Positions 1 to 64,000 of a stretch of DNA of 64,000 nt are shown here, piece after piece. The notes under the pieces were generated by a model. The model saw only the letters and a program-made list of their open reading frames with translations. It did no database searches and had not been told where the DNA came from. The translations under genes were made by a program, and so were the position numbers. The stretch comes from Mycobacterium sp. DL440 (GTDB lineage: Bacteria; Actinomycetota; Actinomycetes; Mycobacteriales; Mycobacteriaceae). The DNA is taken from the NCBI RefSeq assembly GCF_011745145.1, contig NZ_CP050191.1:1912984-1976983 (forward strand), read 5' to 3'. Numbering within the stretch: position 1 is the stretch's first letter; each line of letters opens with the position of its first letter.

Positions 1-1
1 G

Positions 2-514
2 GTGCTGGTGCTCGCGGTAGCGGTACTTGTGGGCTTCGTCGTGGGCTACAACAAGCTGCGCGCGGCGGACGTGCGGGTCGCCGAGGCGCTCGGCGGCATC
101 GACGTCGAACTGACCCGCCGGGCCGCTCTGATTCCTGCGCTGGTTCAGGCCGTGGCGACGTTCGCCTCGCACGAGACGGCGGTTCTGGGCCGGGTCAGTG
201 GCGCCCAGGCTGCCCTGGCCTCGGCGACCGGTGGTGCTTCGGTGGTGCAGCGCAGCGCTGCCGAGCGTGATCTGGACAGCGCGCTGACCGGTGTGCTGGC
301 ACTGGGATCGTCCTACCCGCAACTCAATTCGTCGATCAACTTCCTGAACTTGCAAGAGAACCTGGCCGACACCGAGAACAAGCTCGCGTTCGCCCGGCAG
401 TACTACAACGACGCCGTGGCCACCCTCAATCGTCTCGTCGGAACCATCCCGTGGGTGTATCTGGCGCCGCTGGCCGGAGTCTCCGAGCGGGAGTACTACA
501 CCGCGCCGCATTAG
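2..514 (+). CDS. LemA family protein (5' end outside window)
   Basis: The visible 170 residues begin in a hydrophobic helix (roughly residues 1-15) followed by YNKLRAADVRVAEALGGIDVELTRRAALIPALVQAV, the LemA family core, in which a single N-terminal membrane anchor precedes an extracytoplasmic helical bundle. The frame is open to the first base of the window, so the true start is probably upstream and this is a 5'-partial gene. It ends with TAG 33 bases before fmt. LemA proteins have no agreed biochemical function. Family assignment is firm; the start and function are not. Confidence 0.85.
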   Translation: MLVLAVAVLVGFVVGYNKLRAADVRVAEALGGIDVELTRRAALIPALVQAVATFASHETAVLGRVSGAQAALASATGGASVVQRSAAERDLDSALTGVLALGSSYPQLNSSINFLNLQENLADTENKLAFARQYYNDAVATLNRLVGTIPWVYLAPLAGVSEREYYTAPH

Positions 515-547
515 GGAAGCAACGGCCTGGATCCCTAAACTGGTCCC

Positions 548-1477
548 GTGCGTCTTGTCTTTGCCGGAACTCCAGAGCCCGCCCTCCCGTCGTTGCAGCG
601 GCTGATCGACTCGCCCCGTCACGATGTGGTCGCGGTCCTGACCCGGCCTGACGCCGCTGCCGGCCGCCGGGGGAAACCCGCGCCCTCGCCGGTCGCGGAG
701 CTGGCGCTTGAACACGACATCCCGGTTCTGCGACCGGCGAAGCCCAACTCCGACGAGTTCGTCGCCGAGCTGTCGGAGCTGGCACCGGACTGCTGTGCTG
801 TCGTCGCCTACGGTGCGCTGCTGAGCGAGCGCCTGCTCGCGGTGCCCCGGCACGGCTGGATCAATCTCCACTTCTCGTTGCTGCCCGCATGGCGCGGGGC
901 GGCACCGGTGCAGGCCTCCCTGGCGGCGGGCGAAGAGGTGACCGGAGCCACCACGTTCCTGATCGAACCGGCGCTGGATTCCGGACCGGTCTATGGGGTC
1001 GTCACCGAGCGGATACGCGACACCGACACCGCGGGCGATCTGCTTGGGCGGCTTGCTGATTCAGGCGCCGCATTGCTGGAATCCACTCTGGACGGCATCG
1101 CCGAGGGGGCACTGACCGCGGTGCCGCAGCCGGCCGACGGGGTCAGCCTGGCGCCCAAGATCACGGTGGAGTCGGCCCGGGTGCGCTGGGATCTCCCGGC
1201 CCACGTCATCGACCGGCGCATCCGTGCGGTCACCCCGAATCCCGGTGCCTGGACGACGATCGGGGACCTGCGGGTCAAGGTCGGTCCGGTCACGGTGGAG
1301 CCGTCGGAGGTTTCGTTGGCCCCCGGCGAGATCCGGGTCGAACGCAACGCGGTGCTGGTCGGTACCGGCTCGCAACCGGTACGGCTCGGGCAGATCCAGC
1401 CGCCCGGCAAGAAACTCATGAATGCCGCCGACTGGGCCCGCGGCGCAAGGTTGGAGGATTCGGTGCGCGCATCATGA
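548..1477 (+). CDS. fmt: Methionyl-tRNA formyltransferase
   Basis: This enzyme formylates the amino group of Met-tRNAfMet using 10-formyltetrahydrofolate, giving the initiator used in bacterial translation. The 309-residue product has the N-terminal formyltransferase fold ([19 protein letters not shown]) with the hallmark [17 protein letters not shown] segment near residues 107-123, followed by the C-terminal tRNA-binding domain. Length is normal for the family. It starts with GTG; its last bases overlap the ATG of rsmB by 4 (ATGA), so the two are probably translationally coupled. Gene order with rsmB, rpe and ribD matches M. tuberculosis. Confidence 0.97.
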
Positions 1478-2883
1478 GCAGGCCGTCAGACCGCTCGAAC
1501 CGGCCCAACCGTGCCACGCAAGGCAAGCGCCCGACCAGGCGCACCCCGCTGGACCCGGCCCGCCGGGCAGCGTTCGACGTGCTGCGCGCGGTGTCGGAGC
1601 GTGATTCCTACGCCAACCTGGCACTGCCCGCCATGCTGCGGGAGCGGGGGATCGAGGGGCGTGACGCCGCCTTCGCGACCGAGCTGACTTACGGCAGCTG
1701 CCGTACCCGGGGGCTGCTCGACGCGGTCATCGCCGCGGCAGCCGGGCGCCCGACCGAGCAGATCGATCCGGTGTTGCTCGACCTGTTGCGCCTGGGCACC
1801 TATCAGCTGCTGCGCACCCGGGTCGAGCCGCACGCCGCGGTATCCACCACCGTCGAACAGGCCGGCATCGAATTCGACACGGCCCGAGCCGGTTTCGTCA
1901 ACGGTGTGCTGCGGACGATCTCGCGGAGTACCGAGGCGGAATGGATGGCGCAGCTGGCACCGCCCGCGGCCACCGATCCGGTCGGACATGCGGCGTTCGT
2001 GCATGCCCACCCGCGGTGGATCGCCCAGGCTTTCACCGACGCGCTCGGGGCCAGGGCCGCTGAACTCGACGCCCTGCTCACCAGTGACGACGAGCGTCCC
2101 CTGGTGCACCTGGCGGCGCGGCCCACCGCGCTGACCGCCGCCGAACTGGCCGCACAGGCCGAAGGCACGGTGGGCCGCTACTCGCCGTATGCGGTCTACC
2201 TGCCCGGCGGTGACCCCGGGCAGTTGGCGGCCGTGCGCGACGGCGCCGCCCAGGTCCAGGACGAGGGCAGCCAGTTGGTGGCCCGTGCGTTGACGCTGGC
2301 CGAACTCGACGGCCCGGACACCGGCCGCTGGCTCGATCTGTGCGCCGGACCGGGCGGCAAGACCGCCCTGCTGGCCGCCATCGGTGTGGCCTCGGGGGCC
2401 CGGGTCACCGCGGTCGAGCCGGCACCGCGCCGCGCCGATCTGGTCGAGGAGAACGTCCGCGGGCTGGACGTCGAGGTGCGCCGCGTGGACGGGCGGGAAA
2501 CCGGTCTGGAGCCCGGATTCGACCGGGTCCTCGTCGACGCCCCCTGCACGGGCTTGGGCGCGCTGCGCCGACGCCCGGAGGCGCGGTGGCGTCGTCAGCC
2601 AGGAGATGTCCCCGCGTTGGTGAAACTGCAGCGTGAGCTGCTTGCCGCAGCCATCAAGCTGACCCGTCCCGGCGGCGTGGTCCTCTACGCGACCTGTTCA
2701 CCTCATCTGGCCGAAACGGTCGGGGTGGTGGCCGACGCGGTGCGCCGGCATCCGGTGACTCAGCTGGACGCGCGGGAGTTGTTTGCCCCGGCCGACGACC
2801 TCGGCGACGGACCGCATGTCCAGCTGTGGCCGCATCGGCAAGGCACCGATGCGATGTTCGCCGCAGTGTTAAAAGTAGGGTGA
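1474..2883 (+). CDS. rsmB: 16S rRNA (cytosine-C5) methyltransferase, RsmB/Sun family
   Basis: The protein methylates C5 of a cytosine in 16S rRNA (C967 in E. coli numbering) with S-adenosylmethionine. The 469-residue product has an arginine-rich leader, an N-terminal NusB-like helical domain (about residues 30-160) and a C-terminal SAM domain with the glycine-rich motif [14 protein letters not shown]. Both cysteines typical of RNA m5C methyltransferases are present: DAPCTG and YATCSPH. It starts four bases inside fmt and ends 5 bases before rpe, so it sits in the fmt-rsmB-rpe-ribD operon. Called fmu in mycobacterial annotations. Confidence 0.95.
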
Positions 2884-2888
2884 TCGCC

Positions 2889-3566
2889 ATGGCAGAACCC
2901 CTGATCGCCCCGTCCATCCTGTCTGCGGATTTCGCGCGGCTGGCCGATGAGGTCGCCGCGGTGGCGGGGGCCGACTGGTTGCACGTCGATGTCATGGACA
3001 ACCACTTCGTGCCCAACCTCACGCTCGGCATGCCGGTCGTGGAGTCCTTGCTCAAGGTGACCGACATCCCGATGGACTGCCACCTGATGATCGACCAGCC
3101 GGAACGCTGGGCGCCGCCGTACGCCGAGGCGGGTGCCTACAACGTCACCTTCCACGCCGAAGCGACCGACAACCCGGTCGGCGTGGCCCGCGATATCCGC
3201 GCCGCCGGTGCCAAGGCCGGGCTTTCGGTGAAACCGGGTACCCCGCTGGAGCCGTATCTGGACATCCTCAAGGAGTTCGACACCCTGCTGGTGATGTCGG
3301 TCGAACCCGGGTTTGGTGGGCAGAAGTTCATCCCGGAGGTGCTCTCCAAGGTGAGTACCGTGCGCCGGCTCGTCGACGCCGGAGAATTGACCATCGTCGT
3401 CGAGATCGACGGGGGCATCAATGCCGACACCATCGAGCAGGCCGCTGAGGCCGGCGTGGACTGCTTCGTCGCCGGCTCCGCGGTGTACAGCGCGTCCGAT
3501 CCGGCGGCCGCGGTGAAATCACTGCGCCGGCAGGCGGCGAGCGCCTCGCGACACCTCACGCTATGA
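2889..3566 (+). CDS. rpe: Ribulose-phosphate 3-epimerase
   Basis: It interconverts ribulose 5-phosphate and xylulose 5-phosphate in the pentose phosphate pathway. The 225-residue TIM-barrel begins [12 protein letters not shown] and shows the metal and substrate motifs [31 protein letters not shown] and EIDGGIN. The frame is open further upstream into rsmB, but ATG at 2889, just after the rsmB stop, gives the standard N-terminus. It overlaps ribD by 4 bases. Ribulose 5-phosphate is also the precursor of dihydroxybutanone phosphate, which may explain its place beside riboflavin genes; that link is inference. Confidence 0.97.
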
Positions 3567-4564
3567 CGCCCGAGGCCGCGATGCGGCTGGCCATCGAGCA
3601 AGCCGAAGAGGTCAAGGGCTCGACCTACCCCAATCCGCCGGTCGGCGCGGTGATCCTGGACCGCGACGGGCAGATCGCCGGTGTCGGCGGGACGCAACCG
3701 ATCGGCGGCCCGCACGCCGAGGTGGTGGCGTTGCAGGTGGCCGGCGACCGCGCCAAGGGCGGCACCGCCGTCGTCACCCTGGAGCCGTGCAATCACCACG
3801 GCCGCACCCCGCCGTGCGTGGATGCGATTCTGGCAGCAGGGATTTCGACTGTCATCTTTGCGGTGCCCGACCCCAATCCGGAAGCGGAAGGCGGGGCGCG
3901 ACGCCTCGCCGATGCCGGCGTCACCGTCAGTTCCGGGGTGCTGGCCGACGAGGTCGAGCAGGGACCACTGCGTGAGTGGCTGCACAAGCAGCGCACCGGA
4001 TTACCGCATGTCACATGGAAATTCGCCACCAGCGTGGACGGCCGTAGCGCTGCTGCCGACGGTTCCAGTCAGTGGATCACCAGTGAGGCCGCCCGCGCGG
4101 ACGTGCACCGCAAGCGCGCGGCGGCGGATGCGATCGTGGTCGGCACCGGGACGGTGTTTGTCGACGATCCGGCGCTGACCGCACGTCGGGCCGACGGCAC
4201 GCTCACCGATCATCAACCGCTGCGGGTGGTGGTGGGTATGCGCGAGGTGTCGCTGGACGCCAAGGTGCTCAACGATGATTCGCACACGATGCTGATCCGG
4301 ACGCATGATCCGCATGAGGTGATGCGGTCGCTGGGGGACCGGACCGACGTGTTTCTGGAGGGCGGGCCGACTCTGGCGGGGGCCTTCCTGCGGGCCGGTG
4401 TCGTCAACCGGATCGTGGCGTATGTCGCACCGATTGTGCTGGGCGGACCGATCACCGCGGTCGACGACATCGGGGTGCCCAGCATCCTGCATGCCCAGCG
4501 GTGGCGATTCGACGGCATCACCGCGATCGGTCCGGATGTCCGTCTGAGCCTGGTGCCCAACTGA
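3563..4564 (+). CDS. ribD: Riboflavin biosynthesis deaminase-reductase
   Basis: This bifunctional enzyme deaminates the pyrimidine ring and reduces the ribosyl side chain of the GTP cyclohydrolase II product in riboflavin synthesis. The N-terminal deaminase domain has the zinc motif HAEVVAL and [11 protein letters not shown] (about residues 50-90). The C-terminal reductase domain starts near residue 150 ([22 protein letters not shown]) and contains [13 protein letters not shown]. At 333 residues it has normal length. ATG overlaps the rpe stop (ATGA). The remaining riboflavin genes lie 3 kb downstream, beyond the inserted lprG-P55 pair, as in M. tuberculosis. Confidence 0.95.
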
Positions 4565-4590
4565 TAGCAGCCCGCAGCAGTTAGCCAGCT

Positions 4591-4609
4591 TTGAATTAGG
4601 GTGACCTAA
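4591..4609 (+). promoter_or_regulatory. Candidate IdeR-type iron box
   Basis: The 19-mer TTGAATTAGGGTGACCTAA agrees with the mycobacterial IdeR consensus TTAGGTTAGGCTAACCTAA at 14 of 19 positions, counted by eye; the right half matches at 11 of 13. It lies 108 bases upstream of the 51-aa frame at 4717. A TANNNT element (TACACT, 4651-4656) sits between them. The weak left half makes this a candidate only. Confidence 0.35.
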
Positions 4610-4716
4610 GTTACGGTCTCGACATGCCGGGCATTGTCGGTGATGATCGGTACACTCGTACCAAAGCGCGTTCGCTGCCGAATGTGCGCCCGTGAACACG
4701 AGCAAAGGACGCGCGC

Positions 4717-4872
4717 ATGACTGCACTGCAGGATTGGCTCCCGAGCACACCATGGACTCCCCGCGCACTCCGGGCGCTGGTGAGTGCCCCGCTACGCCTC
4801 GTGCTGCCCGACCGGCCGGATGAGGCCGACCGGGCACCACGTTTGCTGCGTCCCGGGGTGGAGCGCTGCTGA
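4717..4872 (+). CDS. Small protein of 51 residues, function unknown
   Basis: An ATG frame starting MTALQDWLPSTPWTPRALRA and ending in LLRPGVERC fills the gap between ribD and the convergent P55 gene, stopping 5 bases before the P55 stop. A good Shine-Dalgarno string (AAAGGA) lies about 7 bases before the ATG. The product is rich in Arg, Leu and Pro with alternating charge, has one C-terminal Cys and no membrane segment. I recognise no family. The ribosome-binding site, the fit to the gap and the upstream iron-box-like sequence support a real gene; without conservation data it remains tentative. Confidence 0.45.
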   Translation: MTALQDWLPSTPWTPRALRALVSAPLRLVLPDRPDEADRAPRLLRPGVERC

Positions 4873-4877
4873 ACCGA

Positions 4878-6554
4878 TCAGCTGGATCGGTGGCGCCCCG
4901 GCGGCTCTTGCCCCGGTAGCTGAGCCGTCTCGTCAGCGGACTGGACCGGCAGCACCTGCGTCGGCAGGTATAGCTGCCCGGTCGATGCGTCATCGCTGTC
5001 ACCGGCGCCGAGGCTCTCGGCAGGTCCGTCGAGCTCGTCGGCGTGGAAGTGGCGCGCGGCGATCAGCAGGCCGAGCACCGCACCCACCACGCAGACGATC
5101 GCGGTGATCCCGAAAATGTCGCCGTACATCGACACGTACGCCTGGCGGGCCTGCATGCCCTTGGCGATGAATCGCTCCTGCAGCGACATTTCGCTGGTGT
5201 TCGCCGCAGCCGCCAGGCTGGCCAGGTGCTGATTGAAGCGGAACAGACCCCAGGCGGACAGGGCCGCCATGCCGATCAGCATGCCGATCATCCGGGCCAC
5301 CACGACGAATGCCGAGGCGATGCCGTGCTGCGCGGCGGGTACCACCCGTAGCGTGGCCGACGTCAGCGGAGCGATCACCAACCCGAGGCCCAGACCCACG
5401 ATCGCGAGGTCGGTGTCAAGCACCGGCAACCGGAACAGGACCAGGTTGTGGGTCTTGTCGAGCACGTCGACAGACCAGTGGGTGATCAGCCAGAAGCCGC
5501 CGGCCGCGATCATCAGGCCGGTGAAGCTGACGATGCGATCCCCGACCCGGGTGGCGATCCAGCCACCGATCAGCGCGCCGATCGGCAGGGCGATCAGGAA
5601 TCGCAGCAGCAGGAAGGCCGCGTCGTACTTGTCCTTACCGAGAACGCCCTGACCGAACAGTTCGACATTGACCAGCGTGACCATCAAGGCCGCGCCGGTG
5701 CACAGGGAGGCGGCGAGCGCGGCCAGGAACGGCCGGAACTTCACCCCCGCGGGTTCGATCAGCCGGGTGCGGGCCATCTTTTCCCACACGAAGAACGCGA
5801 CAGCCGCCACCAACGCGCCGATCAGGAGCGGTGGGCCCCACTCGGGCAGCACGTGCTTGCCGTCCGGCTCCGGGTTGTACAGACCCACGACGGCCAGGCC
5901 CAACGTGATGGCCAGCAGGATGCCGCCGGCGACATCGACTTTCTCGCGGTGGTCGCTGGGCTCCTTGCCCGGCAGGCTGAAGTGGATCATCGCCATGGCG
6001 ATGACGGCCAGCGGCACATTGATCCAGAACACGGCCTGCCAGTGATGGAACAGTGCGACGGCGCCGATGCCGTAGAGCGGGCCCAGCACACTGCCGAATT
6101 CCTGCGCGGCACCGACACCGCCCAGCACGGCTGCCCGGTTACGTGCCGCCCACAGATCGGCGCCCAGTGCCAGGGTCACGGGGAGCAGGGCGCCGCTTGC
6201 GGTGCCCTGCACCACGCGGCCGATGACCAGGGTGGTCAGGTCGCCGGACAGCGCGGTGATCACCGAGCCGACCGCGAAACCGGCCAGACCGACCTGGATC
6301 AGCATCTTGCGTCCGAACCGGTCCGAGGCCCGGCCCAGCAGCGGCATGGCGGCGATGTAGCCCAGCAGATAGCCGGTGATGATCGGCGTGACCTGCTGGA
6401 TCTTGTTAATCGCGATCCCGACGTCGGCCATGATGTCGGTCATGATCGTGACCACCACGTAGGTGTCGAGAGCACCGAGCAGCACGGCGAGGCTGCCGGC
6501 GCTGATCGCGATGTGGCGGCTGCGGCCCGCGCTCACCGACTGCGCGGCCCGCAT
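4878..6554 (-). CDS. MFS exporter P55 (DHA2 type, 14 helices)
   Basis: This is the mycobacterial P55 transporter (Rv1410c type), which works with the lipoprotein LprG in moving triacylglycerides and lipoglycans toward the outer envelope and affects drug tolerance. The 558-residue product has about 14 hydrophobic segments. MFS signature elements include [23 protein letters not shown] (residues 60-82) and the DHA2 motif C region [29 protein letters not shown]. The C-terminal tail after about residue 510 is hydrophilic and acidic. Its ATG overlaps the lprG stop (TGATG), confirming the lprG-P55 operon. It converges with the 51-aa frame. Confidence 0.93.
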
Positions 6555-7282
6555 CAGGAGGCGGGCTTGGTGACGGTGACCTGCTTGCCCCAGTCAGTCA
6601 GGGTCATGGTGACGCTGTTTCCGGGGGTGGGTTCGAGCTTGGCCTGCAGCAGGGTGTGCTTGTCGTCCTCGGTGATCCAGGCGGTGCCCGGGACCGGGCC
6701 GGTGGCCTTGAGCTGTGGGGCGATCTTGTTGACCGCGTCGGCGCTGACGGTGCCGGTCACCCGGACACCCTCGGTGCCGTTGACCGATTCACGGCCGTCG
6801 GCCTTGGCGTCGCTGAAGTTCGCCAGCACGTTGGCCAACCCGGTGTCGGGGTTCAGGATGGCCGAGATGTCGTAGATCTTTTCGGCCGGCCCGTAGTTGG
6901 ACAGTGGGTCGCCGGGGGTCAGCGCGGCGTAGAGGTTTCCGCCGGCGACGACGAACTTCGCATCCTGGATCTTCTGGCCGAAGGCGATGAGGTCGGTGGT
7001 GCCCTCGGCGGCCACCTCGGGAGTATTGGTCAGGTCACCGTCGAGTTTCTCGATGGGAAGGCCGGCGATCGTGCCCTGCACGGTCAGCAGCAGATGAACG
7101 CTCTGCTGGGCCTTGGTGCTGGCCGCGGACTCCTGCAGGAGTTGGGCCGCGTCGGGCAGTGGGGCGTTCGACTTCTCCGAGGAGGACGACGACGAGCAGC
7201 CCGCGACGAGCGCGGTCGCTGCGAAGAAAATTGCGAGTAAGGACTGGACTGCGAAGCGTGGGCGCGTCTGCATGTATTGCAT
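6554..7282 (-). CDS. lprG: Lipoprotein LprG
   Basis: LprG is a lipid-binding envelope lipoprotein that carries triacylated glycolipids and triacylglyceride and partners with P55. The 242-residue product has a signal peptide ending in the lipobox LVAGC (Cys near residue 29), a serine-rich linker, then the LprG/LppX fold ([23 protein letters not shown] onward). The start could be the first codon or Met4 (7273), which gives a more typical signal peptide. It is first in the lprG-P55 operon and divergent from ribE across 65 bases. Confidence 0.94.
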
Positions 7283-7347
7283 CGTAGAGGCTTCTGGCGT
7301 TCGGGCGTTTTCTCCAACTCCCGGTTGAGGCGAATAGTCTGGTCGGC

Positions 7348-7947
7348 GTGTTCACCGGAATCGTTGAAGAGCTGGGTGTCCTGGTCGACAAGGCGGAGCT
7401 GACGGATGCCGCCCGGTTCACCATCCGCGGCCCTGTGGTCACCGCAGATGCCGGTCACGGCGACTCGATCGCGGTGAACGGGGTCTGCCTGACCGTGGTG
7501 GACGTGCTGCCCGACGGCGCGTTCACGGCAGACGTCATGGGGGAGACGCTCAACCGCTCGAGTCTGGGCGGGGTCGGAGTCGGCAGCCAGGTAAACCTGG
7601 AGCGGGCCGCCGCGGTCAACAGTCGCCTCGGGGGTCACATCGTGCAAGGCCACGTGGACGGCACCGGCACTGTGATTTCCCGCACGCCCTTCGAGCACTG
7701 GGAAGTGGTGCGCATCGGCCTGCCTGTCGCGCAGTCGCGTTATGTGGTGGAGAAGGGCTCGATCACCGTCGACGGGGTGTCGCTGACGGTGTCCGCCGTG
7801 GCTGACGACTGGTTCGAGGTGTCGCTGATCCCCACCACGCGCGAGCTCACCACACTGGGGCAGGCGGTCGTGGGGGCAACGGTCAATCTCGAGGTCGACA
7901 TCATCGCCAAGTACGTGGAACGGCTGATGGCCGGTCCCGGTGAGTAA
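7348..7947 (+). CDS. ribE: Riboflavin synthase alpha chain
   Basis: It dismutates two 6,7-dimethyl-8-ribityllumazine molecules to riboflavin and the pyrimidine precursor. The 199-residue product has the two homologous lumazine-binding barrels, the first starting with MFTGIVEELG and the second after about residue 97 (GHIVQGHVDGTGTVISR). It starts with GTG. Called ribC in M. tuberculosis. It stands alone between the divergent lprG and ribBA 97 bases downstream. I looked for an FMN riboswitch upstream and did not see one. Confidence 0.95.
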   Translation: MFTGIVEELGVLVDKAELTDAARFTIRGPVVTADAGHGDSIAVNGVCLTVVDVLPDGAFTADVMGETLNRSSLGGVGVGSQVNLERAAAVNSRLGGHIVQGHVDGTGTVISRTPFEHWEVVRIGLPVAQSRYVVEKGSITVDGVSLTVSAVADDWFEVSLIPTTRELTTLGQAVVGATVNLEVDIIAKYVERLMAGPGE

Positions 7948-8044
7948 GAGCTGGCAATAACCGCTGGATTTCGGTGGTTCATACTGGAGTCGGCATATGG
8001 TCCCGCTTTTGGGACCTGGCATTCGAACAGGCAAGGTGGCGCAG

Positions 8045-9849
<1,805 letters not shown>

Positions 9850-9850
9850 T

Positions 9851-10309
9851 GTGCCGATGACTGCAGAAACCTGGGACATTGACATCCGGCCCTACCTCGC
9901 ACCGTATTTCGCCTACGGTGCGGCGCTGATCATCTTTCTGGCGCACGTGGCGGTCGGGGTGCTGCTGAAGGTGGGATCCACCGGCGTGCTCTTCCAGACG
10001 TCCGATCAGGTGGCCATCGCCTTGCTCGGGGCGATCATCGCCGGAGCGGTACTGATGTTCGCGCGGCCGCGGCTACGGGTCGGCCCATCTGGCGTGGCAG
10101 TGCGGAATCTGATCAGTTTCAAGGTGATTCCATGGTCCGAGGTCCGCGGAGTGGCCTTCCCGGTCGGAGCCCGCTGGGCACGGCTGGACCTACCCGACGA
10201 TGAATACATCCCGGTGATGGCGATCCAGGCGATCGACAAGGGGCGTGCCGTCGAGGCCATGGACGAGGTCCGCGACCTGGTCGACCGGTACCGCTCGACT
10301 CTGGGCTGA
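9851..10309 (+). CDS. Membrane protein with PH-like domain (Rv1417 type)
   Basis: The 152-residue product has two hydrophobic helices (about residues 17-43 and 53-73) followed by a bacterial PH-like domain: LRVGPSGVAVRNLISFKVIPWSEVRGVAFP and a C-terminal helix. It follows ribH after one base and is in the same position in M. tuberculosis, so it is probably cotranscribed with the riboflavin genes, but no role in that pathway is known to me. GTG at 9851 or ATG at 9857 may be the start. It ends 10 bases before the convergent ggt stop. Confidence 0.85.
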   Translation: MPMTAETWDIDIRPYLAPYFAYGAALIIFLAHVAVGVLLKVGSTGVLFQTSDQVAIALLGAIIAGAVLMFARPRLRVGPSGVAVRNLISFKVIPWSEVRGVAFPVGARWARLDLPDDEYIPVMAIQAIDKGRAVEAMDEVRDLVDRYRSTLG

Positions 10310-10319
10310 CACCGGGCGA

Positions 10320-12287
10320 TCAGCCGGCGTCGCCGAGCACGAGACCTTCGCGGCGGGGGTCGGCCCCGCCGATCCACCCCGGCGACGTGCGCACCAGGGC
10401 TGAGAGCCCACTGGACTGATCGGCCAGCGAGACCTGATGCCCGAGTGCGCGCAGGCCCTCGACCAGTTGGTCGCGGTCGCCGTTGGCGACGGTGTCGACC
10501 GATGGATGCTCGCCGCCGACGTTGGTGACGGGCGTGTTGGCCGCGCCGAAGTCGATCATGGATACCGCCTGCTGCGGATCAAGGTTCCAATCCATGATGC
10601 CGACAAGGGTTTTCACGACGAACTGGATGATGACCGCGCCGCCGGGGGAGCCCAGGACCGCATACAGGGCACCTCGTTGCGGCCCCGCCTTGCCGAAGAC
10701 CAGGGTGGGCGCCATGGTGCTGCGCGGGCGCTTTCCGGGCTGAACCCGGTTGGGTATCGGCCGGCCTTCGGTGCTGGTCGGCTCGGCCGAGAAATCGGTG
10801 AGCTGGTTGTTGAGCAGGAAGCCGTCGACCATACGGAACGAACCGAACGCCGACTCGATCGTGGTGGTCAGCGACGCCGCATTGCCGAAACGGTCGATCA
10901 CGCTGATCTGGCTGGAGCCGTGCTCCGGCGCCGGCGGAGTGGTGATCGGTGGCGCGAAGTCCCCGGGTGCGGCCACGCCCATCGTGCGGTTTCGGGAGAT
11001 CAGCGCGGCCCGGCCGGTGAGGTAGGCGCCGTCGAGCAGGGTTTCGGGTGATCCACCGGGCAGCGGGACGAAATCGGTGTCGGCGACGTAGCGATCGCGA
11101 TCGGCGTAGGCGAGACGTTCGGCCTCTGAGATGAGGTGTACCCCGGTCACCGACGGATGGCCGCCGTTGAGATCGATGCGGGCCGGTTTGTAGTCGCTCA
11201 TGGGGAAGTGCTCGAGCATGCCGAGGGTGGCCGCCACTGCGATGCCGCCCGATGACGGCGGCGGCATCCCGCAGACCTCGCGGCCACGGTAGGTGGTGCA
11301 CACCGGGTCACGCTGTTTGACGGTGTAGCCGGCGAGGTCCTGCTCGGTGATGGCACTTGGCGTGCGGCCGCCGCTGGTGTCGGTGGCGGCGGCCACGACC
11401 GCGTGAGCGATGTCACCGGTGTAGAAGGCCTGGGCGCCGCCGGATGCGATGGCGCCCAATGTTTTCGCGTAGGCCGGGTTGGTCATGCGGGTGCTCACCG
11501 GTTTGGGGCTGCCATCGGGGTTGAGGAAGTAGCCGGCAGCGGCGGGGTCCAGGCGAAGTTGGGCGTCGGCGTCGTCGATCGCGGCGGCCAGGCGCGGGCT
11601 GATGTCGAATCCCTGGTCGGCCATCGACACGGCCGGGTCGAAGAGATCGCGCCAGGCCTTCTTGCCGAACTGGCGGTGGACATCGTCGAGCAGTCGCACG
11701 ATGCCGGGCACCCCGATGGAGCGGCCGGACGCCCGCGCATCGGGTTTGGGGACGGTGCGGTCGGTCTCCGACACCCAGCGCAGATAGTTCTCGGTCGCCG
11801 CCGCCGGGGCGGTCTCACGCCCGTCATAGGCGCGCACCGCATTGCCTGCGGCGTCGTAATACAACAGGAAGCCGCCGCCGCCGATCCCGGAGGACTGCGG
11901 TTCGACGAGGCCGAGCACGGCCTGCGCGGTTACCAGCGCGTCAGCTGCGGTGCCGCCGTCGCGCAGCACCTTGCAGGCGGCTTCGGTAGCCAGGGGATTG
12001 GCAGTGGCCACCGCGTAGGTGGAGGTGCGGACGGCCGTCATGTCGCTGCGGTATCCGGTGCCGATTTCGGGGTTGGTCGCCAGGTCGCGAGTGGGCGGCG
12101 GGACCGGCGGTTTGGCTGGGCCCGGCGCCGGCGGGGCCTTGGGCTCCGGGGTGCCGTTGGACAGGATCTGACACGGCCCGGCATCGGTCCTCGCCGGACG
12201 CCGACTGCCATCGGCGCATCCGGCAAGGATCACAGCGACGACGCTGAGCAGCGTGATGACCGAACGGGTGGACGCCAGCAACCGCAC
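10320..12287 (-). CDS. ggt: Gamma-glutamyltransferase, exported lipoprotein
   Basis: The family hydrolyses or transfers the gamma-glutamyl group of glutathione-like substrates and is made as a proenzyme that self-cleaves. The 655-residue product has a signal peptide with lipobox ILAGC (Cys23), so it should be a cell-surface lipoprotein. Family segments include [52 protein letters not shown] and the C-terminal LGSPGG. At the cleavage site, where E. coli has TTHYSVVD, this protein reads SSQISVID (Ser458), so the nucleophile would be Ser rather than Thr. In M. tuberculosis this slot, between the PH-domain gene and uvrC, holds other genes. Confidence 0.9.
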
Positions 12288-12337
12288 AGTTCGACGGTAG
12301 CGGAGTTGAGTCAGATCGCGGCAGTAACCTGGAAACC

Positions 12338-14401
12338 GTGCCCGATCCAGCGACGTACCGGCCGGCGCCCGGATCGATACCAGTGGAACCGGGCGTGTAC
12401 CGGTTCCGGGACCCGCACGGCCGGGTCATCTATGTCGGCAAGGCCAAGAGCCTGCGCAGCAGGCTGACGTCGTACTTCGCCGACATTGCGAGCCTGGCGC
12501 CGCGCACCCGGCAGATGGTGATGACGGCGGGCAGTGTCGAGTGGACCGTGGTCACCACGGAGGTCGAGGCACTCCAGTTGGAGTACAACTGGATCAAGGA
12601 GTTCGATCCACGCTTCAACATCCGCTACCGCGACGACAAGACGTACCCGGTGCTGGCGGTGACGCTCAACGAGGAGTACCCGCGACTGATGGTCTACCGC
12701 GGGCCACGGCGCAAGGGCGTGCGGTACTTCGGCCCGTATTCGCATGCCTGGGCCATCCGCGAGACACTCGACCTGCTGACCCGCGTTTTTCCGGCCAGGA
12801 CCTGTTCGGCGGGAGTGTTCAAGCGGCACAGGCAGATCGACCGTCCGTGCCTGCTCGGCTACATCGACAAATGTTCGGCCCCGTGCGTCGGTCGGGTCAG
12901 CGCCGAGGAACACCGGCGGATCGTGCTCGACTTCTGCGACTTCCTGGCCGGCAAGACCGACCGGCTGGCCCGCGACATGGAACAGCAGATGATGGCCGCC
13001 GCCGAGGATCTGGATTTCGAGCGGGCCGCCAGGCTGCGCGATGACATCGCGGCGCTCAAGCGTGCGCTGGAGAAGCAGGCCGTGGTGCTCGGTGACGGCA
13101 CGGATGCCGACGTGGTGGCGTTCGCCGACGACGATCTTGAGGCGGCCGTGCAGGTGTTCCACGTACGCGGGGGCCGGGTGCGCGGCCAGCGCGGCTGGAT
13201 CGTCGAGAAGTCCGGTGACCCAGAGCAATCCGGACAGGAGCATCTCGTCGAGCAGTTCCTCACCCAGTTCTACGGCGAGCAGGCCGAGCTGGGCGGCGCG
13301 GCCGACGAGGCCACCAACCCGGTGCCCCGTGAGGTTCTGGTGCCGGTGCTTCCGCCGAATGCCGACGAACTGGCGGCATGGCTGTCGGGTCTTCGTGGAT
13401 CGCGGGTGAGCCTGCGGGTGCCGGTGCGCGGCGACAAACGCACACTGGCGGAGACCGTCCAACGCAATGCGCGCGAGGCACTGGCCCAGCACAAGCTCAA
13501 GCGGGCCGGCGACTTCAACGCGAGATCGGAAGCGTTGCAGAGTATTCAGGATTCGCTGGGGCTGGCGGATGCGCCACTGCGGATCGAATGCGTGGATATC
13601 AGCCACGTGCAGGGCACCGATGTGGTGGCCTCACTGGTGGTGTTCGAAGATGGGCTGCCCCGCAAGTCGGACTACCGGCACTACGCCATCCGTGAGGCCG
13701 CCGGTGAGGGCCGCTCCGACGACGTCGCCTCGATCGCCGAGGTGACGCGACGCCGTTTCCTGCGGCACGTGAGCGATGCGCAGCCCGACCCGGCTGCCGA
13801 GCAGCGTCCGCGCCGGTTCGCCTATCCGCCCAATCTGTTCGTGGTGGACGGCGGTGCCCCTCAGGTCAACGCGGCGGCCGCGGTGCTCGACGAACTGGGT
13901 GTCACCGATGTCGCGGTGATCGGACTGGCGAAACGCCTCGAGGAGGTGTGGGTGCCCGCTGAAGAAGGGTTGGCGCCTGAACCGATTATTCTCCCGCGAA
14001 ACAGCGAGGGGCTTTATCTGTTGCAGCGCGTGCGCGACGAGGCACACCGGTTCGCGATCAGCTACCACCGCAGCAAGCGGTCCAAGCGGATGACCGCGTC
14101 GGCCCTCGACTCGGTGCGCGGGTTGGGCGAACAGCGTCGCAAGGCGCTGGTGACGCATTTCGGCTCGGTGGCGCGGCTCAAGGAAGCGTCGGTCGAGGAG
14201 ATCACCGCGGTGCCGGGGATCGGGGTGGCGACGGCGAGGGCGGTCCTGGCTGCGCTCGGCGGCGAGCCGCCAATCGGGCACGGCGGCGAGCCACCGGCCG
14301 TCGAAAACGGTGACCCGCGAAGTGAGAACAGCGCCGGACTGGGCGATTCAGGGACGCCCGCAACGGTTATCGAGGATGATCGACGCAGGGTGTCGGGATG
14401 A
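12338..14401 (+). CDS. uvrC: Excinuclease ABC subunit C
   Basis: UvrC makes both incisions around a lesion in nucleotide excision repair with UvrA and UvrB. The 687-residue product has the N-terminal GIY-YIG nuclease ([30 protein letters not shown], about residues 10-45), a cysteine cluster ([32 protein letters not shown]), the UVR helix pair ([20 protein letters not shown]), the RNase H-like second nuclease ([23 protein letters not shown]) and tandem helix-hairpin-helix motifs near the end ([18 protein letters not shown]). The last 45 residues after these motifs are low-complexity. It starts with GTG and is divergent from ggt. Confidence 0.96.
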
Positions 14402-14438
14402 CAGGTAACGGGGATATGAGCAGCCAGGCGGATCGCGC

Positions 14439-15353
14439 ATGAACGAACATCTGCGCGAGGGCGGCATCGTTAGTGGTGCGGACGCGGATTCGGGGATCGA
14501 CGTGGTGCTGGTCACCGGCCTGTCGGGGGCCGGGCGCGGCACGGCCGCCAAGGTGTTGGAGGACCTCGGCTGGTATGTCGCCGACAATCTGCCGCCCGAG
14601 CTGATCGCCCGCATGGTCGAGTTGGGGTTGGCCGCCGGATCGCGGATCACCCAGCTGGCCGTGGTGATGGATGTGCGGTCGCGTGGTTTCACCGGTGATC
14701 TCGATTGGGTGCGCAACGAATTGGCGGCACGGAGCATCACCCCGCGGGTGCTGTTCCTGGAGGCGTCCGACGACATTCTGGTGCGCCGCTATGAGCAGAA
14801 CCGTCGCAGTCACCCGCTGCAGGGCACGCAGACCCTGGCCGAGGGAATCGCCGCCGAGCGCGCGTTGCTGGCGCCCGTGCGCGCGGCGGCCGACCTGGTG
14901 ATCGACACGTCTGCGCTCCCGGTGCCGGCGTTACGTGAGAGCATCGAGCGTGCGTTCGGCGGCGAGACGGTCGCCTACACGAATGTCACCGTGGAGTCTT
15001 TCGGTTACAAGTACGGCCTGCCGATGGACGCGGACACCGTGATGGATGTGCGGTTCCTGCCGAACCCGCACTGGGTCGACGAGTTGCGGCCGCACAGCGG
15101 TCAGCACCCGGACGTGCGTGACTACGTACTGGGCCAACCGGGGGCCAGAGAATTTCTCGACACCTACCATCGTCTGTTGGACGTGGTGATCGCCGGTTAC
15201 CGCCGGGAGGGGAAGCGTTATATGACGGTCGCCATCGGGTGCACCGGCGGCAAACATCGCAGCGTGGCGATGGCCGAGGCGCTGGCGGAGCGGTTGCAGG
15301 GTGGTGACGGGCTCACCGTTCACGTGCTGCATCGGGATCTGGGTCGCGAATGA
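14439..15353 (+). CDS. rapZ: RapZ/YvcJ nucleotide-binding protein
   Basis: The 304-residue product has a P-loop (VTGLSGAGRGTAAKVLEDLGW, about residues 24-44) and the C-terminal RapZ signature DVRFLPNPHWV plus GCTGGKHRSVAMAEAL. In E. coli RapZ directs decay of the small RNA GlmZ and so controls amino sugar synthesis; in Gram-positives YvcJ hydrolyses GTP and its target is unknown. In actinobacteria the GlmZ partner is not known, so only the family assignment is safe. It overlaps yvcK by 4 bases and forms the conserved rapZ-yvcK-whiA cluster, 37 bases after uvrC. Confidence 0.93.
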   Translation: MNEHLREGGIVSGADADSGIDVVLVTGLSGAGRGTAAKVLEDLGWYVADNLPPELIARMVELGLAAGSRITQLAVVMDVRSRGFTGDLDWVRNELAARSITPRVLFLEASDDILVRRYEQNRRSHPLQGTQTLAEGIAAERALLAPVRAAADLVIDTSALPVPALRESIERAFGGETVAYTNVTVESFGYKYGLPMDADTVMDVRFLPNPHWVDELRPHSGQHPDVRDYVLGQPGAREFLDTYHRLLDVVIAGYRREGKRYMTVAIGCTGGKHRSVAMAEALAERLQGGDGLTVHVLHRDLGRE

Positions 15354-16411
15354 CCCCGCGCATCGTCGCCCTCGGTGGGGGGCACGGGTTGTACGCCACC
15401 TTGTCCGCGGCTCGGCGGCTCAGCCCGCACGTGACGGCCGTGGTGACGGTTGCCGACGACGGCGGCTCCTCGGGGCGGCTGCGCAGCGAACTCGATGTGG
15501 TACCGCCCGGTGACCTGCGAATGGCTTTGGCGGCCTTGGCTTCTGACAGTCCGCACGGCCGGTTGTGGGCGACGATCATTCAGCACCGGTTCGGTGGTAG
15601 CGGCGCGCTTGCCGGTCATCCGATCGGCAATCTGGTGTTGGCGGGCCTCAGCGAGGTACTGGCCGACCCCGTCGCTGCGCTCGACGAGCTCGGACGGATT
15701 CTGGGGGTGAAGGGCCGGGTCCTGCCGATGTGTCCGATCGCCTTGCAGATCGAAGCCGATGTTGCGGGTCTGGAGTCCGATCCTCGGATGAGCCGGGTGA
15801 TCCGCGGTCAGGTAGCGGTCGCCACCACGGTGGGCAAGGTGCGGAGGGTGCGGTTGCTGCCCGGGGATCCGCCGGCCACCCGGCAGGCGGTGGACGCCAT
15901 CATGAGTGCCGATCTCGTGGTGCTCGGACCGGGGTCGTGGTTCACCAGTGTGATCCCGCACGTATTGGTGCCGCAGTTGGCGGCGGCATTGCGAGCGACG
16001 ACGGCGCGGCGTGCACTCGTGTTGAATCTGGCTGCAGAGCCGGGCGAAACGGCGGGGTTCTCGGCTGAGCGTCACATCCACGTTCTGGCCCAGCATGCGC
16101 CGGACTTCAGCGTGCATGACATCATCGTCGATGCCAGCCGAGTGCCGAGCGACCGTGAACGGGAGCAACTCAGCCGCACAGCCAACATCCTCAATGCCCG
16201 CGTTGAGTTTGCTGACGTGTCCAGACCTGGTACACCTTTACATGACCCGGCGAAGTTGGCCGCGGTGTTGGAGGGGGTCCGGTTGCGCGCGACAGGGCCC
16301 GGTCGGGCAGTGCAGGAGTCCACCGTTCCCACGCCCGCTGCGAGGTCGGTCGACGTGGCGCACCAGGAGCCGGCGCCGAACACACCGAGAGGGGACGATC
16401 CGTGGCGATGA
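15350..16411 (+). CDS. yvcK: YvcK/CuvA family protein (gluconeogenesis factor)
   Basis: The 353-residue product opens with the nucleotide-sugar binding motif [20 protein letters not shown] and contains [14 protein letters not shown] and [16 protein letters not shown], typical of YvcK/CofD-like proteins. The family is needed for growth on gluconeogenic carbon and for cell wall homeostasis; the mycobacterial member CuvA is linked to peptidoglycan synthesis and binds UDP-sugars. It overlaps rapZ upstream and whiA downstream. The C-terminal 40 residues are proline- and alanine-rich and probably disordered. Confidence 0.92.
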
Positions 16412-17385
16412 CAGCCGAAGTCAAGGACGAGCTGAGCCGCCTGGTAGTCAACTCGGTGAGCGCTCGCCGGGCGGAGGTGGCGTCGTTGTTGCGTTTTGCC
16501 GGCGGCCTGCACATCGTGGCGGGCCGGGTGGTGGTGGAAGCCGAGGTGGACCTCGGGATCATCGCGCGCCGTCTGCGCAAGGACATTTACGACCTGTACG
16601 GGTACAACGCGGTGGTGCACGTGCTGTCGGCCAGTGGAATCCGGAAGAACACCCGCTATGTCGTGCGAGTGGCTGCCGATGGAGAAGCCCTGGCCCGACA
16701 GACGGGACTGCTCGACCTTCGTGGACGCCCGGTGCGTGGCCTGCCTGCGCAGGTGGTCGGTGGCAGCGTCGGTGACGCCGAGGCCGCGTGGCGCGGGGCA
16801 TTCCTGGCGCACGGATCGTTGACCGAGCCGGGACGCTCGTCGGCGCTCGAGGTCAGTTGCCCCGGCCCGGAGGCGGCCCTGGCGCTGGTCGGTGCGGCCC
16901 GGCGGCTCGGAGTCAGTGCCAAGGCCCGTGAGGTGCGTGGCGCTGACCGGGTGGTGGTGCGCGACGGCGAGGCGATCGGCGCGTTGTTGACCCGGATGGG
17001 CGCGCAGGACACGCGGTTGACGTGGGAGGAACGGCGCATGCGCCGCGAGGTCCGGGCCACCGCCAACCGCCTGGCCAACTTCGACGATGCGAACCTGCGC
17101 CGGTCGGCGCGTGCCGCGGTGGCTGCGGCTGCCCGGGTGGAGCGTGCGCTGGACATCCTGGGTGACGGGGTGCCTGATCACCTGGCTGCGGCGGGCAAGC
17201 TGCGGGTCGAGCACCGGCAGGCATCGCTCGAGGAGCTCGGTCGGCTGGCCGATCCGCCGATGACGAAAGATGCGGTGGCCGGCCGTATCCGGCGCCTGCT
17301 CTCGATGGCCGATCGCAAGGCCAAGCAGGAAGGGCTGCCCGACACCGAGTCGGCGGTGACTGCGGACCTGCTCGACGACGCCTGA
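16402..17385 (+). CDS. whiA: WhiA sporulation/division regulator
   Basis: WhiA combines a degenerate LAGLIDADG homing-endonuclease fold with a C-terminal helix-turn-helix ([33 protein letters not shown]) and in Streptomyces activates cell division genes; in mycobacteria its regulon is less clear. Product is 327 residues from GTG 16402, or 325 from ATG 16408. The GTG sits about 7 bases after GAGAGGGG, the better ribosome-binding distance, while the ATG matches the shorter M. tuberculosis protein. It overlaps the end of yvcK by 10 bases, so the rapZ-yvcK-whiA genes are coupled. Confidence 0.95.
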
Positions 17386-17388
17386 CCC

Positions 17389-18152
17389 CTATTTCATGTG
17401 ACTCCGGCGTCTGATGTCCGTGATGAGCAGCGGATTAGACCCGGCCATCGTCTCGAGCATGTGATGTGTGCCGTCCACGCCGTTGCCCAGTGATTGTGCG
17501 GCAGCGACGGTGTCGGCGGTAACGCCCACCAGCTGCACAAAGCGCAGGAGGCCGAATCCGGTATCGATCTGGGTACGTCGAGCGCATCTCTGCCGCTGAA
17601 AACCAGGTCGCCGAGCCGCTGCAGCAGGAGCACAGCCCAGGTCGGCACTTGCGGTGCCAGTGGTTCGGTGAGGTCGATGTCGGCGGCAACCCGAAAGGTC
17701 CATTCAAAGTCTGCCCAGGTGTCGTGCTCGTCAGAAGTTGGGTCGGAATCGAACACGTTGGAGAACCCGTACGTCACCAGGTGCCAGTGAGGTTGCGCGG
17801 CTGAAGTATTCGGGTGGGCCGTGATACCCCAGATTCCGTCGCCGGGAAGACGGGCGTCGGTGCGGCCGAAATGAGGTGCGGCGCCGTCAATTCCCGGGTA
17901 GAGCCGTGCGAATGCGGCATCGATGGCATCCCAGCCGGGAGCCGAATCCGCGGACGTGGGTGTCACCGCTGCCTCGTTGAGGCCGGCAGAGCCCTCGTCG
18001 CTTGCGGTGGCCGCAGATTGATCGAAACGTTCGCCATGCGGCTTGGAGGACAGCAGGGCGAAGGCGATCTGGAATACGAATCCGATGTAGGGCAACACGG
18101 TTAGCAGGGACAGCCAGCCGGACCGGTCGGCGTCGTGGAGTCTTCGGACCAA
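17389..18152 (-). pseudogene. Decayed DUF805-SUFU fusion gene
   Basis: Read right to left, the frame begins inside a DUF805 domain (VRRLHDADRSGWLSLLTVLPYIGFVFQ) whose first part is missing: upstream sequence in this frame reaches a stop with no usable start. After a linker comes a suppressor-of-fused (SUFU) domain: GWDAIDAAFARLYPG and HLVTYGFSNVFDSD. At 17570-17574 the frame breaks. The first frame runs into unrelated residues (DVPRSIP), while the adjacent frame continues the domain through LLRFVQLVGVTADTVAAAQSLGNG to NPLLITDIRRRS and stops at 17389. Adding one C to the CCC run (top strand GGG, 17571-17573) would restore it. It lacks both a complete N-terminus and an intact frame, hence pseudogene; a sequencing error could explain the indel but not the missing start. 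Confidence 0.75.
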
Positions 18153-18179
18153 CAGTGCCCAGCTGCCGAGGCCTTCGGT

Positions 18180-18209
18180 AATTTCGGATAGTAACCACTA
18201 TCCGAAATT
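18180..18209 (+). promoter_or_regulatory. TetR operator: perfect 13-bp inverted repeat
   Basis: AATTTCGGATAGT at 18180-18192 is the exact reverse complement of ACTATCCGAAATT at 18197-18209, with spacer AACC. A third half-site copy, ACTATCTGAAA at 18223-18233 (10 of 11 matches), lies 2 bases before the tetR ATG and overlaps a TANNNT element (TACTAT, 18222-18227). The inverted repeat then covers the region where a -35 would be. This looks like the binding site for the TetR protein encoded next to it, giving autoregulation of the tetR-desaturase pair. Confidence 0.8.
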
Positions 18210-18234
18210 CCAAATAACGACTACTATCTGAAAC

Positions 18235-18876
18235 ATGGCTGACGATCGAAGTGCCAAGGACCCGGCGGTACGGCTGACACGAGCCGAGAATCAGGCCCGG
18301 ACCCGGGCGGCGCTGCTGGACGCGGCCGCCCAGACCTGCGCCCGGAAGGGCTACGCCGCGGCGTCGGTGGATGAGATCGCCGCGGCAGCGGGGTACTCGG
18401 TCGGGGCCGTCTATTCCAACTTCTCCAGCAAGGAGCAGCTGTTCTCCGAGCTGATGAATGAACGTGCCTCCGGTCGGCTCGACCAGGTGGTGCAGACCAT
18501 CTCCGAGGACACCGACGGGGGGCCGCTGACCGCCCTGGGCCGGGTGCTCGTCGAGATCGCCGACAACGACATCGAGTTCGAGGCGATCCAGGCTGAATTC
18601 TGGCTGCACGCCGTGCGCAATCCCGACGCCATGCAGATTCTGCGGGGCCGGTCGGCCCGCACGCTGGCAGCATTGCGCGAGATTCTCGCCGACGCGCTGG
18701 AGCGCAACAACATTGACGACAACGTCTCGGTGGACGGATTCGCCGTGGTGGTTCTGGCGCTGTTCCAGGGGCTGATCCGGCAGCGGCGAATCGACCCGGA
18801 CCGGGTACCCACCGAACTTTTCGGCCAGGCGCTGACCTGGCAGCTGGCCGGTATGCCCAAGCAAGGCAAGAGGTAA
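18235..18876 (+). CDS. TetR/AcrR family transcriptional regulator
   Basis: The 213-residue product has the TetR helix-turn-helix at residues 20-70: TRAALLDAAAQTCARKGYAAASVDEIAAAAGYSVGAVYSNFSSKEQLFSEL. The C-terminal ligand-binding part has no assignable ligand. It starts with ATG directly after a perfect inverted-repeat operator; the close -10-like element suggests a leaderless or nearly leaderless mRNA. The sterol-desaturase-like gene begins 6 bases after its stop, so that enzyme is its most likely target besides itself. The ligand could be a lipid or sterol-related molecule, but that is inference from the neighbour. Confidence 0.9.
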   Translation: MADDRSAKDPAVRLTRAENQARTRAALLDAAAQTCARKGYAAASVDEIAAAAGYSVGAVYSNFSSKEQLFSELMNERASGRLDQVVQTISEDTDGGPLTALGRVLVEIADNDIEFEAIQAEFWLHAVRNPDAMQILRGRSARTLAALREILADALERNNIDDNVSVDGFAVVVLALFQGLIRQRRIDPDRVPTELFGQALTWQLAGMPKQGKR

Positions 18877-18882
18877 CCCCGC

Positions 18883-19797
18883 ATGGATCCACTGCGCATC
18901 GGGCTCTACGCGATGCCTGCCTTCTTCGTCCTGATGGCGGTCGAATTCCTCAGCTACCGCTTCGAGAAGGACGACGATTCCGCCCGGCCCCGGGCCGGGA
19001 TCTCCTGGCGGGACAGCGCCACGAACCTCTCGATCTATGTGCTGGGCTTCATCCTGCGACCGCTGGACAAATTCATCGCGGTGCCGATGGTCGCGATCGC
19101 CGCATCCGTGACGCCACTGCACCTCTCGGCATCGCACTGGTGGGTCTGGGTGCTGGCCATCGTGCTGGCCGACCTGGCCTACTACCTCCAACACCGGATG
19201 TCGCATCGCATCCGGATGTTCTGGGCCGCGCACAACGTGCACCACTCGAGCCAGCACTTCAACCTGTCCACGGCCGTGCGGTTGTCCTGGCTGATCCCCG
19301 GCTCGTTCCTGGCCACCATCGGTTACGTGGGGCTGGCGCTGATCGGCATCCCGGCCTGGCTGGTCTTCCTGTCCCAGGCGATCGTGCTGCTCTACCAGTT
19401 CCCGATCCACACCGAGCGCATCGACCGGTTGCCCCGCGCGATCGAGTACGTGTTCAACACGCCGTCGCACCATCGCGTGCATCACGGCGCCAACAATCCA
19501 TACCTCGACAAGAACTACGCCGGCATCTTCATCCTGTGGGACCGGATGTTCGGCACCTTCGTCGCCGAGGGTGAACCGGTCCGCTATGGCCTCACCAAGA
19601 ACATCGACACCCACAACCCGATCAAGGTGAACTACCACGAGTTCGTCGCCATGGTCGGCGACGTGTGGCGGGCGCGGACCTGGCGCGGCCGGCTCGGCTA
19701 CCTGTTCGGCCCGCCCGGGTGGAGTGAGAACGCCGATGCCGCAACGACTATCGAGCGCAAGGTGCAGACGGTGTCGGCTCAGGCCGCGGCCGGCTAG
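18883..19797 (+). CDS. Sterol desaturase / fatty acid hydroxylase family membrane enzyme
   Basis: The 304-residue product is a di-iron membrane oxygenase with the conserved histidine clusters HRMSH (about residue 104), HNVHH (about residue 115) and HHRVHH (about residue 193), spread between hydrophobic helices. The family hydroxylates or desaturates lipids, sterols or ether lipids; the substrate cannot be read from the sequence. It is in an operon with the preceding TetR gene (6-base gap). Catalytic histidines look intact. Confidence 0.88.
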   Translation: MDPLRIGLYAMPAFFVLMAVEFLSYRFEKDDDSARPRAGISWRDSATNLSIYVLGFILRPLDKFIAVPMVAIAASVTPLHLSASHWWVWVLAIVLADLAYYLQHRMSHRIRMFWAAHNVHHSSQHFNLSTAVRLSWLIPGSFLATIGYVGLALIGIPAWLVFLSQAIVLLYQFPIHTERIDRLPRAIEYVFNTPSHHRVHHGANNPYLDKNYAGIFILWDRMFGTFVAEGEPVRYGLTKNIDTHNPIKVNYHEFVAMVGDVWRARTWRGRLGYLFGPPGWSENADAATTIERKVQTVSAQAAAG

Positions 19798-19927
19798 GGG
19801 CATCGGCGTCCGTCGTTGCCCATACTCACCGGGCAGTCGGCGTTGAGTCACTCCGCCGTCATCGTGACGTTGTACTGTGTGGCGACAAACTTCGACGTCA
19901 ACACCAACAATCGAGGCTGCGCTCGCG

Positions 19928-21703
19928 ATGAGACTGATTCTTGAGCTGATCCGTCCGTACCGGTTTCAGATCGCCGGAATCTTTGCGGTGCTGCTGGTGC
20001 AGATCGCCACGGGCCTGGCCGCGCCCTGGCCGTTGAAGGTTGTGCTGGACAGCGTCGTCGGCCACCATCCGCTGCCGGGATGGCTGCACGGTCTGCTGCA
20101 GCCGGTGCTGGGTGGCGAAGGCAAGATGCACATCGCCGGTCTCGCCGCGATCATGGTCCTCGTCATCGCCGTGGTGGCAGCGATCGCGTCGTATGTCTCC
20201 AACTACCTGACCGAAACGGTCGGCCAGCGCATCGGCAACGACCTGCGCACCCGCGCCTACCACCACCTGCAGCAGTTGTCCCTCAACTACTTCGACACCC
20301 ACCGCGTCGGTCCCATCTTGAGCACGCTCACCGACGACGTCGACACCATCCAGGGCTTCGCGTCGTCCTCGACCCTGGGGATCGCCACCGATCTGCTGAC
20401 CATCGTGGGCATGTTGGCCATGATGTTGTGGCTGCAGTGGGACTTCACGCTGATCGCGCTCGCCGTGGCGCCTCTTCTGCTGTTGTTCGTGTCCCGGATC
20501 CGTAAGGCCGTCAAGGCGGCGACCCACGAAGTGCGCAGACGGGAATCCGACATCGTCGCGGTCGCGGAGGAGGGCCTGCAGTCCATCCGCGTGGTCAAGG
20601 CGTTCGATCGCGAGGACATGCAGGAGCGTGAGTTGGCGATGGCCGGCCAGCAGGCCGTCGATGCCGCGCTCAACGCTCGGCGCGTGAAATCGGTGGTGTC
20701 ACCGATCGTCGGCGTTGTGGTGGCCGCTTGTACCGCGGTGGTGTTGTGGCGGGGGTCGGCGCTCATCCTCGCGGGAGCGATGACGGCGGGCACGCTGACC
20801 GTGTTCATCTCGTACCTCGCGTCGTTCTTCAAACCCGTACAGGATCTGGCCAAACTCACCAACACCATCGCGATGGCCTCGGTGGGGGTGGATCGCGTCA
20901 ACGCCCTGCTCACCGCGGAGACGTCGGTCGAGGAAAAGCCTGACGCGATCGATGCGCCGCGCATCAAGGGTGCGATCAGCTTCGAGCGGGTGGCGTTCAG
21001 CTACGACAGCGCGACGCCCGTCCTGCGCGATGTCACCTTCGAGGTGGAACCGGGCCAGCTCGTCGGTGTCGTCGGGCACACCGGAAGCGGCAAATCCAGT
21101 CTGGTCAGCCTGATTCCGCGATTCTACGACCCGAGCATGGGCACCGTCCGCGTCGACGGAGTCGATCTGCGCGACTACAAACTCCACGAACTCCGCCGCC
21201 AGATCGCCTACGTATTGCAGGACACGGTCCTGTTCCGGGGCACCATCCGTGACAACATCGCCTTCGGTCGGCCCGACGCCGACCATGACGAGATCGTCGA
21301 GATGGCCAAACTGGCCAATGCCCACGAGTTCATCTCCGAGATGCCGCAGGGCTACGACAGCCCGGTCGGCGAGCGCGGCCTCACCCTCTCGGGCGGTCAG
21401 CGTCAGCGCATCGGCATCGCCCGTGCCCTCATCCGGGACAGCCCGATCCTCATCCTCGACGAACCGACCGCGGCCCTCGACGCGGAGTCCGAGCGCCTGG
21501 TGATGTCCGCGCTGCAGCGATTGATGAAGGACCGCACAGTCATCACGATTGCCCACCGGCTCAGCACAATTCGTGACGCGAACAAGATCGTCGTGCTCGA
21601 GGAGGGCCGGGTTGTCGAACAGGGCACGCACAGCGCGTTACTGACCGCGGGCGGCAGATATGCCGACCTGCACCGCATCCAATACGAGGACGAGCCATCG
21701 TGA
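19928..21703 (+). CDS. ABC exporter, fused permease and ATPase
   Basis: The 591-residue half-transporter has six predicted helices in the first 310 residues and a C-terminal ATPase with Walker A VGHTGSGKSS, signature LSGGQRQR, Walker B ILILDEPT and switch histidine IAHRLST, all intact. Members homodimerise and export lipids, peptides or drugs. ATG at 19928 gives a standard start (MRLILELIRPYRFQIAG); an upstream in-frame GTG at 19877 is less likely. Its stop overlaps the GTG of the phospholipase-D-like gene, so the two are coupled. Substrate unknown. Confidence 0.92.
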   Translation: MRLILELIRPYRFQIAGIFAVLLVQIATGLAAPWPLKVVLDSVVGHHPLPGWLHGLLQPVLGGEGKMHIAGLAAIMVLVIAVVAAIASYVSNYLTETVGQRIGNDLRTRAYHHLQQLSLNYFDTHRVGPILSTLTDDVDTIQGFASSSTLGIATDLLTIVGMLAMMLWLQWDFTLIALAVAPLLLLFVSRIRKAVKAATHEVRRRESDIVAVAEEGLQSIRVVKAFDREDMQERELAMAGQQAVDAALNARRVKSVVSPIVGVVVAACTAVVLWRGSALILAGAMTAGTLTVFISYLASFFKPVQDLAKLTNTIAMASVGVDRVNALLTAETSVEEKPDAIDAPRIKGAISFERVAFSYDSATPVLRDVTFEVEPGQLVGVVGHTGSGKSSLVSLIPRFYDPSMGTVRVDGVDLRDYKLHELRRQIAYVLQDTVLFRGTIRDNIAFGRPDADHDEIVEMAKLANAHEFISEMPQGYDSPVGERGLTLSGGQRQRIGIARALIRDSPILILDEPTAALDAESERLVMSALQRLMKDRTVITIAHRLSTIRDANKIVVLEEGRVVEQGTHSALLTAGGRYADLHRIQYEDEPS

Positions 21704-22692
21704 CACGTTCGCTGATCATCCTGCCCGACGACTCGGCACAGCCGGTGCTCGATGCGATCGGTGCGGCCACCCGGTCGGTGCGCATCAAGATGTTCGCCTT
21801 CAACCACCTGCCGCTGCTGGAGGCCGTGGTGGCCGCCCACCGGCGCGGTGTCGACGTCAAGGTCATGCTCAACCCCGAGCGCCGTGGCGGGGAGACCGAC
21901 AACGATGTCGCGCGGGAGACGTTGCAGCGGTTCGGTATCGACGTCCGTGCCAGCAACCCCGCCTTCGACCTGACGCACGAGAAGTCCATGGTCGTCGACG
22001 ATGACCATGCGTTTGTCGAGTCGCTGAACTGGACCGAGGAGAACTTCACCGTGACGCGGGACTATGCCGTCGTCACACCCAGCGCCTACGAGGTCGCCGA
22101 GATCGTCGACTGCTTCGAGGCCGACTGGGCGCGCGAGGAGTTCGATCCCGGCGGCGGGGCGCACCTGATCTGGTGCCCGACCAACGGCAGGCATCGCATC
22201 GCCGAGTTCATCGACACCGCCAAACACACGTTGTTCGTCCAGAACGAGCGCTATCAGGATCCGGTGATCATCGAGCGTCTGGTCCGCGCGGCGCACCGCG
22301 GGGTGAAGGTGCACGTCATGGCCCGCGCGGCCCACCATCTCAAGTCGGGCAAGCTCCTCGAAGGCGTCAGCGGGATGCGCATTCTGGACGACGTGGGCAT
22401 CAAGATCCACCGCCTCAAGCACATGAAGCTGCACGCGAAGATGATTCTCGCCGATCACGAGCGGGCCATCGTCGGCTCGATCAACTTCTCTCCGGGCAGC
22501 TTCGACCATCGTCGTGAACTGGCGATCGAGGTGACCGACCACCACATCATCAAACGACTCAATGAGGTGGCCCATCACGACTGGAAACACTCCGAACCGA
22601 TGGACCTGTCAGACGACGGACTGATCGCCGATCTGGTCGGCCAGGACCCGCACGAACTCGACCAACTCGCCCTACGCGACCCCGACATCTGA
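21700..22692 (+). CDS. Phospholipase D-like (cardiolipin synthase family) protein
   Basis: The 330-residue product carries two HKD motifs, HEKSMVVDD (about residue 92) and HAKMILADH (about residue 246) followed by GSINFSPGS, so it has a complete PLD active site. There is no signal peptide or membrane helix, unlike classical cardiolipin synthases, so it is probably a cytoplasmic phosphatidyltransferase, phospholipase or nuclease. Its GTG overlaps the stop of the ABC exporter gene, suggesting joint function, perhaps in lipid processing and export. The precise reaction is not evident. Confidence 0.88.
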   Translation: MTRSLIILPDDSAQPVLDAIGAATRSVRIKMFAFNHLPLLEAVVAAHRRGVDVKVMLNPERRGGETDNDVARETLQRFGIDVRASNPAFDLTHEKSMVVDDDHAFVESLNWTEENFTVTRDYAVVTPSAYEVAEIVDCFEADWAREEFDPGGGAHLIWCPTNGRHRIAEFIDTAKHTLFVQNERYQDPVIIERLVRAAHRGVKVHVMARAAHHLKSGKLLEGVSGMRILDDVGIKIHRLKHMKLHAKMILADHERAIVGSINFSPGSFDHRRELAIEVTDHHIIKRLNEVAHHDWKHSEPMDLSDDGLIADLVGQDPHELDQLALRDPDI

Positions 22693-23796
<1,104 letters not shown>

Positions 23797-23801
23797 TCCC
23801 G

Positions 23802-25040
23802 ATGGCTGTCAAGACACTCGCCGACCTGTTGGCCGAGGGCGTTGAGGGTAGGGGCGTGTTGGTCCGCTCCGACCTGAACGTCCCCCTCGACTACCAAGAT
23901 GACAACATCGCTCGAATTTCGGACCCGGGCCGCATCATCGCCTCGGTTCCGACACTGAAAGCGCTGGCCGAGGCCGGTGCCAAGGTCGTCGTCACCGCCC
24001 ACCTGGGCCGCCCCAAAGGCGCCCCGGACCCCAAGTTGTCGCTGGCGCCGGTCGCCGCGGAGCTGGGGGAGAAGCTGGGCCGCCATGTGCAGCTGGCCGG
24101 CGATGTGGTCGGCACCGATGCGCTGGCTCGGGCCGAGGGCCTCACCGACGGTGACGTCCTGTTGCTGGAGAACATCCGCTTCGACCCGCGGGAGACCAGC
24201 AAGGACGACGCCGAACGGCTGGCACTGGCCAAGGCGCTTGCCGCTCTGGTCGAGGGTGCCGACGGCTCGCCGGGCGCGTTCGTCTCCGACGGCTTCGGTG
24301 TGGTGCACCGCAAGCAGGCCTCCGTGTACGACATCGCCACCCTGCTGCCGCACTACGCCGGCACGCTGGTGGACGCCGAGGTCAAGGTGCTCGAGCAACT
24401 GACCAGTTCGACCGAGCGGCCGTACGCCGTCGTGCTCGGCGGCTCGAAGGTCTCCGACAAGCTCGCGGTCATCGAGAACCTCGCCACCAAGGCCGACAGC
24501 CTCATCATCGGTGGCGGCATGTGCTTCACTTTCCTTGCCTCCCAAGGAGTTTCGGTCGGAACGTCGCTGTTGCAGGAGGAGATGATCGACACCTGCAAGC
24601 GCCTACTCGACACCTATGCCGACGTGATCCACCTTCCGGTGGACATCGTGGTGGCGGACAAGTTCTCCGCCGATGCCGAGCCGGAGACCGTGGCCTCCGA
24701 CCGAATCCCCGAGGGCAAGATGGGCCTGGACATCGGACCGGAGTCGGTCAAGCGCTTCACCGCTCTGCTGTCCAATGCCAAGACCGTTTTCTGGAACGGC
24801 CCGATGGGCGTGTTCGAGTTCCCGGCCTTCGCGGCGGGTACCAAGGGTGTGGCCGAGGCGATCATCGGCGCCACCGAGAAGGGCGCGTTCAGCGTCGTCG
24901 GCGGCGGTGACTCGGCGGCTGCGGTGCGTCAGCTCGGCCTCGCCGAGGACGGTTTCTCGCATATCTCGACCGGCGGCGGGGCGTCGCTGGAATACCTTGA
25001 GGGCAAGACCCTGCCCGGTATCGAAGTACTGGAGTCGTAG
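23802..25040 (+). CDS. pgk: Phosphoglycerate kinase
   Basis: It transfers phosphate from 1,3-bisphosphoglycerate to ADP. The 412-residue product shows [34 protein letters not shown], the nucleotide-site segment [10 protein letters not shown] and the C-terminal [12 protein letters not shown] at 23802 is the standard start; the longer frame into gap is not needed. It is separated by 4 bases from tpiA. Confidence 0.98.
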
Positions 25041-25044
25041 AACC

Positions 25045-25830
25045 ATGGCCCGTAAGCCACTCATCGCCGGCAACTGGAAGATGAACCTCAACCACTTCGA
25101 GGCCATCGCATTGGTGCAGAAGATCGCATTCGCCTTGCCGGACAAGTACTTCGACAAGGTGGATGTGACCGTCATCCCGCCGTTCACCGATCTGCGCAGT
25201 GTGCAGACCCTGGTCGACGGCGACAAGCTACGGCTCACCTACGGTGCCCAGGACGTGTCCAAGCACGATTCGGGGGCCTACACCGGCGAGATCAGCGGGG
25301 CATTCCTGGCCAAGCTCGGATGCAGCTTCGCGGTGGTGGGGCACTCCGAGCGGCGTACCTACCACGGTGAAACCGATGAGCTGGTGGCGGCCAAGGCCGC
25401 CGCGGCGTTCAAGCACGGCATCACGCCGATCATCTGTATCGGTGAGCAGCTTGAGGTGCGCGAGGCGGGCAATCACGTCGAGTTCAACGTGAACTCCTTG
25501 CGCGGGTCGCTGGCCGGGCTGACTGCGGAGCAGATCGGTCAGGCCGTCATCGCCTACGAGCCGGTGTGGGCCATCGGCACTGGCCGGGTGGCCAGCGCCG
25601 CCGATGCCCAGGAAGTCTGCAAGGCCATTCGCGCCGAGCTGGGGAACCTGGCGTCGCCGCAGCTCGCGGCCGGTGTCCGGGTGCTCTATGGCGGGTCGGT
25701 GAACGCCAAGAACGTCGGCGAGATCGTGGCGCAGGGCGACGTCGACGGTGCATTGGTCGGTGGAGCTTCGCTGGACGGCGAGCAGTTCGCGACTTTGTCG
25801 GCCATCGCCGCGGGCGGACCGCTGCCGTAA
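25045..25830 (+). CDS. tpiA: Triosephosphate isomerase
   Basis: It interconverts dihydroxyacetone phosphate and glyceraldehyde 3-phosphate. The 261-residue TIM barrel starts [14 protein letters not shown], has the electrophile VVGHSERR and the catalytic glutamate in [13 protein letters not shown] at 25045 lies 4 bases after pgk. The frame is open far upstream inside pgk, which is a reading-frame coincidence and not an extension. Confidence 0.98.
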
Positions 25831-25873
25831 CCCAGGGCCTGGGCCGGACACCGCACCCGGTAGTCTTACAGCC

Positions 25874-26107
25874 ATGGAATTGGCTCTGCAGATCACTCTG
25901 GTCGTGACCAGCGTGCTGGTCGTGCTCTTGGTGTTGCTGCACCGTGCCAAAGGTGGCGGTCTGTCCACCTTGTTCGGTGGCGGTGTCCAGTCCAGCCTGT
26001 CGGGCTCGACCGTGGTCGAAAAGAACCTCGACCGGCTGACATTGTTCGTGACCGGCATCTGGGTGGTGTCGATCGTCGGCGTCGCGCTGCTGATCAAGTA
26101 CGGCTAG
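25874..26107 (+). CDS. secG: Protein translocase subunit SecG
   Basis: SecG is the small accessory subunit of the SecYEG channel. The 77-residue product has two hydrophobic helices (about residues 3-22 and 53-73) separated by the conserved loop AKGGGLSTLFGGGVQSSLSGS. ATG at 25874 fits the family; the frame is open upstream but starts there would overlap tpiA. It is last in the glycolytic operon and is followed by a strong terminator. Confidence 0.95.
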   Translation: MELALQITLVVTSVLVVLLVLLHRAKGGGLSTLFGGGVQSSLSGSTVVEKNLDRLTLFVTGIWVVSIVGVALLIKYG

Positions 26108-26135
26108 CCTGTCGCGACCACCCATTAGCGCTTCA

Positions 26136-26169
26136 GAAAACCGCCCCGGCTTCCACCGGGGCGGTTTTC
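26136..26169 (+). terminator. Rho-independent-type terminator after secG
   Basis: A perfect 14-bp stem GAAAACCGCCCCGG / CCGGGGCGGTTTTC with a 6-base loop CTTCCA, followed by TTTC. It lies 28 bases after the secG stop and closes the gap-pgk-tpiA-secG operon. Because the stem ends carry A and T runs it may work in both directions. The next 187 bases up to deoC hold nothing I can identify. Confidence 0.9.
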
Positions 26170-26356
26170 TTTCACGCTCGTGTCATACCCCACCGACCAC
26201 AGCGCGACCCAACGTTTCAGCCTGCCCCGGACCGACCGGTGAACGCGCCGATTGGTGGTGGTACCAACCCTTCCAACCGCAGGCGCCTCCAACGACCAAC
26301 TAGGTCGACCCCTTACCGGTCACCAGGCCAGGGCGCACGGGGCAGACGAATTCGTG

Positions 26357-27052
26357 TCAGTAGCCGGAATTCCCTTCGGCCTCGGCCGCGTTCAGCAGCG
26401 CCCTTGAGCCTGACACACCCAGCCGCGAAGCACCTGCGGCGATCATGGCCTGTGCCTGCTCCAGGGTGCGCACACCACCGGACGCCTTCACCGCGAGTCC
26501 GGCATCGCGGACGGTCCGGTACATCAGCTCGACCGCGGGAACGCTCGCACCGCCGGTCGGATGGAAACCCGTTGACGTCTTGACGAAGTCGGCGCGGGCA
26601 GCGACGGCCGCCCGGCATGCCCCGACGATCTCGTTGTCGGTCAGGGCGGCCGACTCGATGATGACTTTCAATACTGTCGGCGCGGGTACGGCGGCACGCA
26701 CTGCGGCGATGTCAGCTTCGACGCGGTCAAATGCGCGTTCCTTGGCAGCTCCGATGTCGATCACCATGTCGATCTCGTCGGCGCCGTGGCGCACCGCTTC
26801 GGCAGCTTCGGCGGCCTTCACCGCCGAGCTGTGTTTCCCGCTCGGGAAGCCGCACACCGCAGCAACTTTGAGCCTGGATCCGGAAGGGACGTCGACCGGC
26901 AGCATCGACGGTGACACACACACCGAGTAGGTGCCAAGCTCCACCGCTTCGGCAATGAGGGCTTCGACGTCAGACCCGGTGGCCTCGGGCTTGAGCAGGG
27001 TGTGGTCGATCATCGCGGCGACCTCGGTGGTGGTCGGCGGTGTGTTGGTCAT
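26357..27052 (-). CDS. deoC: Deoxyribose-phosphate aldolase
   Basis: DeoC cleaves 2-deoxyribose 5-phosphate to glyceraldehyde 3-phosphate and acetaldehyde through a lysine Schiff base. The 231-residue product has the active-site segment DFVKTSTGF (Lys158), the second lysine in VKASGGVRT and the N-terminal [10 protein letters not shown]. It is the last gene of the transporter-dehydrogenase-kinase-regulator operon on this strand, 62 bases after the permease, with a ribosome-binding site GGAAGG. Its presence suggests the imported compound ends as a deoxypentose phosphate or a relative; related aldolases act on other sugar phosphates, so the physiological substrate is open. Confidence 0.93.
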
Positions 27053-27076
27053 CAGGTTTCGGTTCCTTCCGTTGGG

Positions 27077-27104
27077 CCTGTGAGTTTGTGCCTGTGAGTT
27101 TGTG
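27077..27104 (-). repeat. Tandem duplication of 14 bp
   Basis: CCTGTGAGTTTGTG occurs twice in direct succession (27077-27090 and 27091-27104) in the 62-base gap between deoC and the permease gene. It lengthens the leader before the deoC ribosome-binding site. It may be a recent slippage product. Confidence 0.85.
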
Positions 27105-27114
27105 GCTGCGGGTT

Positions 27115-28122
27115 TCAGGCGGTCTTGGTCTGGCGGTCGAGCACATAGTTCATGATCAGCGCCGCGATCAGGATGAGCCCCGTCACCAGCATCTGGAAGA
27201 ACGAGCTCAATCCCAGCAAGTTGAACAGGTTGCGCAGCACCGAGAGCAGCAATACGGCGATGAAGGTTCCCATCACACCACCTTTTCCGCCGAACAGGCT
27301 GGTGCCGCCCAACACGACCGCGGCGATCGCATCCAGTTCCAGGCCGGTGTGGGCGGTGGGTTGGCCGATGGTCAGCCGCGCGGTCAGCAGGACTCCGGTC
27401 AGCGCGGCCAGTCCGCCGCAGATGACGTATGCCGCAGTAGTGATGCGCTGCACCGGCAGTCCAGACAGACGCGCCGCGGTGGCGTTGCTGCCGACAGCGT
27501 AGATGTGTTCACCAAATGTGGTGCGGCGCAGAACCAACCCCACGATGACGGTGGTGGCCACGAAGATCAGCCCGACGACCGGAATGCCGGCCACGGAGCC
27601 GGCACCCAGGAACCGAAGGCCCACCGGGATCTCTGCGGTCGTGGGTGTGCCGTTGGTGGTCAGGAAGGTCAGACCGCGGATACTCTGCATCCCGGCCAGC
27701 GTCACCATGAACGCCGGCAGCGCCAGGTAGGCGCTCAATCCGCCCATGATCCCGCCGAGGGCGAGCCCGCTCAGGATGGCCAGCGCCATGGCGACCGGCC
27801 AGGCGATGCCGAATCCGATCAGGATGGCCACCAGCATTCCGGACAGCGCCGCAACGCTTCCCACCGAAAGGTCGATACCGGAGGTCAGGATCACCACCGT
27901 CATGCCGATCGCCACGATGCCGGTGAGGCTGGACTGCTGCAACAGGTTCGCCAAGTTCTGGGACGTGAGGAATTGCGGCGCGGTGACGGATGCGACGGCG
28001 AAGAGCGCAACGAAGATGAACAGCAGATTGAACCGCACGATGATGTTCTGGCGACGTGTGCGCGCGGTGCCGGCCGGGGCCGACGGCGCCGGCGGGGCTG
28101 GTTCCTGAAGTAGGTCAGTCAT
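27115..28122 (-). CDS. Sugar ABC transporter permease, RbsC type
   Basis: The 335-residue product is a ribose-type (CUT2) membrane permease with 8 to 10 hydrophobic segments; family landmarks include [20 protein letters not shown] and the cytoplasmic loop [19 protein letters not shown] that contacts the ATPase. Its ATG overlaps the ATPase gene by 8 bases. One permease gene is present, as in ribose systems, where it forms a homodimer. Substrate is presumably the pentose, polyol or similar compound handled by the neighbouring dehydrogenase and kinase. Confidence 0.92.
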
Positions 28123-29662
28123 TGTCGGTTCTTCCTGTGACGACGCAGCGGGAGATGTCCGCCGGCGATGTGGTTCTGGGGTCGAATGCCGCGATGTTCT
28201 TGCCCTCGTGCATGACCCAGATCAGGTCGCAGTTCTCGGTGAGCTCGCTCATCTCGCTGGATGCCATCAACACCCCCACCCCGGATTCGGCCAGCGCCTG
28301 AACCTGTTCGAACAGGTCGGCTTTCGCGCCGATGTCCAGTCCGCGGGTGGGCTCGTCGAGGAGCAGTAGGTCGATTCCGCGGGCCATCCACTTGGCCAGC
28401 ACGACCTTCTGTTGATTGCCGCCGGACAGCTGGCCGACGGGCTGATCGACGTTGGAGAATTTGACACCCAGGCGCTCCAGCGGTGACATGCAGAGCCGGC
28501 CTGCGGTCTTCATCGGGTTGAGCCCGAACGGTGCGAGTGCAGCGATCCCGGCGTTGCGCAGGATCGATTGTTCCAAGAACAGGCCCTGGCTCTTGCGGTC
28601 TTCGGGGACCAGGCCGATCCCGGCTCGAACGGCACGCCGGGGTGTCAGCCGGGTGATGCCGGCACCGGACAACGTCAGATCGAGGTCAGCGGACCGATCG
28701 CCGAACAGTGTGGCCAACAGCGTGGAACGGCCCGCGCCGCCCAACCCTGCGAGCCCGACGATCTCGCCGCGCCCGACGGTGATGCCGGATACGTCGATCA
28801 CGCCCGGAATGGCGGCCCGGCGAATCTCGAGTAGCTCGGCCTTGGCACCGACGGTGCGCGCTTGCCGGGGGGATTGGGAGCGCAGTCCACGACCAATCAT
28901 CGCTTCGATGAGTTCGCCTTTGGCCACCGTCGCGATGTCGAACACGCCGACGGTGGCACCGTCGCGCATCACGGTCGCGCGGTCGCCGATCGCCTTGACC
29001 TCGTCGAGCCGGTGGGAAATGTAGATGACCGACTTTCCGGCTGCGGTGAGTTCGCGGATGACGCGGAAGACCTCGGCGAGATCGTGATCGGTGAGCGTGG
29101 CGCTGGGCTCGTCCATGATGATGACCCGAGCATCGGTGGTGAGCGCCTTGGCAATTGCGGTGAGCTGCTGATCGGACACCGAGAGGCTGGCGACCACATC
29201 CGACGGTGCGAAGCTGCCGCCGACGCGGGCGATCGCCTGTGCCGCCAGGCGATCCCGCTCCCGGCGTGCGATGAACAGGCCGCGCAACGGTTCGTGGCCC
29301 AGGAAGAGATTCTGCGCCACGGTCATATCCGGGACGAGGTCCAATTCCTGATAGATGGTGTTGATGCCGGCCCGGACGCCGTCGATGGGGGAGCCGAACG
29401 AGACTTCCTCGCCGTCCAGCGTGATCGTTCCCGCGTCCGGGGTGTAGGACCCGGAGAGGATCTTCATCAGGGTGCTCTTGCCAGCACCGTTCTCACCGAG
29501 CAGGCAGTGCACCTCGCCCTGGGCGATCTCGAGTGTGGCGCCGTCACACGCCTTGGTGCCGGGAAAGGCTTTCACGATGCCCTGCATGCGTAGCGCGGTC
29601 ACTCGCTGAGCTTTGACGTCGCGGCCCGGCAGCGTCGATTCGGCGTTGTGGCTACGTGTCAT
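28115..29662 (-). CDS. Sugar ABC transporter ATP-binding protein, RbsA type
   Basis: The 515-residue product has two ABC cassettes. The first has Walker A LLGENGAGKSTLMKILSG (about residue 55) and VIIMDEPSATL; the second has the family-typical altered P-loop LGGAGRSTLLATLFG, LSGGNQQKVVLAKW and LLLLDEPTRGLD. This is the CUT2 pattern of one tandem ATPase. Its ATG lies inside the end of the SorC gene (11-base overlap), and it overlaps the permease gene by 8 bases, so translation is coupled. Confidence 0.93.
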   Translation of the reverse strand: MTRSHNAESTLPGRDVKAQRVTALRMQGIVKAFPGTKACDGATLEIAQGEVHCLLGENGAGKSTLMKILSGSYTPDAGTITLDGEEVSFGSPIDGVRAGINTIYQELDLVPDMTVAQNLFLGHEPLRGLFIARRERDRLAAQAIARVGGSFAPSDVVASLSVSDQQLTAIAKALTTDARVIIMDEPSATLTDHDLAEVFRVIRELTAAGKSVIYISHRLDEVKAIGDRATVMRDGATVGVFDIATVAKGELIEAMIGRGLRSQSPRQARTVGAKAELLEIRRAAIPGVIDVSGITVGRGEIVGLAGLGGAGRSTLLATLFGDRSADLDLTLSGAGITRLTPRRAVRAGIGLVPEDRKSQGLFLEQSILRNAGIAALAPFGLNPMKTAGRLCMSPLERLGVKFSNVDQPVGQLSGGNQQKVVLAKWMARGIDLLLLDEPTRGLDIGAKADLFEQVQALAESGVGVLMASSEMSELTENCDLIWVMHEGKNIAAFDPRTTSPADISRCVVTGRTDND

Positions 29663-30611
29663 ATCGCTGCTCCAGCACGGCCTCTGCCGTGGGTTCGTCG
29701 GTAATCAGGACTGAGCACAGCCCGCTTTTCAAGGCGCCGTTGACGACGGGGACCTTGCGGGCCCCGGCTGCCACCGCGATGGCGCAGTTGGCGTTCTTGA
29801 CATCGTCGAGGCTCAGACCGACTGTCCGCCTGTCGATGTCGACATAGGCGAGGTCCCCGGTGGCCGTGATGTAGTGGGCGAGAATGTCACCGCAGGCTCC
29901 GGCCGACTCGAGTAGCGCGAGTTCGGCTGGTGTGACGGCACCGGACTCGACCAGTACCGACGTCGGGCCGAGGGCGCCCAGTGAGAACAGCAGGGCTTCT
30001 GCCTTGCGGGCACGGGACAGTACGTCCTCCACGAAACCCTCGGTGTAGAGCGCATCACGGGTTTCGATTCGCTCGACGATCGCCGGCACCGGCAGCAGGG
30101 TGGCCCGTCCATTTCCGCTGTGCGCGATGCTCGTCACGATGTTGGCGGCCTTTGTGGGATGCACAGATCGGCTCACCCCACCATTGGCCTGGATGACCTC
30201 GATGCCGCTCGTCCATCCGGTGGGCAGCACCGCGGCGATCTGTTGCAAGGTGTTGCCCCAGGACACGCCAAGGGTGGTGATCCACGAGGAGTTCGACTTC
30301 AGGTAGGTGGCCGCGGCCGTGGCGATGTGCTCGCCGCTGTCGACGGTGTCCGGGCCCGGTACGACCACGCATTCGCGCAGCCCGAACCGGCTGCGGATCG
30401 CAACCTCCAGATCGGCGCGGCGTGCCTGCGGATGGACGATCTTGATCTGTACCAGGCCGACACCACGGGCCTCATCCAGCAGCCGTCCCACCTTCCACCG
30501 GGTCAGGTGGAGTTCGGACCCGATATCTTCCTGGGTGCGGCCCTGCTCGTAATAACACTGCGCGACATAGAGCAGCAGGTCGGTATGGCTGCGGTCGGTC
30601 GACGCGCTCAT
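29652..30611 (-). CDS. SorC/DeoR (B. subtilis type) sugar-responsive regulator
   Basis: The 319-residue product has an N-terminal helix-turn-helix (VAQCYYEQGRTQEDIGSELHLTRWKVGRLLDEAR, about residues 15-48) and a SorC-type sugar-phosphate-binding domain (LGVSWGNTLQQIA). Family members such as CggR, LsrR and B. subtilis DeoR respond to phosphorylated sugars; B. subtilis DeoR senses deoxyribose 5-phosphate and controls deoC. Since deoC is in this operon a similar effector is plausible. ATG at 30611, preceded by AGAAGG, is the likely start; an in-frame TTG at 30635 lies inside a repeated junction motif. Candidate targets are the palindromes at 34393-34420. Confidence 0.88.
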   Translation of the reverse strand: MSASTDRSHTDLLLYVAQCYYEQGRTQEDIGSELHLTRWKVGRLLDEARGVGLVQIKIVHPQARRADLEVAIRSRFGLRECVVVPGPDTVDSGEHIATAAATYLKSNSSWITTLGVSWGNTLQQIAAVLPTGWTSGIEVIQANGGVSRSVHPTKAANIVTSIAHSGNGRATLLPVPAIVERIETRDALYTEGFVEDVLSRARKAEALLFSLGALGPTSVLVESGAVTPAELALLESAGACGDILAHYITATGDLAYVDIDRRTVGLSLDDVKNANCAIAVAAGARKVPVVNGALKSGLCSVLITDEPTAEAVLEQRYDT

Positions 30612-30623
30612 CGTGGCCTTCTG

Positions 30624-30645
30624 TTCTTCGCGCAAGCGCTCATCA
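30624..30645 (-). repeat. Stop/start junction motif, copy 1
   Basis: On the minus strand the 22 bases run TGATGAGCGCTTGCGCGAAG followed by AA. They begin with the stop codon of the FGGY kinase and end just before the SorC ribosome-binding region. Near-identical copies occur at 49791-49812 and 51370-51391, each at the 3' end of a gene on this strand. The core GAGCGC(T/C)(T/A)GCGCGA is close to palindromic. Confidence 0.7.
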
Positions 30646-32196
30646 CCGCACCACCCGGAGCGGGCCGCCGCCGATCGGGCCGGCGTTGCCCTCGGCGGTG
30701 TCGCACATGATCGGGCGTAACGCGGCGGTCAACCGCTGGTAGTCGCCAAATGTCTGCTCGTACACTGCTGTTCGCTTTGGATCGGGTTCCAGCAGCCGGA
30801 CACGCGGAGCGAACAGTCGGGAACCGGCGCCCAGGCTCGGAACGATCCCGGCGGCGGTCGCCGCGATCACCGCGCACGCCCGCAAGGTGAGGTTCTCGCC
30901 GATCACCAGTTCGGCGGGCCGCCCGAGCACATCGATTGTGATTTGCTGCCACAACGAGTTTCGTTCTATTCCACCCGAGAAGACCAGGCGTTCACAGGGC
31001 ACCCCCGACCGTTCGAAGGAGTCGATGACGCTGCGGGTTCCGCAGGCGACGGCTTCGACCATCGCCCGGTACAGTTCGGCCTTCGTGGTGCCGAGCGTCA
31101 GTCCCACCACGGCCCCGCGCAGGCGGGCCTCCCGGTGCGGCGTGCGGTTGCCCATGAAGTAGTCGAGGGCCCGCAGGCCGTGGGAAGCCGGGTCTACCGC
31201 GGTGGCCTGGTCGATCAACGCCGGGAGCTCGTCGCGGGGCACCCCCATGATGGACTCACCCGTCCATTTGAGTACCGAACCGCTGGTCACCTGGCCGCCT
31301 TCGACCAGCCACCTGTCGTGGGTCAACGCATTCGGATACGGCCCCCACACCTCGTTGGAGGTGGTCGGCTTGTCCACTTCGGTGACGATGGCCGAGGACG
31401 TTCCGGAAACGATGGACACCAGCCCGTCGACCTTGCCACCGCAGGCCAGGAGGGACACGTGTGCGTCAATGCCGCCGACAGCCACGACGGCGTCACCCGT
31501 GATGCCCAGATCGGTTGCGGCGCTTTCGGAAAGCGTGCCGGCGACCCCGCCTACGGGAACGATCTCATCCGGCAGCTTGGGGATGAGGTCGTCCATATCC
31601 AGGGCGGCATAGAGGTCGGCTGGGAACCGCCCCGCCAGGGCGTCGTAGTTGTACTTACAGACTGCGTTCATCTGCGAACCGACCCACCGGCCCGTCAACC
31701 GGAAGGTGAGGTAGTCGACGGCCTCCACGATGCGCGCGGCCGACCGGTACGCCTCAGGGTCATGTTTCTTGAGCCACATCGCCTTTGGCAGGAGCCATTC
31801 GGCGGCGTCGGAACCCCCGGACCAGTCGAGGATCGGGTATTGCCGGCTCAGTTGGGCGGTTCGCTCCGACTCGGCGGCGCCGCGTGCATCCATCCACAGA
31901 ATGGCCGGACGTAGCGGTGTTCCCGCCGCGTCGACGACTGCCACCGTCGAGGCGGTCGTCGATGCGGCGATGGCGATGACCGTGCCGGCTGCTCGGCAGG
32001 GGTCGCTGTCCAACAGCTGACGAGTCGCGGCGGTGATCGCGGCCCACCAGTCCCGCGGATCCTGCTCGGCCCACCCCGGCCGCGGGTGGTGGGTCGAGTA
32101 GGGGCGGTGGGCCGTGCCCAGCGGGGTGCCGTCCTCGGTGAAGGCGCCGATGCGGGTGCCCTCGGTGCCGAGGTCGATCGTCAGGAGGATTCCCAT
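30643..32196 (-). CDS. FGGY-family carbohydrate kinase (ribulokinase/xylulokinase-like)
   Basis: The 517-residue product has both FGGY halves: N-terminal LLTIDLGTEGTRIGAF with WMDARG (about residue 104), and C-terminal YFMGNRTPHREARLRGAVVGL, the ribulokinase-like signature, then LVFSGGIERNSLWQQITIDVLGRP. It should phosphorylate a ketopentose or similar sugar made by the adjacent dehydrogenase. ATG at 32196 gives the family start; the frame stays open 193 codons upstream, across the dehydrogenase gene, which is incidental. The gap to the upstream dehydrogenase is 2 bases. The exact sugar cannot be read from sequence. Confidence 0.9.
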   Translation of the reverse strand: MGILLTIDLGTEGTRIGAFTEDGTPLGTAHRPYSTHHPRPGWAEQDPRDWWAAITAATRQLLDSDPCRAAGTVIAIAASTTASTVAVVDAAGTPLRPAILWMDARGAAESERTAQLSRQYPILDWSGGSDAAEWLLPKAMWLKKHDPEAYRSAARIVEAVDYLTFRLTGRWVGSQMNAVCKYNYDALAGRFPADLYAALDMDDLIPKLPDEIVPVGGVAGTLSESAATDLGITGDAVVAVGGIDAHVSLLACGGKVDGLVSIVSGTSSAIVTEVDKPTTSNEVWGPYPNALTHDRWLVEGGQVTSGSVLKWTGESIMGVPRDELPALIDQATAVDPASHGLRALDYFMGNRTPHREARLRGAVVGLTLGTTKAELYRAMVEAVACGTRSVIDSFERSGVPCERLVFSGGIERNSLWQQITIDVLGRPAELVIGENLTLRACAVIAATAAGIVPSLGAGSRLFAPRVRLLEPDPKRTAVYEQTFGDYQRLTAALRPIMCDTAEGNAGPIGGGPLRVVR

Positions 32197-32198
32197 AT

Positions 32199-33230
32199 TC
32201 AGTCCTTGTTCGGCAGGAACAGCACTTTGGACGAGAAGATCGACCGGTCGCCGAGCTGCTGCATCATGTCCGGCAGGGCCGACAGCGGGAGTTCGTGGGT
32301 GATCATGAACTCCCACTTGAGTTTTCCTTCGGCCAGCATTTGCGCCGAGGTGCGCCACTCGTCGCCGGGGAACGGCGCCGAGAAGGAGTTCCAGGAGCCG
32401 TGCAGGCTGGTCTCCTGCCGCATGAACTGGTTGAAGGTGTCCTTGTCCAGGGTCACCGGAGCGTGCGGGATGCCGACGAAGACGGCGTGTCCGTGCGGGC
32501 CGGTCAGGTTCGCCGCCATATCGGCCGTCGCGGGGACGCCTGCCGATTCGAGCACGATGTCGAAGCCCCGTCCGGCCAGAGCCCTCGCCTCCTCGACGTT
32601 CTGCACCGCATGGGTGGCACCGGCCTCGCGGGCCATGGCGGCCTTCTCTTCGCTGAGGTCCACCGCCACGATCTGGACGGCGCCGTGCAGTTTGGCCCAT
32701 TGGACGGCGAACAGCCCGATCGGGCCGGCACCGATGACGAGGACACGATGCCCGGCGCGCAGGTCGGTCTTCCACAGGCCGTGCAGTGCGATCGCGGCCG
32801 GGTCCAGCATCGCGGCGGCGCGGGGGTCGATACCCGCGGGCAGTTTCAGTAGATTGCCTGCCGGACTGACGACGTACTGGGCGTAGGCGCCGTTGGACCT
32901 GCTACCGAAGTAGTCGTAGTTCTCGCACAGTCCGAACGCGCCCTTGGCGCAGAATTCGCAGGTCCGGCAGGGGATCAGCGGGGGGACCGATACGAGTTCA
33001 CCGATTTCGAATCCGTCGACGCCCGCGCCGAGTTCGGTCACCCAGCCGGAGAACTCGTGCCCGCAGATGATCGGCATGACGTAGCCGCCGTTTTTCAGCA
33101 TCCTGGGGATGTCGGATCCGCACACTCCGCAGGCGGCCACCTTCAGCAGCACCTCGCCGGGTCCGGGCCGTGGTACCGGTGCCGGCTCGACCCGGATGTC
33201 GCCGGGTGCGTACATCACGGCGGCAGTCAT
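32199..33230 (-). CDS. Zinc-dependent polyol/alcohol dehydrogenase (MDR family)
   Basis: The 343-residue product resembles galactitol-1-phosphate and sorbitol dehydrogenases: catalytic zinc site CGVCGSD and GHEFSGWV, structural zinc cysteines CRTCEFCAKGAFGLC, and the NAD site VIGAGPIGLFAVQWA. It probably oxidises a polyol (or polyol phosphate) to the ketose for the kinase 2 bases downstream. The start is uncertain. ATG 33230 lacks its own ribosome-binding site but overlaps the stop of an 17-codon frame that starts at 33280 after GAGGAGAC; a GTG at 33245 is also in frame. One extra C in the run near 33250 would fuse both frames into a longer N-terminus. Confidence 0.88.
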   Translation of the reverse strand: MTAAVMYAPGDIRVEPAPVPRPGPGEVLLKVAACGVCGSDIPRMLKNGGYVMPIICGHEFSGWVTELGAGVDGFEIGELVSVPPLIPCRTCEFCAKGAFGLCENYDYFGSRSNGAYAQYVVSPAGNLLKLPAGIDPRAAAMLDPAAIALHGLWKTDLRAGHRVLVIGAGPIGLFAVQWAKLHGAVQIVAVDLSEEKAAMAREAGATHAVQNVEEARALAGRGFDIVLESAGVPATADMAANLTGPHGHAVFVGIPHAPVTLDKDTFNQFMRQETSLHGSWNSFSAPFPGDEWRTSAQMLAEGKLKWEFMITHELPLSALPDMMQQLGDRSIFSSKVLFLPNKD

Positions 33231-33322
33231 GGATTCGGGCGGCACGCCCGGGGGATCGGGGCAGGGGCCTCGATGGTCATCGACTTGTCTCCTCGTGTGT
33301 TGTCAGGGCTGGAACTCGACGG

Positions 33323-34309
33323 CTATTCGGCAGCGGCGAAAGTTGATTCGCCTTCCAGCGACTGCGCATTGGCCTTGTTGACCAAACCCGTCTGGGCGTC
33401 GACGAAATCCGGAACCGATTCACCACGGGCGACCTTGGCCGCAGTCTCCATGGCAAGTTGCCCCTCGACGTGGGGGTCGTTGAGCGCGGTGGCGACGTAC
33501 TGGTCGCCGCCGCCGATCGCGCGCACCGCCTCCATCAGGCCGTCCACTCCGAAAACCTTGACATCGGTGCGATGGTTCTCGGTGAGAACCTGCAGTGCCC
33601 CCAGTGCCATGTCGTCGTTCTGGGCGTACACAGCCTTGAGATCGGGGTGGGCCTGCAGCAGATCCTGCATGGCAGTCACGGCCTTGGACCTGGTGTAGTC
33701 GCAGTACGGACCGTCCACAACGGTGATGCTGGGCGCGGACGAGACCCCGTCCATGAATCCGTCCCTGCGCTCGCGCGCTACCGCGCCGCCTGCGTCACCC
33801 TGGATCTGGATGATCTTGCCGCCGGCCGGCCCGAGTGCGTCGACGGCTGCCTTGCCGACAAGCCGGCCCATGGCTTTGTTGTCGCGGCCGACGAATGCCG
33901 CCGCGCCGGATTGCACCGGTCGGTCGACGGTGACCACCTTGATGCCGGCCGCCTCGGCGGCCGCCAGGGACGGCGTGATTCCCTTCGGGTCGACCGGATT
34001 GATCACCAGCACATTGACTCCCCGGGTGATCAGGTCCTGGACGTCGTTGTTCTGCTTCGTCACGTCGCCGTTGGCATCGGCGTAGAAGAATTCGTCCCCC
34101 TGAGTCTGGGCCTTGGACTTGGCCGCGTCGGTGAGTGCGACGTAGAAGGGGCTCTGCTGGGTCGCCTGGCTGAAGCCGATCTTCACCGGTCCGTCGACTA
34201 CCGTGTTGGTGCTCTGCGAGGCGTTGTCTCCGGGTACGGAACATCCGCAGAACGCGAGCGCCACGGCCGCTCCGAGCGTGATTCCCGAGACGGCTTTTGC
34301 GAATCTCAC
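33323..34309 (-). CDS. Sugar ABC transporter substrate-binding lipoprotein, RbsB type
   Basis: The 328-residue product starts with a signal peptide and a likely lipidated Cys in AFCGCSVPG (a non-standard lipobox, about residue 23). The mature part is a periplasmic-binding type 1 domain: VKIGFSQATQQSPFYVALTDAAKSKAQ, DLITRGVNVLVINPVDPKG, and GKIIQIQGDAGGAVARERRDGFMDG. It is the first gene of the operon that continues with dehydrogenase, kinase, SorC regulator, ATPase, permease and deoC. It resembles YtfQ-like galactofuranose or ribose binders, but specificity is not assignable. Confidence 0.92.
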   Translation of the reverse strand: MRFAKAVSGITLGAAVALAFCGCSVPGDNASQSTNTVVDGPVKIGFSQATQQSPFYVALTDAAKSKAQTQGDEFFYADANGDVTKQNNDVQDLITRGVNVLVINPVDPKGITPSLAAAEAAGIKVVTVDRPVQSGAAAFVGRDNKAMGRLVGKAAVDALGPAGGKIIQIQGDAGGAVARERRDGFMDGVSSAPSITVVDGPYCDYTRSKAVTAMQDLLQAHPDLKAVYAQNDDMALGALQVLTENHRTDVKVFGVDGLMEAVRAIGGGDQYVATALNDPHVEGQLAMETAAKVARGESVPDFVDAQTGLVNKANAQSLEGESTFAAAE

Positions 34310-34360
34310 TGTTCCTCCTAGCTGTGCGCGTCAGTGTGGGGGCCGCGCATGACGACCATC

Positions 34361-34390
34361 ACGTTAGGAACCGGCATGTGACAGCGTCAA
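34361..34390 (-). promoter_or_regulatory. Candidate promoter of the RbsB operon
   Basis: On the minus strand TTGACG (complement of 34385-34390) is followed after 18 bases by TAACGT (complement of 34361-34366). This places transcription start near 34354 and a leader of about 45 bases before the RbsB-type gene. It is a good sigma-70-type promoter by mycobacterial standards. Confidence 0.6.
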
Positions 34391-34392
34391 CA

Positions 34393-34420
34393 TATGCGCA
34401 TAACTTTGCTCATGTGAGCA
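34393..34420. promoter_or_regulatory. Two palindromes upstream of the RbsB operon promoter
   Basis: TATGCGCATA (34393-34402) is a perfect 10-bp palindrome. TGCTCA-TG-TGAGCA (34407-34420) is a 6-bp inverted repeat with a 2-base spacer. Both lie directly upstream of the -35 at 34385-34390, where an activator or a repressor wrapping the promoter could bind. The SorC regulator inside the operon is the obvious candidate. They also lie 90 bases before ppc, so could affect it. Confidence 0.5.
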
Positions 34421-34510
34421 GCCGCGGCGTGCGCCGGGTACTACAGCGGTGTCGACCCCCGGACACCGGCCGGCAATGCGGCCGGCCCGGGTCGCGCCGA
34501 TACTGAGGAC

Positions 34511-37327
34511 ATGGCTGACGGTCCCGACATTGCACTTGACCCGATCGGTGCGGTTCAGCGCACCCCTGTGGGCCGCGAGGCCACCGAGCCGATGCGTGAG
34601 GACATCCGACTCCTCGGCGCGATTCTCGGTGACACCGTGCGCGAACAGAACGGAGCCCAGGTCTTCGACCTGGTCGAGCGGGCCCGGGTGGAATCCTTCC
34701 GGGTCCGCCGTTCGGAGATCGACCGGGCCGAGTTGGCCGACCTGTTCACCGGTATCGATGTCCACCAGGCGATCCCTGTCATCCGTGCCTTCACCCAGTT
34801 CGCGCTGTTGGCCAATGTCGCCGAGGACATCCACCGCGAGCGGCGACGCGCAGTGCACGTGGCGGCCGGCGAGCCACCACAGGACAGCAGTCTGGACGCG
34901 ACGTATTTCAAGCTGGACCGGGCGATCGCCGCCGCCGAATTGAACTCGGCGACCGTCGCCGATGCGTTGAGCGGTGCCCTGGTCGCGCCGGTGATCACCG
35001 CGCATCCCACCGAAACCCGGCGCCGGACCGTCTTCGACACCCAGCACCGGGTCACCGAGTTGATGCGGCTGCGTCTGCACGGGCAGACCCATACCGCCGA
35101 CGGCCGCGATATCGAGGTCGAGTTGCGTCGCCACATCCTCACGTTGTGGCAGACCGCGTTGGTGAGGTTGTCCAGGTTGAAGATCTCCGACGAGATCGAG
35201 ACCGGCCTTCGCTATTACCCGGCAGCATTCTTCGAGGTCATCCCACAGGTCAACGCCGAGGTGCGCACCGCGTTGCAGGCCCGCTGGCCCGGGGCGGAAC
35301 TGCTGGAACAACCGATCCTGCGGCCGGGAAGCTGGATCGGCGGCGACCGCGACGGCAATCCGAACGTCGATGCGGGCGTGGTGCGGCTGGCCACCGGGCG
35401 CGCCGCCCACATGGCCTTCGCGCACTACTTCACCGAGCTCACCGCGCTGGAAGAAGAGCTTTCGATGTCGGCGCGGCTGGTCCGGGTCAGTGACGAGCTC
35501 ACCTCGCTGGCCGATGCCTGCGCTGAGCCGGCACGTGCCGACGAGCCCTACCGGCGGGCACTGCGGGTGATCCATGCCCGGCTGACCGCGACCGGCCGCG
35601 AAATCCTCGATGATCAGCCCGAACACGAGCTCGACCTGGGCCTCGCGGCCTACCGCACCCCGCAGGAATTCCTGACCGACCTGGACACGGTCGACGCCTC
35701 GCTGCGAGGCAACGGTAGCGCGGTGCTGGCCGAGGACCGGCTGACCAGGCTGCGAGAAGCTGTGCGGGTCTTCGGGTTTCACCTCTGCGGCCTGGACATG
35801 CGACAGAATTCCGAGGTGCACGAGCAGGTGGTCGCCGAGCTGCTCGCCTGGGCTGGGGTGCATCCCGACTATGCGTCCCTGCCCGAAGCGGACCGGGTGG
35901 AGCTGCTGGCGGCCGAGATCTCGACCCGTCGCCCGCTGATCGGCGAAGGCGCCGAGTTGTCGGAGCTGGCCCGCAAGGAACTCGACATCATCGGGGCGGC
36001 GACCCGGGCGGTCACCGTCTTCGGCGCGCAGGCCGTGCCCAACTACATCATCTCGATGTGCCAATCGGTGTCCGATCTACTCGAGGCGGCGATCCTGCTC
36101 AAAGAGGCCGGCCTGCTGGATGTTTCGGGCGCAGCTCACGGCGAGGTGTATGCACCGGTCGGGATCGTGCCGCTGTTCGAGACCATCGAGGATCTGCAGC
36201 AGGGTTCGTCAGTCCTGGAGGCGGCGCTCGCCCTGCCGGTCTACCGCAGCATCGTCACCGCCCGCGGACAACATCAGGAAGTGATGCTGGGCTACTCGGA
36301 CTCGAACAAGGATGGCGGCTACCTCGCGGCGAACTGGGCGCTGTACCGGGCCGAATTGGACCTCGTCGACGCGGCCCGCAAGACCGGAATTCGGTTGCGC
36401 CTGTTCCACGGCCGGGGCGGCACCGTGGGTCGTGGTGGCGGGCCGAGTTATGACGCGATCCTGGCGCAGCCGCCCGGTGCGGTGAAGGGTTCATTGCGCA
36501 TCACCGAGCAGGGTGAGGTTATCGCGGCGAAGTACGCCGAACCCCGGATCGCGCACCGCAATCTGGAGACGCTGTTGGCAGCGACGCTGGAATCCACCCT
36601 GCTCGACGTCGAGGGTCTCGGCGATGAAGCCGACCCCGCCTACCAGGTTCTCGATGAGCTGGCCGTCCTGGCGCAGCGGGCATACGCTGAATTGGTCCAC
36701 GAGACACCGGGATTCGTCGAGTACTTCAAGGCCTCGACACCGGTCAGCGAGATCGGCGCACTCAATATCGGCAGCCGGCCCAGCTCACGTAAACCGACCA
36801 CGTCGATAGCCGATCTGCGGGCCATCCCATGGGTGCTGGCCTGGAGCCAGTCCCGCGTGATGCTGCCCGGCTGGTACGGCACCGGCACGGCGTTCGAACA
36901 ATGGATCGGCGACGACGAGACCCGAGTCGCCGTGCTGCAGGACCTCTACGAGCGTTGGCCGTTCTTCCGTACCGTGCTGTCGAACATGGCCCAGGTGCTG
37001 GCGAAATCGGATATGGGCCTGGCAGCACGGTACTCCGAGCTGGTCGACGATGAAGAACTGCGGGCCCGGGTATTCGACAAGATCGTCGCCGAGCACGATC
37101 GCACCATCGCCATGTACAAGCTGATCACCGGCCAGGACGACCTGCTGGCCGACAACCCGGCCCTGGCCCGCTCGGTGTTCAACCGGTTCCCGTACCTGGA
37201 GCCGCTCAATCACCTGCAAGTCGAGCTGCTGCGCAGGTATCGCGGCGGGGATACCGATGAACTGGTGCAGCGCGGAATCCTGCTCACCATGAGCGGTTTG
37301 GCCACCGCGCTCCGCAATAGTGGCTAG
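34511..37327 (+). CDS. ppc: Phosphoenolpyruvate carboxylase
   Basis: It carboxylates phosphoenolpyruvate to oxaloacetate, replenishing the TCA cycle. The 938-residue product has the catalytic TAHPTE (about residue 163), [25 protein letters not shown] and [13 protein letters not shown], and ends LRNSG, close to the usual RNTG C-terminus that lies near the active site. All key motifs look intact. ATG at 34511. It is divergent from the sugar operon and convergent with the FAD monooxygenase; the two stops share CTAG at 37324-37327, leaving no room for a terminator. Confidence 0.97.
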
Positions 37328-38448
37328 CTCACCAGGACGTCGGCCAGCCGCAGCGACACCTTGGCCCGGCGGTCGGCGTAACCGCGTGCGGCACGCTGGA
37401 TCTCCGCGGTCTGTTCCGTCCTGACGCGTTGATAGCACTGCAGTGCTTCGGTGTAGTCGCCATCGTGGACCGTGGCGATCTGGGCGGCCAACTCAGCGGC
37501 GTCCTGGATAGCTTGATTGGCACCTTGGCCACCGAACGGCGTCATCGGGTGCGCCGCATCCCCGAGTAGCGCAACGCGCGCGGTGGTCCAACGGTCGATC
37601 GGGTCTCGGTCGTACACCGGGTGCATGTAGACCGGGCTCGTCGCGGCGCGCAGCATCCGACCGACGGCCGAGTCGAACTGGTCGAATTGGCGGGCCAGTG
37701 CCTGCAGATCGGCCTGGGCCGACCACAGGTGCCGCGGCGGCTCGTCCACCCCGAGGGTGGCGTCGACTGCCACCTGTCTGCCGCCTCGCACCGGCATGGA
37801 GATGACGTGCTTGGCATAGTCCGCCGAATGCCAGGACCGCAGTCGGTCGTTGGTGACCTCGAGACAGTCGGCGGGGCTGACGGCCCGGAAGATCACCGAC
37901 CCGCAGTAGTGCATGTCGTCGTCGCTGAACATCTTCCGTGCTCTCGACCGCAGTCCGTCGGCCGCGATTACCAGACCGGCCGGGACAACCTCACCGTTGG
38001 CGAAGGTGAGCTCGACATGATCGTCACGCTCGGTGATACCGGAAAGTTCGTGGCGAAGCCGCACCCGCTCAGGTTCCACAGCCGAGGCCAGCAGGCCGTG
38101 CAGATCCGCACGGTGCACGGTGCGGGGAGCAAGGTCGGCATCGGCGTAGCCGAACCGGCCGTGTTCGGCGCCGTCCTCCGGAGTTGCCGCGTAGTCGGTG
38201 ACCTTCTCCAACTGCCCCAGCTGATCGCGGTTCTCGAAGTACTGGGTGGCCGAGGAGATTTCGTCGAACGCATCGACCACATTCCACTGCTTGAACAATC
38301 GCAGGGTCTGCGGCGAGATACCCAGTGGGCCGCCGACCTCGCCGAGTTCGCGGGTCTTGTCGAAGACGACCGGCCGATGGCCGTCGTGCTGCAGTGCGAC
38401 GGCGGTTGCCAGGCCACCGAGGCCCGCACCGATGATGGCGATATCCAT
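37324..38448 (-). CDS. FAD-dependent monooxygenase
   Basis: The 374-residue product is an FAD_binding_3 type hydroxylase (salicylate/aromatic hydroxylase-like). It has the FAD site [22 protein letters not shown], the DG motif [15 protein letters not shown] (about residue 157) and the GD motif [24 protein letters not shown] (about residue 278). Start ATG 38448 follows AAAGGA. It is the last of three genes with the MFS transporter and the signal-less binding protein (17 bases after the latter). Substrate unknown; an aromatic or heteroaromatic compound is typical of the family. Confidence 0.88.
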
Positions 38449-38465
38449 GGAGATTCCTTTCGGGT

Positions 38466-39743
38466 TCACCGGATCCGGGCCAGGCCTTCGGCGTCGAGGT
38501 AGACACCGGGCAGCACGCCGGGCCGGTAACTGGTGACGGTTCGGACATTGCAGAGCGGCAGCCACAGGCCGCCGGTGAGGATCCGGCGCTGGATGTCATC
38601 CACCAGCTCGCGACGGTCATCGGGGTCGGTACACCTGAGCTGGGCGTCGAGCAGGATGTCCAGTTCATCTGATCCGGTGCGGCGGTTCATGTTTCGCTGG
38701 GTCACGGCGAACTGGTAGCGCAGCAGGTCGGGGTCGCTGCCGGTGAAGTAGAAGAACCGGAAGTCGTAGTCACCGGCCTGCTGGCGGTTGCGCAGTTCCG
38801 GGAAGTCGACGTCGGCGAGGATCAGCTCGATGCCGTGTTCGCTCCACTGCGCGGCGACCTCGGTGAGGACAGCGGCGTCGATGGGGGAGAACGTGCTGTT
38901 GAAAACCACCTCGAACGACAACCCCCGCGCGCCTGCGGTGGCAAGGAGCCGGCCGGCCGTCACCGGATCATAGGTCAGGTCAGCGGAGCAGTCCCGGTAC
39001 CCGTCGGTCGTCGGGGTGAGCACCGACGACGCGACGGAGTATCCCTCGGCATCGAGGATCGGCTCCAGGGCGGAGCGGTCGATCAGCAGCGACAGCGCAC
39101 GCCGAACGCGGGCGTCGGTCAGCGGACCGCGGGAAGCGTTGGGACACAATCCGTAACTGATCCCCGGGTTGTGTATCTCGGCGACGCGGTAGCCGTCGAT
39201 CGGCCCGGCGTACAGGTCACCGATGTCGGCCTGTTCGAATATCAATCGGCGCGATCCGTCGGTCACCCCGCCGGTGACCTGCTGCCATCGGCCGGTGCCC
39301 AGCCCGTGCGTGTTGCGGATCGCCAGGTTGACACTGGCCAGCGAACGGAGGAACGCCGCATTGTGATGTACGAAGTGAAACGTCACGGTGTCGGTCTCGG
39401 CCTCGGCCGAGTCGAGCCCGGCGAGCATCGTCACGGCGGCCGGGAGCGGTGAAATGTTTTTGAGCGCAGTGATGTCGGCGAAGCTCTGTGCGACGGTGGC
39501 CGCGGTCAGGGGTGTGCCGTCGGAGAAACACCGGTCGGGACGAATCGACAGGACCAGGGTCAGCGGGTCGCGGTAGTGCCACGAGGTGGCCAGCCACGGC
39601 AGCAGTGTGCTGGTCTTCGGATCGGCATCGAGCAGGCTCTCATAGACCAGCCGACAATACGTCTTCGAGATGCTGTTGTAGGCCAGCCGTGGATCGTCGG
39701 AGAGCTGATGGGTCGGCCAGCCGAACGTGAGGTCGTGCATCAT
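38466..39743 (-). CDS. SBP_bac_5 (oligopeptide-binding type) protein without signal peptide
   Basis: The 425-residue product has the DppA/OppA fold features LAYNSISKTYCRLVYESLLDAD, RCFSDGTPLTAATVAQSFADI, ARVRRALSLLIDRSALEPIL and YDPVTAGRLLATAG. It begins MMHDLTFGWPTHQLSDDP, with no signal peptide or lipobox, so it should be cytoplasmic. No ABC permease or ATPase for peptides is nearby. Its ATG overlaps the stop of the MFS gene (ATGATGA), so they are translationally coupled. The closest known parallel is the cytoplasmic SBP domain of the E. coli regulator SgrR, though no DNA-binding domain is attached here. It may bind the substrate of the MFS protein or of the FAD monooxygenase inside the cell. 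Confidence 0.82.
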   Translation of the reverse strand: MMHDLTFGWPTHQLSDDPRLAYNSISKTYCRLVYESLLDADPKTSTLLPWLATSWHYRDPLTLVLSIRPDRCFSDGTPLTAATVAQSFADITALKNISPLPAAVTMLAGLDSAEAETDTVTFHFVHHNAAFLRSLASVNLAIRNTHGLGTGRWQQVTGGVTDGSRRLIFEQADIGDLYAGPIDGYRVAEIHNPGISYGLCPNASRGPLTDARVRRALSLLIDRSALEPILDAEGYSVASSVLTPTTDGYRDCSADLTYDPVTAGRLLATAGARGLSFEVVFNSTFSPIDAAVLTEVAAQWSEHGIELILADVDFPELRNRQQAGDYDFRFFYFTGSDPDLLRYQFAVTQRNMNRRTGSDELDILLDAQLRCTDPDDRRELVDDIQRRILTGGLWLPLCNVRTVTSYRPGVLPGVYLDAEGLARIR

Positions 39744-41032
39744 CGCACCGGCGCCAATCTCGTTGCCTGCCAAGCCGAACGGGCCACCAACGTCGCAACC
39801 AACCCAATCACCGTCACCAGCACGGCCACGCCGCTGAACAGTTGGGTGCCCAGGCCGTCGATCATCGTCGCCCCGGCCGCCACTCCGATCGCCGCGCCCA
39901 GCGCCCGAAGGTAGTGATACAGGCTGGAATCGAAGGGTATCTCTGTCGAATTGGTCAGCACATTGCTGGCCAACGAACTCCACAGGAACCCCATCGCGCA
40001 GCCCATCAACGCGGCACTGCCCAGCGGCACGTGTCCGAACAGGCTCAGACCGGCGACGATCAGGAACGCCGAGCCGATGCACACCAGCCGGGTGCTCTTC
40101 CGATTGTCGCCGGGCCTGCCGAATTTCAGCATCGGGATCAGCCCGGCGAAGAACGCCATCGGCAACAGGAACACCGCCGAGCCATATGAATTCAGCCCGC
40201 GCACCTGTTGCAGGACATAGACCACCGAGAGGGTGAATACGTTGGTCGCGATGCCGGCCACGAAGACCACGACCAGACTTCGGGACAGGACCCGCGTGTG
40301 GTGCCGGCTGCGCAGAACGATCACAGTGATCCCGAGCAGGATCGCCACCACGAGCAACGTCGCCTTGGTATGCAGCGCGGTAGACCATCCGATCGCCAGG
40401 AAGAGCACCAGCTGAACCACCGCGAGAGCGACCACCGGGGTCGCCCCCTGCGTGGTCGTGGCGTCGTCGTCGGCATCTGCCGTCCGTGGCGAGATGGCCA
40501 ACAGCGCCATCGCCACGACGGTGGTCACCACGGTCTCGTAGGGGAACGACCGCCAGCCCCACAGATCGTTGAGCAGCGCGGTGATCAGCGGTGAGCACAA
40601 TGCGGAGGCTGACACCACCAGGCCCCACGCACCCAGGACCGCCGAGTGATGGTCGGGATAGAACTGCGCCCGGATGATCCGGAATATCTGGGGTGCGAGC
40701 ACTGCCGAGGCGATGCCCTGCAGGAACCGCAACGTGATGAGGACCCAGAACTCGGGGCTGAGGCCGGCGGCGATACCGAGAACGGCCAGCACCGCCGAAC
40801 TGGCGAAGAACGCGGCCGTAGGCCGGTAGCGGTGTGACAGCAGGCCCGCGGGTAGCAACGCCAGACAGAATCCGGCCAGGAATGCCACGCCGATGTAGGC
40901 AGCCTGTGCGAACGGGATGCCGAAGTAGTCGGCAATCGCCGAGTTCAACAGCACAGCCGACGACGAGTTGGAGTAGAGGGTGTATTCGGTCAGGTAGAGC
41001 GACGCCGCTACGGCGTATAGGGACGGCTTCAT
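39740..41032 (-). CDS. MFS transporter
   Basis: The 430-residue product has 12 or more hydrophobic segments and MFS landmarks: GFCLALLPAGLLSHRYRP (motif A position, about residue 58) and LRFLQGIASAVLAPQIFRIIRAQF (about residue 102). It is DHA-like and may export a small molecule. A ribosome-binding site (CGAGG) lies 7 bases before ATG 41032. It is coupled with the binding-protein gene through ATGATGA and heads a three-gene operon ending in the FAD monooxygenase. Substrate unknown. Confidence 0.88.
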   Translation of the reverse strand: MKPSLYAVAASLYLTEYTLYSNSSSAVLLNSAIADYFGIPFAQAAYIGVAFLAGFCLALLPAGLLSHRYRPTAAFFASSAVLAVLGIAAGLSPEFWVLITLRFLQGIASAVLAPQIFRIIRAQFYPDHHSAVLGAWGLVVSASALCSPLITALLNDLWGWRSFPYETVVTTVVAMALLAISPRTADADDDATTTQGATPVVALAVVQLVLFLAIGWSTALHTKATLLVVAILLGITVIVLRSRHHTRVLSRSLVVVFVAGIATNVFTLSVVYVLQQVRGLNSYGSAVFLLPMAFFAGLIPMLKFGRPGDNRKSTRLVCIGSAFLIVAGLSLFGHVPLGSAALMGCAMGFLWSSLASNVLTNSTEIPFDSSLYHYLRALGAAIGVAAGATMIDGLGTQLFSGVAVLVTVIGLVATLVARSAWQATRLAPVR

Positions 41033-41074
41033 GACGCCTCGAAGCTGATAGCAGGATCACATGGGCAGCGAGAG

Positions 41075-41170
41075 CTAACCCGAGATCCTCTTCAGCGGCG
41101 CCAGACGTGCCCGGTTCCAGATCGACGCGAGCGCAGCATGTGCGTCTGCGCGATCCAATCCGGCACTCAT
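41075..41170 (-). CDS. Possible 31-residue peptide
   Basis: In the 175-base gap between the 125-aa hypothetical gene and the MFS gene there is an ATG frame starting MSAGLDRADAHAALASIWNR and ending RLAPLKRISG with a TAG stop, on the same strand as the MFS operon and 42 bases upstream of it. It is basic and could form an amphipathic helix. I see no strong ribosome-binding site. It could be a leader peptide, a small protein or chance. Confidence 0.3.
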   Translation of the reverse strand: MSAGLDRADAHAALASIWNRARLAPLKRISG

Positions 41171-41207
41171 GGCGACCACTGTAACCGAGGTGCGGAGCGG
41201 TCCAGCC

Positions 41208-41585
41208 CTACAGGCCTGCGCTCTTGCGAACCCGGCTGACCACAGCGCGCACCGCGCTTTCCGTCGCAGCCAGTGGCGACATCACCGCCTCGCCGATCCC
41301 GACGATGACCTCGACGCGATCCACGATCGACTCCAGGCGCTCGACCACCCCGATGAGGCGGGGCGCGAGCTCATCGATACGGGTGATGGTGTCGTTGAAT
41401 CGGTCCAGGGTGGCATCGAGGCCGCCGGTCGACTTGTTGAGGTCGACCAGGGTGGTACTGAGATCGGTGAGCAGGGTGTCGACCTGCTCCACGGTCATGT
41501 CGGCGTTGAGCGCGGCCTGCGTCAATGTCCGAATTCTCTGCCGCCCAGAATTCGGGCGGGTGCGGCCGTCCCCTTTGTCTGCCAT
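41208..41585 (-). CDS. Hypothetical protein with long helical (coiled-coil) region
   Basis: The 125-residue product has a charged N-terminus (about 20 residues), then a long amphipathic stretch with regular hydrophobic spacing: VEQVDTLLTDLSTTLVDLNKSTGGLDATLDRFNDTITRIDELAPRLIGVVERLESIVDRVEVIVG, and a C-terminal weakly hydrophobic helix (AVMSPLAATESAVRAVVSRVRK). Proteins of this look are common in mycobacteria but I do not know a function. It lies between the DeoR gene and the MFS operon on the same strand. Codon use and composition look normal for the window. Confidence 0.7.
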   Translation of the reverse strand: MADKGDGRTRPNSGRQRIRTLTQAALNADMTVEQVDTLLTDLSTTLVDLNKSTGGLDATLDRFNDTITRIDELAPRLIGVVERLESIVDRVEVIVGIGEAVMSPLAATESAVRAVVSRVRKSAGL

Positions 41586-41631
41586 GCCAGACAGTATGGT
41601 CGGGCAGGTCGCCGGCCGACCGGAAAACCGG

Positions 41632-42405
41632 TCAGGCTTCGACGGTCTCGACTCCTGCGTTGTGGAGGTGTTCGCGCCAGGTGTCGTCGAGTTCGTTGGT
41701 GACGAAGACGTCGATGTCGGTCCAGCCCAGGGACCCGGCGATCGCGCGCTGACCGATCTTGGACGAGTCGGCGAGGATCACCACCCGCCGGCCTTGCCGG
41801 GCCATCGCGGTGGCGATCTCCGCGTCCAGCAGGCTGTTGAACCGCACTCCCATGTCGAGATCGACTCCATCACAACTGAGAAACGTGGTGTCCACGCTCA
41901 ATTGGGAGATCGCCGCCGTCGCCAACGGCCCGCTCGTCCCGAATGACGAGGCGCGCAGCGATCCGCCGATCACGATCACCTCGAAGGAGGGCACGCTCGC
42001 GAGGCGCTCTCCGATGTTGAGACCTGAGGTGGCGACCCAGAGTGGCTGCGCTTGAGAGGCGAGCTCCTCTGCCAGCGCAAGCGTGGTGCTGCCATCGTTG
42101 AGCAACACTGACGAGCGAGGTTTCACCAGGGCGGCGGCCGCCAGGGCGATGGCACCCTTCTCCCGCGCGTTGCGTCTGCGCCGGAGGTCGAACGCCTCGT
42201 CCAGGGTGCTCGATGCTGCCGCCAATGAGGCTCCACCCCGGACTCGCTTGATCAGGCCCTGCCGTTCGAGCGCAGACAGGTCGCGTCGGATCGTCGGGGT
42301 GCTGGCCCCCGTCGCGCGCTGCATGTCGTCCAGCGATGCGAACGGTTGACGCGAAAGCAGGTCAAGCAGGTGCGCGTGACGTTCCTCGGCGTGTTGTTCG
42401 GCCAC
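41632..42405 (-). CDS. DeoR/GlpR family transcriptional repressor
   Basis: The 257-residue product has the N-terminal DeoR helix-turn-helix (RHAHLLDLLSRQPFASLDDMQRATGASTPTIRRDLSALERQGLIKRVRGGA, residues 9-59) and a DeoR C-terminal sugar-phosphate sensor (VLLNDGSTTLALAEELA, FLSCDGVD, RVVILADSSKIG). It is divergent from the kinase-dehydrogenase-EutH cluster across about 100 bases and is its obvious repressor; family members are released by a phosphorylated polyol or sugar. Confidence 0.9.
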   Translation of the reverse strand: MAEQHAEERHAHLLDLLSRQPFASLDDMQRATGASTPTIRRDLSALERQGLIKRVRGGASLAAASSTLDEAFDLRRRRNAREKGAIALAAAALVKPRSSVLLNDGSTTLALAEELASQAQPLWVATSGLNIGERLASVPSFEVIVIGGSLRASSFGTSGPLATAAISQLSVDTTFLSCDGVDLDMGVRFNSLLDAEIATAMARQGRRVVILADSSKIGQRAIAGSLGWTDIDVFVTNELDDTWREHLHNAGVETVEA

Positions 42406-42422
42406 AGCCGTACACCCTACTG

Positions 42423-42439
42423 TCGATCAATATCGATCA
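42423..42439 (+). promoter_or_regulatory. Candidate DeoR operator: direct repeats one helical turn apart
   Basis: TCGATCA occurs at 42423-42429 and again at 42433-42439, a 10-base period. Related strings follow at 42454-42474 (TGATCG, TTCGATC). This AT-richer divergent intergenic region between the DeoR gene and the kinase gene is where the repressor should bind; DeoR-family operators often consist of such direct repeats. Confidence 0.5.
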
Positions 42440-42508
42440 TTGAGTTGCCGAGCATGATCGGTTGTGATTCGATCTGTTGTCGTTATCACTTCGCAATGGA
42501 GGTTGTTG

Positions 42509-44107
42509 GTGACACCACAAGAATTCCCGGCACCGCAGGTGCCGGTGGCGCCGACTCCGTTGACGCGCGGAGGTCCGGTGACCCGGGTATGGGCCGGGAT
42601 CGATCAGGGCACCACGAGTACCCGCACCAACCTCTACGACGATGCCGGCAACTGCGTCGCGACCGCCCGGCGGCAGTCGATCACCACGCACCCGTTTCCG
42701 GGCTGGGACGAACAAGACGGCAATGCTCTGGTCGCGGCCATCGAGGAGACTGTGCGCGAAGCGCTGGCCTCGGTGCCCGGGGCGGAATTGGCCGGCATCG
42801 GCCTGGCCAACCAGGGCGAGTCTGTCATCGCCTTCGACAGGCGCACCGGTGCGCCGCTCTCGAATGCGATTCTGTGGTCAGACCGCCGGGCCGGCACCAT
42901 CATCGGGCGGTTCGCCGGGACCCCGGAAGCGTCACGCGTCCAACAGATCACCGGTCTGCGACCGGATCCGTATTACTCAGCCGCAAAGATCGCCTGGGCG
43001 TTAGTCAACCTTCCTGCGGTCACCGCTGCGGCTGCCGCGGGCACCCTCGCCATCGCAACGCTCGACGCGTTCTTCATTTATCGGCTCGCGCGCGGCGCGT
43101 ATCTGACCGATCCATCCACCGGGAGCCGAACCCAGTTGATGGCACTCGACGAATTGCGGTTCGACGAGGAATGCGCTGCTGCGTTCGGAATCGACCTCAA
43201 CCTGCTTCCGCGGATGGTCGACACCGTCTTCGCCGACGGTCTTCCGACCACCTTGGGCGCGCCGCTGTACGCCAGTGCGGCCGACCAGCTGGCCGCCATG
43301 GCCGCATTGGGTGCAGTCGCCCCTGGCGACACCAAGATGACCTACGGCACAGGATGTTTCATCGACACCAACGTCGGCCCGAATCCGCGTCGCCCCGGCC
43401 ATGGCCTGATGCCGACCTACGGCTGGACCATTCCCGGCGAACCCAAGGCCTGGGCGATCGAGGGCGGCGTGTTCAGCGTGGCCACCGCCGTCGACTGGTT
43501 GGTGAGCCTGGGAATTGCTGAACGGGCATCACAAGTCGGCGAACTCGCCGCGGCGAGCGCTGCGGTATCGAACTTCGATCTGCGCATGCAGCATCCACTG
43601 TTCCTGCCCAGCTTCACCGGAATCGGGGCGCCATGGTGGCGTTCGGAGGCCGCAGGCGTCGTCGCCGGTTTGCGCGCTTCCACGGACCGTCACGACATGG
43701 CGTTCTCGGTTCTCGACGGCATAGCCCAACGAGTGTGCGACGTCGTCGGCGCCATCGACGCGGAACTCCAGACGGCCGCGAGCCTGCGTGCCGACGGGGG
43801 ACTGAGCGTCAACAGGACGCTCATGCAGCGGCAAGCGGACCTGTGCGGGCGGCCGATCGCCATCGCCGATCACCATGACAACACCGCCGCAGGCGCCGCC
43901 GGTCTGGCTGCGATCGGCGCCGGTGAACTCGACCTGGCCGGCCTTGCGTCGCGAACCAAGTTCACCCGCACGGTCGAGCCGGCCTTGAGTGATCGGCATC
44001 GCGAACTCGAGCGTGCTCGCTGGATCGAATTCATCGAATCCACAGCGGCACTCGAGCCCCCAGCGTTGACCACAGCCGCCCACCGGCGGACCGAGGAACG
44101 GAAGTGA
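42509..44107 (+). CDS. Glycerol-kinase-like FGGY kinase with altered substrate motif
   Basis: The product is close to glycerol kinase: GIDQGTTSTRTNLYDDAG, HPFPGWDEQD, TYGTGCFIDTNVG, AIEGGVFSVATAVDWL and LRADGGLSVNRTLMQRQADL. But where E. coli GlpK has NQRET, whose Arg and Glu contact glycerol, this protein has NQGES (Gly103, Glu104). The substrate is therefore probably another polyol or hydroxy compound. GTG 42509 follows AATGGAGG and gives 532 residues with a proline-rich 23-residue leader; GTG 42578, after GCGGAGG, gives a more usual 509-residue protein and may be the real start. It is first in a five-gene operon and overlaps the next gene (TGATG). Confidence 0.88.
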   Translation: MTPQEFPAPQVPVAPTPLTRGGPVTRVWAGIDQGTTSTRTNLYDDAGNCVATARRQSITTHPFPGWDEQDGNALVAAIEETVREALASVPGAELAGIGLANQGESVIAFDRRTGAPLSNAILWSDRRAGTIIGRFAGTPEASRVQQITGLRPDPYYSAAKIAWALVNLPAVTAAAAAGTLAIATLDAFFIYRLARGAYLTDPSTGSRTQLMALDELRFDEECAAAFGIDLNLLPRMVDTVFADGLPTTLGAPLYASAADQLAAMAALGAVAPGDTKMTYGTGCFIDTNVGPNPRRPGHGLMPTYGWTIPGEPKAWAIEGGVFSVATAVDWLVSLGIAERASQVGELAAASAAVSNFDLRMQHPLFLPSFTGIGAPWWRSEAAGVVAGLRASTDRHDMAFSVLDGIAQRVCDVVGAIDAELQTAASLRADGGLSVNRTLMQRQADLCGRPIAIADHHDNTAAGAAGLAAIGAGELDLAGLASRTKFTRTVEPALSDRHRELERARWIEFIESTAALEPPALTTAAHRRTEERK

Positions 44108-45564
44108 TGAACACACAGCGGTATGACATCGCGGTCATCGGAGCCGGCGTCATCGGCGCGGCGATCGCCGCCGAACTATCCCGGTACTCAGTCCGTGTTG
44201 GATGGTTCGAAGCCGCCCACGACGTCGCAGAGGGGGCCAGCAAGGCCAACTCGGCCATCGCGAGCAGCGGATACGATTTGCCGCCTGGAAGCCTGGAATC
44301 CGATCTCATCCGGGAGACCAGCCCCCAATGGGAAACGATCTGCCGGGCCCTTGACGTTCCGTTTCAACGAATCGGAGCATTGTCGCTGGCTTTCGACGAC
44401 GGTGATACCGAGTCACTGACCAGCCTGGTGGCGCAGGCCGCTGAGGCCGGAGTCGAGGCGGAAATGGTGTCCGGCCGGGCGCTGCGCCGGCTCGCGCACA
44501 CCGCCGCGCCCGCTGCTGTCGAGGCATTGCACATACCGGCCGAGGGCATCATCGATCCGATCCGACTGACCATCGGATTCGCAAAGCTCGCCGTAGTCAA
44601 CGGAGTCGAGCTACACCGGTCGACACCCGTCACGGGCTTCTGGCACCACACATCGGGAGAGATCAGCCATATCGTCACTCCGGCCGGCGCCTTCGCCGTC
44701 GGCGCCGTCGTCAACGCGGCCGGGGTGAACGCGGATCTCATCACCGATGCCGCGGCGGCCGAACCGTTCACGATGTGGCCGCGAAAAGGGCAGTTCCTCC
44801 TGCTGGATCGTGCAGTGGGGCCGTTGATTCCCAAGGTCTTGTGCACCGCACCGACGCCGCACACCCGCGGAATCTACGCAGTGCCGACCACGAACCGGAC
44901 GGTACTTGTCGGGCCGACCGCCGACGACGGGCGGGACCGCACGGATAAGGCCACCGACGGGGAGACCCTCGACCGAGTCTGGGAGCGGGCGAGTCGACTG
45001 CTGCCCGACGGGCTCGACCGCCACTACGTGACCAAGGCGTTCTCCGGGTTACGGCCGGCCAGCGACCGCACCTACCGGCTCGAGGTATCGCCGAAGATGC
45101 CGAATCTGATTCACGCCGCGGGCATTCGATCAACCGGTGTTTCCGCAGCGCCCGCCGTAGCCCGCTATGTCAGGAATCTCATCTCCACCGAAGTCATGGC
45201 GCTGACAGCCAAACCGCGTCCGGCCGAGTCTGTTCCCGTGCTGGCGCGGTTGGCCGAGATGACCACCGACGCCGCGGCCCATGAGTTCGCGACCCGGCCC
45301 GGCGCTTCTCCCGACCAGCATCCGATGGTCGTGTGCGCGTGCGAACACGTGACTGCAGCCGAGATCGCGGCCGAATGCCGGGGCCCCCTACCCGCGACAT
45401 CCCTTGACGGCATCCGAAAACGGACCCGCGCCACGGCCGGCCGCTGTCAAGGCGCATATTGCTCGGTGGGCGTCAGCTTCATCCTCTCCGCGGCAACCGG
45501 GGAGCAACCTGGCGAGATCCGGCAAGGTGAACCCGAATCGCAGTGGGAGACCGGTGCCCAATGA
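44107..45564 (+). CDS. GlpA-like FAD dehydrogenase with C-terminal [2Fe-2S] domain
   Basis: The 485-residue product has a DAO-type FAD domain (IAVIGAGVIGAAIAAELSRY and the GlpA-like ASKANSAIASSGYD, about residue 45) and a C-terminal BFD-like [2Fe-2S] domain with cysteines in VVCACEHV (about residue 412) and GRCQGAYCSVG (about residue 450). This is the architecture of anaerobic-type glycerol-3-phosphate dehydrogenase subunit A. It likely oxidises the phosphorylated product of the kinase and passes electrons through the cluster to the next flavoprotein. It starts inside the kinase stop (TGATG; GTG at 44104 is also possible) and overlaps the next gene by 4 bases. Confidence 0.88.
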   Translation: MNTQRYDIAVIGAGVIGAAIAAELSRYSVRVGWFEAAHDVAEGASKANSAIASSGYDLPPGSLESDLIRETSPQWETICRALDVPFQRIGALSLAFDDGDTESLTSLVAQAAEAGVEAEMVSGRALRRLAHTAAPAAVEALHIPAEGIIDPIRLTIGFAKLAVVNGVELHRSTPVTGFWHHTSGEISHIVTPAGAFAVGAVVNAAGVNADLITDAAAAEPFTMWPRKGQFLLLDRAVGPLIPKVLCTAPTPHTRGIYAVPTTNRTVLVGPTADDGRDRTDKATDGETLDRVWERASRLLPDGLDRHYVTKAFSGLRPASDRTYRLEVSPKMPNLIHAAGIRSTGVSAAPAVARYVRNLISTEVMALTAKPRPAESVPVLARLAEMTTDAAAHEFATRPGASPDQHPMVVCACEHVTAAEIAAECRGPLPATSLDGIRKRTRATAGRCQGAYCSVGVSFILSAATGEQPGEIRQGEPESQWETGAQ

Positions 45565-46403
45565 TTACCACGCGTCCACACATTGCGATTGCCGGCTCGG
45601 GACTCGCAGGTTTGCACTGCGCGGTAAGCCTGGCTCCGACGGCCGACGTGACCGTCTACGAACGGCTTCCCGTCCCCGGCGGCGAACACTGGGAGGATCC
45701 CGAACACGACAGGCTGGTTCATCAGGCCCGCCGCGACGGTGTCCGCCTTGCCTCAGGCACCCAGGTCGTCCGCTGGGAAGGTGACCGGATCCTGGCGGTA
45801 GGTGAGCTCGGCGGGATTGCGACAGCGGACGCGCTCGTCGTCGCGACCGGCCATCGACCACCCACCCGCACGGAACTGCGTATCGACGGAAACCGTTGCG
45901 CGGGAGTGGTACCGGCCACGCTGGCACTGCATCTGATCCAGCAGCGAGTTCACCTCGGTCGTCATGTTGTCGTCGTCGGTGACGCCGGCTGGGCGGCCGA
46001 ATGCATTGCCAAGATGCGGTCCGGCCGCAACGATGTCGCCTCGATCGTGTGGGTCGGTGGTCCGGAGCGATCCGTGGACCGAGATGTGATGACCATGCCG
46101 GATGCCAGGGTCAGCGCGACCCACGGCATGCCGAGAATCAGCGGAGTCACCGTGGAAACTCCAACCACGGCAGTACATCTCACGTGCGACTGTTTGATCC
46201 TGGCCGGGCCAGCGCTCCCGTACCGGAACATCGACGGGGCGGTCATGGATGACGAACCCGCCGTCTACGCGCAAGGGAGCGCAGCCATCTTGGCAAATGC
46301 CGCGCAGATCGGCATGGTGGCTGCCCACCGTGCACTGGAATACGCCCAGGCCGAAACCCATTCCCACATACCCGTGCTTCCCAGGATTGGACTGCCCCAA
46401 TGA
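45561..46403 (+). CDS. Short FAD/NAD(P) oxidoreductase (GlpA partner)
   Basis: The 280-residue product has an N-terminal dinucleotide site IAIAGSGLAGLHCAVSLAP, a second ATG-type motif DALVVATGHRPP and a C-terminal segment VYAQGSAAILANAAQIGMVAAHRALEYA typical of pyridine-nucleotide-disulfide-like oxidoreductases. Partners of GlpA-like proteins in such operons are usually 400 residues or more; this one is shorter and lacks the redox cysteine pair. It probably forms a complex with the preceding flavoprotein. ATG 45561 overlaps the previous stop (ATGA), and its own stop overlaps the next ATG. Confidence 0.82.
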   Translation: MITTRPHIAIAGSGLAGLHCAVSLAPTADVTVYERLPVPGGEHWEDPEHDRLVHQARRDGVRLASGTQVVRWEGDRILAVGELGGIATADALVVATGHRPPTRTELRIDGNRCAGVVPATLALHLIQQRVHLGRHVVVVGDAGWAAECIAKMRSGRNDVASIVWVGGPERSVDRDVMTMPDARVSATHGMPRISGVTVETPTTAVHLTCDCLILAGPALPYRNIDGAVMDDEPAVYAQGSAAILANAAQIGMVAAHRALEYAQAETHSHIPVLPRIGLPQ

Positions 46404-46627
46404 AAGTCACCTCACCAGTCGGCGAGTTCCCCTACACCTTCGAGCGGATTCGTGTCGAAGGTTCACGCATCGTCGCCGAAGGCCGGATGGGAACCTGGCC
46501 GGCCCGGATCGAGGTGGGTGTTTCCGATATCCCCCCGGCGATCCGTATCGGCGTGGTGGCGACCGCGCTCGGTGCTCTTGCCGCCGGCGGGTTCCGGAAA
46601 CGCCGAAACCGCAAGCGGCTCGACTAG
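46400..46627 (+). CDS. 75-residue protein with one membrane helix
   Basis: The product has a soluble N-terminal 50 residues (starting MKVTSPVGEFPYTFERIRVE), then one hydrophobic helix (about residues 48-64, IRIGVVATALGALAAGG) and a very basic end (FRKRRNRKRLD) that should stay inside the cell. No cysteines are present, so it is not the DUF1667-type zinc or iron protein seen in comparable operons, nor GlpC. Its tight coupling (ATGA) to the two flavoproteins suggests it tethers them to the membrane. I do not recognise a family. Confidence 0.72.
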   Translation: MKVTSPVGEFPYTFERIRVEGSRIVAEGRMGTWPARIEVGVSDIPPAIRIGVVATALGALAAGGFRKRRNRKRLD

Positions 46628-46682
46628 CTGACCAAGCGGCTACCGCCAACCCACTATTCGGACCTCCGGAAAGAACACATCT

Positions 46683-47942
46683 ATGGCCACATTAGGAAAC
46701 ATCGTCATCTACCTCATGATGGCGTTCGTCGTAATCGGTGCGTGTGCACTGGCATTCCGCGGTGACCGGGGAATCGGTCGAGAATTCAAAGAGGGGATCT
46801 ACGCCCTCGGTCCGTTGTTCGTCCCCGTCGCGGGCATCATGGCCGGGCTGCCATATCTGGCCTGGTTCGTTGAACACGTGCTCGGCAAGATCTATGCCCC
46901 TTTCGGGGCGGACGCGGCCATGGCGGCGACCACCCTGATCGCAAGCGATATGGGCGGATATCAACTGGCCCAAGCGACCGCAGATTCCACCGGCGCATGG
47001 ATGACGGCGTCCATCACCGGGTTCCTCTCGGGCGCCACCATCTCGTTCATCATCCCGGTGGGCCTGGCCATCCTGGATGTGCGTGACCACAAATACTTCG
47101 CCCTCGGCATCATGAGCGGCATCCTGACGGTCCCGATCGGCGTCCTCGTCACAATGACCATACTGATCACCACCCACTCTCCGGTGCGTGACTCGGTGAC
47201 CACCGATGGCCCGTCCACCGCCACCATCGACGGCTACGGCATCGGCGACGTTCTGATCAACCTGCTGCCGGTCATCATCGTCACGGTGGCTATCGCGGCC
47301 GGGCTGTACTTCGCGACCCGGGCCATGATCACCGGGTTCATCTGGTTCGGCCGCATCCTCAACGCGGCGATCTATCTGGTGCTCGCTGTCTCCATCGTGG
47401 ACCACGTCACCGGCTTCTTCAGCTCACGTTTCAGCTGGTGGGGATTCGAGCCGATCATCGCGACGGCAGAAGACCAGATGCGGGCACTGGAAGTCGTCGG
47501 CAATGTTGCCATCGTGCTGGCCGGTGCGTTTCCACTGGTCTACGCGGTCCGGACCTACGCGGACAAGCCGCTCACTGCGATCGGCAAGCGGATGGGCATC
47601 AGCACCGAGGGCACCGCGGGACTGCTTGCCGCCACCACCAACATGCTCGCGGCGTTCCATCTGATCCGCAGCATGCCCGCCAAGGACAAGGTGCTCGTGA
47701 TCGCGTTCGGCACCACATGCTCGGCGCTGATCGGCGATCACCTGGCCTTCACTGCCAACTTCCAACCAAATGTCATCGCGCCGTTGATGATCGGCAAAGT
47801 CGTTGCCGGCGTCACGGCGATGCTGCTGGCCCTGTGGATCGCCGTCCCCACCGCAAAGCGCCTGGAACGCGACGATGCCGAACCTGAGGACGACAAACGC
47901 GAGGACGACGAACGCGAGCCGGCCGAACGCGTCCAGGTCTAG
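46683..47942 (+). CDS. EutH-family permease
   Basis: The 419-residue product has about 10-11 hydrophobic segments and strong resemblance to EutH, the ethanolamine permease: EFKEGIYALGPLFVPVAGIMAGLPYLAW, IASDMGGYQLAQ, FALGIMSGILTVPIGVLV, MRALEVVGNVAIVLAGAFPLVYAV and GDHLAFTANFQPNVIAPLMIGKVVAGVTA. The tail after about residue 395 is a charged repeat-like run of Asp, Glu, Lys and Arg. There is no ethanolamine ammonia-lyase or other eut gene nearby. It lies 55 bases after the 75-aa gene, last in the kinase-dehydrogenase operon, so it likely imports that pathway's substrate. Confidence 0.88.
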   Translation: MATLGNIVIYLMMAFVVIGACALAFRGDRGIGREFKEGIYALGPLFVPVAGIMAGLPYLAWFVEHVLGKIYAPFGADAAMAATTLIASDMGGYQLAQATADSTGAWMTASITGFLSGATISFIIPVGLAILDVRDHKYFALGIMSGILTVPIGVLVTMTILITTHSPVRDSVTTDGPSTATIDGYGIGDVLINLLPVIIVTVAIAAGLYFATRAMITGFIWFGRILNAAIYLVLAVSIVDHVTGFFSSRFSWWGFEPIIATAEDQMRALEVVGNVAIVLAGAFPLVYAVRTYADKPLTAIGKRMGISTEGTAGLLAATTNMLAAFHLIRSMPAKDKVLVIAFGTTCSALIGDHLAFTANFQPNVIAPLMIGKVVAGVTAMLLALWIAVPTAKRLERDDAEPEDDKREDDEREPAERVQV

Positions 47943-47982
47943 CGATGGGGAACCGAACGGCATCGCGATACGTCTGAACAGT

Positions 47983-48132
47983 GTGCGGCAATTCTGCGAA
48001 CTCCGAAGCCGGTGGGCGGTTGTGGCCGACCAGGCCACGCCCAACCGGCAGGTGGCCGACTACCTGGCCGGCTATGGCGAGGCACTGGCAGATCGGGCGA
48101 CCGAGCGCCACAGCGACGCCACCGACGATTAG
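47983..48132 (+). CDS. Possible small protein of 49 residues
   Basis: Between the EutH gene and the convergent pgl gene a GTG frame runs VRQFCELRSRWAVVADQATP through VADYLAGYGEALADRATER to a TAG stop 9 bases before the end of pgl. The composition resembles a folded helical protein more than random translation, but there is no clear ribosome-binding site. It could be a remnant of a longer gene. Tentative. Confidence 0.3.
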   Translation: MRQFCELRSRWAVVADQATPNRQVADYLAGYGEALADRATERHSDATDD

Positions 48133-48141
48133 GCGGTCGAC

Positions 48142-48873
48142 TCAGAGCTTGCTTGCCGCAGCCTCGTCGAGCAACCACACCGTCCGGTCACGGCCGATCG
48201 CGCCGGCGGCGGGGATGTCCACCGGATCCGCACCACCCACCGCAGCGGCGACCGCGTCGGCCTTGGCCTCACCGGACACCACCAGCCACACCTCGCGCGA
48301 GTTGCGAACCGCGGGCAGTGTCAACGTGATTCGGCGGGGAGGGGGCTTGGGGGAGTTCGGCACGCCCACCACCATGCGGTCGGTCTCACGCACCGCGGCA
48401 GTGTCGGGAAACAGTGAGTTGATGTGTCCCTCGCCGCCCATGCCGAGCAGATGCACGTCGAACTCGGGTCCGGGAGCGTCGAAGTTGGCGGCCAGCAGCT
48501 GTGCGTACCCGGCGGCGGCTGCGGTGAGATCGTCGCCGAATTCGCCGTCGCTGGCGGCCATCGCGTGCACGTTGACGTCCGAGATCCCGACATGATCCAA
48601 CAGTGCCTCGCGGGCCTGCTTGTCGTTGCGCTCTCCGTCGTCCTGCGGCACGAAACGCTCGTCGCCCCAGTACACATGCACCTTCGACCAGTCGATCTCG
48701 CCGCTGCGCTCACCGACGCGCTTGAGGAGGCCGATTCCCGTGCCTCCGCCGGTGAGCACGATGTTGGCATGACCTCGGGCCGAGATCGCGGACGTGATGG
48801 CAGCCACCAACCGATCTCCGGCGGCGGCTACCAGCGTGTCGGCGTCGGCGTAACGCTCGATAACAGTGCTCAT
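48142..48873 (-). CDS. pgl: 6-phosphogluconolactonase
   Basis: It hydrolyses 6-phosphogluconolactone, second step of the oxidative pentose phosphate pathway. The 243-residue product has [36 protein letters not shown] and [15 protein letters not shown], the NagB/Pgl family motifs. ATG 48873 overlaps the opcA stop (ATGA); the frame is open further upstream inside opcA but that is not used. Last gene of tkt-tal-zwf-opcA-pgl. Called devB in M. tuberculosis annotation. Confidence 0.96.
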
Positions 48874-49781
48874 GCGTACTGGACCTTGTCGATTCCCGTG
48901 AGTGCGTCGTAGTAGATTTCGTCGGCATCGAGGCGGCGCAGATCCTCGGCCAGACACTCCTTGGCCTCGCGGCGGGCCAAGGGCACCAACGCATCCGGCT
49001 TGCCGGTGCGGCTCAGTACGGCGGTGACGCCAGACTGCGGACGTACCAGGGTCACGGTTTCGCTGGGCCTGGTCAGCTCGACCTTCAATTCGCCCGTCGT
49101 CCGGGTCACCGGTCCGTCGATCCGGTTGGCCAACCAGCCGGCCAGAATGTCGAGCGCGGGTTCGTCCTTGAGTCCGGACACGAGCGCCGAGGTGATGGGT
49201 TCGTGCGGCGGCTGATCGATCGCCGCGGCCAGCAGCGCGCGCCAGTAGGTGACGCGGCTCCAGGCCAGATCGGTGTCACCGGCGGTGTAACCGTTGAGCC
49301 TGCTCTTGATGCAGGCCAGCGGATCAGCGCCGTTGGTGGCGTCGGTGATCCGGCGAATCGCCAACTTGCCCAACGGATCCTGTGCGGGGACGGCAGGCGC
49401 TAGATCGGGCCACCACGTCACCACCGGGGTGTCCGGCAGCAGGAACGGCGTCACCACGCTGCTGGCGTGACTGGCCAGCGGACCGGACAATCGCAGCACC
49501 ACCACCTCGTTGGCGCCGGCGTCGCGGCCCACCCGCAGCTGGGCGTCGAGCCGGGCTTCGGTGGTGAACCGGTCCCCGGGAATGACCACGATCACGCGGC
49601 ATGGATGCTCACGGCTGGCCGCGTTGGCCGCGTCGATCGACTCCTCAAGCAGCGCTTCGGAATCGGTTGCGATGACAAGAGTCAGCACCCGACCGAGGGT
49701 GATCGCGCCGCCCTCCTCACGCAGGGCGACGATCTTCTTGTTGATCGCCCCGGTATTGGTCTCTGGCAGATCGACAATCAT
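48870..49781 (-). CDS. opcA: OpcA, glucose-6-phosphate dehydrogenase assembly protein
   Basis: OpcA is an actinobacterial and cyanobacterial partner that activates or assembles glucose-6-phosphate dehydrogenase. The 303-residue product starts [18 protein letters not shown] and contains [29 protein letters not shown], characteristic of the family. It follows zwf by 28 bases, and the zwf stop lies in a 22-base junction motif that also supplies its ribosome-binding site (GAGGAA, about 9 bases before ATG). It overlaps pgl by 4 bases. Confidence 0.95.
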
Positions 49782-49790
49782 AGTGTTCGG

Positions 49791-49812
49791 TTCCTCGCGC
49801 TAGCGCTCGTCA
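49791..49812 (-). repeat. Stop/start junction motif, copy 2
   Basis: On the minus strand the 22 bases start TGACGAGCGCTAGCGCGAGG and end AA. The first three bases are the zwf stop codon and the last six (GAGGAA) are the likely ribosome-binding site of opcA. It contains the perfect palindrome GCGCTAGCGC. Other copies: 30624-30645 and 51370-51391. Confidence 0.7.
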
Positions 49813-51357
49813 CGGCCGCCTCCATTCCCGGCCCGACCGGCGCAGCATCTCGAACGCCGATTCGGGACCCCATGTTCCGGACTCATACGGATCGGGCTTA
49901 CCGTGCGTGGCCCAGTAATCCAACGCGGGATCGAGGATCTTCCAGCACAATTCGACCTCGGCGTTGACCGGGAACAGCGACGGCTCGCCCAGCAGCACGT
50001 CGAGGATCAGGCGCTCGTAGGCCTCGGGTGACTCTTCGGCGAAGGCCGAACCGTAGGAGAAGTCCATGCTGACATCGCGGACCTCCATGATGTGCCCCGG
50101 AACCTTGGACCCGAAGCGCAGAGTGATGCCTTCGTCCGGTTGCACCCGGATCACCAGGGCGTTCTGACCGAGCTCATCGGTCATCGTGGCATCGAACGGC
50201 AGGTGTGGCGCACGCTTGAACAACAGCGCGATCTCGGTGACCCTCCGGCCCAACCGTTTTCCGGTACGCAGATAGAACGGCACGCCGGCCCAGCGGCGGG
50301 TATCCACGTCCAGGGTGATGGCGGCGAACGTCTCGGTGGTCGATGTCTTGGAGAAGCCCTCTTCGTCCAGCAGCCCGACGACTTTCTCGCCGCCCTGCCA
50401 ACCCGCGACGTACTGGCCGCGGGAAGTGGTCTCGTCCAGCGGCTCGGCGAGCCGGGTTGCCGAGAGCACCTTGATCTTCTCGGCTTGCAGCTCCGCGGGG
50501 GAGAAACTCACCGGCTCCTCCATCGCGGTCAGCGCGAGCAGCTGCAGCAGATGGTTCTGGATGACGTCTCGGGCGGCACCGACTCCGTCGTAATAGCCGC
50601 CGCGCCCGCCGAGGCCGATGTCCTCAGCCATCGTGATCTGCACACTGTCGACATAGTGCGAATTCAACACCGGCTCGAACATCTCGTTGGCGAAGCGCAA
50701 GGCCAGGAGGTTCTGAACGGTCTCCTTGCCCAGATAGTGGTCGATGCGGAACACCGACGACTCCGGGAACACACTGTTGACCACAGCGTTGAGTTCCTCA
50801 GCGCTCTTGAGGTCGTGACCGAACGGCTTCTCGATCACCACCCGACTCCAGCTGCCCTCGGGCTTGTCGGCCAGCCCCGACTTCGACAACTGCTCGCAGA
50901 CCTGGGGGAACGCCTTCGGCGGAATCGACAGGTAGAACGCGTGATTGCCGCTGGTACCGCGCTCGACATCGAGTTTGTTCAGGGTCGCCTTCAGCCGTTC
51001 GAACGAGGACTCGTCGTCGAATGTGCCTTGGACGAATCGGAAACCTTCGGCCAACCGGTCCCAGACTTCCTGGCGGAACGGAGTGCGGGCGTGCGCCTTG
51101 ACCGCGTCGTAGACCACTTTCCCGAAGTCCTCGTCCGCCCAATCCCGGCGGGCGAACCCGACGAGTGCGAAGCTGGGCGGCAGCAAGCCGCGGTTGGCCA
51201 GATCGTAGATGGCCGGCATCAGCTTCTTGCGGGCCAGGTCGCCCGTGACGCCGAAGATCACCACCGCACAGGGCCCCGCAATGCGGGGCATGCGCTTGTC
51301 GCGCTTGTCGCGCAGCGGGTTACGCCAGGCGGTCGTGTCGGCGCTGCCCGCGCTCAT
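49810..51357 (-). CDS. zwf: Glucose-6-phosphate 1-dehydrogenase
   Basis: It oxidises glucose 6-phosphate to 6-phosphogluconolactone with NADP. The 515-residue product has the coenzyme site VIFGVTGDLARKKLMPAIYDL (about residue 34), the substrate signature RIDHYLGKETVQNLLALRFAN and VVIEKPFGHDL. ATG 51357 gives the M. tuberculosis Zwf2-like start MSAGSADTTAWRNPLRD; an open frame continues 44 codons further into tal. It is followed by its activator opcA. Confidence 0.96.
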   Translation of the reverse strand: MSAGSADTTAWRNPLRDKRDKRMPRIAGPCAVVIFGVTGDLARKKLMPAIYDLANRGLLPPSFALVGFARRDWADEDFGKVVYDAVKAHARTPFRQEVWDRLAEGFRFVQGTFDDESSFERLKATLNKLDVERGTSGNHAFYLSIPPKAFPQVCEQLSKSGLADKPEGSWSRVVIEKPFGHDLKSAEELNAVVNSVFPESSVFRIDHYLGKETVQNLLALRFANEMFEPVLNSHYVDSVQITMAEDIGLGGRGGYYDGVGAARDVIQNHLLQLLALTAMEEPVSFSPAELQAEKIKVLSATRLAEPLDETTSRGQYVAGWQGGEKVVGLLDEEGFSKTSTTETFAAITLDVDTRRWAGVPFYLRTGKRLGRRVTEIALLFKRAPHLPFDATMTDELGQNALVIRVQPDEGITLRFGSKVPGHIMEVRDVSMDFSYGSAFAEESPEAYERLILDVLLGEPSLFPVNAEVELCWKILDPALDYWATHGKPDPYESGTWGPESAFEMLRRSGREWRRP

Positions 51358-51369
51358 CGCCGTCCTCGG

Positions 51370-51391
51370 CTCTTCGCGCAGGCGCTCATCG
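51370..51391 (-). repeat. Stop/start junction motif, copy 3
   Basis: On the minus strand the 22 bases start CGATGAGCGCCTGCGCGAAG and end AG. The TGA at positions 4-6 of the motif is the tal stop codon. The motif ends 12 bases before the zwf ATG. It differs from copy 1 at three or four positions. Confidence 0.7.
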
Positions 51392-52501
51392 CGTGGCGGC
51401 GTCGAGTTGGCCCTGTGTCGCGTCGAGCAGCTCCTGCCACGACTTCTCGAACTTGTCCACACCCTCGTCCTCGAGCACCTTGAACACATCGACCAGGTCG
51501 ATGCCGACGGCGCTCAGTTTGTCGAAGGTCTCCTGCGATGCCGCCGCAGTCCCCGTGATGGTGTTACCGGTGATCTTGCCGTGGTCGGCGACGGCTTCCA
51601 GCGTCTTTTCCGGCAAGGTGTTCACCGTGTGCGGCGCGACCAACTCGGTGACGTAGAGCGTGTCCGAGTAGTCCGGGTTCTTGACGCCGGTCGACGCCCA
51701 CAGCACGCGCTGTACACGGGCACCTTCGTTCTTGAGCGGCGCGAAACGGTCGCCCCCGAAGACCTCCTCGTACGCCGCGTAGGCCAGGCGGGAGTTGGCC
51801 ACGCCGGCCTTGCCGCGCAGGCCCAAAGCCTCCTCGGAGCCGATCTTTTCCAGCCGGCTGTCGATCTCGGTGTCCACGCGGGACACGAAGAACGATGCGA
51901 CCGAGTGGATCTTGGACAGATCGTGCCCGGCCTCCTTGGCCTTCTCCAGACCGGCCAGGTAGGCGTCCATCACCCCACGGTGGCGTTCGACCGAGAAGAT
52001 CAGCGTGACGTTGACGGAAATGCCTTCGGCGATCACCGCGGTGATCGCGGGCAGCCCGGCAAGGGTCGCGGGAATCTTGATCAGCAGATTGGGGCGGTCG
52101 ACGATCTTCCACAGCTCGATCGCCTGCAGAATCGTCTTGTCGGTGTCGTGCGCCAGCCGCGGGTCGACCTCGATGGACACCCGGCCGTCGATACCGTCGG
52201 AGGCCTCGTACTGCTTGGCCAGGACGTCGCAGGCGTTGCGGACGTCATCGGTGGTGACGGTGCGGATGGTGGCGTCGACGTCGGCGCCCCGCTCGGCGAG
52301 CTCTTTCACCTGGGCGTCGTAGGCGGTGCCCTTCGACAGCGCCGCCTGGAAGATCGACGGGTTGGTGGTCACCCCCACGACGCTGCGGGTATCGATCAGG
52401 TTCTGCAGATTGCCGGTCTGCAGCCGCTCGCGCGACAGATCGTCGAGCCAGACAGATACACCCGCGGCGCTCAGCGCCGCGAGGTTCGGGTTCTGAGTCA
52501 T
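51386..52501 (-). CDS. tal: Transaldolase
   Basis: It transfers a dihydroxyacetone unit between sugar phosphates in the non-oxidative pentose phosphate pathway. The 371-residue product has [18 protein letters not shown] near the start, [13 protein letters not shown] and the Schiff-base lysine segment [16 protein letters not shown]. Length matches mycobacterial transaldolases. It lies 28 bases after tkt in the operon. Confidence 0.96.
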
Positions 52502-52529
52502 GTTCGCCTTCTCCTGCTAGTCGTCTCTG

Positions 52530-54623
52530 CTAGTTGTCTAGGGATCGTTGCGCCGCGGCCGCCACGGCCTCGGGGGTGAAACCGAACTCACGGAACAGCG
52601 TCTTGTCGTCGGCGGAGGCACCGTAGTGCTCGATCGAGACGATCTCGCCGGTGTCTCCGACCAGCTTGTACCAACTCTGCGCCACCGCGGCCTCGACCGC
52701 CACCCGGGCCGACACGGCGGGCGGCAGCACCGAATCGCGGTACTCCTTGGGCTGGGATTCGAACCACTCGACACACGGCATCGACACCACGCTGGCGTTG
52801 ATCTCCTTGTCCGCCAACAGCTTCTGCGCTGCGACGGCGAGCTGGAGCTCGGAGCCGGTGGCGATGATCACCACGTCGGGGTTGTCCTCCGGCGTGCCGC
52901 CCAGCACGTAACCGCCGCGGGAAACACCTTCGGCGCTGGTGCCCTCGAGCACCGGGACGCCCTGGCGCGTCAGGATCAGCCCCACCGGGCCGGTGCTGGC
53001 GGTGCGCTCCAGCACGGTCTTCCACGCGTAGACGGTCTCGTTCGGATCGCCCGGTCGGACCACCGACAGGTTCGGGATCGCCCGCAGTGCCGCGAGGTGT
53101 TCGATCGGCTGGTGCGTCGGGCCGTCCTCACCGAGTCCGATCGAATCGTGCGTCCAGACGTAGATCGGATCGATGTTCATCAACGAGGCCAAACGCACGG
53201 CCGGCCGCATGTAATCCGAGAACTGGAGGAACGTTCCGCCGTAGGCCCGGGTCGGACCGTGCAGCACGATGCCGGACAGGATCGCGCCCATGGCGTGCTC
53301 ACGGATACCGAAATGCAGGGTGCGGCCGTACCAGGTCGCATTCCAGTCTTCGGTCGAGATCGACGGCGGCCCGAACGAATTCGCGCCCTTGATCGTGGTG
53401 TTGTTGCTGCCGGCGAGATCGGCCGAACCGCCCCACAGCTCGGGCAGCGTCTGCCCGACGGCGGCCAGCACGGCACCGGACGCGGCGCGGGTCGCCACAG
53501 GCTTGGAATCGAGGTCCCAGTGCGGAAGGTCGGCGTCCCAACCCTCGGGAAGCTCCTTGGCCTGCAGCCGGTCCAGCAGGGCCTTGCGCTCGGGCTCACG
53601 CTTGGCCCAGGCGTCGAAGGTCACCTGCCACTCGTCGTGCACCTGCTTACCGCGGGTCACCAGCTCACGGGTGTGGGCGATGACATCGTCGCGCACCTCG
53701 AAGCTCTTGTCGGGGTCGAAGCCGAGGATCTTCTTGGTGGCGGCCACCTCGTCGGCGCCCAGCGCCGAGCCGTGCACACCACCGGTGTTCATCTTGGTGG
53801 GGGCGGGGTAGCCGATGATAGTGCGCAGCGCGATGAACGACGGCTTGTCGGTGACGGCCTTCGCGGCGGCAATGGCTTCTTCGATACCGACGACGTTCTC
53901 GCCGCCCTCGACCTCCTGGACGTGCCAGCCGTAGGCGCGGTAACGCGCGGGCACATCCTCGCTCAGCGCGATGTCGGTGTTGTGCTCGATGGAGATCTTG
54001 TTGTCGTCCCAGAACACGATGAGATTGCCGAGCTGCTGGGTGCCCGCGAGCGACGACGCCTCGCTGGTGACGCCCTCTTCCATGTCGCCGTCGGAGGCCA
54101 CCACGTAGATGTAGTGGTCGAAGGGGCTCTCACCCGGGGCGGTGTCCGGATCGAACAGGCCGCGCTCGTAACGAGCGGCCATCGCCATCCCGACCGCCGA
54201 CGCCAGCCCCTGGCCCAGCGGGCCGGTGGTGATCTCCACACCCTTGGTGTGGTGGTACTCGGGATGGCCCGGAGTCAGCGAGCCCCAGGTGCGCAGCGCC
54301 TCGATGTCGGCCAGTTCCAGGCCGAAACCGCCGAGGTACAGCTGGATGTAGAGGGTGAGGCTGGAATGCCCGCAGGACAGCACAAAACGGTCCCGGCCGA
54401 TCCAGTGGGTGTCGTTGGGATCGTGGCGCAGCTGCCGCTGGAACAGCGTGTAGGCCAGCGGTGCCAGGCTCATCGCAGTTCCCGGGTGGCCGTTGCCGAC
54501 CTTCTGCACCGCGTCAGCCGCAAGCACCCGAGCGGTGTCGACGGCAACGCTGTCGACTTCGGTCCAGTCATCTGGGTGGTTGGGCTGGGTGAGTGCGGTG
54601 ATCTCTTCGGCGGTGGTCACTAA
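52530..54623 (-). CDS. tkt: Transketolase
   Basis: It transfers two-carbon units with thiamine diphosphate. The 697-residue product has KVGNGHPGTAMSLAPLAY (about residue 35), the cofactor motif ASDGDMEEGVTSEASSLAGTQQLGNLIVFWDDNK and the central FGIREHAMGAILSGI. GTG 54623, after GAGGAAGTGAG, gives the start VTTAEEITALTQPNHPDDWTE as in M. tuberculosis; a frame 16 codons longer exists. First gene of the pentose phosphate operon, divergent from ctaB across 229 bases that must hold both promoters but show no obvious element to me. Confidence 0.97.
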   Translation of the reverse strand, partial: LVTTAEEITALTQPNHPDDWTEVDSVAVDTARVLAADAVQKVGNGHPGTAMSLAPLAYTLFQRQLRHDPNDTHWIGRDRFVLSCGHSSLTLYIQLYLGGFGLELADIEALRTWGSLTPGHPEYHHTKGVEITTGPLGQGLASAVGMAMAARYERGLFDPDTAPGESPFDHYIYVVASDGDMEEGVTSEASSLAGTQQLGNLIVFWDDNKISIEHNTDIALSEDVPARYRAYGWHVQEVEGGENVVGIEEAIAAAKAVTDKPSFIALRTIIGYPAPTKMNTGGVHGSALGADEVAATKKILGFDPDKSFEVRDDVIAHTRELVTRGKQVHDEWQVTFDAWAKREPERKALLDRLQAKELPEGWDADLPHWDLDSKPVATRAASGAVLAAVGQTLPELWGGSADLAGSNNTTIKGANSFGPPSISTEDWNATWYGRTLHFGIREHAMGAILSGIVLHGPTRAYGGTFLQFSDYMRPAVRLASLMNIDPIYVWTHDSIGLGEDGPTHQPIEHLAALRAIPNLSVVRPGDPNETVYAWKTVLERTASTGPVGLILTRQGVPVLEGTSAEGVSRGGYVLGGTPEDNPDVVIIATGSELQLAVAAQKLLADKEINASVVSMPCVEWFESQPKEYRDSVLPPAVSARVAVEAAVAQSWYKLVGDTGEIVSIEHYGASADDKTLFREFGFTPEAVAAAAQRSLDN

Positions 54624-54852
54624 GCTCACTTCCTCGTCATCTATCTGCTGGCATGTGCGCGCAGTTGCCATGCTGCTACGACAAACACCCTAGTGGGGCG
54701 GACTCATCCGATGCAGACTGGTTCTCGCACCGATACCCGCTCGTCTACCCGGTTGTTGCCCCGAACAGACCCTGCGGTGCAGAGGTGTGCGGGCCGCGGT
54801 CTACCATCGTGTGTAGTAGAAGCCGCGTGACGCCACCCGAGGAGTTATTTGC

Positions 54853-55785
54853 GTGAGCATTCGCGAGCGCCGGCTCATCCATGGGGCGCCAAGCCGAATA
54901 CGATCCACCCTCCTGTCGTATTTGGCGTTGACCAAGCCACGTGTGATCGAGTTGTTGCTGGTCACCACCATTCCGGCGATGTTGCTGGCGGACCGTGGCA
55001 CCGTTGACCCACTCCTGATCCTGAACACGTTGGTGGGCGGCATGCTGGCCGCGGCCGGCGCCAACACCCTCAACTGTGTGGCCGACGCCGACATCGACAA
55101 GGTGATGAAGCGCACCGCTCGCCGGCCGCTGGCCCAGGCCTCGGTCCCGACGCGGCACGCACTCATCTTCGGGCTGGTGCTGTCGGTGACCTCGTTCTGC
55201 TGGCTGACCTGGACGTCGAATCTGCTGTCCGGGGTGCTGGCGGTGGCCACGATCGCGTTCTACGTCTTCGTCTACACCTTGCTGCTCAAACGCCGGACCT
55301 CGCAGAACGTGGTGTGGGGCGGGGCGGCCGGCTGCATGCCGGTGATGATCGGCTGGTCCGCGGTGACCGGCACCATCCAGTGGCCCGCACTCGTGATGTT
55401 CCTGATCATCTTCTTCTGGACGCCGCCGCATACGTGGGCGCTGGCGATGCGTTACAAGGACGACTACAAGGCGGCCGGGGTGCCGATGTTGCCCGCCGTG
55501 GCCACCGAGCGTCAGGTCACTCGCCAGATCCTGATCTACACCTGGTTGACGGTCCTCACCACGCTGGCGCTGGCGCTGACCACCGGATGGCTGTACGGCG
55601 CTGTCGCGTTGCTGGCGGGCGCCTGGTTCCTGGTGATGGCCCACCAGCTGTACTCCGGGGTGAAGCGTGGCGAGCCGGTGAAGCCGCTGCGGTTGTTCCT
55701 CCAGTCGAACAACTACCTGGCCGTGGTGTTCTGCGCCTTGGCCATCGACTCGGCGCTGGCGCTGCCGACGATCTTCGGCCACTAG
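54853..55785 (+). CDS. ctaB: Protoheme IX farnesyltransferase (heme O synthase)
   Basis: It adds a farnesyl group to heme B, giving heme O, precursor of heme A for cytochrome aa3. The 310-residue UbiA-family membrane protein has the prenyl-diphosphate motif [20 protein letters not shown] (about residue 75), the second acidic region [14 protein letters not shown] and about 9 hydrophobic helices. It starts with GTG. The next enzyme of the pathway, ctaA, lies 3 kb downstream on the other strand. Confidence 0.95.
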
Positions 55786-55833
55786 GCCCGCGAACCGCTG
55801 CTGACCCTTCCTCGGTGTGGCAGCGTTGCGGCC

Positions 55834-56775
55834 ATGACCGAATTGGTGAGTCCCGACAACTTCGTGCGTGCCGAATCCGACCGGTATCTCGCCGGCGTCG
55901 TCAACGAGGGCGGCTTCGGAAAGTTCTTCCACATCCGCGAACTGAGTCCGGTCGACCATCAGATCGTCATCCGGTCCAACCGCGACACCCTCTACTCGGC
56001 GGCGGTGTTCGATCTCGACGCCGGACCGGTCACCATCACGCTGCCCGACGGCGCCGGCCGCTTCGTGTCGCTGCAGGTGATCAGCGAGGATCACTACACC
56101 ACCAACGTGGCCTACGCCCCGGCGGAGGTGACATTCAGCCGTGACTCGGTGGCCTCCCGATATGCGATCGCGGCGGTACGCACCCTGGTCGATCCGGGCG
56201 ACACCGTCGACCTGGCCGCAGTACACGCGCTGCAGGACGCGATCACCGTCTCGCAGGCCGAGCCGGGATTCTTCGAGATCCCGCAGTGGGATCCGGTCAG
56301 CCAGAAGACGGTTCGTGATGCGCTGGTCACGTTGTCCACCACGCTGACGGACACCAAGGGAATGTTCGGAGCCAAGTATGAGGTGGACCCGGTACGCCAC
56401 CTGATCGGATCGGCGTTCGCCTGGGGCGGCAACCCGGAGCGCGACGCGTTCTATCTCACAGTGGTGCCGGCGCGCAACGACGGCACCACTGTGCACCGCC
56501 TGACCGTGAAAGACGTCCCGGTGGATGGGTTCTGGTCAGTGACGGTCTACAACAAGGACGGCTATTTCACCGCGAACCCGCAGAATGCCTACTCGCTGAA
56601 CAACATCACCGCAGTCAAGGATCCGGACGGCTCCACCACGGTGCAGTTCGGCGGGAGCGGCGCGGCGAATCTGTTGCCGGTCACCGAGGGCTGGAACTAC
56701 GTCGTGCGCCTGTACCAGCCGCGGCCCGAGATCCTCGACGGGTCGTGGACGTTCCCCGAGGCTCAGCCGGTCTAG
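55834..56775 (+). CDS. DUF1254/DUF1214 domain protein
   Basis: The 313-residue product contains the DUF1254 part (ETNRDTLYSA-like VIRSNRDTLYSAAVFDLDAGPVTITLPD, about residues 48-75, and RFVSLQVISEDHYTTNVAYAP) and the DUF1214 part (VDGFWSVTVYNKDGYFTANPQNAYSLNN and LYQPRPEILDGSWTFPEAQPV). It has no signal peptide, unlike many relatives. The function of these domains is not established. It converges with qor, sharing CTAG as both stops. Confidence 0.88.
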   Translation: MTELVSPDNFVRAESDRYLAGVVNEGGFGKFFHIRELSPVDHQIVIRSNRDTLYSAAVFDLDAGPVTITLPDGAGRFVSLQVISEDHYTTNVAYAPAEVTFSRDSVASRYAIAAVRTLVDPGDTVDLAAVHALQDAITVSQAEPGFFEIPQWDPVSQKTVRDALVTLSTTLTDTKGMFGAKYEVDPVRHLIGSAFAWGGNPERDAFYLTVVPARNDGTTVHRLTVKDVPVDGFWSVTVYNKDGYFTANPQNAYSLNNITAVKDPDGSTTVQFGGSGAANLLPVTEGWNYVVRLYQPRPEILDGSWTFPEAQPV

Positions 56776-57764
56776 GGCACCAGGACGATCGAGCCAACTG
56801 TCTTGCGGCCCTGCAGGTCGGTGTGGGCCTGGGCCGCCTCGGCCAGCGGGTAGCGGCCGCCGACGGTGATGGTGATCGACCCGTCCGCGATGGCGTTGAT
56901 CAATTCACCGGCACGCCAGGAGAATTCGTCGGGTGTGCGGGTGTGGTGGGCCAGCGTCGGCCGGGTCAGGAACACCGATCCTGCCGCGTTGAGCCGTTGC
57001 GGGTCCACCGGTGGCACCGGACCGCTGGCCGCCCCGAACAGGGCCAGCGTGCCACGCACCGCGAGGCTGTCCAGGCTGGCGTCGAATGTCGATGCGCCCA
57101 CCCCGTCGTAGACCGCGGCCACGCCCGCGCCGCCGGTGAGATCGCGGATCTTGTCCCCGAACTCGGCCGGGTCCTCGGGATACTCGAGCACCTCGATCGC
57201 GCCGGCCTGCCGGGACAGTTCGGCTTTCTCGGGCGTCGAGGCCGTCGTGATCACGCGGGTGCCGATGCTGGTGGCCCACTGGGTCAGGATCATCCCGACA
57301 CCGCCGGCTCCGGCGTGCACCAGCACCGTGTCGTTCGGCTGCACGGCATAGGTGGACTTGATCAGGTAGTGCGCGGTCATGCCCTTCAGCAGTGCCGAGG
57401 CGATCGCGTCGGGAGCTACGCCGTCGGGCACATAGGCGACAAAATCGGCTGGGGCAACACAGAAGTCGGCGTAAGCGCCGGTCGCGTTCGCGGTCACCAC
57501 GCGGTCACCGACGGCCAGCGCGGCCACATCGTCGCCGACTGCGGCGACGGTGCCGCAGACCTCGGACCCGACGACGAACGGCAGGTCCCGCGGATACAGC
57601 CCGGACCGGAAGTAGGTGTCGATGAAGTTGACGCCGATCGCTTCGGCCTTGATCAGTACCTCGCCGGCGCCGGGCGAGGGCTCGGGCCGCTCGAGGTAGC
57701 TCAGGACTTCGGGTCCGCCGGTCTCGGCAACTTCGATGGCATACACGCCATCCATCATCCACAC
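56772..57764 (-). CDS. qor: NADPH:quinone reductase, MDR family
   Basis: The 330-residue product is a zinc-free medium-chain reductase: EAIGVNFIDTYFRSGLYP, GSEVCGTVAAVG and the NADPH site VLVHAGAGGVGMILTQWA, then YDGVGASTFDASL. It reduces quinones by one electron in homologues such as E. coli QorA. The first codon as given is GTG 57764; Met4 (57755), giving MDGVYAIEVAETGGPEVL, fits the M. tuberculosis protein better. The start is only bases away from the divergent ATP-grasp gene, so both mRNAs must be leaderless or have promoters inside the other gene. Confidence 0.9.
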   Translation of the reverse strand: MWMMDGVYAIEVAETGGPEVLSYLERPEPSPGAGEVLIKAEAIGVNFIDTYFRSGLYPRDLPFVVGSEVCGTVAAVGDDVAALAVGDRVVTANATGAYADFCVAPADFVAYVPDGVAPDAIASALLKGMTAHYLIKSTYAVQPNDTVLVHAGAGGVGMILTQWATSIGTRVITTASTPEKAELSRQAGAIEVLEYPEDPAEFGDKIRDLTGGAGVAAVYDGVGASTFDASLDSLAVRGTLALFGAASGPVPPVDPQRLNAAGSVFLTRPTLAHHTRTPDEFSWRAGELINAIADGSITITVGGRYPLAEAAQAHTDLQGRKTVGSIVLVP

Positions 57765-57766
57765 AT

Positions 57767-58717
57767 ATGATCGCGGAGGTGAAGCTCGCCCGTCCGGATG
57801 TGTTCCATCCCCGCATCGTGTTGGCCGGTTGCGCGGCCCTGCCCGAAGGTGACGGCGACGACGCCGGCCTGGTCATGGCGCTGCGCAATCGCGGTCTGCA
57901 CGCCCGCTGGCTGCCGTGGGACGACCCGGCCACGCTCGAAGCCGACCTGGTGATCCTGCGGGCCACCTGGGACTACACCGAGCGTCTCAACGAGTTCCTC
58001 AGCTGGGCGCGGGCGGTGCCCCACCTGATCAACTCGGCGCAGATCGTGGAGTGGAACACCGACAAGCGCTACCTCGACGATCTGCACCGCATGGGGGTGG
58101 CCGTGGTGCCGACCCGATACTTCGGGGTCGGCGAGAAGGTCAGAGTGCCCGAGGGTGAAGTGGTGGTGAAGCCCGCTGTGGGTGCCGGCTCGACCGGGGC
58201 GCAGCGCTTCGTCGACGCCTCAGAGGCGCTGGCGCACGCGGCGGCACTGCACGCCGGCGGCCGCGCGGTGCTGGTGCAGCCCTACGATCCGCGGATCGCA
58301 GACGGCGAGACCGCGCTGGTGTTTCTGGGCGGCAAGCCATCCCACGCGTTCACCAAGGGGCCGATCCTGCCCCCGGCCGGACAGTCACCCGAGTTCGAGG
58401 AGACGGGCACCTACGCCCATGAGTCGTTGTCGCCGGCCGCCCCTGACGATGAAGTCTGGGAGGTGGGCCGCCGCGCGGTCGACGCGGTGGGCCGGCTGTT
58501 CGATCTCAAGCCCGAGGAGCTGGTGTACGCCCGGGTCGATGTGATCGGCGGACCCGAGGACCCGCGTCTGCTGGAGCTGGAACTGGTTGAGCCGGGACTG
58601 GGTTTCCGGCAGCTCGACCAGAGCGACAGGAAGGATGCCGAGCGGAAGTTCGCCGTCGGGGTGGAGGGCGCCCTGGAGCGGTTCGGGCTCGGCCCGCTGT
58701 CCCGCCGCGGCTTCTAG
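57767..58717 (+). CDS. ATP-grasp domain protein of unknown function
   Basis: The 316-residue product has an N-terminal domain (RIVLAGCAALPEGDGDDAGLVMALRNRGLHARWLPWDDP) like the pre-ATP-grasp fold, then ATP-grasp features: EGEVVVKPAVGAGSTGAQRF (about residue 128), AVLVQPYDPRIADGETALVFLGGKPSHAFTKGP, and the metal-binding LELELVEPGLGF near the end. Such proteins ligate carboxylates to amines or thiols; glutathione-synthetase-like members have this shape. No partner gene is coupled. The position next to ctaA matches M. tuberculosis. Start at ATG 57767 or GTG 57779. Confidence 0.82.
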   Translation: MIAEVKLARPDVFHPRIVLAGCAALPEGDGDDAGLVMALRNRGLHARWLPWDDPATLEADLVILRATWDYTERLNEFLSWARAVPHLINSAQIVEWNTDKRYLDDLHRMGVAVVPTRYFGVGEKVRVPEGEVVVKPAVGAGSTGAQRFVDASEALAHAAALHAGGRAVLVQPYDPRIADGETALVFLGGKPSHAFTKGPILPPAGQSPEFEETGTYAHESLSPAAPDDEVWEVGRRAVDAVGRLFDLKPEELVYARVDVIGGPEDPRLLELELVEPGLGFRQLDQSDRKDAERKFAVGVEGALERFGLGPLSRRGF

Positions 58718-59661
58718 CCGCTGGGCTCTACCCGCTCGCGCATCGATGCCCAGAGGGCCGCGGTGGCCGCGGTGCAGGTGGCGGCACCGGCAACGTGCAC
58801 GGCGACGAGGACGGCGGGAACTCCGGTGTAGAACTGCACGATCCCGACGAGCCCCTGGGCGCACACCAGCGCCACCAGAACGGCGAGCCGGACCATGACC
58901 GGGCGCGGGGCGCGTACCGCGGTGAGGCCGAATCCCAGCGCGACGATCAGGGCCAGGTAGGCGACCAGCAACGACGAATGCATGTGTACGAGCGTGGTGA
59001 TCTCGACCTGCAGGCGCGGGACCACGCGATCGAGGCTCTTGTCCCCGGCGTGCGGACCGGCGCCGGTCACCAGAGTGCCCGTCACCAGGACTGCGGTCAG
59101 GACGACGGCGCTCAGGACGGTCAACTGCCGCAACGGTTTCGGCACCGTGGCCGTGGGGGCGCCGGTGTCGGGCTGGCCGATCTTGACGAAGAGCAGCACC
59201 GCGAGCCAGACCATCGCCATGGACGCGATCAGGTGGATCGCCACGGTCCACCACAGCAGTCCGGTCCGTACCGTGATGCCGCCGATGATGGCCTGGACCA
59301 CGGTCGAGGCGGGCATCAGCCAGGCGTAGATCAACACCTCGCGGCGTCGGCGGGCCCGGGTCACGGCCAGGACGGCGGCGATGGCGGTCAGTACCACCAG
59401 GAAGGTGATCATCCGGTTGCCGAACTCGACCACCTGATGCACGACGGCGACCTCGGCGTGCGGGACGGGGGTGAAGCTGCCGGGGAAGCATTGCGGCCAG
59501 GTGGGGCAGCCCAGGCCGGACGCGGTGACCCGGACGATCGCTCCGGTGACCGAGATACCGCCCTGGGTGAGGATCACCAGGAACGCGATCAGGCGCTGGA
59601 CCCGCAGGCTCGGCCTGGGCAGCAGGTCGACCAGTCGCTGGAAAGCTGTTCCGCCGGGCAC
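58714..59661 (-). CDS. ctaA: Heme A synthase
   Basis: It oxidises the methyl group of heme O to the formyl group of heme A. The 315-residue Cox15/CtaA-type protein has 8 hydrophobic helices and the heme-ligand histidines in VVHQVVEFGNR (about residue 75), IHLIASMAMVW, LVHMHSSLLVAY and AVHVAGAA. CPTWPQC (about residues 52-58) carries the extracellular cysteine pair of this class. It converges with the ATP-grasp gene, sharing CTAG as both stops. Confidence 0.94.
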   Translation of the reverse strand: MPGGTAFQRLVDLLPRPSLRVQRLIAFLVILTQGGISVTGAIVRVTASGLGCPTWPQCFPGSFTPVPHAEVAVVHQVVEFGNRMITFLVVLTAIAAVLAVTRARRRREVLIYAWLMPASTVVQAIIGGITVRTGLLWWTVAIHLIASMAMVWLAVLLFVKIGQPDTGAPTATVPKPLRQLTVLSAVVLTAVLVTGTLVTGAGPHAGDKSLDRVVPRLQVEITTLVHMHSSLLVAYLALIVALGFGLTAVRAPRPVMVRLAVLVALVCAQGLVGIVQFYTGVPAVLVAVHVAGAATCTAATAALWASMRERVEPSG

Positions 59662-59713
59662 GGCCTGATCGTAGTTGATCAGGAACTACAGTCCGTAGTA
59701 GGGCCCGTGTGGA

Positions 59714-60496
59714 TCAGGTGAACCGGAACCAGCGCAGGGCGCAGATCGCGGCGATGGCACCCCACACCACCAGTACGGCCACGCCGAACCAGTCCATCGA
59801 CAGCGTCATCGCCTGGGTCAGGGATTCGGTGAGGGCTCCGGACGGGGTCAACCGGGCAGCCCAGCGCAAGGCCGACGGCACCGGGCCGCCTTCCAGGGTC
59901 AGCGCGCCCAGGCCCGCGAACACGAACCACAGCAGGTTCGCCAGCGCCAGCACGATCTCGGCCTTGAGGGTGCCGCCGAGCAGCAGTCCCAATGCGGCGA
60001 ACGTGCCGGTACCCAACGCGATGATCACCGCACCCAGCGCCAGCCCCAGCGGCGACGGCCGCCAGCCCAACGCAAAACCTATGGCGCCCAACAGAATTGC
60101 CTGCAAGAACACGACGGTCACCACGGCCAGGGATTTGCCCGCGATGATTCCCCACACTGGAAGTGCGGTGGCGCCAAGGCGTTTCAGGGCGCCGTAGCGG
60201 CGGTCGAAAGCCACCGCGATGGCCTGACCGGTGAAAGCCGTGGAGATCAGGGCCAAGGCCATGATCGCCGGGGTGAAGGTGCCCGCCCGATCGTCGCCGA
60301 ACGAGCCCAAAGGCAGCAGCGTCATCCCGACCAGCAGCGTGATCGGGATGAACATCGTCAGCAGAAGTTGTTCGCCGTTGCGCAGCAGCAACTTCAGTTC
60401 CAACCCGTACTGGGCGGCCAGCATGGGCGGCACCTTGGCGGGGCGGGGATCGGGGGAGAAGGTGCCCGGGGCGAATCGGTTCGGAGCGCTCGTCAT
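59714..60496 (-). CDS. ABC-2 type transporter permease (Rv1457c type)
   Basis: The 260-residue product has six hydrophobic segments and a cytoplasmic N-terminus (MLAAQYGLELKLLLRNGEQLLLTMFIPITLL), typical of DrrB-like ABC-2 permeases. ATG 60496 overlaps the ATPase stop (ATGA). An open frame continues 137 codons upstream inside the ATPase gene but belongs to no protein I can support. With the ATPase it forms an exporter, substrate unknown, conserved next to mptB and ctaA in mycobacteria. Confidence 0.9.
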   Translation of the reverse strand: MTSAPNRFAPGTFSPDPRPAKVPPMLAAQYGLELKLLLRNGEQLLLTMFIPITLLVGMTLLPLGSFGDDRAGTFTPAIMALALISTAFTGQAIAVAFDRRYGALKRLGATALPVWGIIAGKSLAVVTVVFLQAILLGAIGFALGWRPSPLGLALGAVIIALGTGTFAALGLLLGGTLKAEIVLALANLLWFVFAGLGALTLEGGPVPSALRWAARLTPSGALTESLTQAMTLSMDWFGVAVLVVWGAIAAICALRWFRFT

Positions 60497-61425
60497 GACC
60501 GCAGCTCCCGTCCTGTGAGGTCGAGGAATACATCTTCGAGGCTGCGCTGCTCCACCCGCATATCGGTGGCCAGCACGTTCAGCCGGGCGCACCACGCCGT
60601 CACGGTCGCCAGCACCTGCGGGTCGATGTGTCCCTCGACCAGGTACTCGCCCGGTGCCGTCTCGGTGGCCTTGTACTGCTCCGGCAGGGCCGCGGCCAGC
60701 AGCGACAGGTCGAGCTTGCGCGGCGCACTGAAACGCAACTGGTTTTCGGCTCCGCTGTGGGTCAGCTCGGCGGGTGTGCCGGTGGCTACCGCCACGCCGT
60801 GGTCGATGATCACGATCCGGTCGGCCAGTTCTTCGGCCTCGGCGAGGTGATGGGTGGTCAGCACCACCGTTACACCGTCGCGGCGCAGCGCATCGATCAA
60901 CTCCCACACCACGATTCGGGCGTGGGCATCCATCCCGGCGGTCGGCTCGTCGAGGAACACCAACTCAGGGCGACCCACCACGGCGCAGGCCAGCGCGAGG
61001 CGTTGTTGCTGGCCGCCCGACAGCCGCCGGTAGGTGGTACGGGCGGATTCGGTCAGGCCGAGGGTGTCCATCAACCAGGCCGGATCGAGTGGATCGGCAG
61101 CATAGGAGGCGACCAGATTGAGCATCTCGTCGGCCCGGGCTGCCGGGTAGCCGCCGCCGCCCTGCAGCATCACGCCGATTCGCTCTCGCACCTGGGCGTT
61201 GTCGGCAACGGGATCCAACCCGAGGATTTCGACACGGCCGCCGTCGGGCCGGATGAATCCCTCGCACATTTCGACGGTGGTGGTCTTGCCCGCCCCGTTC
61301 GGGCCGAGGAGGGCCAGTACCTCGGCCCGCTGCACATCGAGGTCCAGGTTGGCGACCGCTGTCGTCGATCCGTAGCGCTTGCTGACGCCGCGGAGCAGCA
61401 CAGGTTGATCAGAACGCGAGGTCAC
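60493..61425 (-). CDS. ABC transporter ATP-binding protein (Rv1458c type)
   Basis: The 310-residue ATPase has Walker A LLGPNGAGKTTTVEMCEGF (about residue 35), signature LSGGQQQRLALA, Walker B ELVFLDEPTAG and switch histidine TTHHLAE, and a C-terminal extension of about 90 residues as in DrrA-like drug or lipid exporters. It overlaps mptB by 4 bases upstream and the permease downstream, so mptB-ATPase-permease form one operon. Confidence 0.93.
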   Translation of the reverse strand: MTSRSDQPVLLRGVSKRYGSTTAVANLDLDVQRAEVLALLGPNGAGKTTTVEMCEGFIRPDGGRVEILGLDPVADNAQVRERIGVMLQGGGGYPAARADEMLNLVASYAADPLDPAWLMDTLGLTESARTTYRRLSGGQQQRLALACAVVGRPELVFLDEPTAGMDAHARIVVWELIDALRRDGVTVVLTTHHLAEAEELADRIVIIDHGVAVATGTPAELTHSGAENQLRFSAPRKLDLSLLAAALPEQYKATETAPGEYLVEGHIDPQVLATVTAWCARLNVLATDMRVEQRSLEDVFLDLTGRELRS

Positions 61426-63125
61426 GGGGATTCAGCGTAGGCGTCGGGGGATTGTGTGGGTGTCGGCGGTGGGCCTGTGTCCGGTTGGCGTGACGCGCGC
61501 CACGGCAGTCGACGCCATGTCAGCCCGATCAGGATCAGCACGATCAACGCGCTCGCCAGCGTGGCCATCACGATCTGGAACAAGGTGAACCGGTCGCCGT
61601 TGGCCGTCGGGCCGAAGATCCCGACAACCAAAGTGATGGCGATCGTGGACCCACGGAACCCCGGCCGGGTGGCCCACGCGGCCAGCGGGATTATCGCCCA
61701 CAGCAGGTACCACGGTTGCACCACCGGGAACAGCAGGATGGTGCCGCCCAGGGCGACGCCCAGTCCGCCGACGGGGTGCAACCGGCCGCGCATCACGGCC
61801 CACAGCAGCCAGCTGACCAGGATCGCGATCAGGAAGACGCCGATAGCGCGGGTGAGCGCGAGCACCGCGGTGGTGTGGTCACCGAGGCCCAGCAAGATGC
61901 CGACCTGGCCGGTGCCCAGCGCCAGCAGGGTCGGCGGTGACATCCAGCTGCGCACCACGTTGGCGGTGCCGAGGGTGGACAGCCAGCCGAAGCCCAGCCC
62001 GCTGGCCCAGCCGATCATGCCCATCACCGCCAACGAGATCACGCCGAGTGGGACGCTCGCCACGAAGAACGCCTTGATCGTGCCGCCCAGACGCCACGCC
62101 AGTGCCATCCCAACGAATCCGAGTGCGAGCAGGGACGGCAGCTTGACCTGGGAGGACAGCGTGATGAGCACCGTGCCGATCAGCAGCATCGCCGCGGGGT
62201 ACCAGCGGTCCCAGTCCTCGCGTGAATGCGGCCAGGCCAGTGGGCGAGGGATCCGCGGCGCCGCGTCCGAGGTTGATGTCGCCGACCTGGCGGCTCCGAT
62301 CCCGCGCAGCGCGAATTCGGTACCCGCCAGCATCAGGCCGAGCATGAGTGCCTCGTTGTGGATCCCGGCGACCAGGTGCATGAAAAGCAGGGGATTACAC
62401 GCGCCCAGCCAGAGTGCGCTGACCTCGGCGACGCCGCAACGACGGGCCAGCCGGGGCGTCGCCCACACGATGAGCCCGACGCCGAGCAGCACCACGGTGC
62501 GGTGACACAGCACCGCGGCGACGATGTTCTCCCCGGTCAGCGCGGAGATTCTCTCGCCGATCCACAGGAACAGCGGTCCGTACGGCGCCGGGGTCTCACG
62601 CCACAGACTGGGCACCGACAAGGTAAACACATGATCGAGGCCGAGGCCGGTCGCCGGGCCGACTTGATACGGGTTGAGGCCGATGTAGCCGATCTCACTC
62701 TGGGCCAGGTACGAGTAGACGTCCTTGCTGTACATCGGCGGCGCGACCAGCAGCGGGATGGCCCACAGCAGCAGTGTCCGGTCCAGCTGGCTGCGCGACA
62801 TCCGGCGTGGGCCGAGGACGAATCGCCCGAGCATGAGCCAGGCCAGCGCCATCATCACTGCCCCGGTCGTGGTCATGGTCAGTGACACGGTCTGGATGCG
62901 GGAGGGCAGGTTGAGCAGCCGTACCCCGAAGGTCGGGTCCTGTACGACGGGGCGCGCGCCCGCGCCGAGGGCGCCGATCGCCATCAGTACGGTTCCGGTG
63001 GCGCCGAAAAGCCGGGTGCGACGTTGTGCGACGACCTCGGCGGCGTTGAGTGGGGACCCGACAGCCCGTTCGTCGCCGTGCCACCGGGCGATCGATGTGC
63101 TGAAGGTCGACAGGCGGCTGGCCAT
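61422..63125 (-). CDS. mptB: Alpha-(1->6)-mannopyranosyltransferase MptB
   Basis: MptB is a polyprenyl-phosphomannose-dependent GT-C transferase that starts the mannan core of lipomannan and lipoarabinomannan in the cytoplasmic membrane. The 567-residue product has about 13 hydrophobic helices and the extracytoplasmic segment YSKDVYSYLAQSEIGYIGLNPYQVGP (about residue 135), the acidic loop typical of this class. ATG 63125 gives the start MASRLSTFSTSIARWHGDERA; an open frame continues 53 codons upstream across the sufR promoter but is not needed. Divergent from sufR. Confidence 0.9.
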   Translation of the reverse strand: MASRLSTFSTSIARWHGDERAVGSPLNAAEVVAQRRTRLFGATGTVLMAIGALGAGARPVVQDPTFGVRLLNLPSRIQTVSLTMTTTGAVMMALAWLMLGRFVLGPRRMSRSQLDRTLLLWAIPLLVAPPMYSKDVYSYLAQSEIGYIGLNPYQVGPATGLGLDHVFTLSVPSLWRETPAPYGPLFLWIGERISALTGENIVAAVLCHRTVVLLGVGLIVWATPRLARRCGVAEVSALWLGACNPLLFMHLVAGIHNEALMLGLMLAGTEFALRGIGAARSATSTSDAAPRIPRPLAWPHSREDWDRWYPAAMLLIGTVLITLSSQVKLPSLLALGFVGMALAWRLGGTIKAFFVASVPLGVISLAVMGMIGWASGLGFGWLSTLGTANVVRSWMSPPTLLALGTGQVGILLGLGDHTTAVLALTRAIGVFLIAILVSWLLWAVMRGRLHPVGGLGVALGGTILLFPVVQPWYLLWAIIPLAAWATRPGFRGSTIAITLVVGIFGPTANGDRFTLFQIVMATLASALIVLILIGLTWRRLPWRASRQPDTGPPPTPTQSPDAYAESP

Positions 63126-63186
63126 CAGGGCAGCGTAACCGTCGGCCGAGGGGGTTTTCGCCCGGCAACGGTGGCCCAGGTCACGT

Positions 63187-63198
63187 AAGGGTGCCCTT
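63187..63198. promoter_or_regulatory. Inverted repeat upstream of sufR
   Basis: AAGGG-TG-CCCTT is a 5-bp inverted repeat 38 bases before the sufR start, in the 110-base divergent gap with mptB. As SufR represses its own operon in other bacteria, this is a candidate SufR site. It is short and could be chance. Confidence 0.35.
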
Positions 63199-63235
63199 GC
63201 TAGAACCGGGAGCGGAATTCCGTCACAATGGTGTT

Positions 63236-63979
63236 GTGGAAATGCGTCGGACGACTGTGGGCTCTGCTTCGGCTGTGCCGGCATCCGACGGGCACACCCG
63301 GCGGTCGATCATCCACCTGTTGCTCGAGGGCCCCATCACCGCGGGGCAGATCGGCGACAGGCTCGGTATCTCGGCGGCCGGCGTACGGCGACACCTCGAC
63401 GCCCTGATCGAGGCCGGGGACGCGCAGGCCAGCGCCGCCGCCGCGTGGCAGCACAACGGCCGGGGCCGCCCGGCCAAGCGTTACCGGTTGACGGCCGCAG
63501 GCCGGGCCAAGCTCGGCCACACCTACGACGACCTCGCCGTCGCCGCGATTCGGCAACTGCGTGAGATCGGTGGCAAGGACGCGGTACGGACTTTCGCGCG
63601 GCGCCGGATAGACACCATCCTGGCCGGCGTCACCGAGGGGCCCGGCGGAGTCGCCGACACCGCCGAGCGTGTTGCGGCCGCGTTGACCAGGGCCGGGTAT
63701 GCCACGACGACGAATCCGGTGGTCGGCCCGATTCACGGGGTGCAGATCTGCCAGCATCACTGTCCGGTATCGCACGTCGCCGAGGAGTTCCCGGAGTTGT
63801 GCGAGACGGAGAGTGAGGCGTTCGCCGAGATCCTGGGCACCCACGTGCAGCGCCTGGCGACCATCGTCAACGGTGACTGCGCCTGCACCACCCACGTTCC
63901 ACTCGATGCGGACGGCCCAGCCCGGACGACCGCAGCGACAAGCCAAACGACAGCGAGCAAACAAGGAGCGGCGACATGA
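63236..63979 (+). CDS. sufR: SufR, iron-sulfur-sensing repressor of the suf operon
   Basis: The product (247 residues from GTG 63236, 245 from ATG 63242) has an N-terminal winged helix (RRSIIHLLLEGPITAGQIGDRLGISAAGVRRHLDALIEAG, about residues 22-61) and a C-terminal cysteine-rich part (ICQHHCPVSHVAEEFPELC and NGDCACTTH) that should ligate a [4Fe-4S] cluster. Loss of the cluster relieves repression of suf genes. Its stop overlaps the sufB start (ATGA). Corresponds to Rv1460. Confidence 0.93.
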   Translation: MEMRRTTVGSASAVPASDGHTRRSIIHLLLEGPITAGQIGDRLGISAAGVRRHLDALIEAGDAQASAAAAWQHNGRGRPAKRYRLTAAGRAKLGHTYDDLAVAAIRQLREIGGKDAVRTFARRRIDTILAGVTEGPGGVADTAERVAAALTRAGYATTTNPVVGPIHGVQICQHHCPVSHVAEEFPELCETESEAFAEILGTHVQRLATIVNGDCACTTHVPLDADGPARTTAATSQTTASKQGAAT

Positions 63980-64000
63980 CCATCACGCCCGAAACGCCAT
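63976..64000 (+). CDS. sufB: SufB, Fe-S cluster assembly protein (cut by window end)
   Basis: Only the first eight codons are visible (MTITPETP), starting with ATG inside the sufR stop. The start resembles the M. tuberculosis SufB N-terminus (MTLTPEA) and the position directly after sufR is the conserved place of sufB. Whether it carries an intein, as in M. tuberculosis, cannot be seen. Confidence 0.75.

Follow-up and report, generated by a model that had tools for sequence, protein, structure and literature searches.

Ethanolamine is an abundant compound that comes from membrane lipids. The routes for its use that we know of proceed by ammonia-lyase, gamma-glutamylation, or phospho-lyase chemistry. 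Two reviews identify Eat and EutH as transporters of ethanolamine (PMC9397018, PMC5821096), and the portions of their text consulted contain no word starting with "phosphoethanolamine" or "glycolaldehyde." EtoX, a TRAP binding protein of the 4uab/4xf5 type, binds ethanolamine according to the available part of its report (PMC10132767). Within the open-licence literature searched, as far as its text was accessible and with aminopropanediol outside the search, no description was found of a pathway that phosphorylates an amino alcohol and then oxidizes it.

Glycerol enzymes provide the second comparison. The glycerol pocket of GlpK consists of Arg83, Glu84, Trp103, Tyr135, Asp245, Gln246, and Phe270, where 245/246/270 are the E. 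coli numbers. The roles of these residues are given, in the part of PMC2680290 consulted, for PfGK (numbers 246/247/271), in which Arg83 touches glycerol and forms a salt bridge with Glu306. Among flavoproteins, His51 of GlpO is the proposed base for C-OH; the available text of PMC10726252 assigns this role to the His in both GlpO and L2HGDH and leaves it out of the residues listed as conserved in DAAO. Xylulose-1,5-bisphosphate, finally, is formed from DHAP and glycolaldehyde phosphate and hydrolyzed by CbbY (PMC10212915, in the portion available).

Gene content and conservation of the operon

The window, a stretch of 64,000 nucleotides from Mycobacterium sp. DL440, contains an operon that combines relatives of these proteins (Table 1). 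Every gene described in the initial annotation was found in its place, with Pfam support. The kinase ORF opens at 42464 and ends at 44107; the GTG in Table 1, which has GGAGG ahead of it, is probably the start codon. Successive ORFs overlap by 4, 22, and 4 bases, and a 55-base gap precedes EutH. The hydrophobic segment of the 75-aa protein spans residues 47 to 63; the protein matched no family in Pfam or NCBIfam.

TABLE 1 Features of the EutH-linked operon and its surroundings in the window
Feature	Position	Strand	Assignment and basis
DeoR/GlpR-type repressor	41632..42405	-	Divergent; PF00455 (137 bits) and PF08220 (Pfam)
Operator-like elements (two)	42424-42439 CGATCAATATCGATCA; 42455-42474 TGATCGGTTGTGATTCGATC		Divergent promoter region; recognizable, with substitutions, when 7 intergenic regions of group A are aligned
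FGGY kinase, GlpK-like, Arg83 to Gly	42509..44107	+	FGGY_N/FGGY_C (Pfam); predicted amino-alcohol kinase; probable start GTG 42509
FAD-dependent DAO-family dehydrogenase with C-terminal BFD-type [2Fe-2S] domain	44104..45564	+	DAO and Fer2_BFD (Pfam)
Short FAD/NAD(P)-binding oxidoreductase	45543..46403	+	Pyr_redox_2/Pyr_redox (Pfam); presumed electron-transfer partner
75-aa protein	46400..46627	+	Presumed membrane anchor; N-terminal domain, one C-terminal hydrophobic segment, basic tail
EutH-family permease	46683..47942	+	PF04346 (362 bits, cut-off 25)
pgl-opcA-zwf-tal-tkt pentose-phosphate cluster	48142..54671	-	NCBIfam pgl, OpcA, zwf, tal_mycobact, and tktlase_bact above cut-off; neighbor, outside the operon

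Gene content, conservation, residue changes, and gene neighborhoods were all observed directly. The block recurs in eight distinct loci including the window (group A; L081 repeats L014, and L080 repeats L016), and EutH adjoins it in six of the eight; on account of this recurrence and adjacency, the gene set is more than a chance assembly. DeoR copies with 58 to 87% identity occupy the same place in seven related loci, and both operator-like motifs are recognizable, with substitutions, in the seven mycobacterial loci aligned. A homologue of the short FAD protein lies after the dehydrogenase in the loci examined from group A, from the sister loci of group B (L082 to L085), and from group C (operons of a type known from Pseudomonas). 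Homologues of the 75-aa protein follow the short FAD gene in 8/8 group A loci and in 6/7 of L082 to L088, the exception being L082. In L016 and L018, too, a pgl gene lies close to the operon.

These loci came from several searches. The phylum-wide EutH search matched 8 of 396 genomes, and all seven other than the window's were examined; the class-wide flavoprotein search of 394 genomes gave 45 with a match, of which 12 were examined. Plasmid records contributed 6 of 33 for EutH and 10 of 18 for the flavoprotein.

The kinase lacks the glycerol-contacting arginine

The closest solved relatives of the window kinase are glycerol kinases, with which it shares the FGGY fold and six of the seven pocket residues, Gly replacing Arg83. 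It scored 364 bits against the GlpK model TIGR01311 (cut-off, 590), and is distinct from the two GlpKs that exceed the cut-off elsewhere in the genome. Arg83 is present in both of those enzymes and in the five solved GlpKs aligned, whereas Gly occupies the position in all eight group A and all 16 group C kinases (the window and 23 relatives), GlpKs being the enzymes compared. The same 24 kinases keep Glu84, Trp103, Tyr135, Asp245, Gln246, Phe270, and an acid at 306. Judged from these residues, the loss of Arg83 leaves two acids unpaired, as an ammonium group might need.

The flavoprotein lacks the G3P-oxidase histidine

Similarly, the closest PDB relative of the window flavoprotein is MpGlpO (4x9m; E value, 4.5e-33), and it shares a DAO domain with Ser47 and Arg320 with GlpO- and GlpA-type enzymes. 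Its scores were 198 bits for GlpO type II (cut-off, 460) and 105 bits for GlpA (cut-off, 553), and Ser stands in the position of the catalytic His51, the GlpO/GlpA base. This His is replaced in 8/8 group A flavoproteins (by S, C, or G) and in 4/4 from group B (by N); Ser47, Arg320, and four Cys are retained in both groups. Despite the shared kinase change, group C flavoproteins retain His51 in 17/17 (a count that includes L096, which showed no kinase; L102, in which the motif did not match, is absent from that table of residues), so the argument from His falls short of the whole family. Clostridial GlpA-FAD-DUF1667 dehydrogenases (L100, L107) have the four Cys and the FAD partner gene in common with the window as well. 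Unlike these and GlpO and GlpA, the window has no His51 and no DUF1667 gene, encodes a one-helix protein instead, and falls below the curated cut-offs.

EutH and other carriers accompany the kinase and flavoprotein

The window EutH, which scored 540 bits against NCBIfam NF011668 (cut-off, 575), is the only EutH match in the genome, and no relative of solved structure was found for it. In the EutH tree, group A EutH and that of L082 share a clade (100/100) that lies far from the EutH linked to eutBC; the tree flags long branches, Pseudomonas EutH among them. EutH is absent beside L014/L081 and L018. The genome's only EutB match lies about 1.57 Mb from EutH, next to an APC permease and, as read by eye, eutC. 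Because eutB has this permease beside it, the ammonia-lyase route can do without the window EutH; a second ethanolamine route would be redundant given this eutB, which counts against ethanolamine as the substrate. Canonical ethanolamine utilization (eutBC with an EutH or Eat permease) has the EutH family and ethanolamine as likely substrate in common with the window operon, but the latter contains no ammonia-lyase and its EutH belongs to a separate clade. With eutB and its APC permease elsewhere, assignment to a canonical eut system was ruled out.

Three unrelated carrier types occur with the kinase/flavoprotein set: EutH (six group A loci and Pseudomonas L024), a TRAP binding protein (L098, L099, L103, and L104; the two tested match PDB 4uab/4xf5), and APC permeases (L078, L089, L094, L105, and L106). 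None of the three was found in 7/17 group C loci. To our knowledge, ethanolamine is the one ligand known for both EutH and EtoX, so there is no need for the earlier suggestion that EutH here imports something other than ethanolamine. The group C APC permeases compared are remote from the eutB-adjacent one (25% for L105, 23% for L106, and no match for L078). The group C operon of L104 has eutBC as a neighbor, and that of L099 has glutamine-synthetase-family, ALDH, and ADH genes of the gamma-glutamyl-ethanolamide type. Group C operons are linked to the type of amino-alcohol binding protein used by the EtoX pathway, which, in the part of PMC10132767 available, glutamylates its substrate, whereas the window route would activate by phosphorylation.

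Sister loci add an aldolase and a CbbY-like protein

All four group B loci, which represent about two lineages since L083 to L085 are close relatives, combine EutH, an APH kinase in place of FGGY, a His-less flavoprotein, a class II ketose-bisphosphate aldolase, and a HAD protein; Pfam assignments were made on L082 and L084. Among solved proteins, CbbY is the nearest to the HAD of L082 (4uav, 7.4e-54; 4uar, 9.6e-42; next, 9.2e-13). NCBIfam did not name the group B HAD as CbbY or the aldolase specifically, all equivalog scores being below cut-off. For the APH kinase of L082, the closest named relative was GntI, with a score far short of the cut-off, and the choline-kinase Pfam gave 35 bits, just over its threshold of 29; a group B "TAL_FSA" protein gave only weak family matches. 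A family-wide search with the L084 flavoprotein matched 4 of 401 genomes, one new match (G952) being 99% identical and on a 5.2-kb contig.

Because L082 to L085 add a ketose-bisphosphate aldolase and a HAD resembling the xylulose-1,5-bisphosphate phosphatase CbbY, their gene content suggests glycolaldehyde phosphate as the product, the compound that phosphoethanolamine should yield when oxidatively deaminated. Unlike the CbbY of Calvin-cycle repair, the group B HAD adjoins a kinase, a flavoprotein, and the aldolase. Neither the aldolase nor the CbbY-like HAD was found beside the window operon or in the other seven group A loci, and the genome contains no CbbY orthologue (best HAD, 31%, 3.4e-17). 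Given that group A and L082 to L085 flavoproteins share only about 41%, a substrate common to both is something we infer.

Group C operons share with the window DeoR, the Gly83 FGGY kinase, a DAO-BFD flavoprotein, and the FAD partner, and L024 has a divergent EutH; they differ in keeping His51 and in the length of the FAD partner (412 versus 286 aa), and no homologue of the 75-aa protein was found in the group C loci examined. The type is that of Pseudomonas PA1487-PA1491. PA1487 of Pseudomonas aeruginosa is listed as a possible glycerol kinase in the accessible part of PMC8151288.

Proposed pathway

With confidence and doubt about evenly balanced, we propose that the operon serves the use of a small amino alcohol, with ethanolamine the likeliest candidate, by import, phosphorylation, and oxidative deamination by the flavoprotein. 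EutH would admit the amino alcohol, and the FGGY kinase would phosphorylate its hydroxyl, the GlpK-type pocket without Arg83 taking a cationic amine rather than glycerol. The DAO/[2Fe-2S] flavoprotein would oxidize the amine-bearing carbon next to CH2-O-P to an imine, whose hydrolysis would yield an aldehyde (or ketone) phosphate and ammonium; electrons would exit through the short FAD protein, and the 75-aa protein would tether the redox complex to the membrane. Ethanolamine as substrate would give glycolaldehyde phosphate. In the sister loci this may condense with DHAP to xylulose-1,5-bisphosphate, whose dephosphorylation would leave xylulose-5-phosphate; in the window strain the task would have to fall to housekeeping aldolases or to the neighboring tal/tkt, and the pgl-opcA-zwf-tal-tkt cluster is a possible metabolic outlet. 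DeoR would repress until a phosphorylated pathway intermediate, the presumed effector, accumulates. The substrate, reactions, complex, outlet, and regulation are all what we infer from the genes and their residues.

The initial annotation had outlined an import-kinase-flavoprotein pathway specific to its substrate and distinct from glycerol and canonical eut metabolism, and the subthreshold kinase and dehydrogenase scores and the EutH linkage support it; its membrane-tethered redox complex is plausible. Deamination, which we add to that outline, is probably the oxidation step. The substrate had been given as a polyol or amino alcohol; the kinase pocket, carriers, and sister loci favor a cationic amino alcohol over a polyol.

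More tentatively, and with doubt outweighing confidence, we suggest a B12-independent ethanolamine route in mycobacteria, pseudomonads, and alphaproteobacteria, in which an FGGY (Arg83 to Gly) or APH kinase would form phosphoethanolamine, the DAO/[2Fe-2S] complex would deaminate this oxidatively to glycolaldehyde phosphate, and an aldolase and a CbbY-type phosphatase would lead, with DHAP, to xylulose-5-phosphate. If true, phosphorylation followed by oxidation would be a further chemistry for ethanolamine, FGGY kinases would gain an amine substrate, and CbbY would gain a role outside Rubisco repair. Operons annotated as "glycerol kinase" plus "FAD oxidoreductase," PA1487 included, would be explained; Arg83 to Gly would become a one-residue rule separating amino-alcohol kinases from glycerol kinases (the comparison here being with GlpKs); and EutH copies without eutBC would become testable.

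Alternative substrates

An unlikely alternative is a three-carbon amino alcohol, either serinol (2-amino-1,3-propanediol), converted via serinol phosphate to DHAP and NH3, or 3-amino-1,2-propanediol, giving glyceraldehyde-3-phosphate and NH3, with no extra enzyme. This would account for group A operons without aldolase or phosphatase, and it suits a kinase pocket whole save Arg83 and a flavoprotein retaining the G3P-oxidase Ser47 and Arg320; if the substrate is common, however, it leaves the additional enzymes of L082 to L085 unaccounted for. A TRIS-degrading Pseudomonas failed to grow on serinol, in the part of PMC10848231 consulted, which says little about the window strain. Serinol ranks as the main rival rather than the first choice, since the CbbY-like HAD and the aldolase of the sister loci indicate a two-carbon aldehyde phosphate.

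A pathway that phosphorylates another amino alcohol, such as N-methylethanolamine or an aminopropanol, before oxidative N-dealkylation or deamination is rather improbable. In L019, a same-subfamily EutH is found alongside a phosphotransferase gene and a flavoprotein of the dimethylglycine-dehydrogenase type (DAO+FAO_M+GCV_T); L025 has one together with a protein of the choline-kinase family and a flavoprotein 45% related to that of L019, and in L026 to L028 it adjoins LicA/LicC-like fusions. In the flavoprotein of the window, however, Pfam found no GCV_T domain, and the group B HAD suits a two-carbon aldehyde phosphate.

FGGY and GlpA-like families mostly act on polyols. A pathway with a polyol as the substrate of EutH and then of FGGY, and with oxidation of a secondary OH by the GlpA-like enzyme, is still more doubtful: a same-subfamily EutH adjoins genes annotated D-arabinono-1,4-lactone oxidase and SDR in Paracoccus L021, but groups A and B have lost the His that serves as base in C-OH oxidation, Arg83 of the kinase is lost, and carriers and neighboring genes are of the amine type. 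A simple polyol pathway was demoted for the lost base and the carriers.

One more glycerol/G3P operon of the ordinary kind, in which EutH would be out of place, is the reading to which the nearest solved relatives (glycerol kinases and GlpO) would point; it was ruled out as very improbable by the two true GlpKs and the three matches to DAO_C (GlpD-type) that the genome has elsewhere, the scores far below the GlpK, GlpA, and GlpO cut-offs, and the altered catalytic and pocket residues. The initial annotation had allowed for an ordinary GlpK, an ordinary G3P dehydrogenase, or an EutH unlinked in relatives; instead, the kinase has Gly83 and 364 of the 590 bits, the dehydrogenase lacks the G3P-oxidase base and reaches none of the listed cut-offs for G3P enzymes, and five of the seven relatives have EutH linked.

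Gene organization and distribution

The initial annotation described a divergent DeoR gene, an FGGY kinase, two flavoproteins, a small membrane protein and an EutH permease, and all of these genes are present at the positions tabulated here.

Genes of the operon, in window positions
Gene	Position	Strand	Remark
DeoR	41632-42405	-	Divergent from FGGY kinase
FGGY kinase	ORF 42464-44107	+	Likely start GTG 42509, GGAGG ahead
DAO+Fer2_BFD flavoprotein	44104-45564		
Short FAD protein	45543-46403		
75-aa one-helix protein	46400-46627		
EutH	46683-47942		

The host genome is 6.38 Mb, and the nearest relatives of the operon come from Mycolicibacterium/Mycobacterium. Operons of the window type (group A) occupy eight distinct loci: the window, L013, L014 (=L081), L015, L016 (=L080), L017, L018, and L079. 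EutH adjoins the block in six of the eight, window included; for L014 and L018 the stretches retrieved showed none. The L015 EutH gene (10610-11829) is spread across two reading frames, through a frameshift or an assembly error. Two intergenic elements, CGATCAATATCGATCA and TGATCGGTTGTGATTCGATC, are recognizable, with substitutions, in seven aligned mycobacterial intergenic regions. The operon is rare: at 1e-100 the flavoprotein was matched in 9 of 198 sampled same-genus genomes, the window's counted (four with group A loci, four with the sister loci of group B, and one with a third arrangement).

Elsewhere in the window, a minus-strand sugar cluster (26357-34309) holds deoC and an FGGY-like frame (30841-32187), along with genes for an ABC ATPase of the monosaccharide type and for a galactitol-1-phosphate dehydrogenase relative that scores below its cut-off. 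At 38466-41032, the gene for a family-5 solute-binding protein adjoins an MFS transporter gene and has no evident ABC permease gene as a neighbor; an FAD_binding_3 protein follows.

Active sites of the kinase and the flavoprotein

Pocket positions are given in what we take to be E. coli GlpK numbering. The kinase is not an ordinary glycerol kinase: it scores 364 bits against TIGR01311, versus 743 and 723 bits, above the cut-off, for the two GlpKs of the genome, and Arg83 is replaced by Gly. GlpD-type enzymes, marked by three DAO_C matches, are also encoded elsewhere in the genome. We mapped the pocket from the glycerol site as described in the portion of the PfGK report drawn on here (PMC2680290). 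Glycine occupies position 83 in 8/8 group A kinases and 16/16 kinases of group C, the wider FGGY/flavoprotein set; Glu84, Trp103, Tyr135, Asp245, Gln246, and Phe270 are retained, and position 306 is Glu or Asp. Arg83 is present in both true GlpKs of the genome and in five solved GlpKs that were aligned. In PfGK, Arg83 touches glycerol and is salt-bridged to Glu306 (PMC2680290); its loss would leave two acids without a partner in a pocket that is unchanged elsewhere, an arrangement that may suit an ammonium group.

The closest solved relative of the flavoprotein is Mycoplasma GlpO (4x9m; E = 4.5e-33), whose Ser47 and Arg320 are retained, together with four BFD cysteines. The His51 position is Ser (window, L015), Cys, or Gly across group A, and Asn in group B (L082-L085); in L086-L088 it is Val, Val, and Cys, with Ser47 also absent. 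His51 is kept in all 17 group C proteins and in both tabulated clostridial DUF1667-type proteins. DAAO is an amine oxidizer. Because the oxidized carbon adjoins CH2-O-P in G3P, phosphoethanolamine, and serinol phosphate alike, one site could serve oxidation of any of the three. In GlpO and L2HGDH, the equivalent histidine is the base for the C2 hydroxyl, and mutation of L2HGDH shows that it is needed; the relevant part of the same source does not list it among conserved DAAO residues (PMC10726252). The argument for deamination is strongest for groups A and B, since group C keeps the histidine.

Transporters associated with the enzymes

Group A EutH proteins and the L082 EutH form a clade (100/100), which a 100/100 branch separates from eutBC-linked EutH; some joins are flagged as long-branch. 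EutH identity to the window protein is 76% for L082 and 55% for L083-L085. Two reviews assign ethanolamine transport to EutH and Eat (PMC9397018, PMC5821096). EutH of the same subfamily is accompanied by a phosphotransferase in L019 and by a choline-kinase-family protein in L025, in both loci alongside a DMGDH-type flavoprotein; the sole polyol-leaning context is Paracoccus L021, with an SDR and a gene annotated as D-arabinono-1,4-lactone oxidase. In actinobacterial genomes (L026-L028) it adjoins choline-kinase and nucleotidyltransferase fusions, which resemble LicA/LicC. There EutH may provide choline or ethanolamine for surface decoration, the role played by LicB.

Group C comprises 17 loci with an FGGY kinase (Gly83; no kinase was found in L096), a flavoprotein, and an FAD partner, often with DeoR. 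Ten carry EutH (divergent, Pseudomonas L024), a TRAP binding protein (Tistrella L098, Paracoccus L099, Rhizobium L103, Chelatococcus L104), or APC permeases (L078, L089, L094, L105, L106); the other seven (L090-L093, L095, L096, L101) have none of the three at comparable identity, and the APC permease that L090 encodes is a distant one, accompanied by a glutamine-synthetase relative. Two of the TRAP proteins, from L098 (1e-143) and L099 (2.8e-139), match PDB 4uab/4xf5, which we take to be Chromohalobacter Csal_0678 with ethanolamine-type ligands. Ethanolamine is bound by EtoX and by its C. salexigens homologue, according to the excerpt used (PMC10132767). Two contexts were each seen once: genes annotated eutB and eutC in L104, and glutamine-synthetase-, ALDH-, and ADH-family genes resembling the EtoX operon in L099. 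In Agrobacterium L106 the set is followed by a class II FBP aldolase that passes its NCBIfam cut-off and by a relative of class 1 FBPase that falls short of its own.

Sister loci and the proposed pathway

All four group B loci encode the flavoprotein (about 41% identical to that of the window), the short FAD protein, a class II ketose-bisphosphate aldolase, a HAD protein, EutH, an APH kinase, and a TAL_FSA-like protein; Pfam assignments are those of L082 and L084, and L083-L085 are closely related, so that group B amounts to about two lineages. The APH kinases score 35 and 33 bits for Choline_kinase (cut-off, 29), and no NCBIfam equivalog names the kinase, aldolase, or HAD. Compared with proteins of solved structure, the L082 HAD is closest to plant CbbY (7.4e-54) and Rhodobacter CbbY (9.6e-42), the next protein being at 9.2e-13; L083-L085 encode HADs with 59% identity to that of L082. 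CbbY hydrolyzes xylulose-1,5-bisphosphate, which an aldolase forms from DHAP and glycolaldehyde phosphate, in the part of the literature drawn on (PMC10212915). The weakly TAL_FSA-similar protein (L082:3728-5212, L084:15062-16384) could be a new transaldolase-like enzyme.

We propose that an amino alcohol would enter via EutH and be O-phosphorylated by the FGGY (or APH) kinase; the flavin would then oxidize the amine carbon, giving ammonium and an aldehyde phosphate, and electrons would leave a membrane-tethered complex through its [2Fe-2S] domain and short FAD protein. The preferred substrate is ethanolamine, since it is a known ligand of EutH as well as of EtoX and since the aldolase and CbbY imply glycolaldehyde phosphate. 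The main rival is a route from serinol to DHAP, which would require no outlet genes; the aldolase and CbbY-like HAD genes are both absent from the window, and the best HAD match in its genome is 31% identical. For ethanolamine, a possible outlet is the neighboring pentose-phosphate cluster, tal-tkt-zwf-opcA-pgl; L016 and L018 likewise have pgl close to the operon, and the stretches fetched for the other five group A loci did not contain it. An ordinary glycerol operon was rejected on the separate true GlpKs, the sub-cut-off kinase score, and the changed Arg83.

In the third arrangement (L086-L088), the flavoprotein set stands beside a class II aldolase of the FucA type and an FGGY protein of a different kind; L087 and L088 additionally encode an aldehyde dehydrogenase as well as an APC permease, and L086 has an APC relative. 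It is possibly a related amine pathway.

The window's genome also holds a paralogous group C-type operon (L078, G000:C1:4580400-4586900) with DeoR, an APC permease, FGGY (NQGET), a His-containing flavoprotein, and an FAD partner. A DUF1937 protein accompanies the kinase/flavoprotein set in Pseudomonas (L024:11296-11652) and Agrobacterium (L106:11950-12309), the two being 65% identical.
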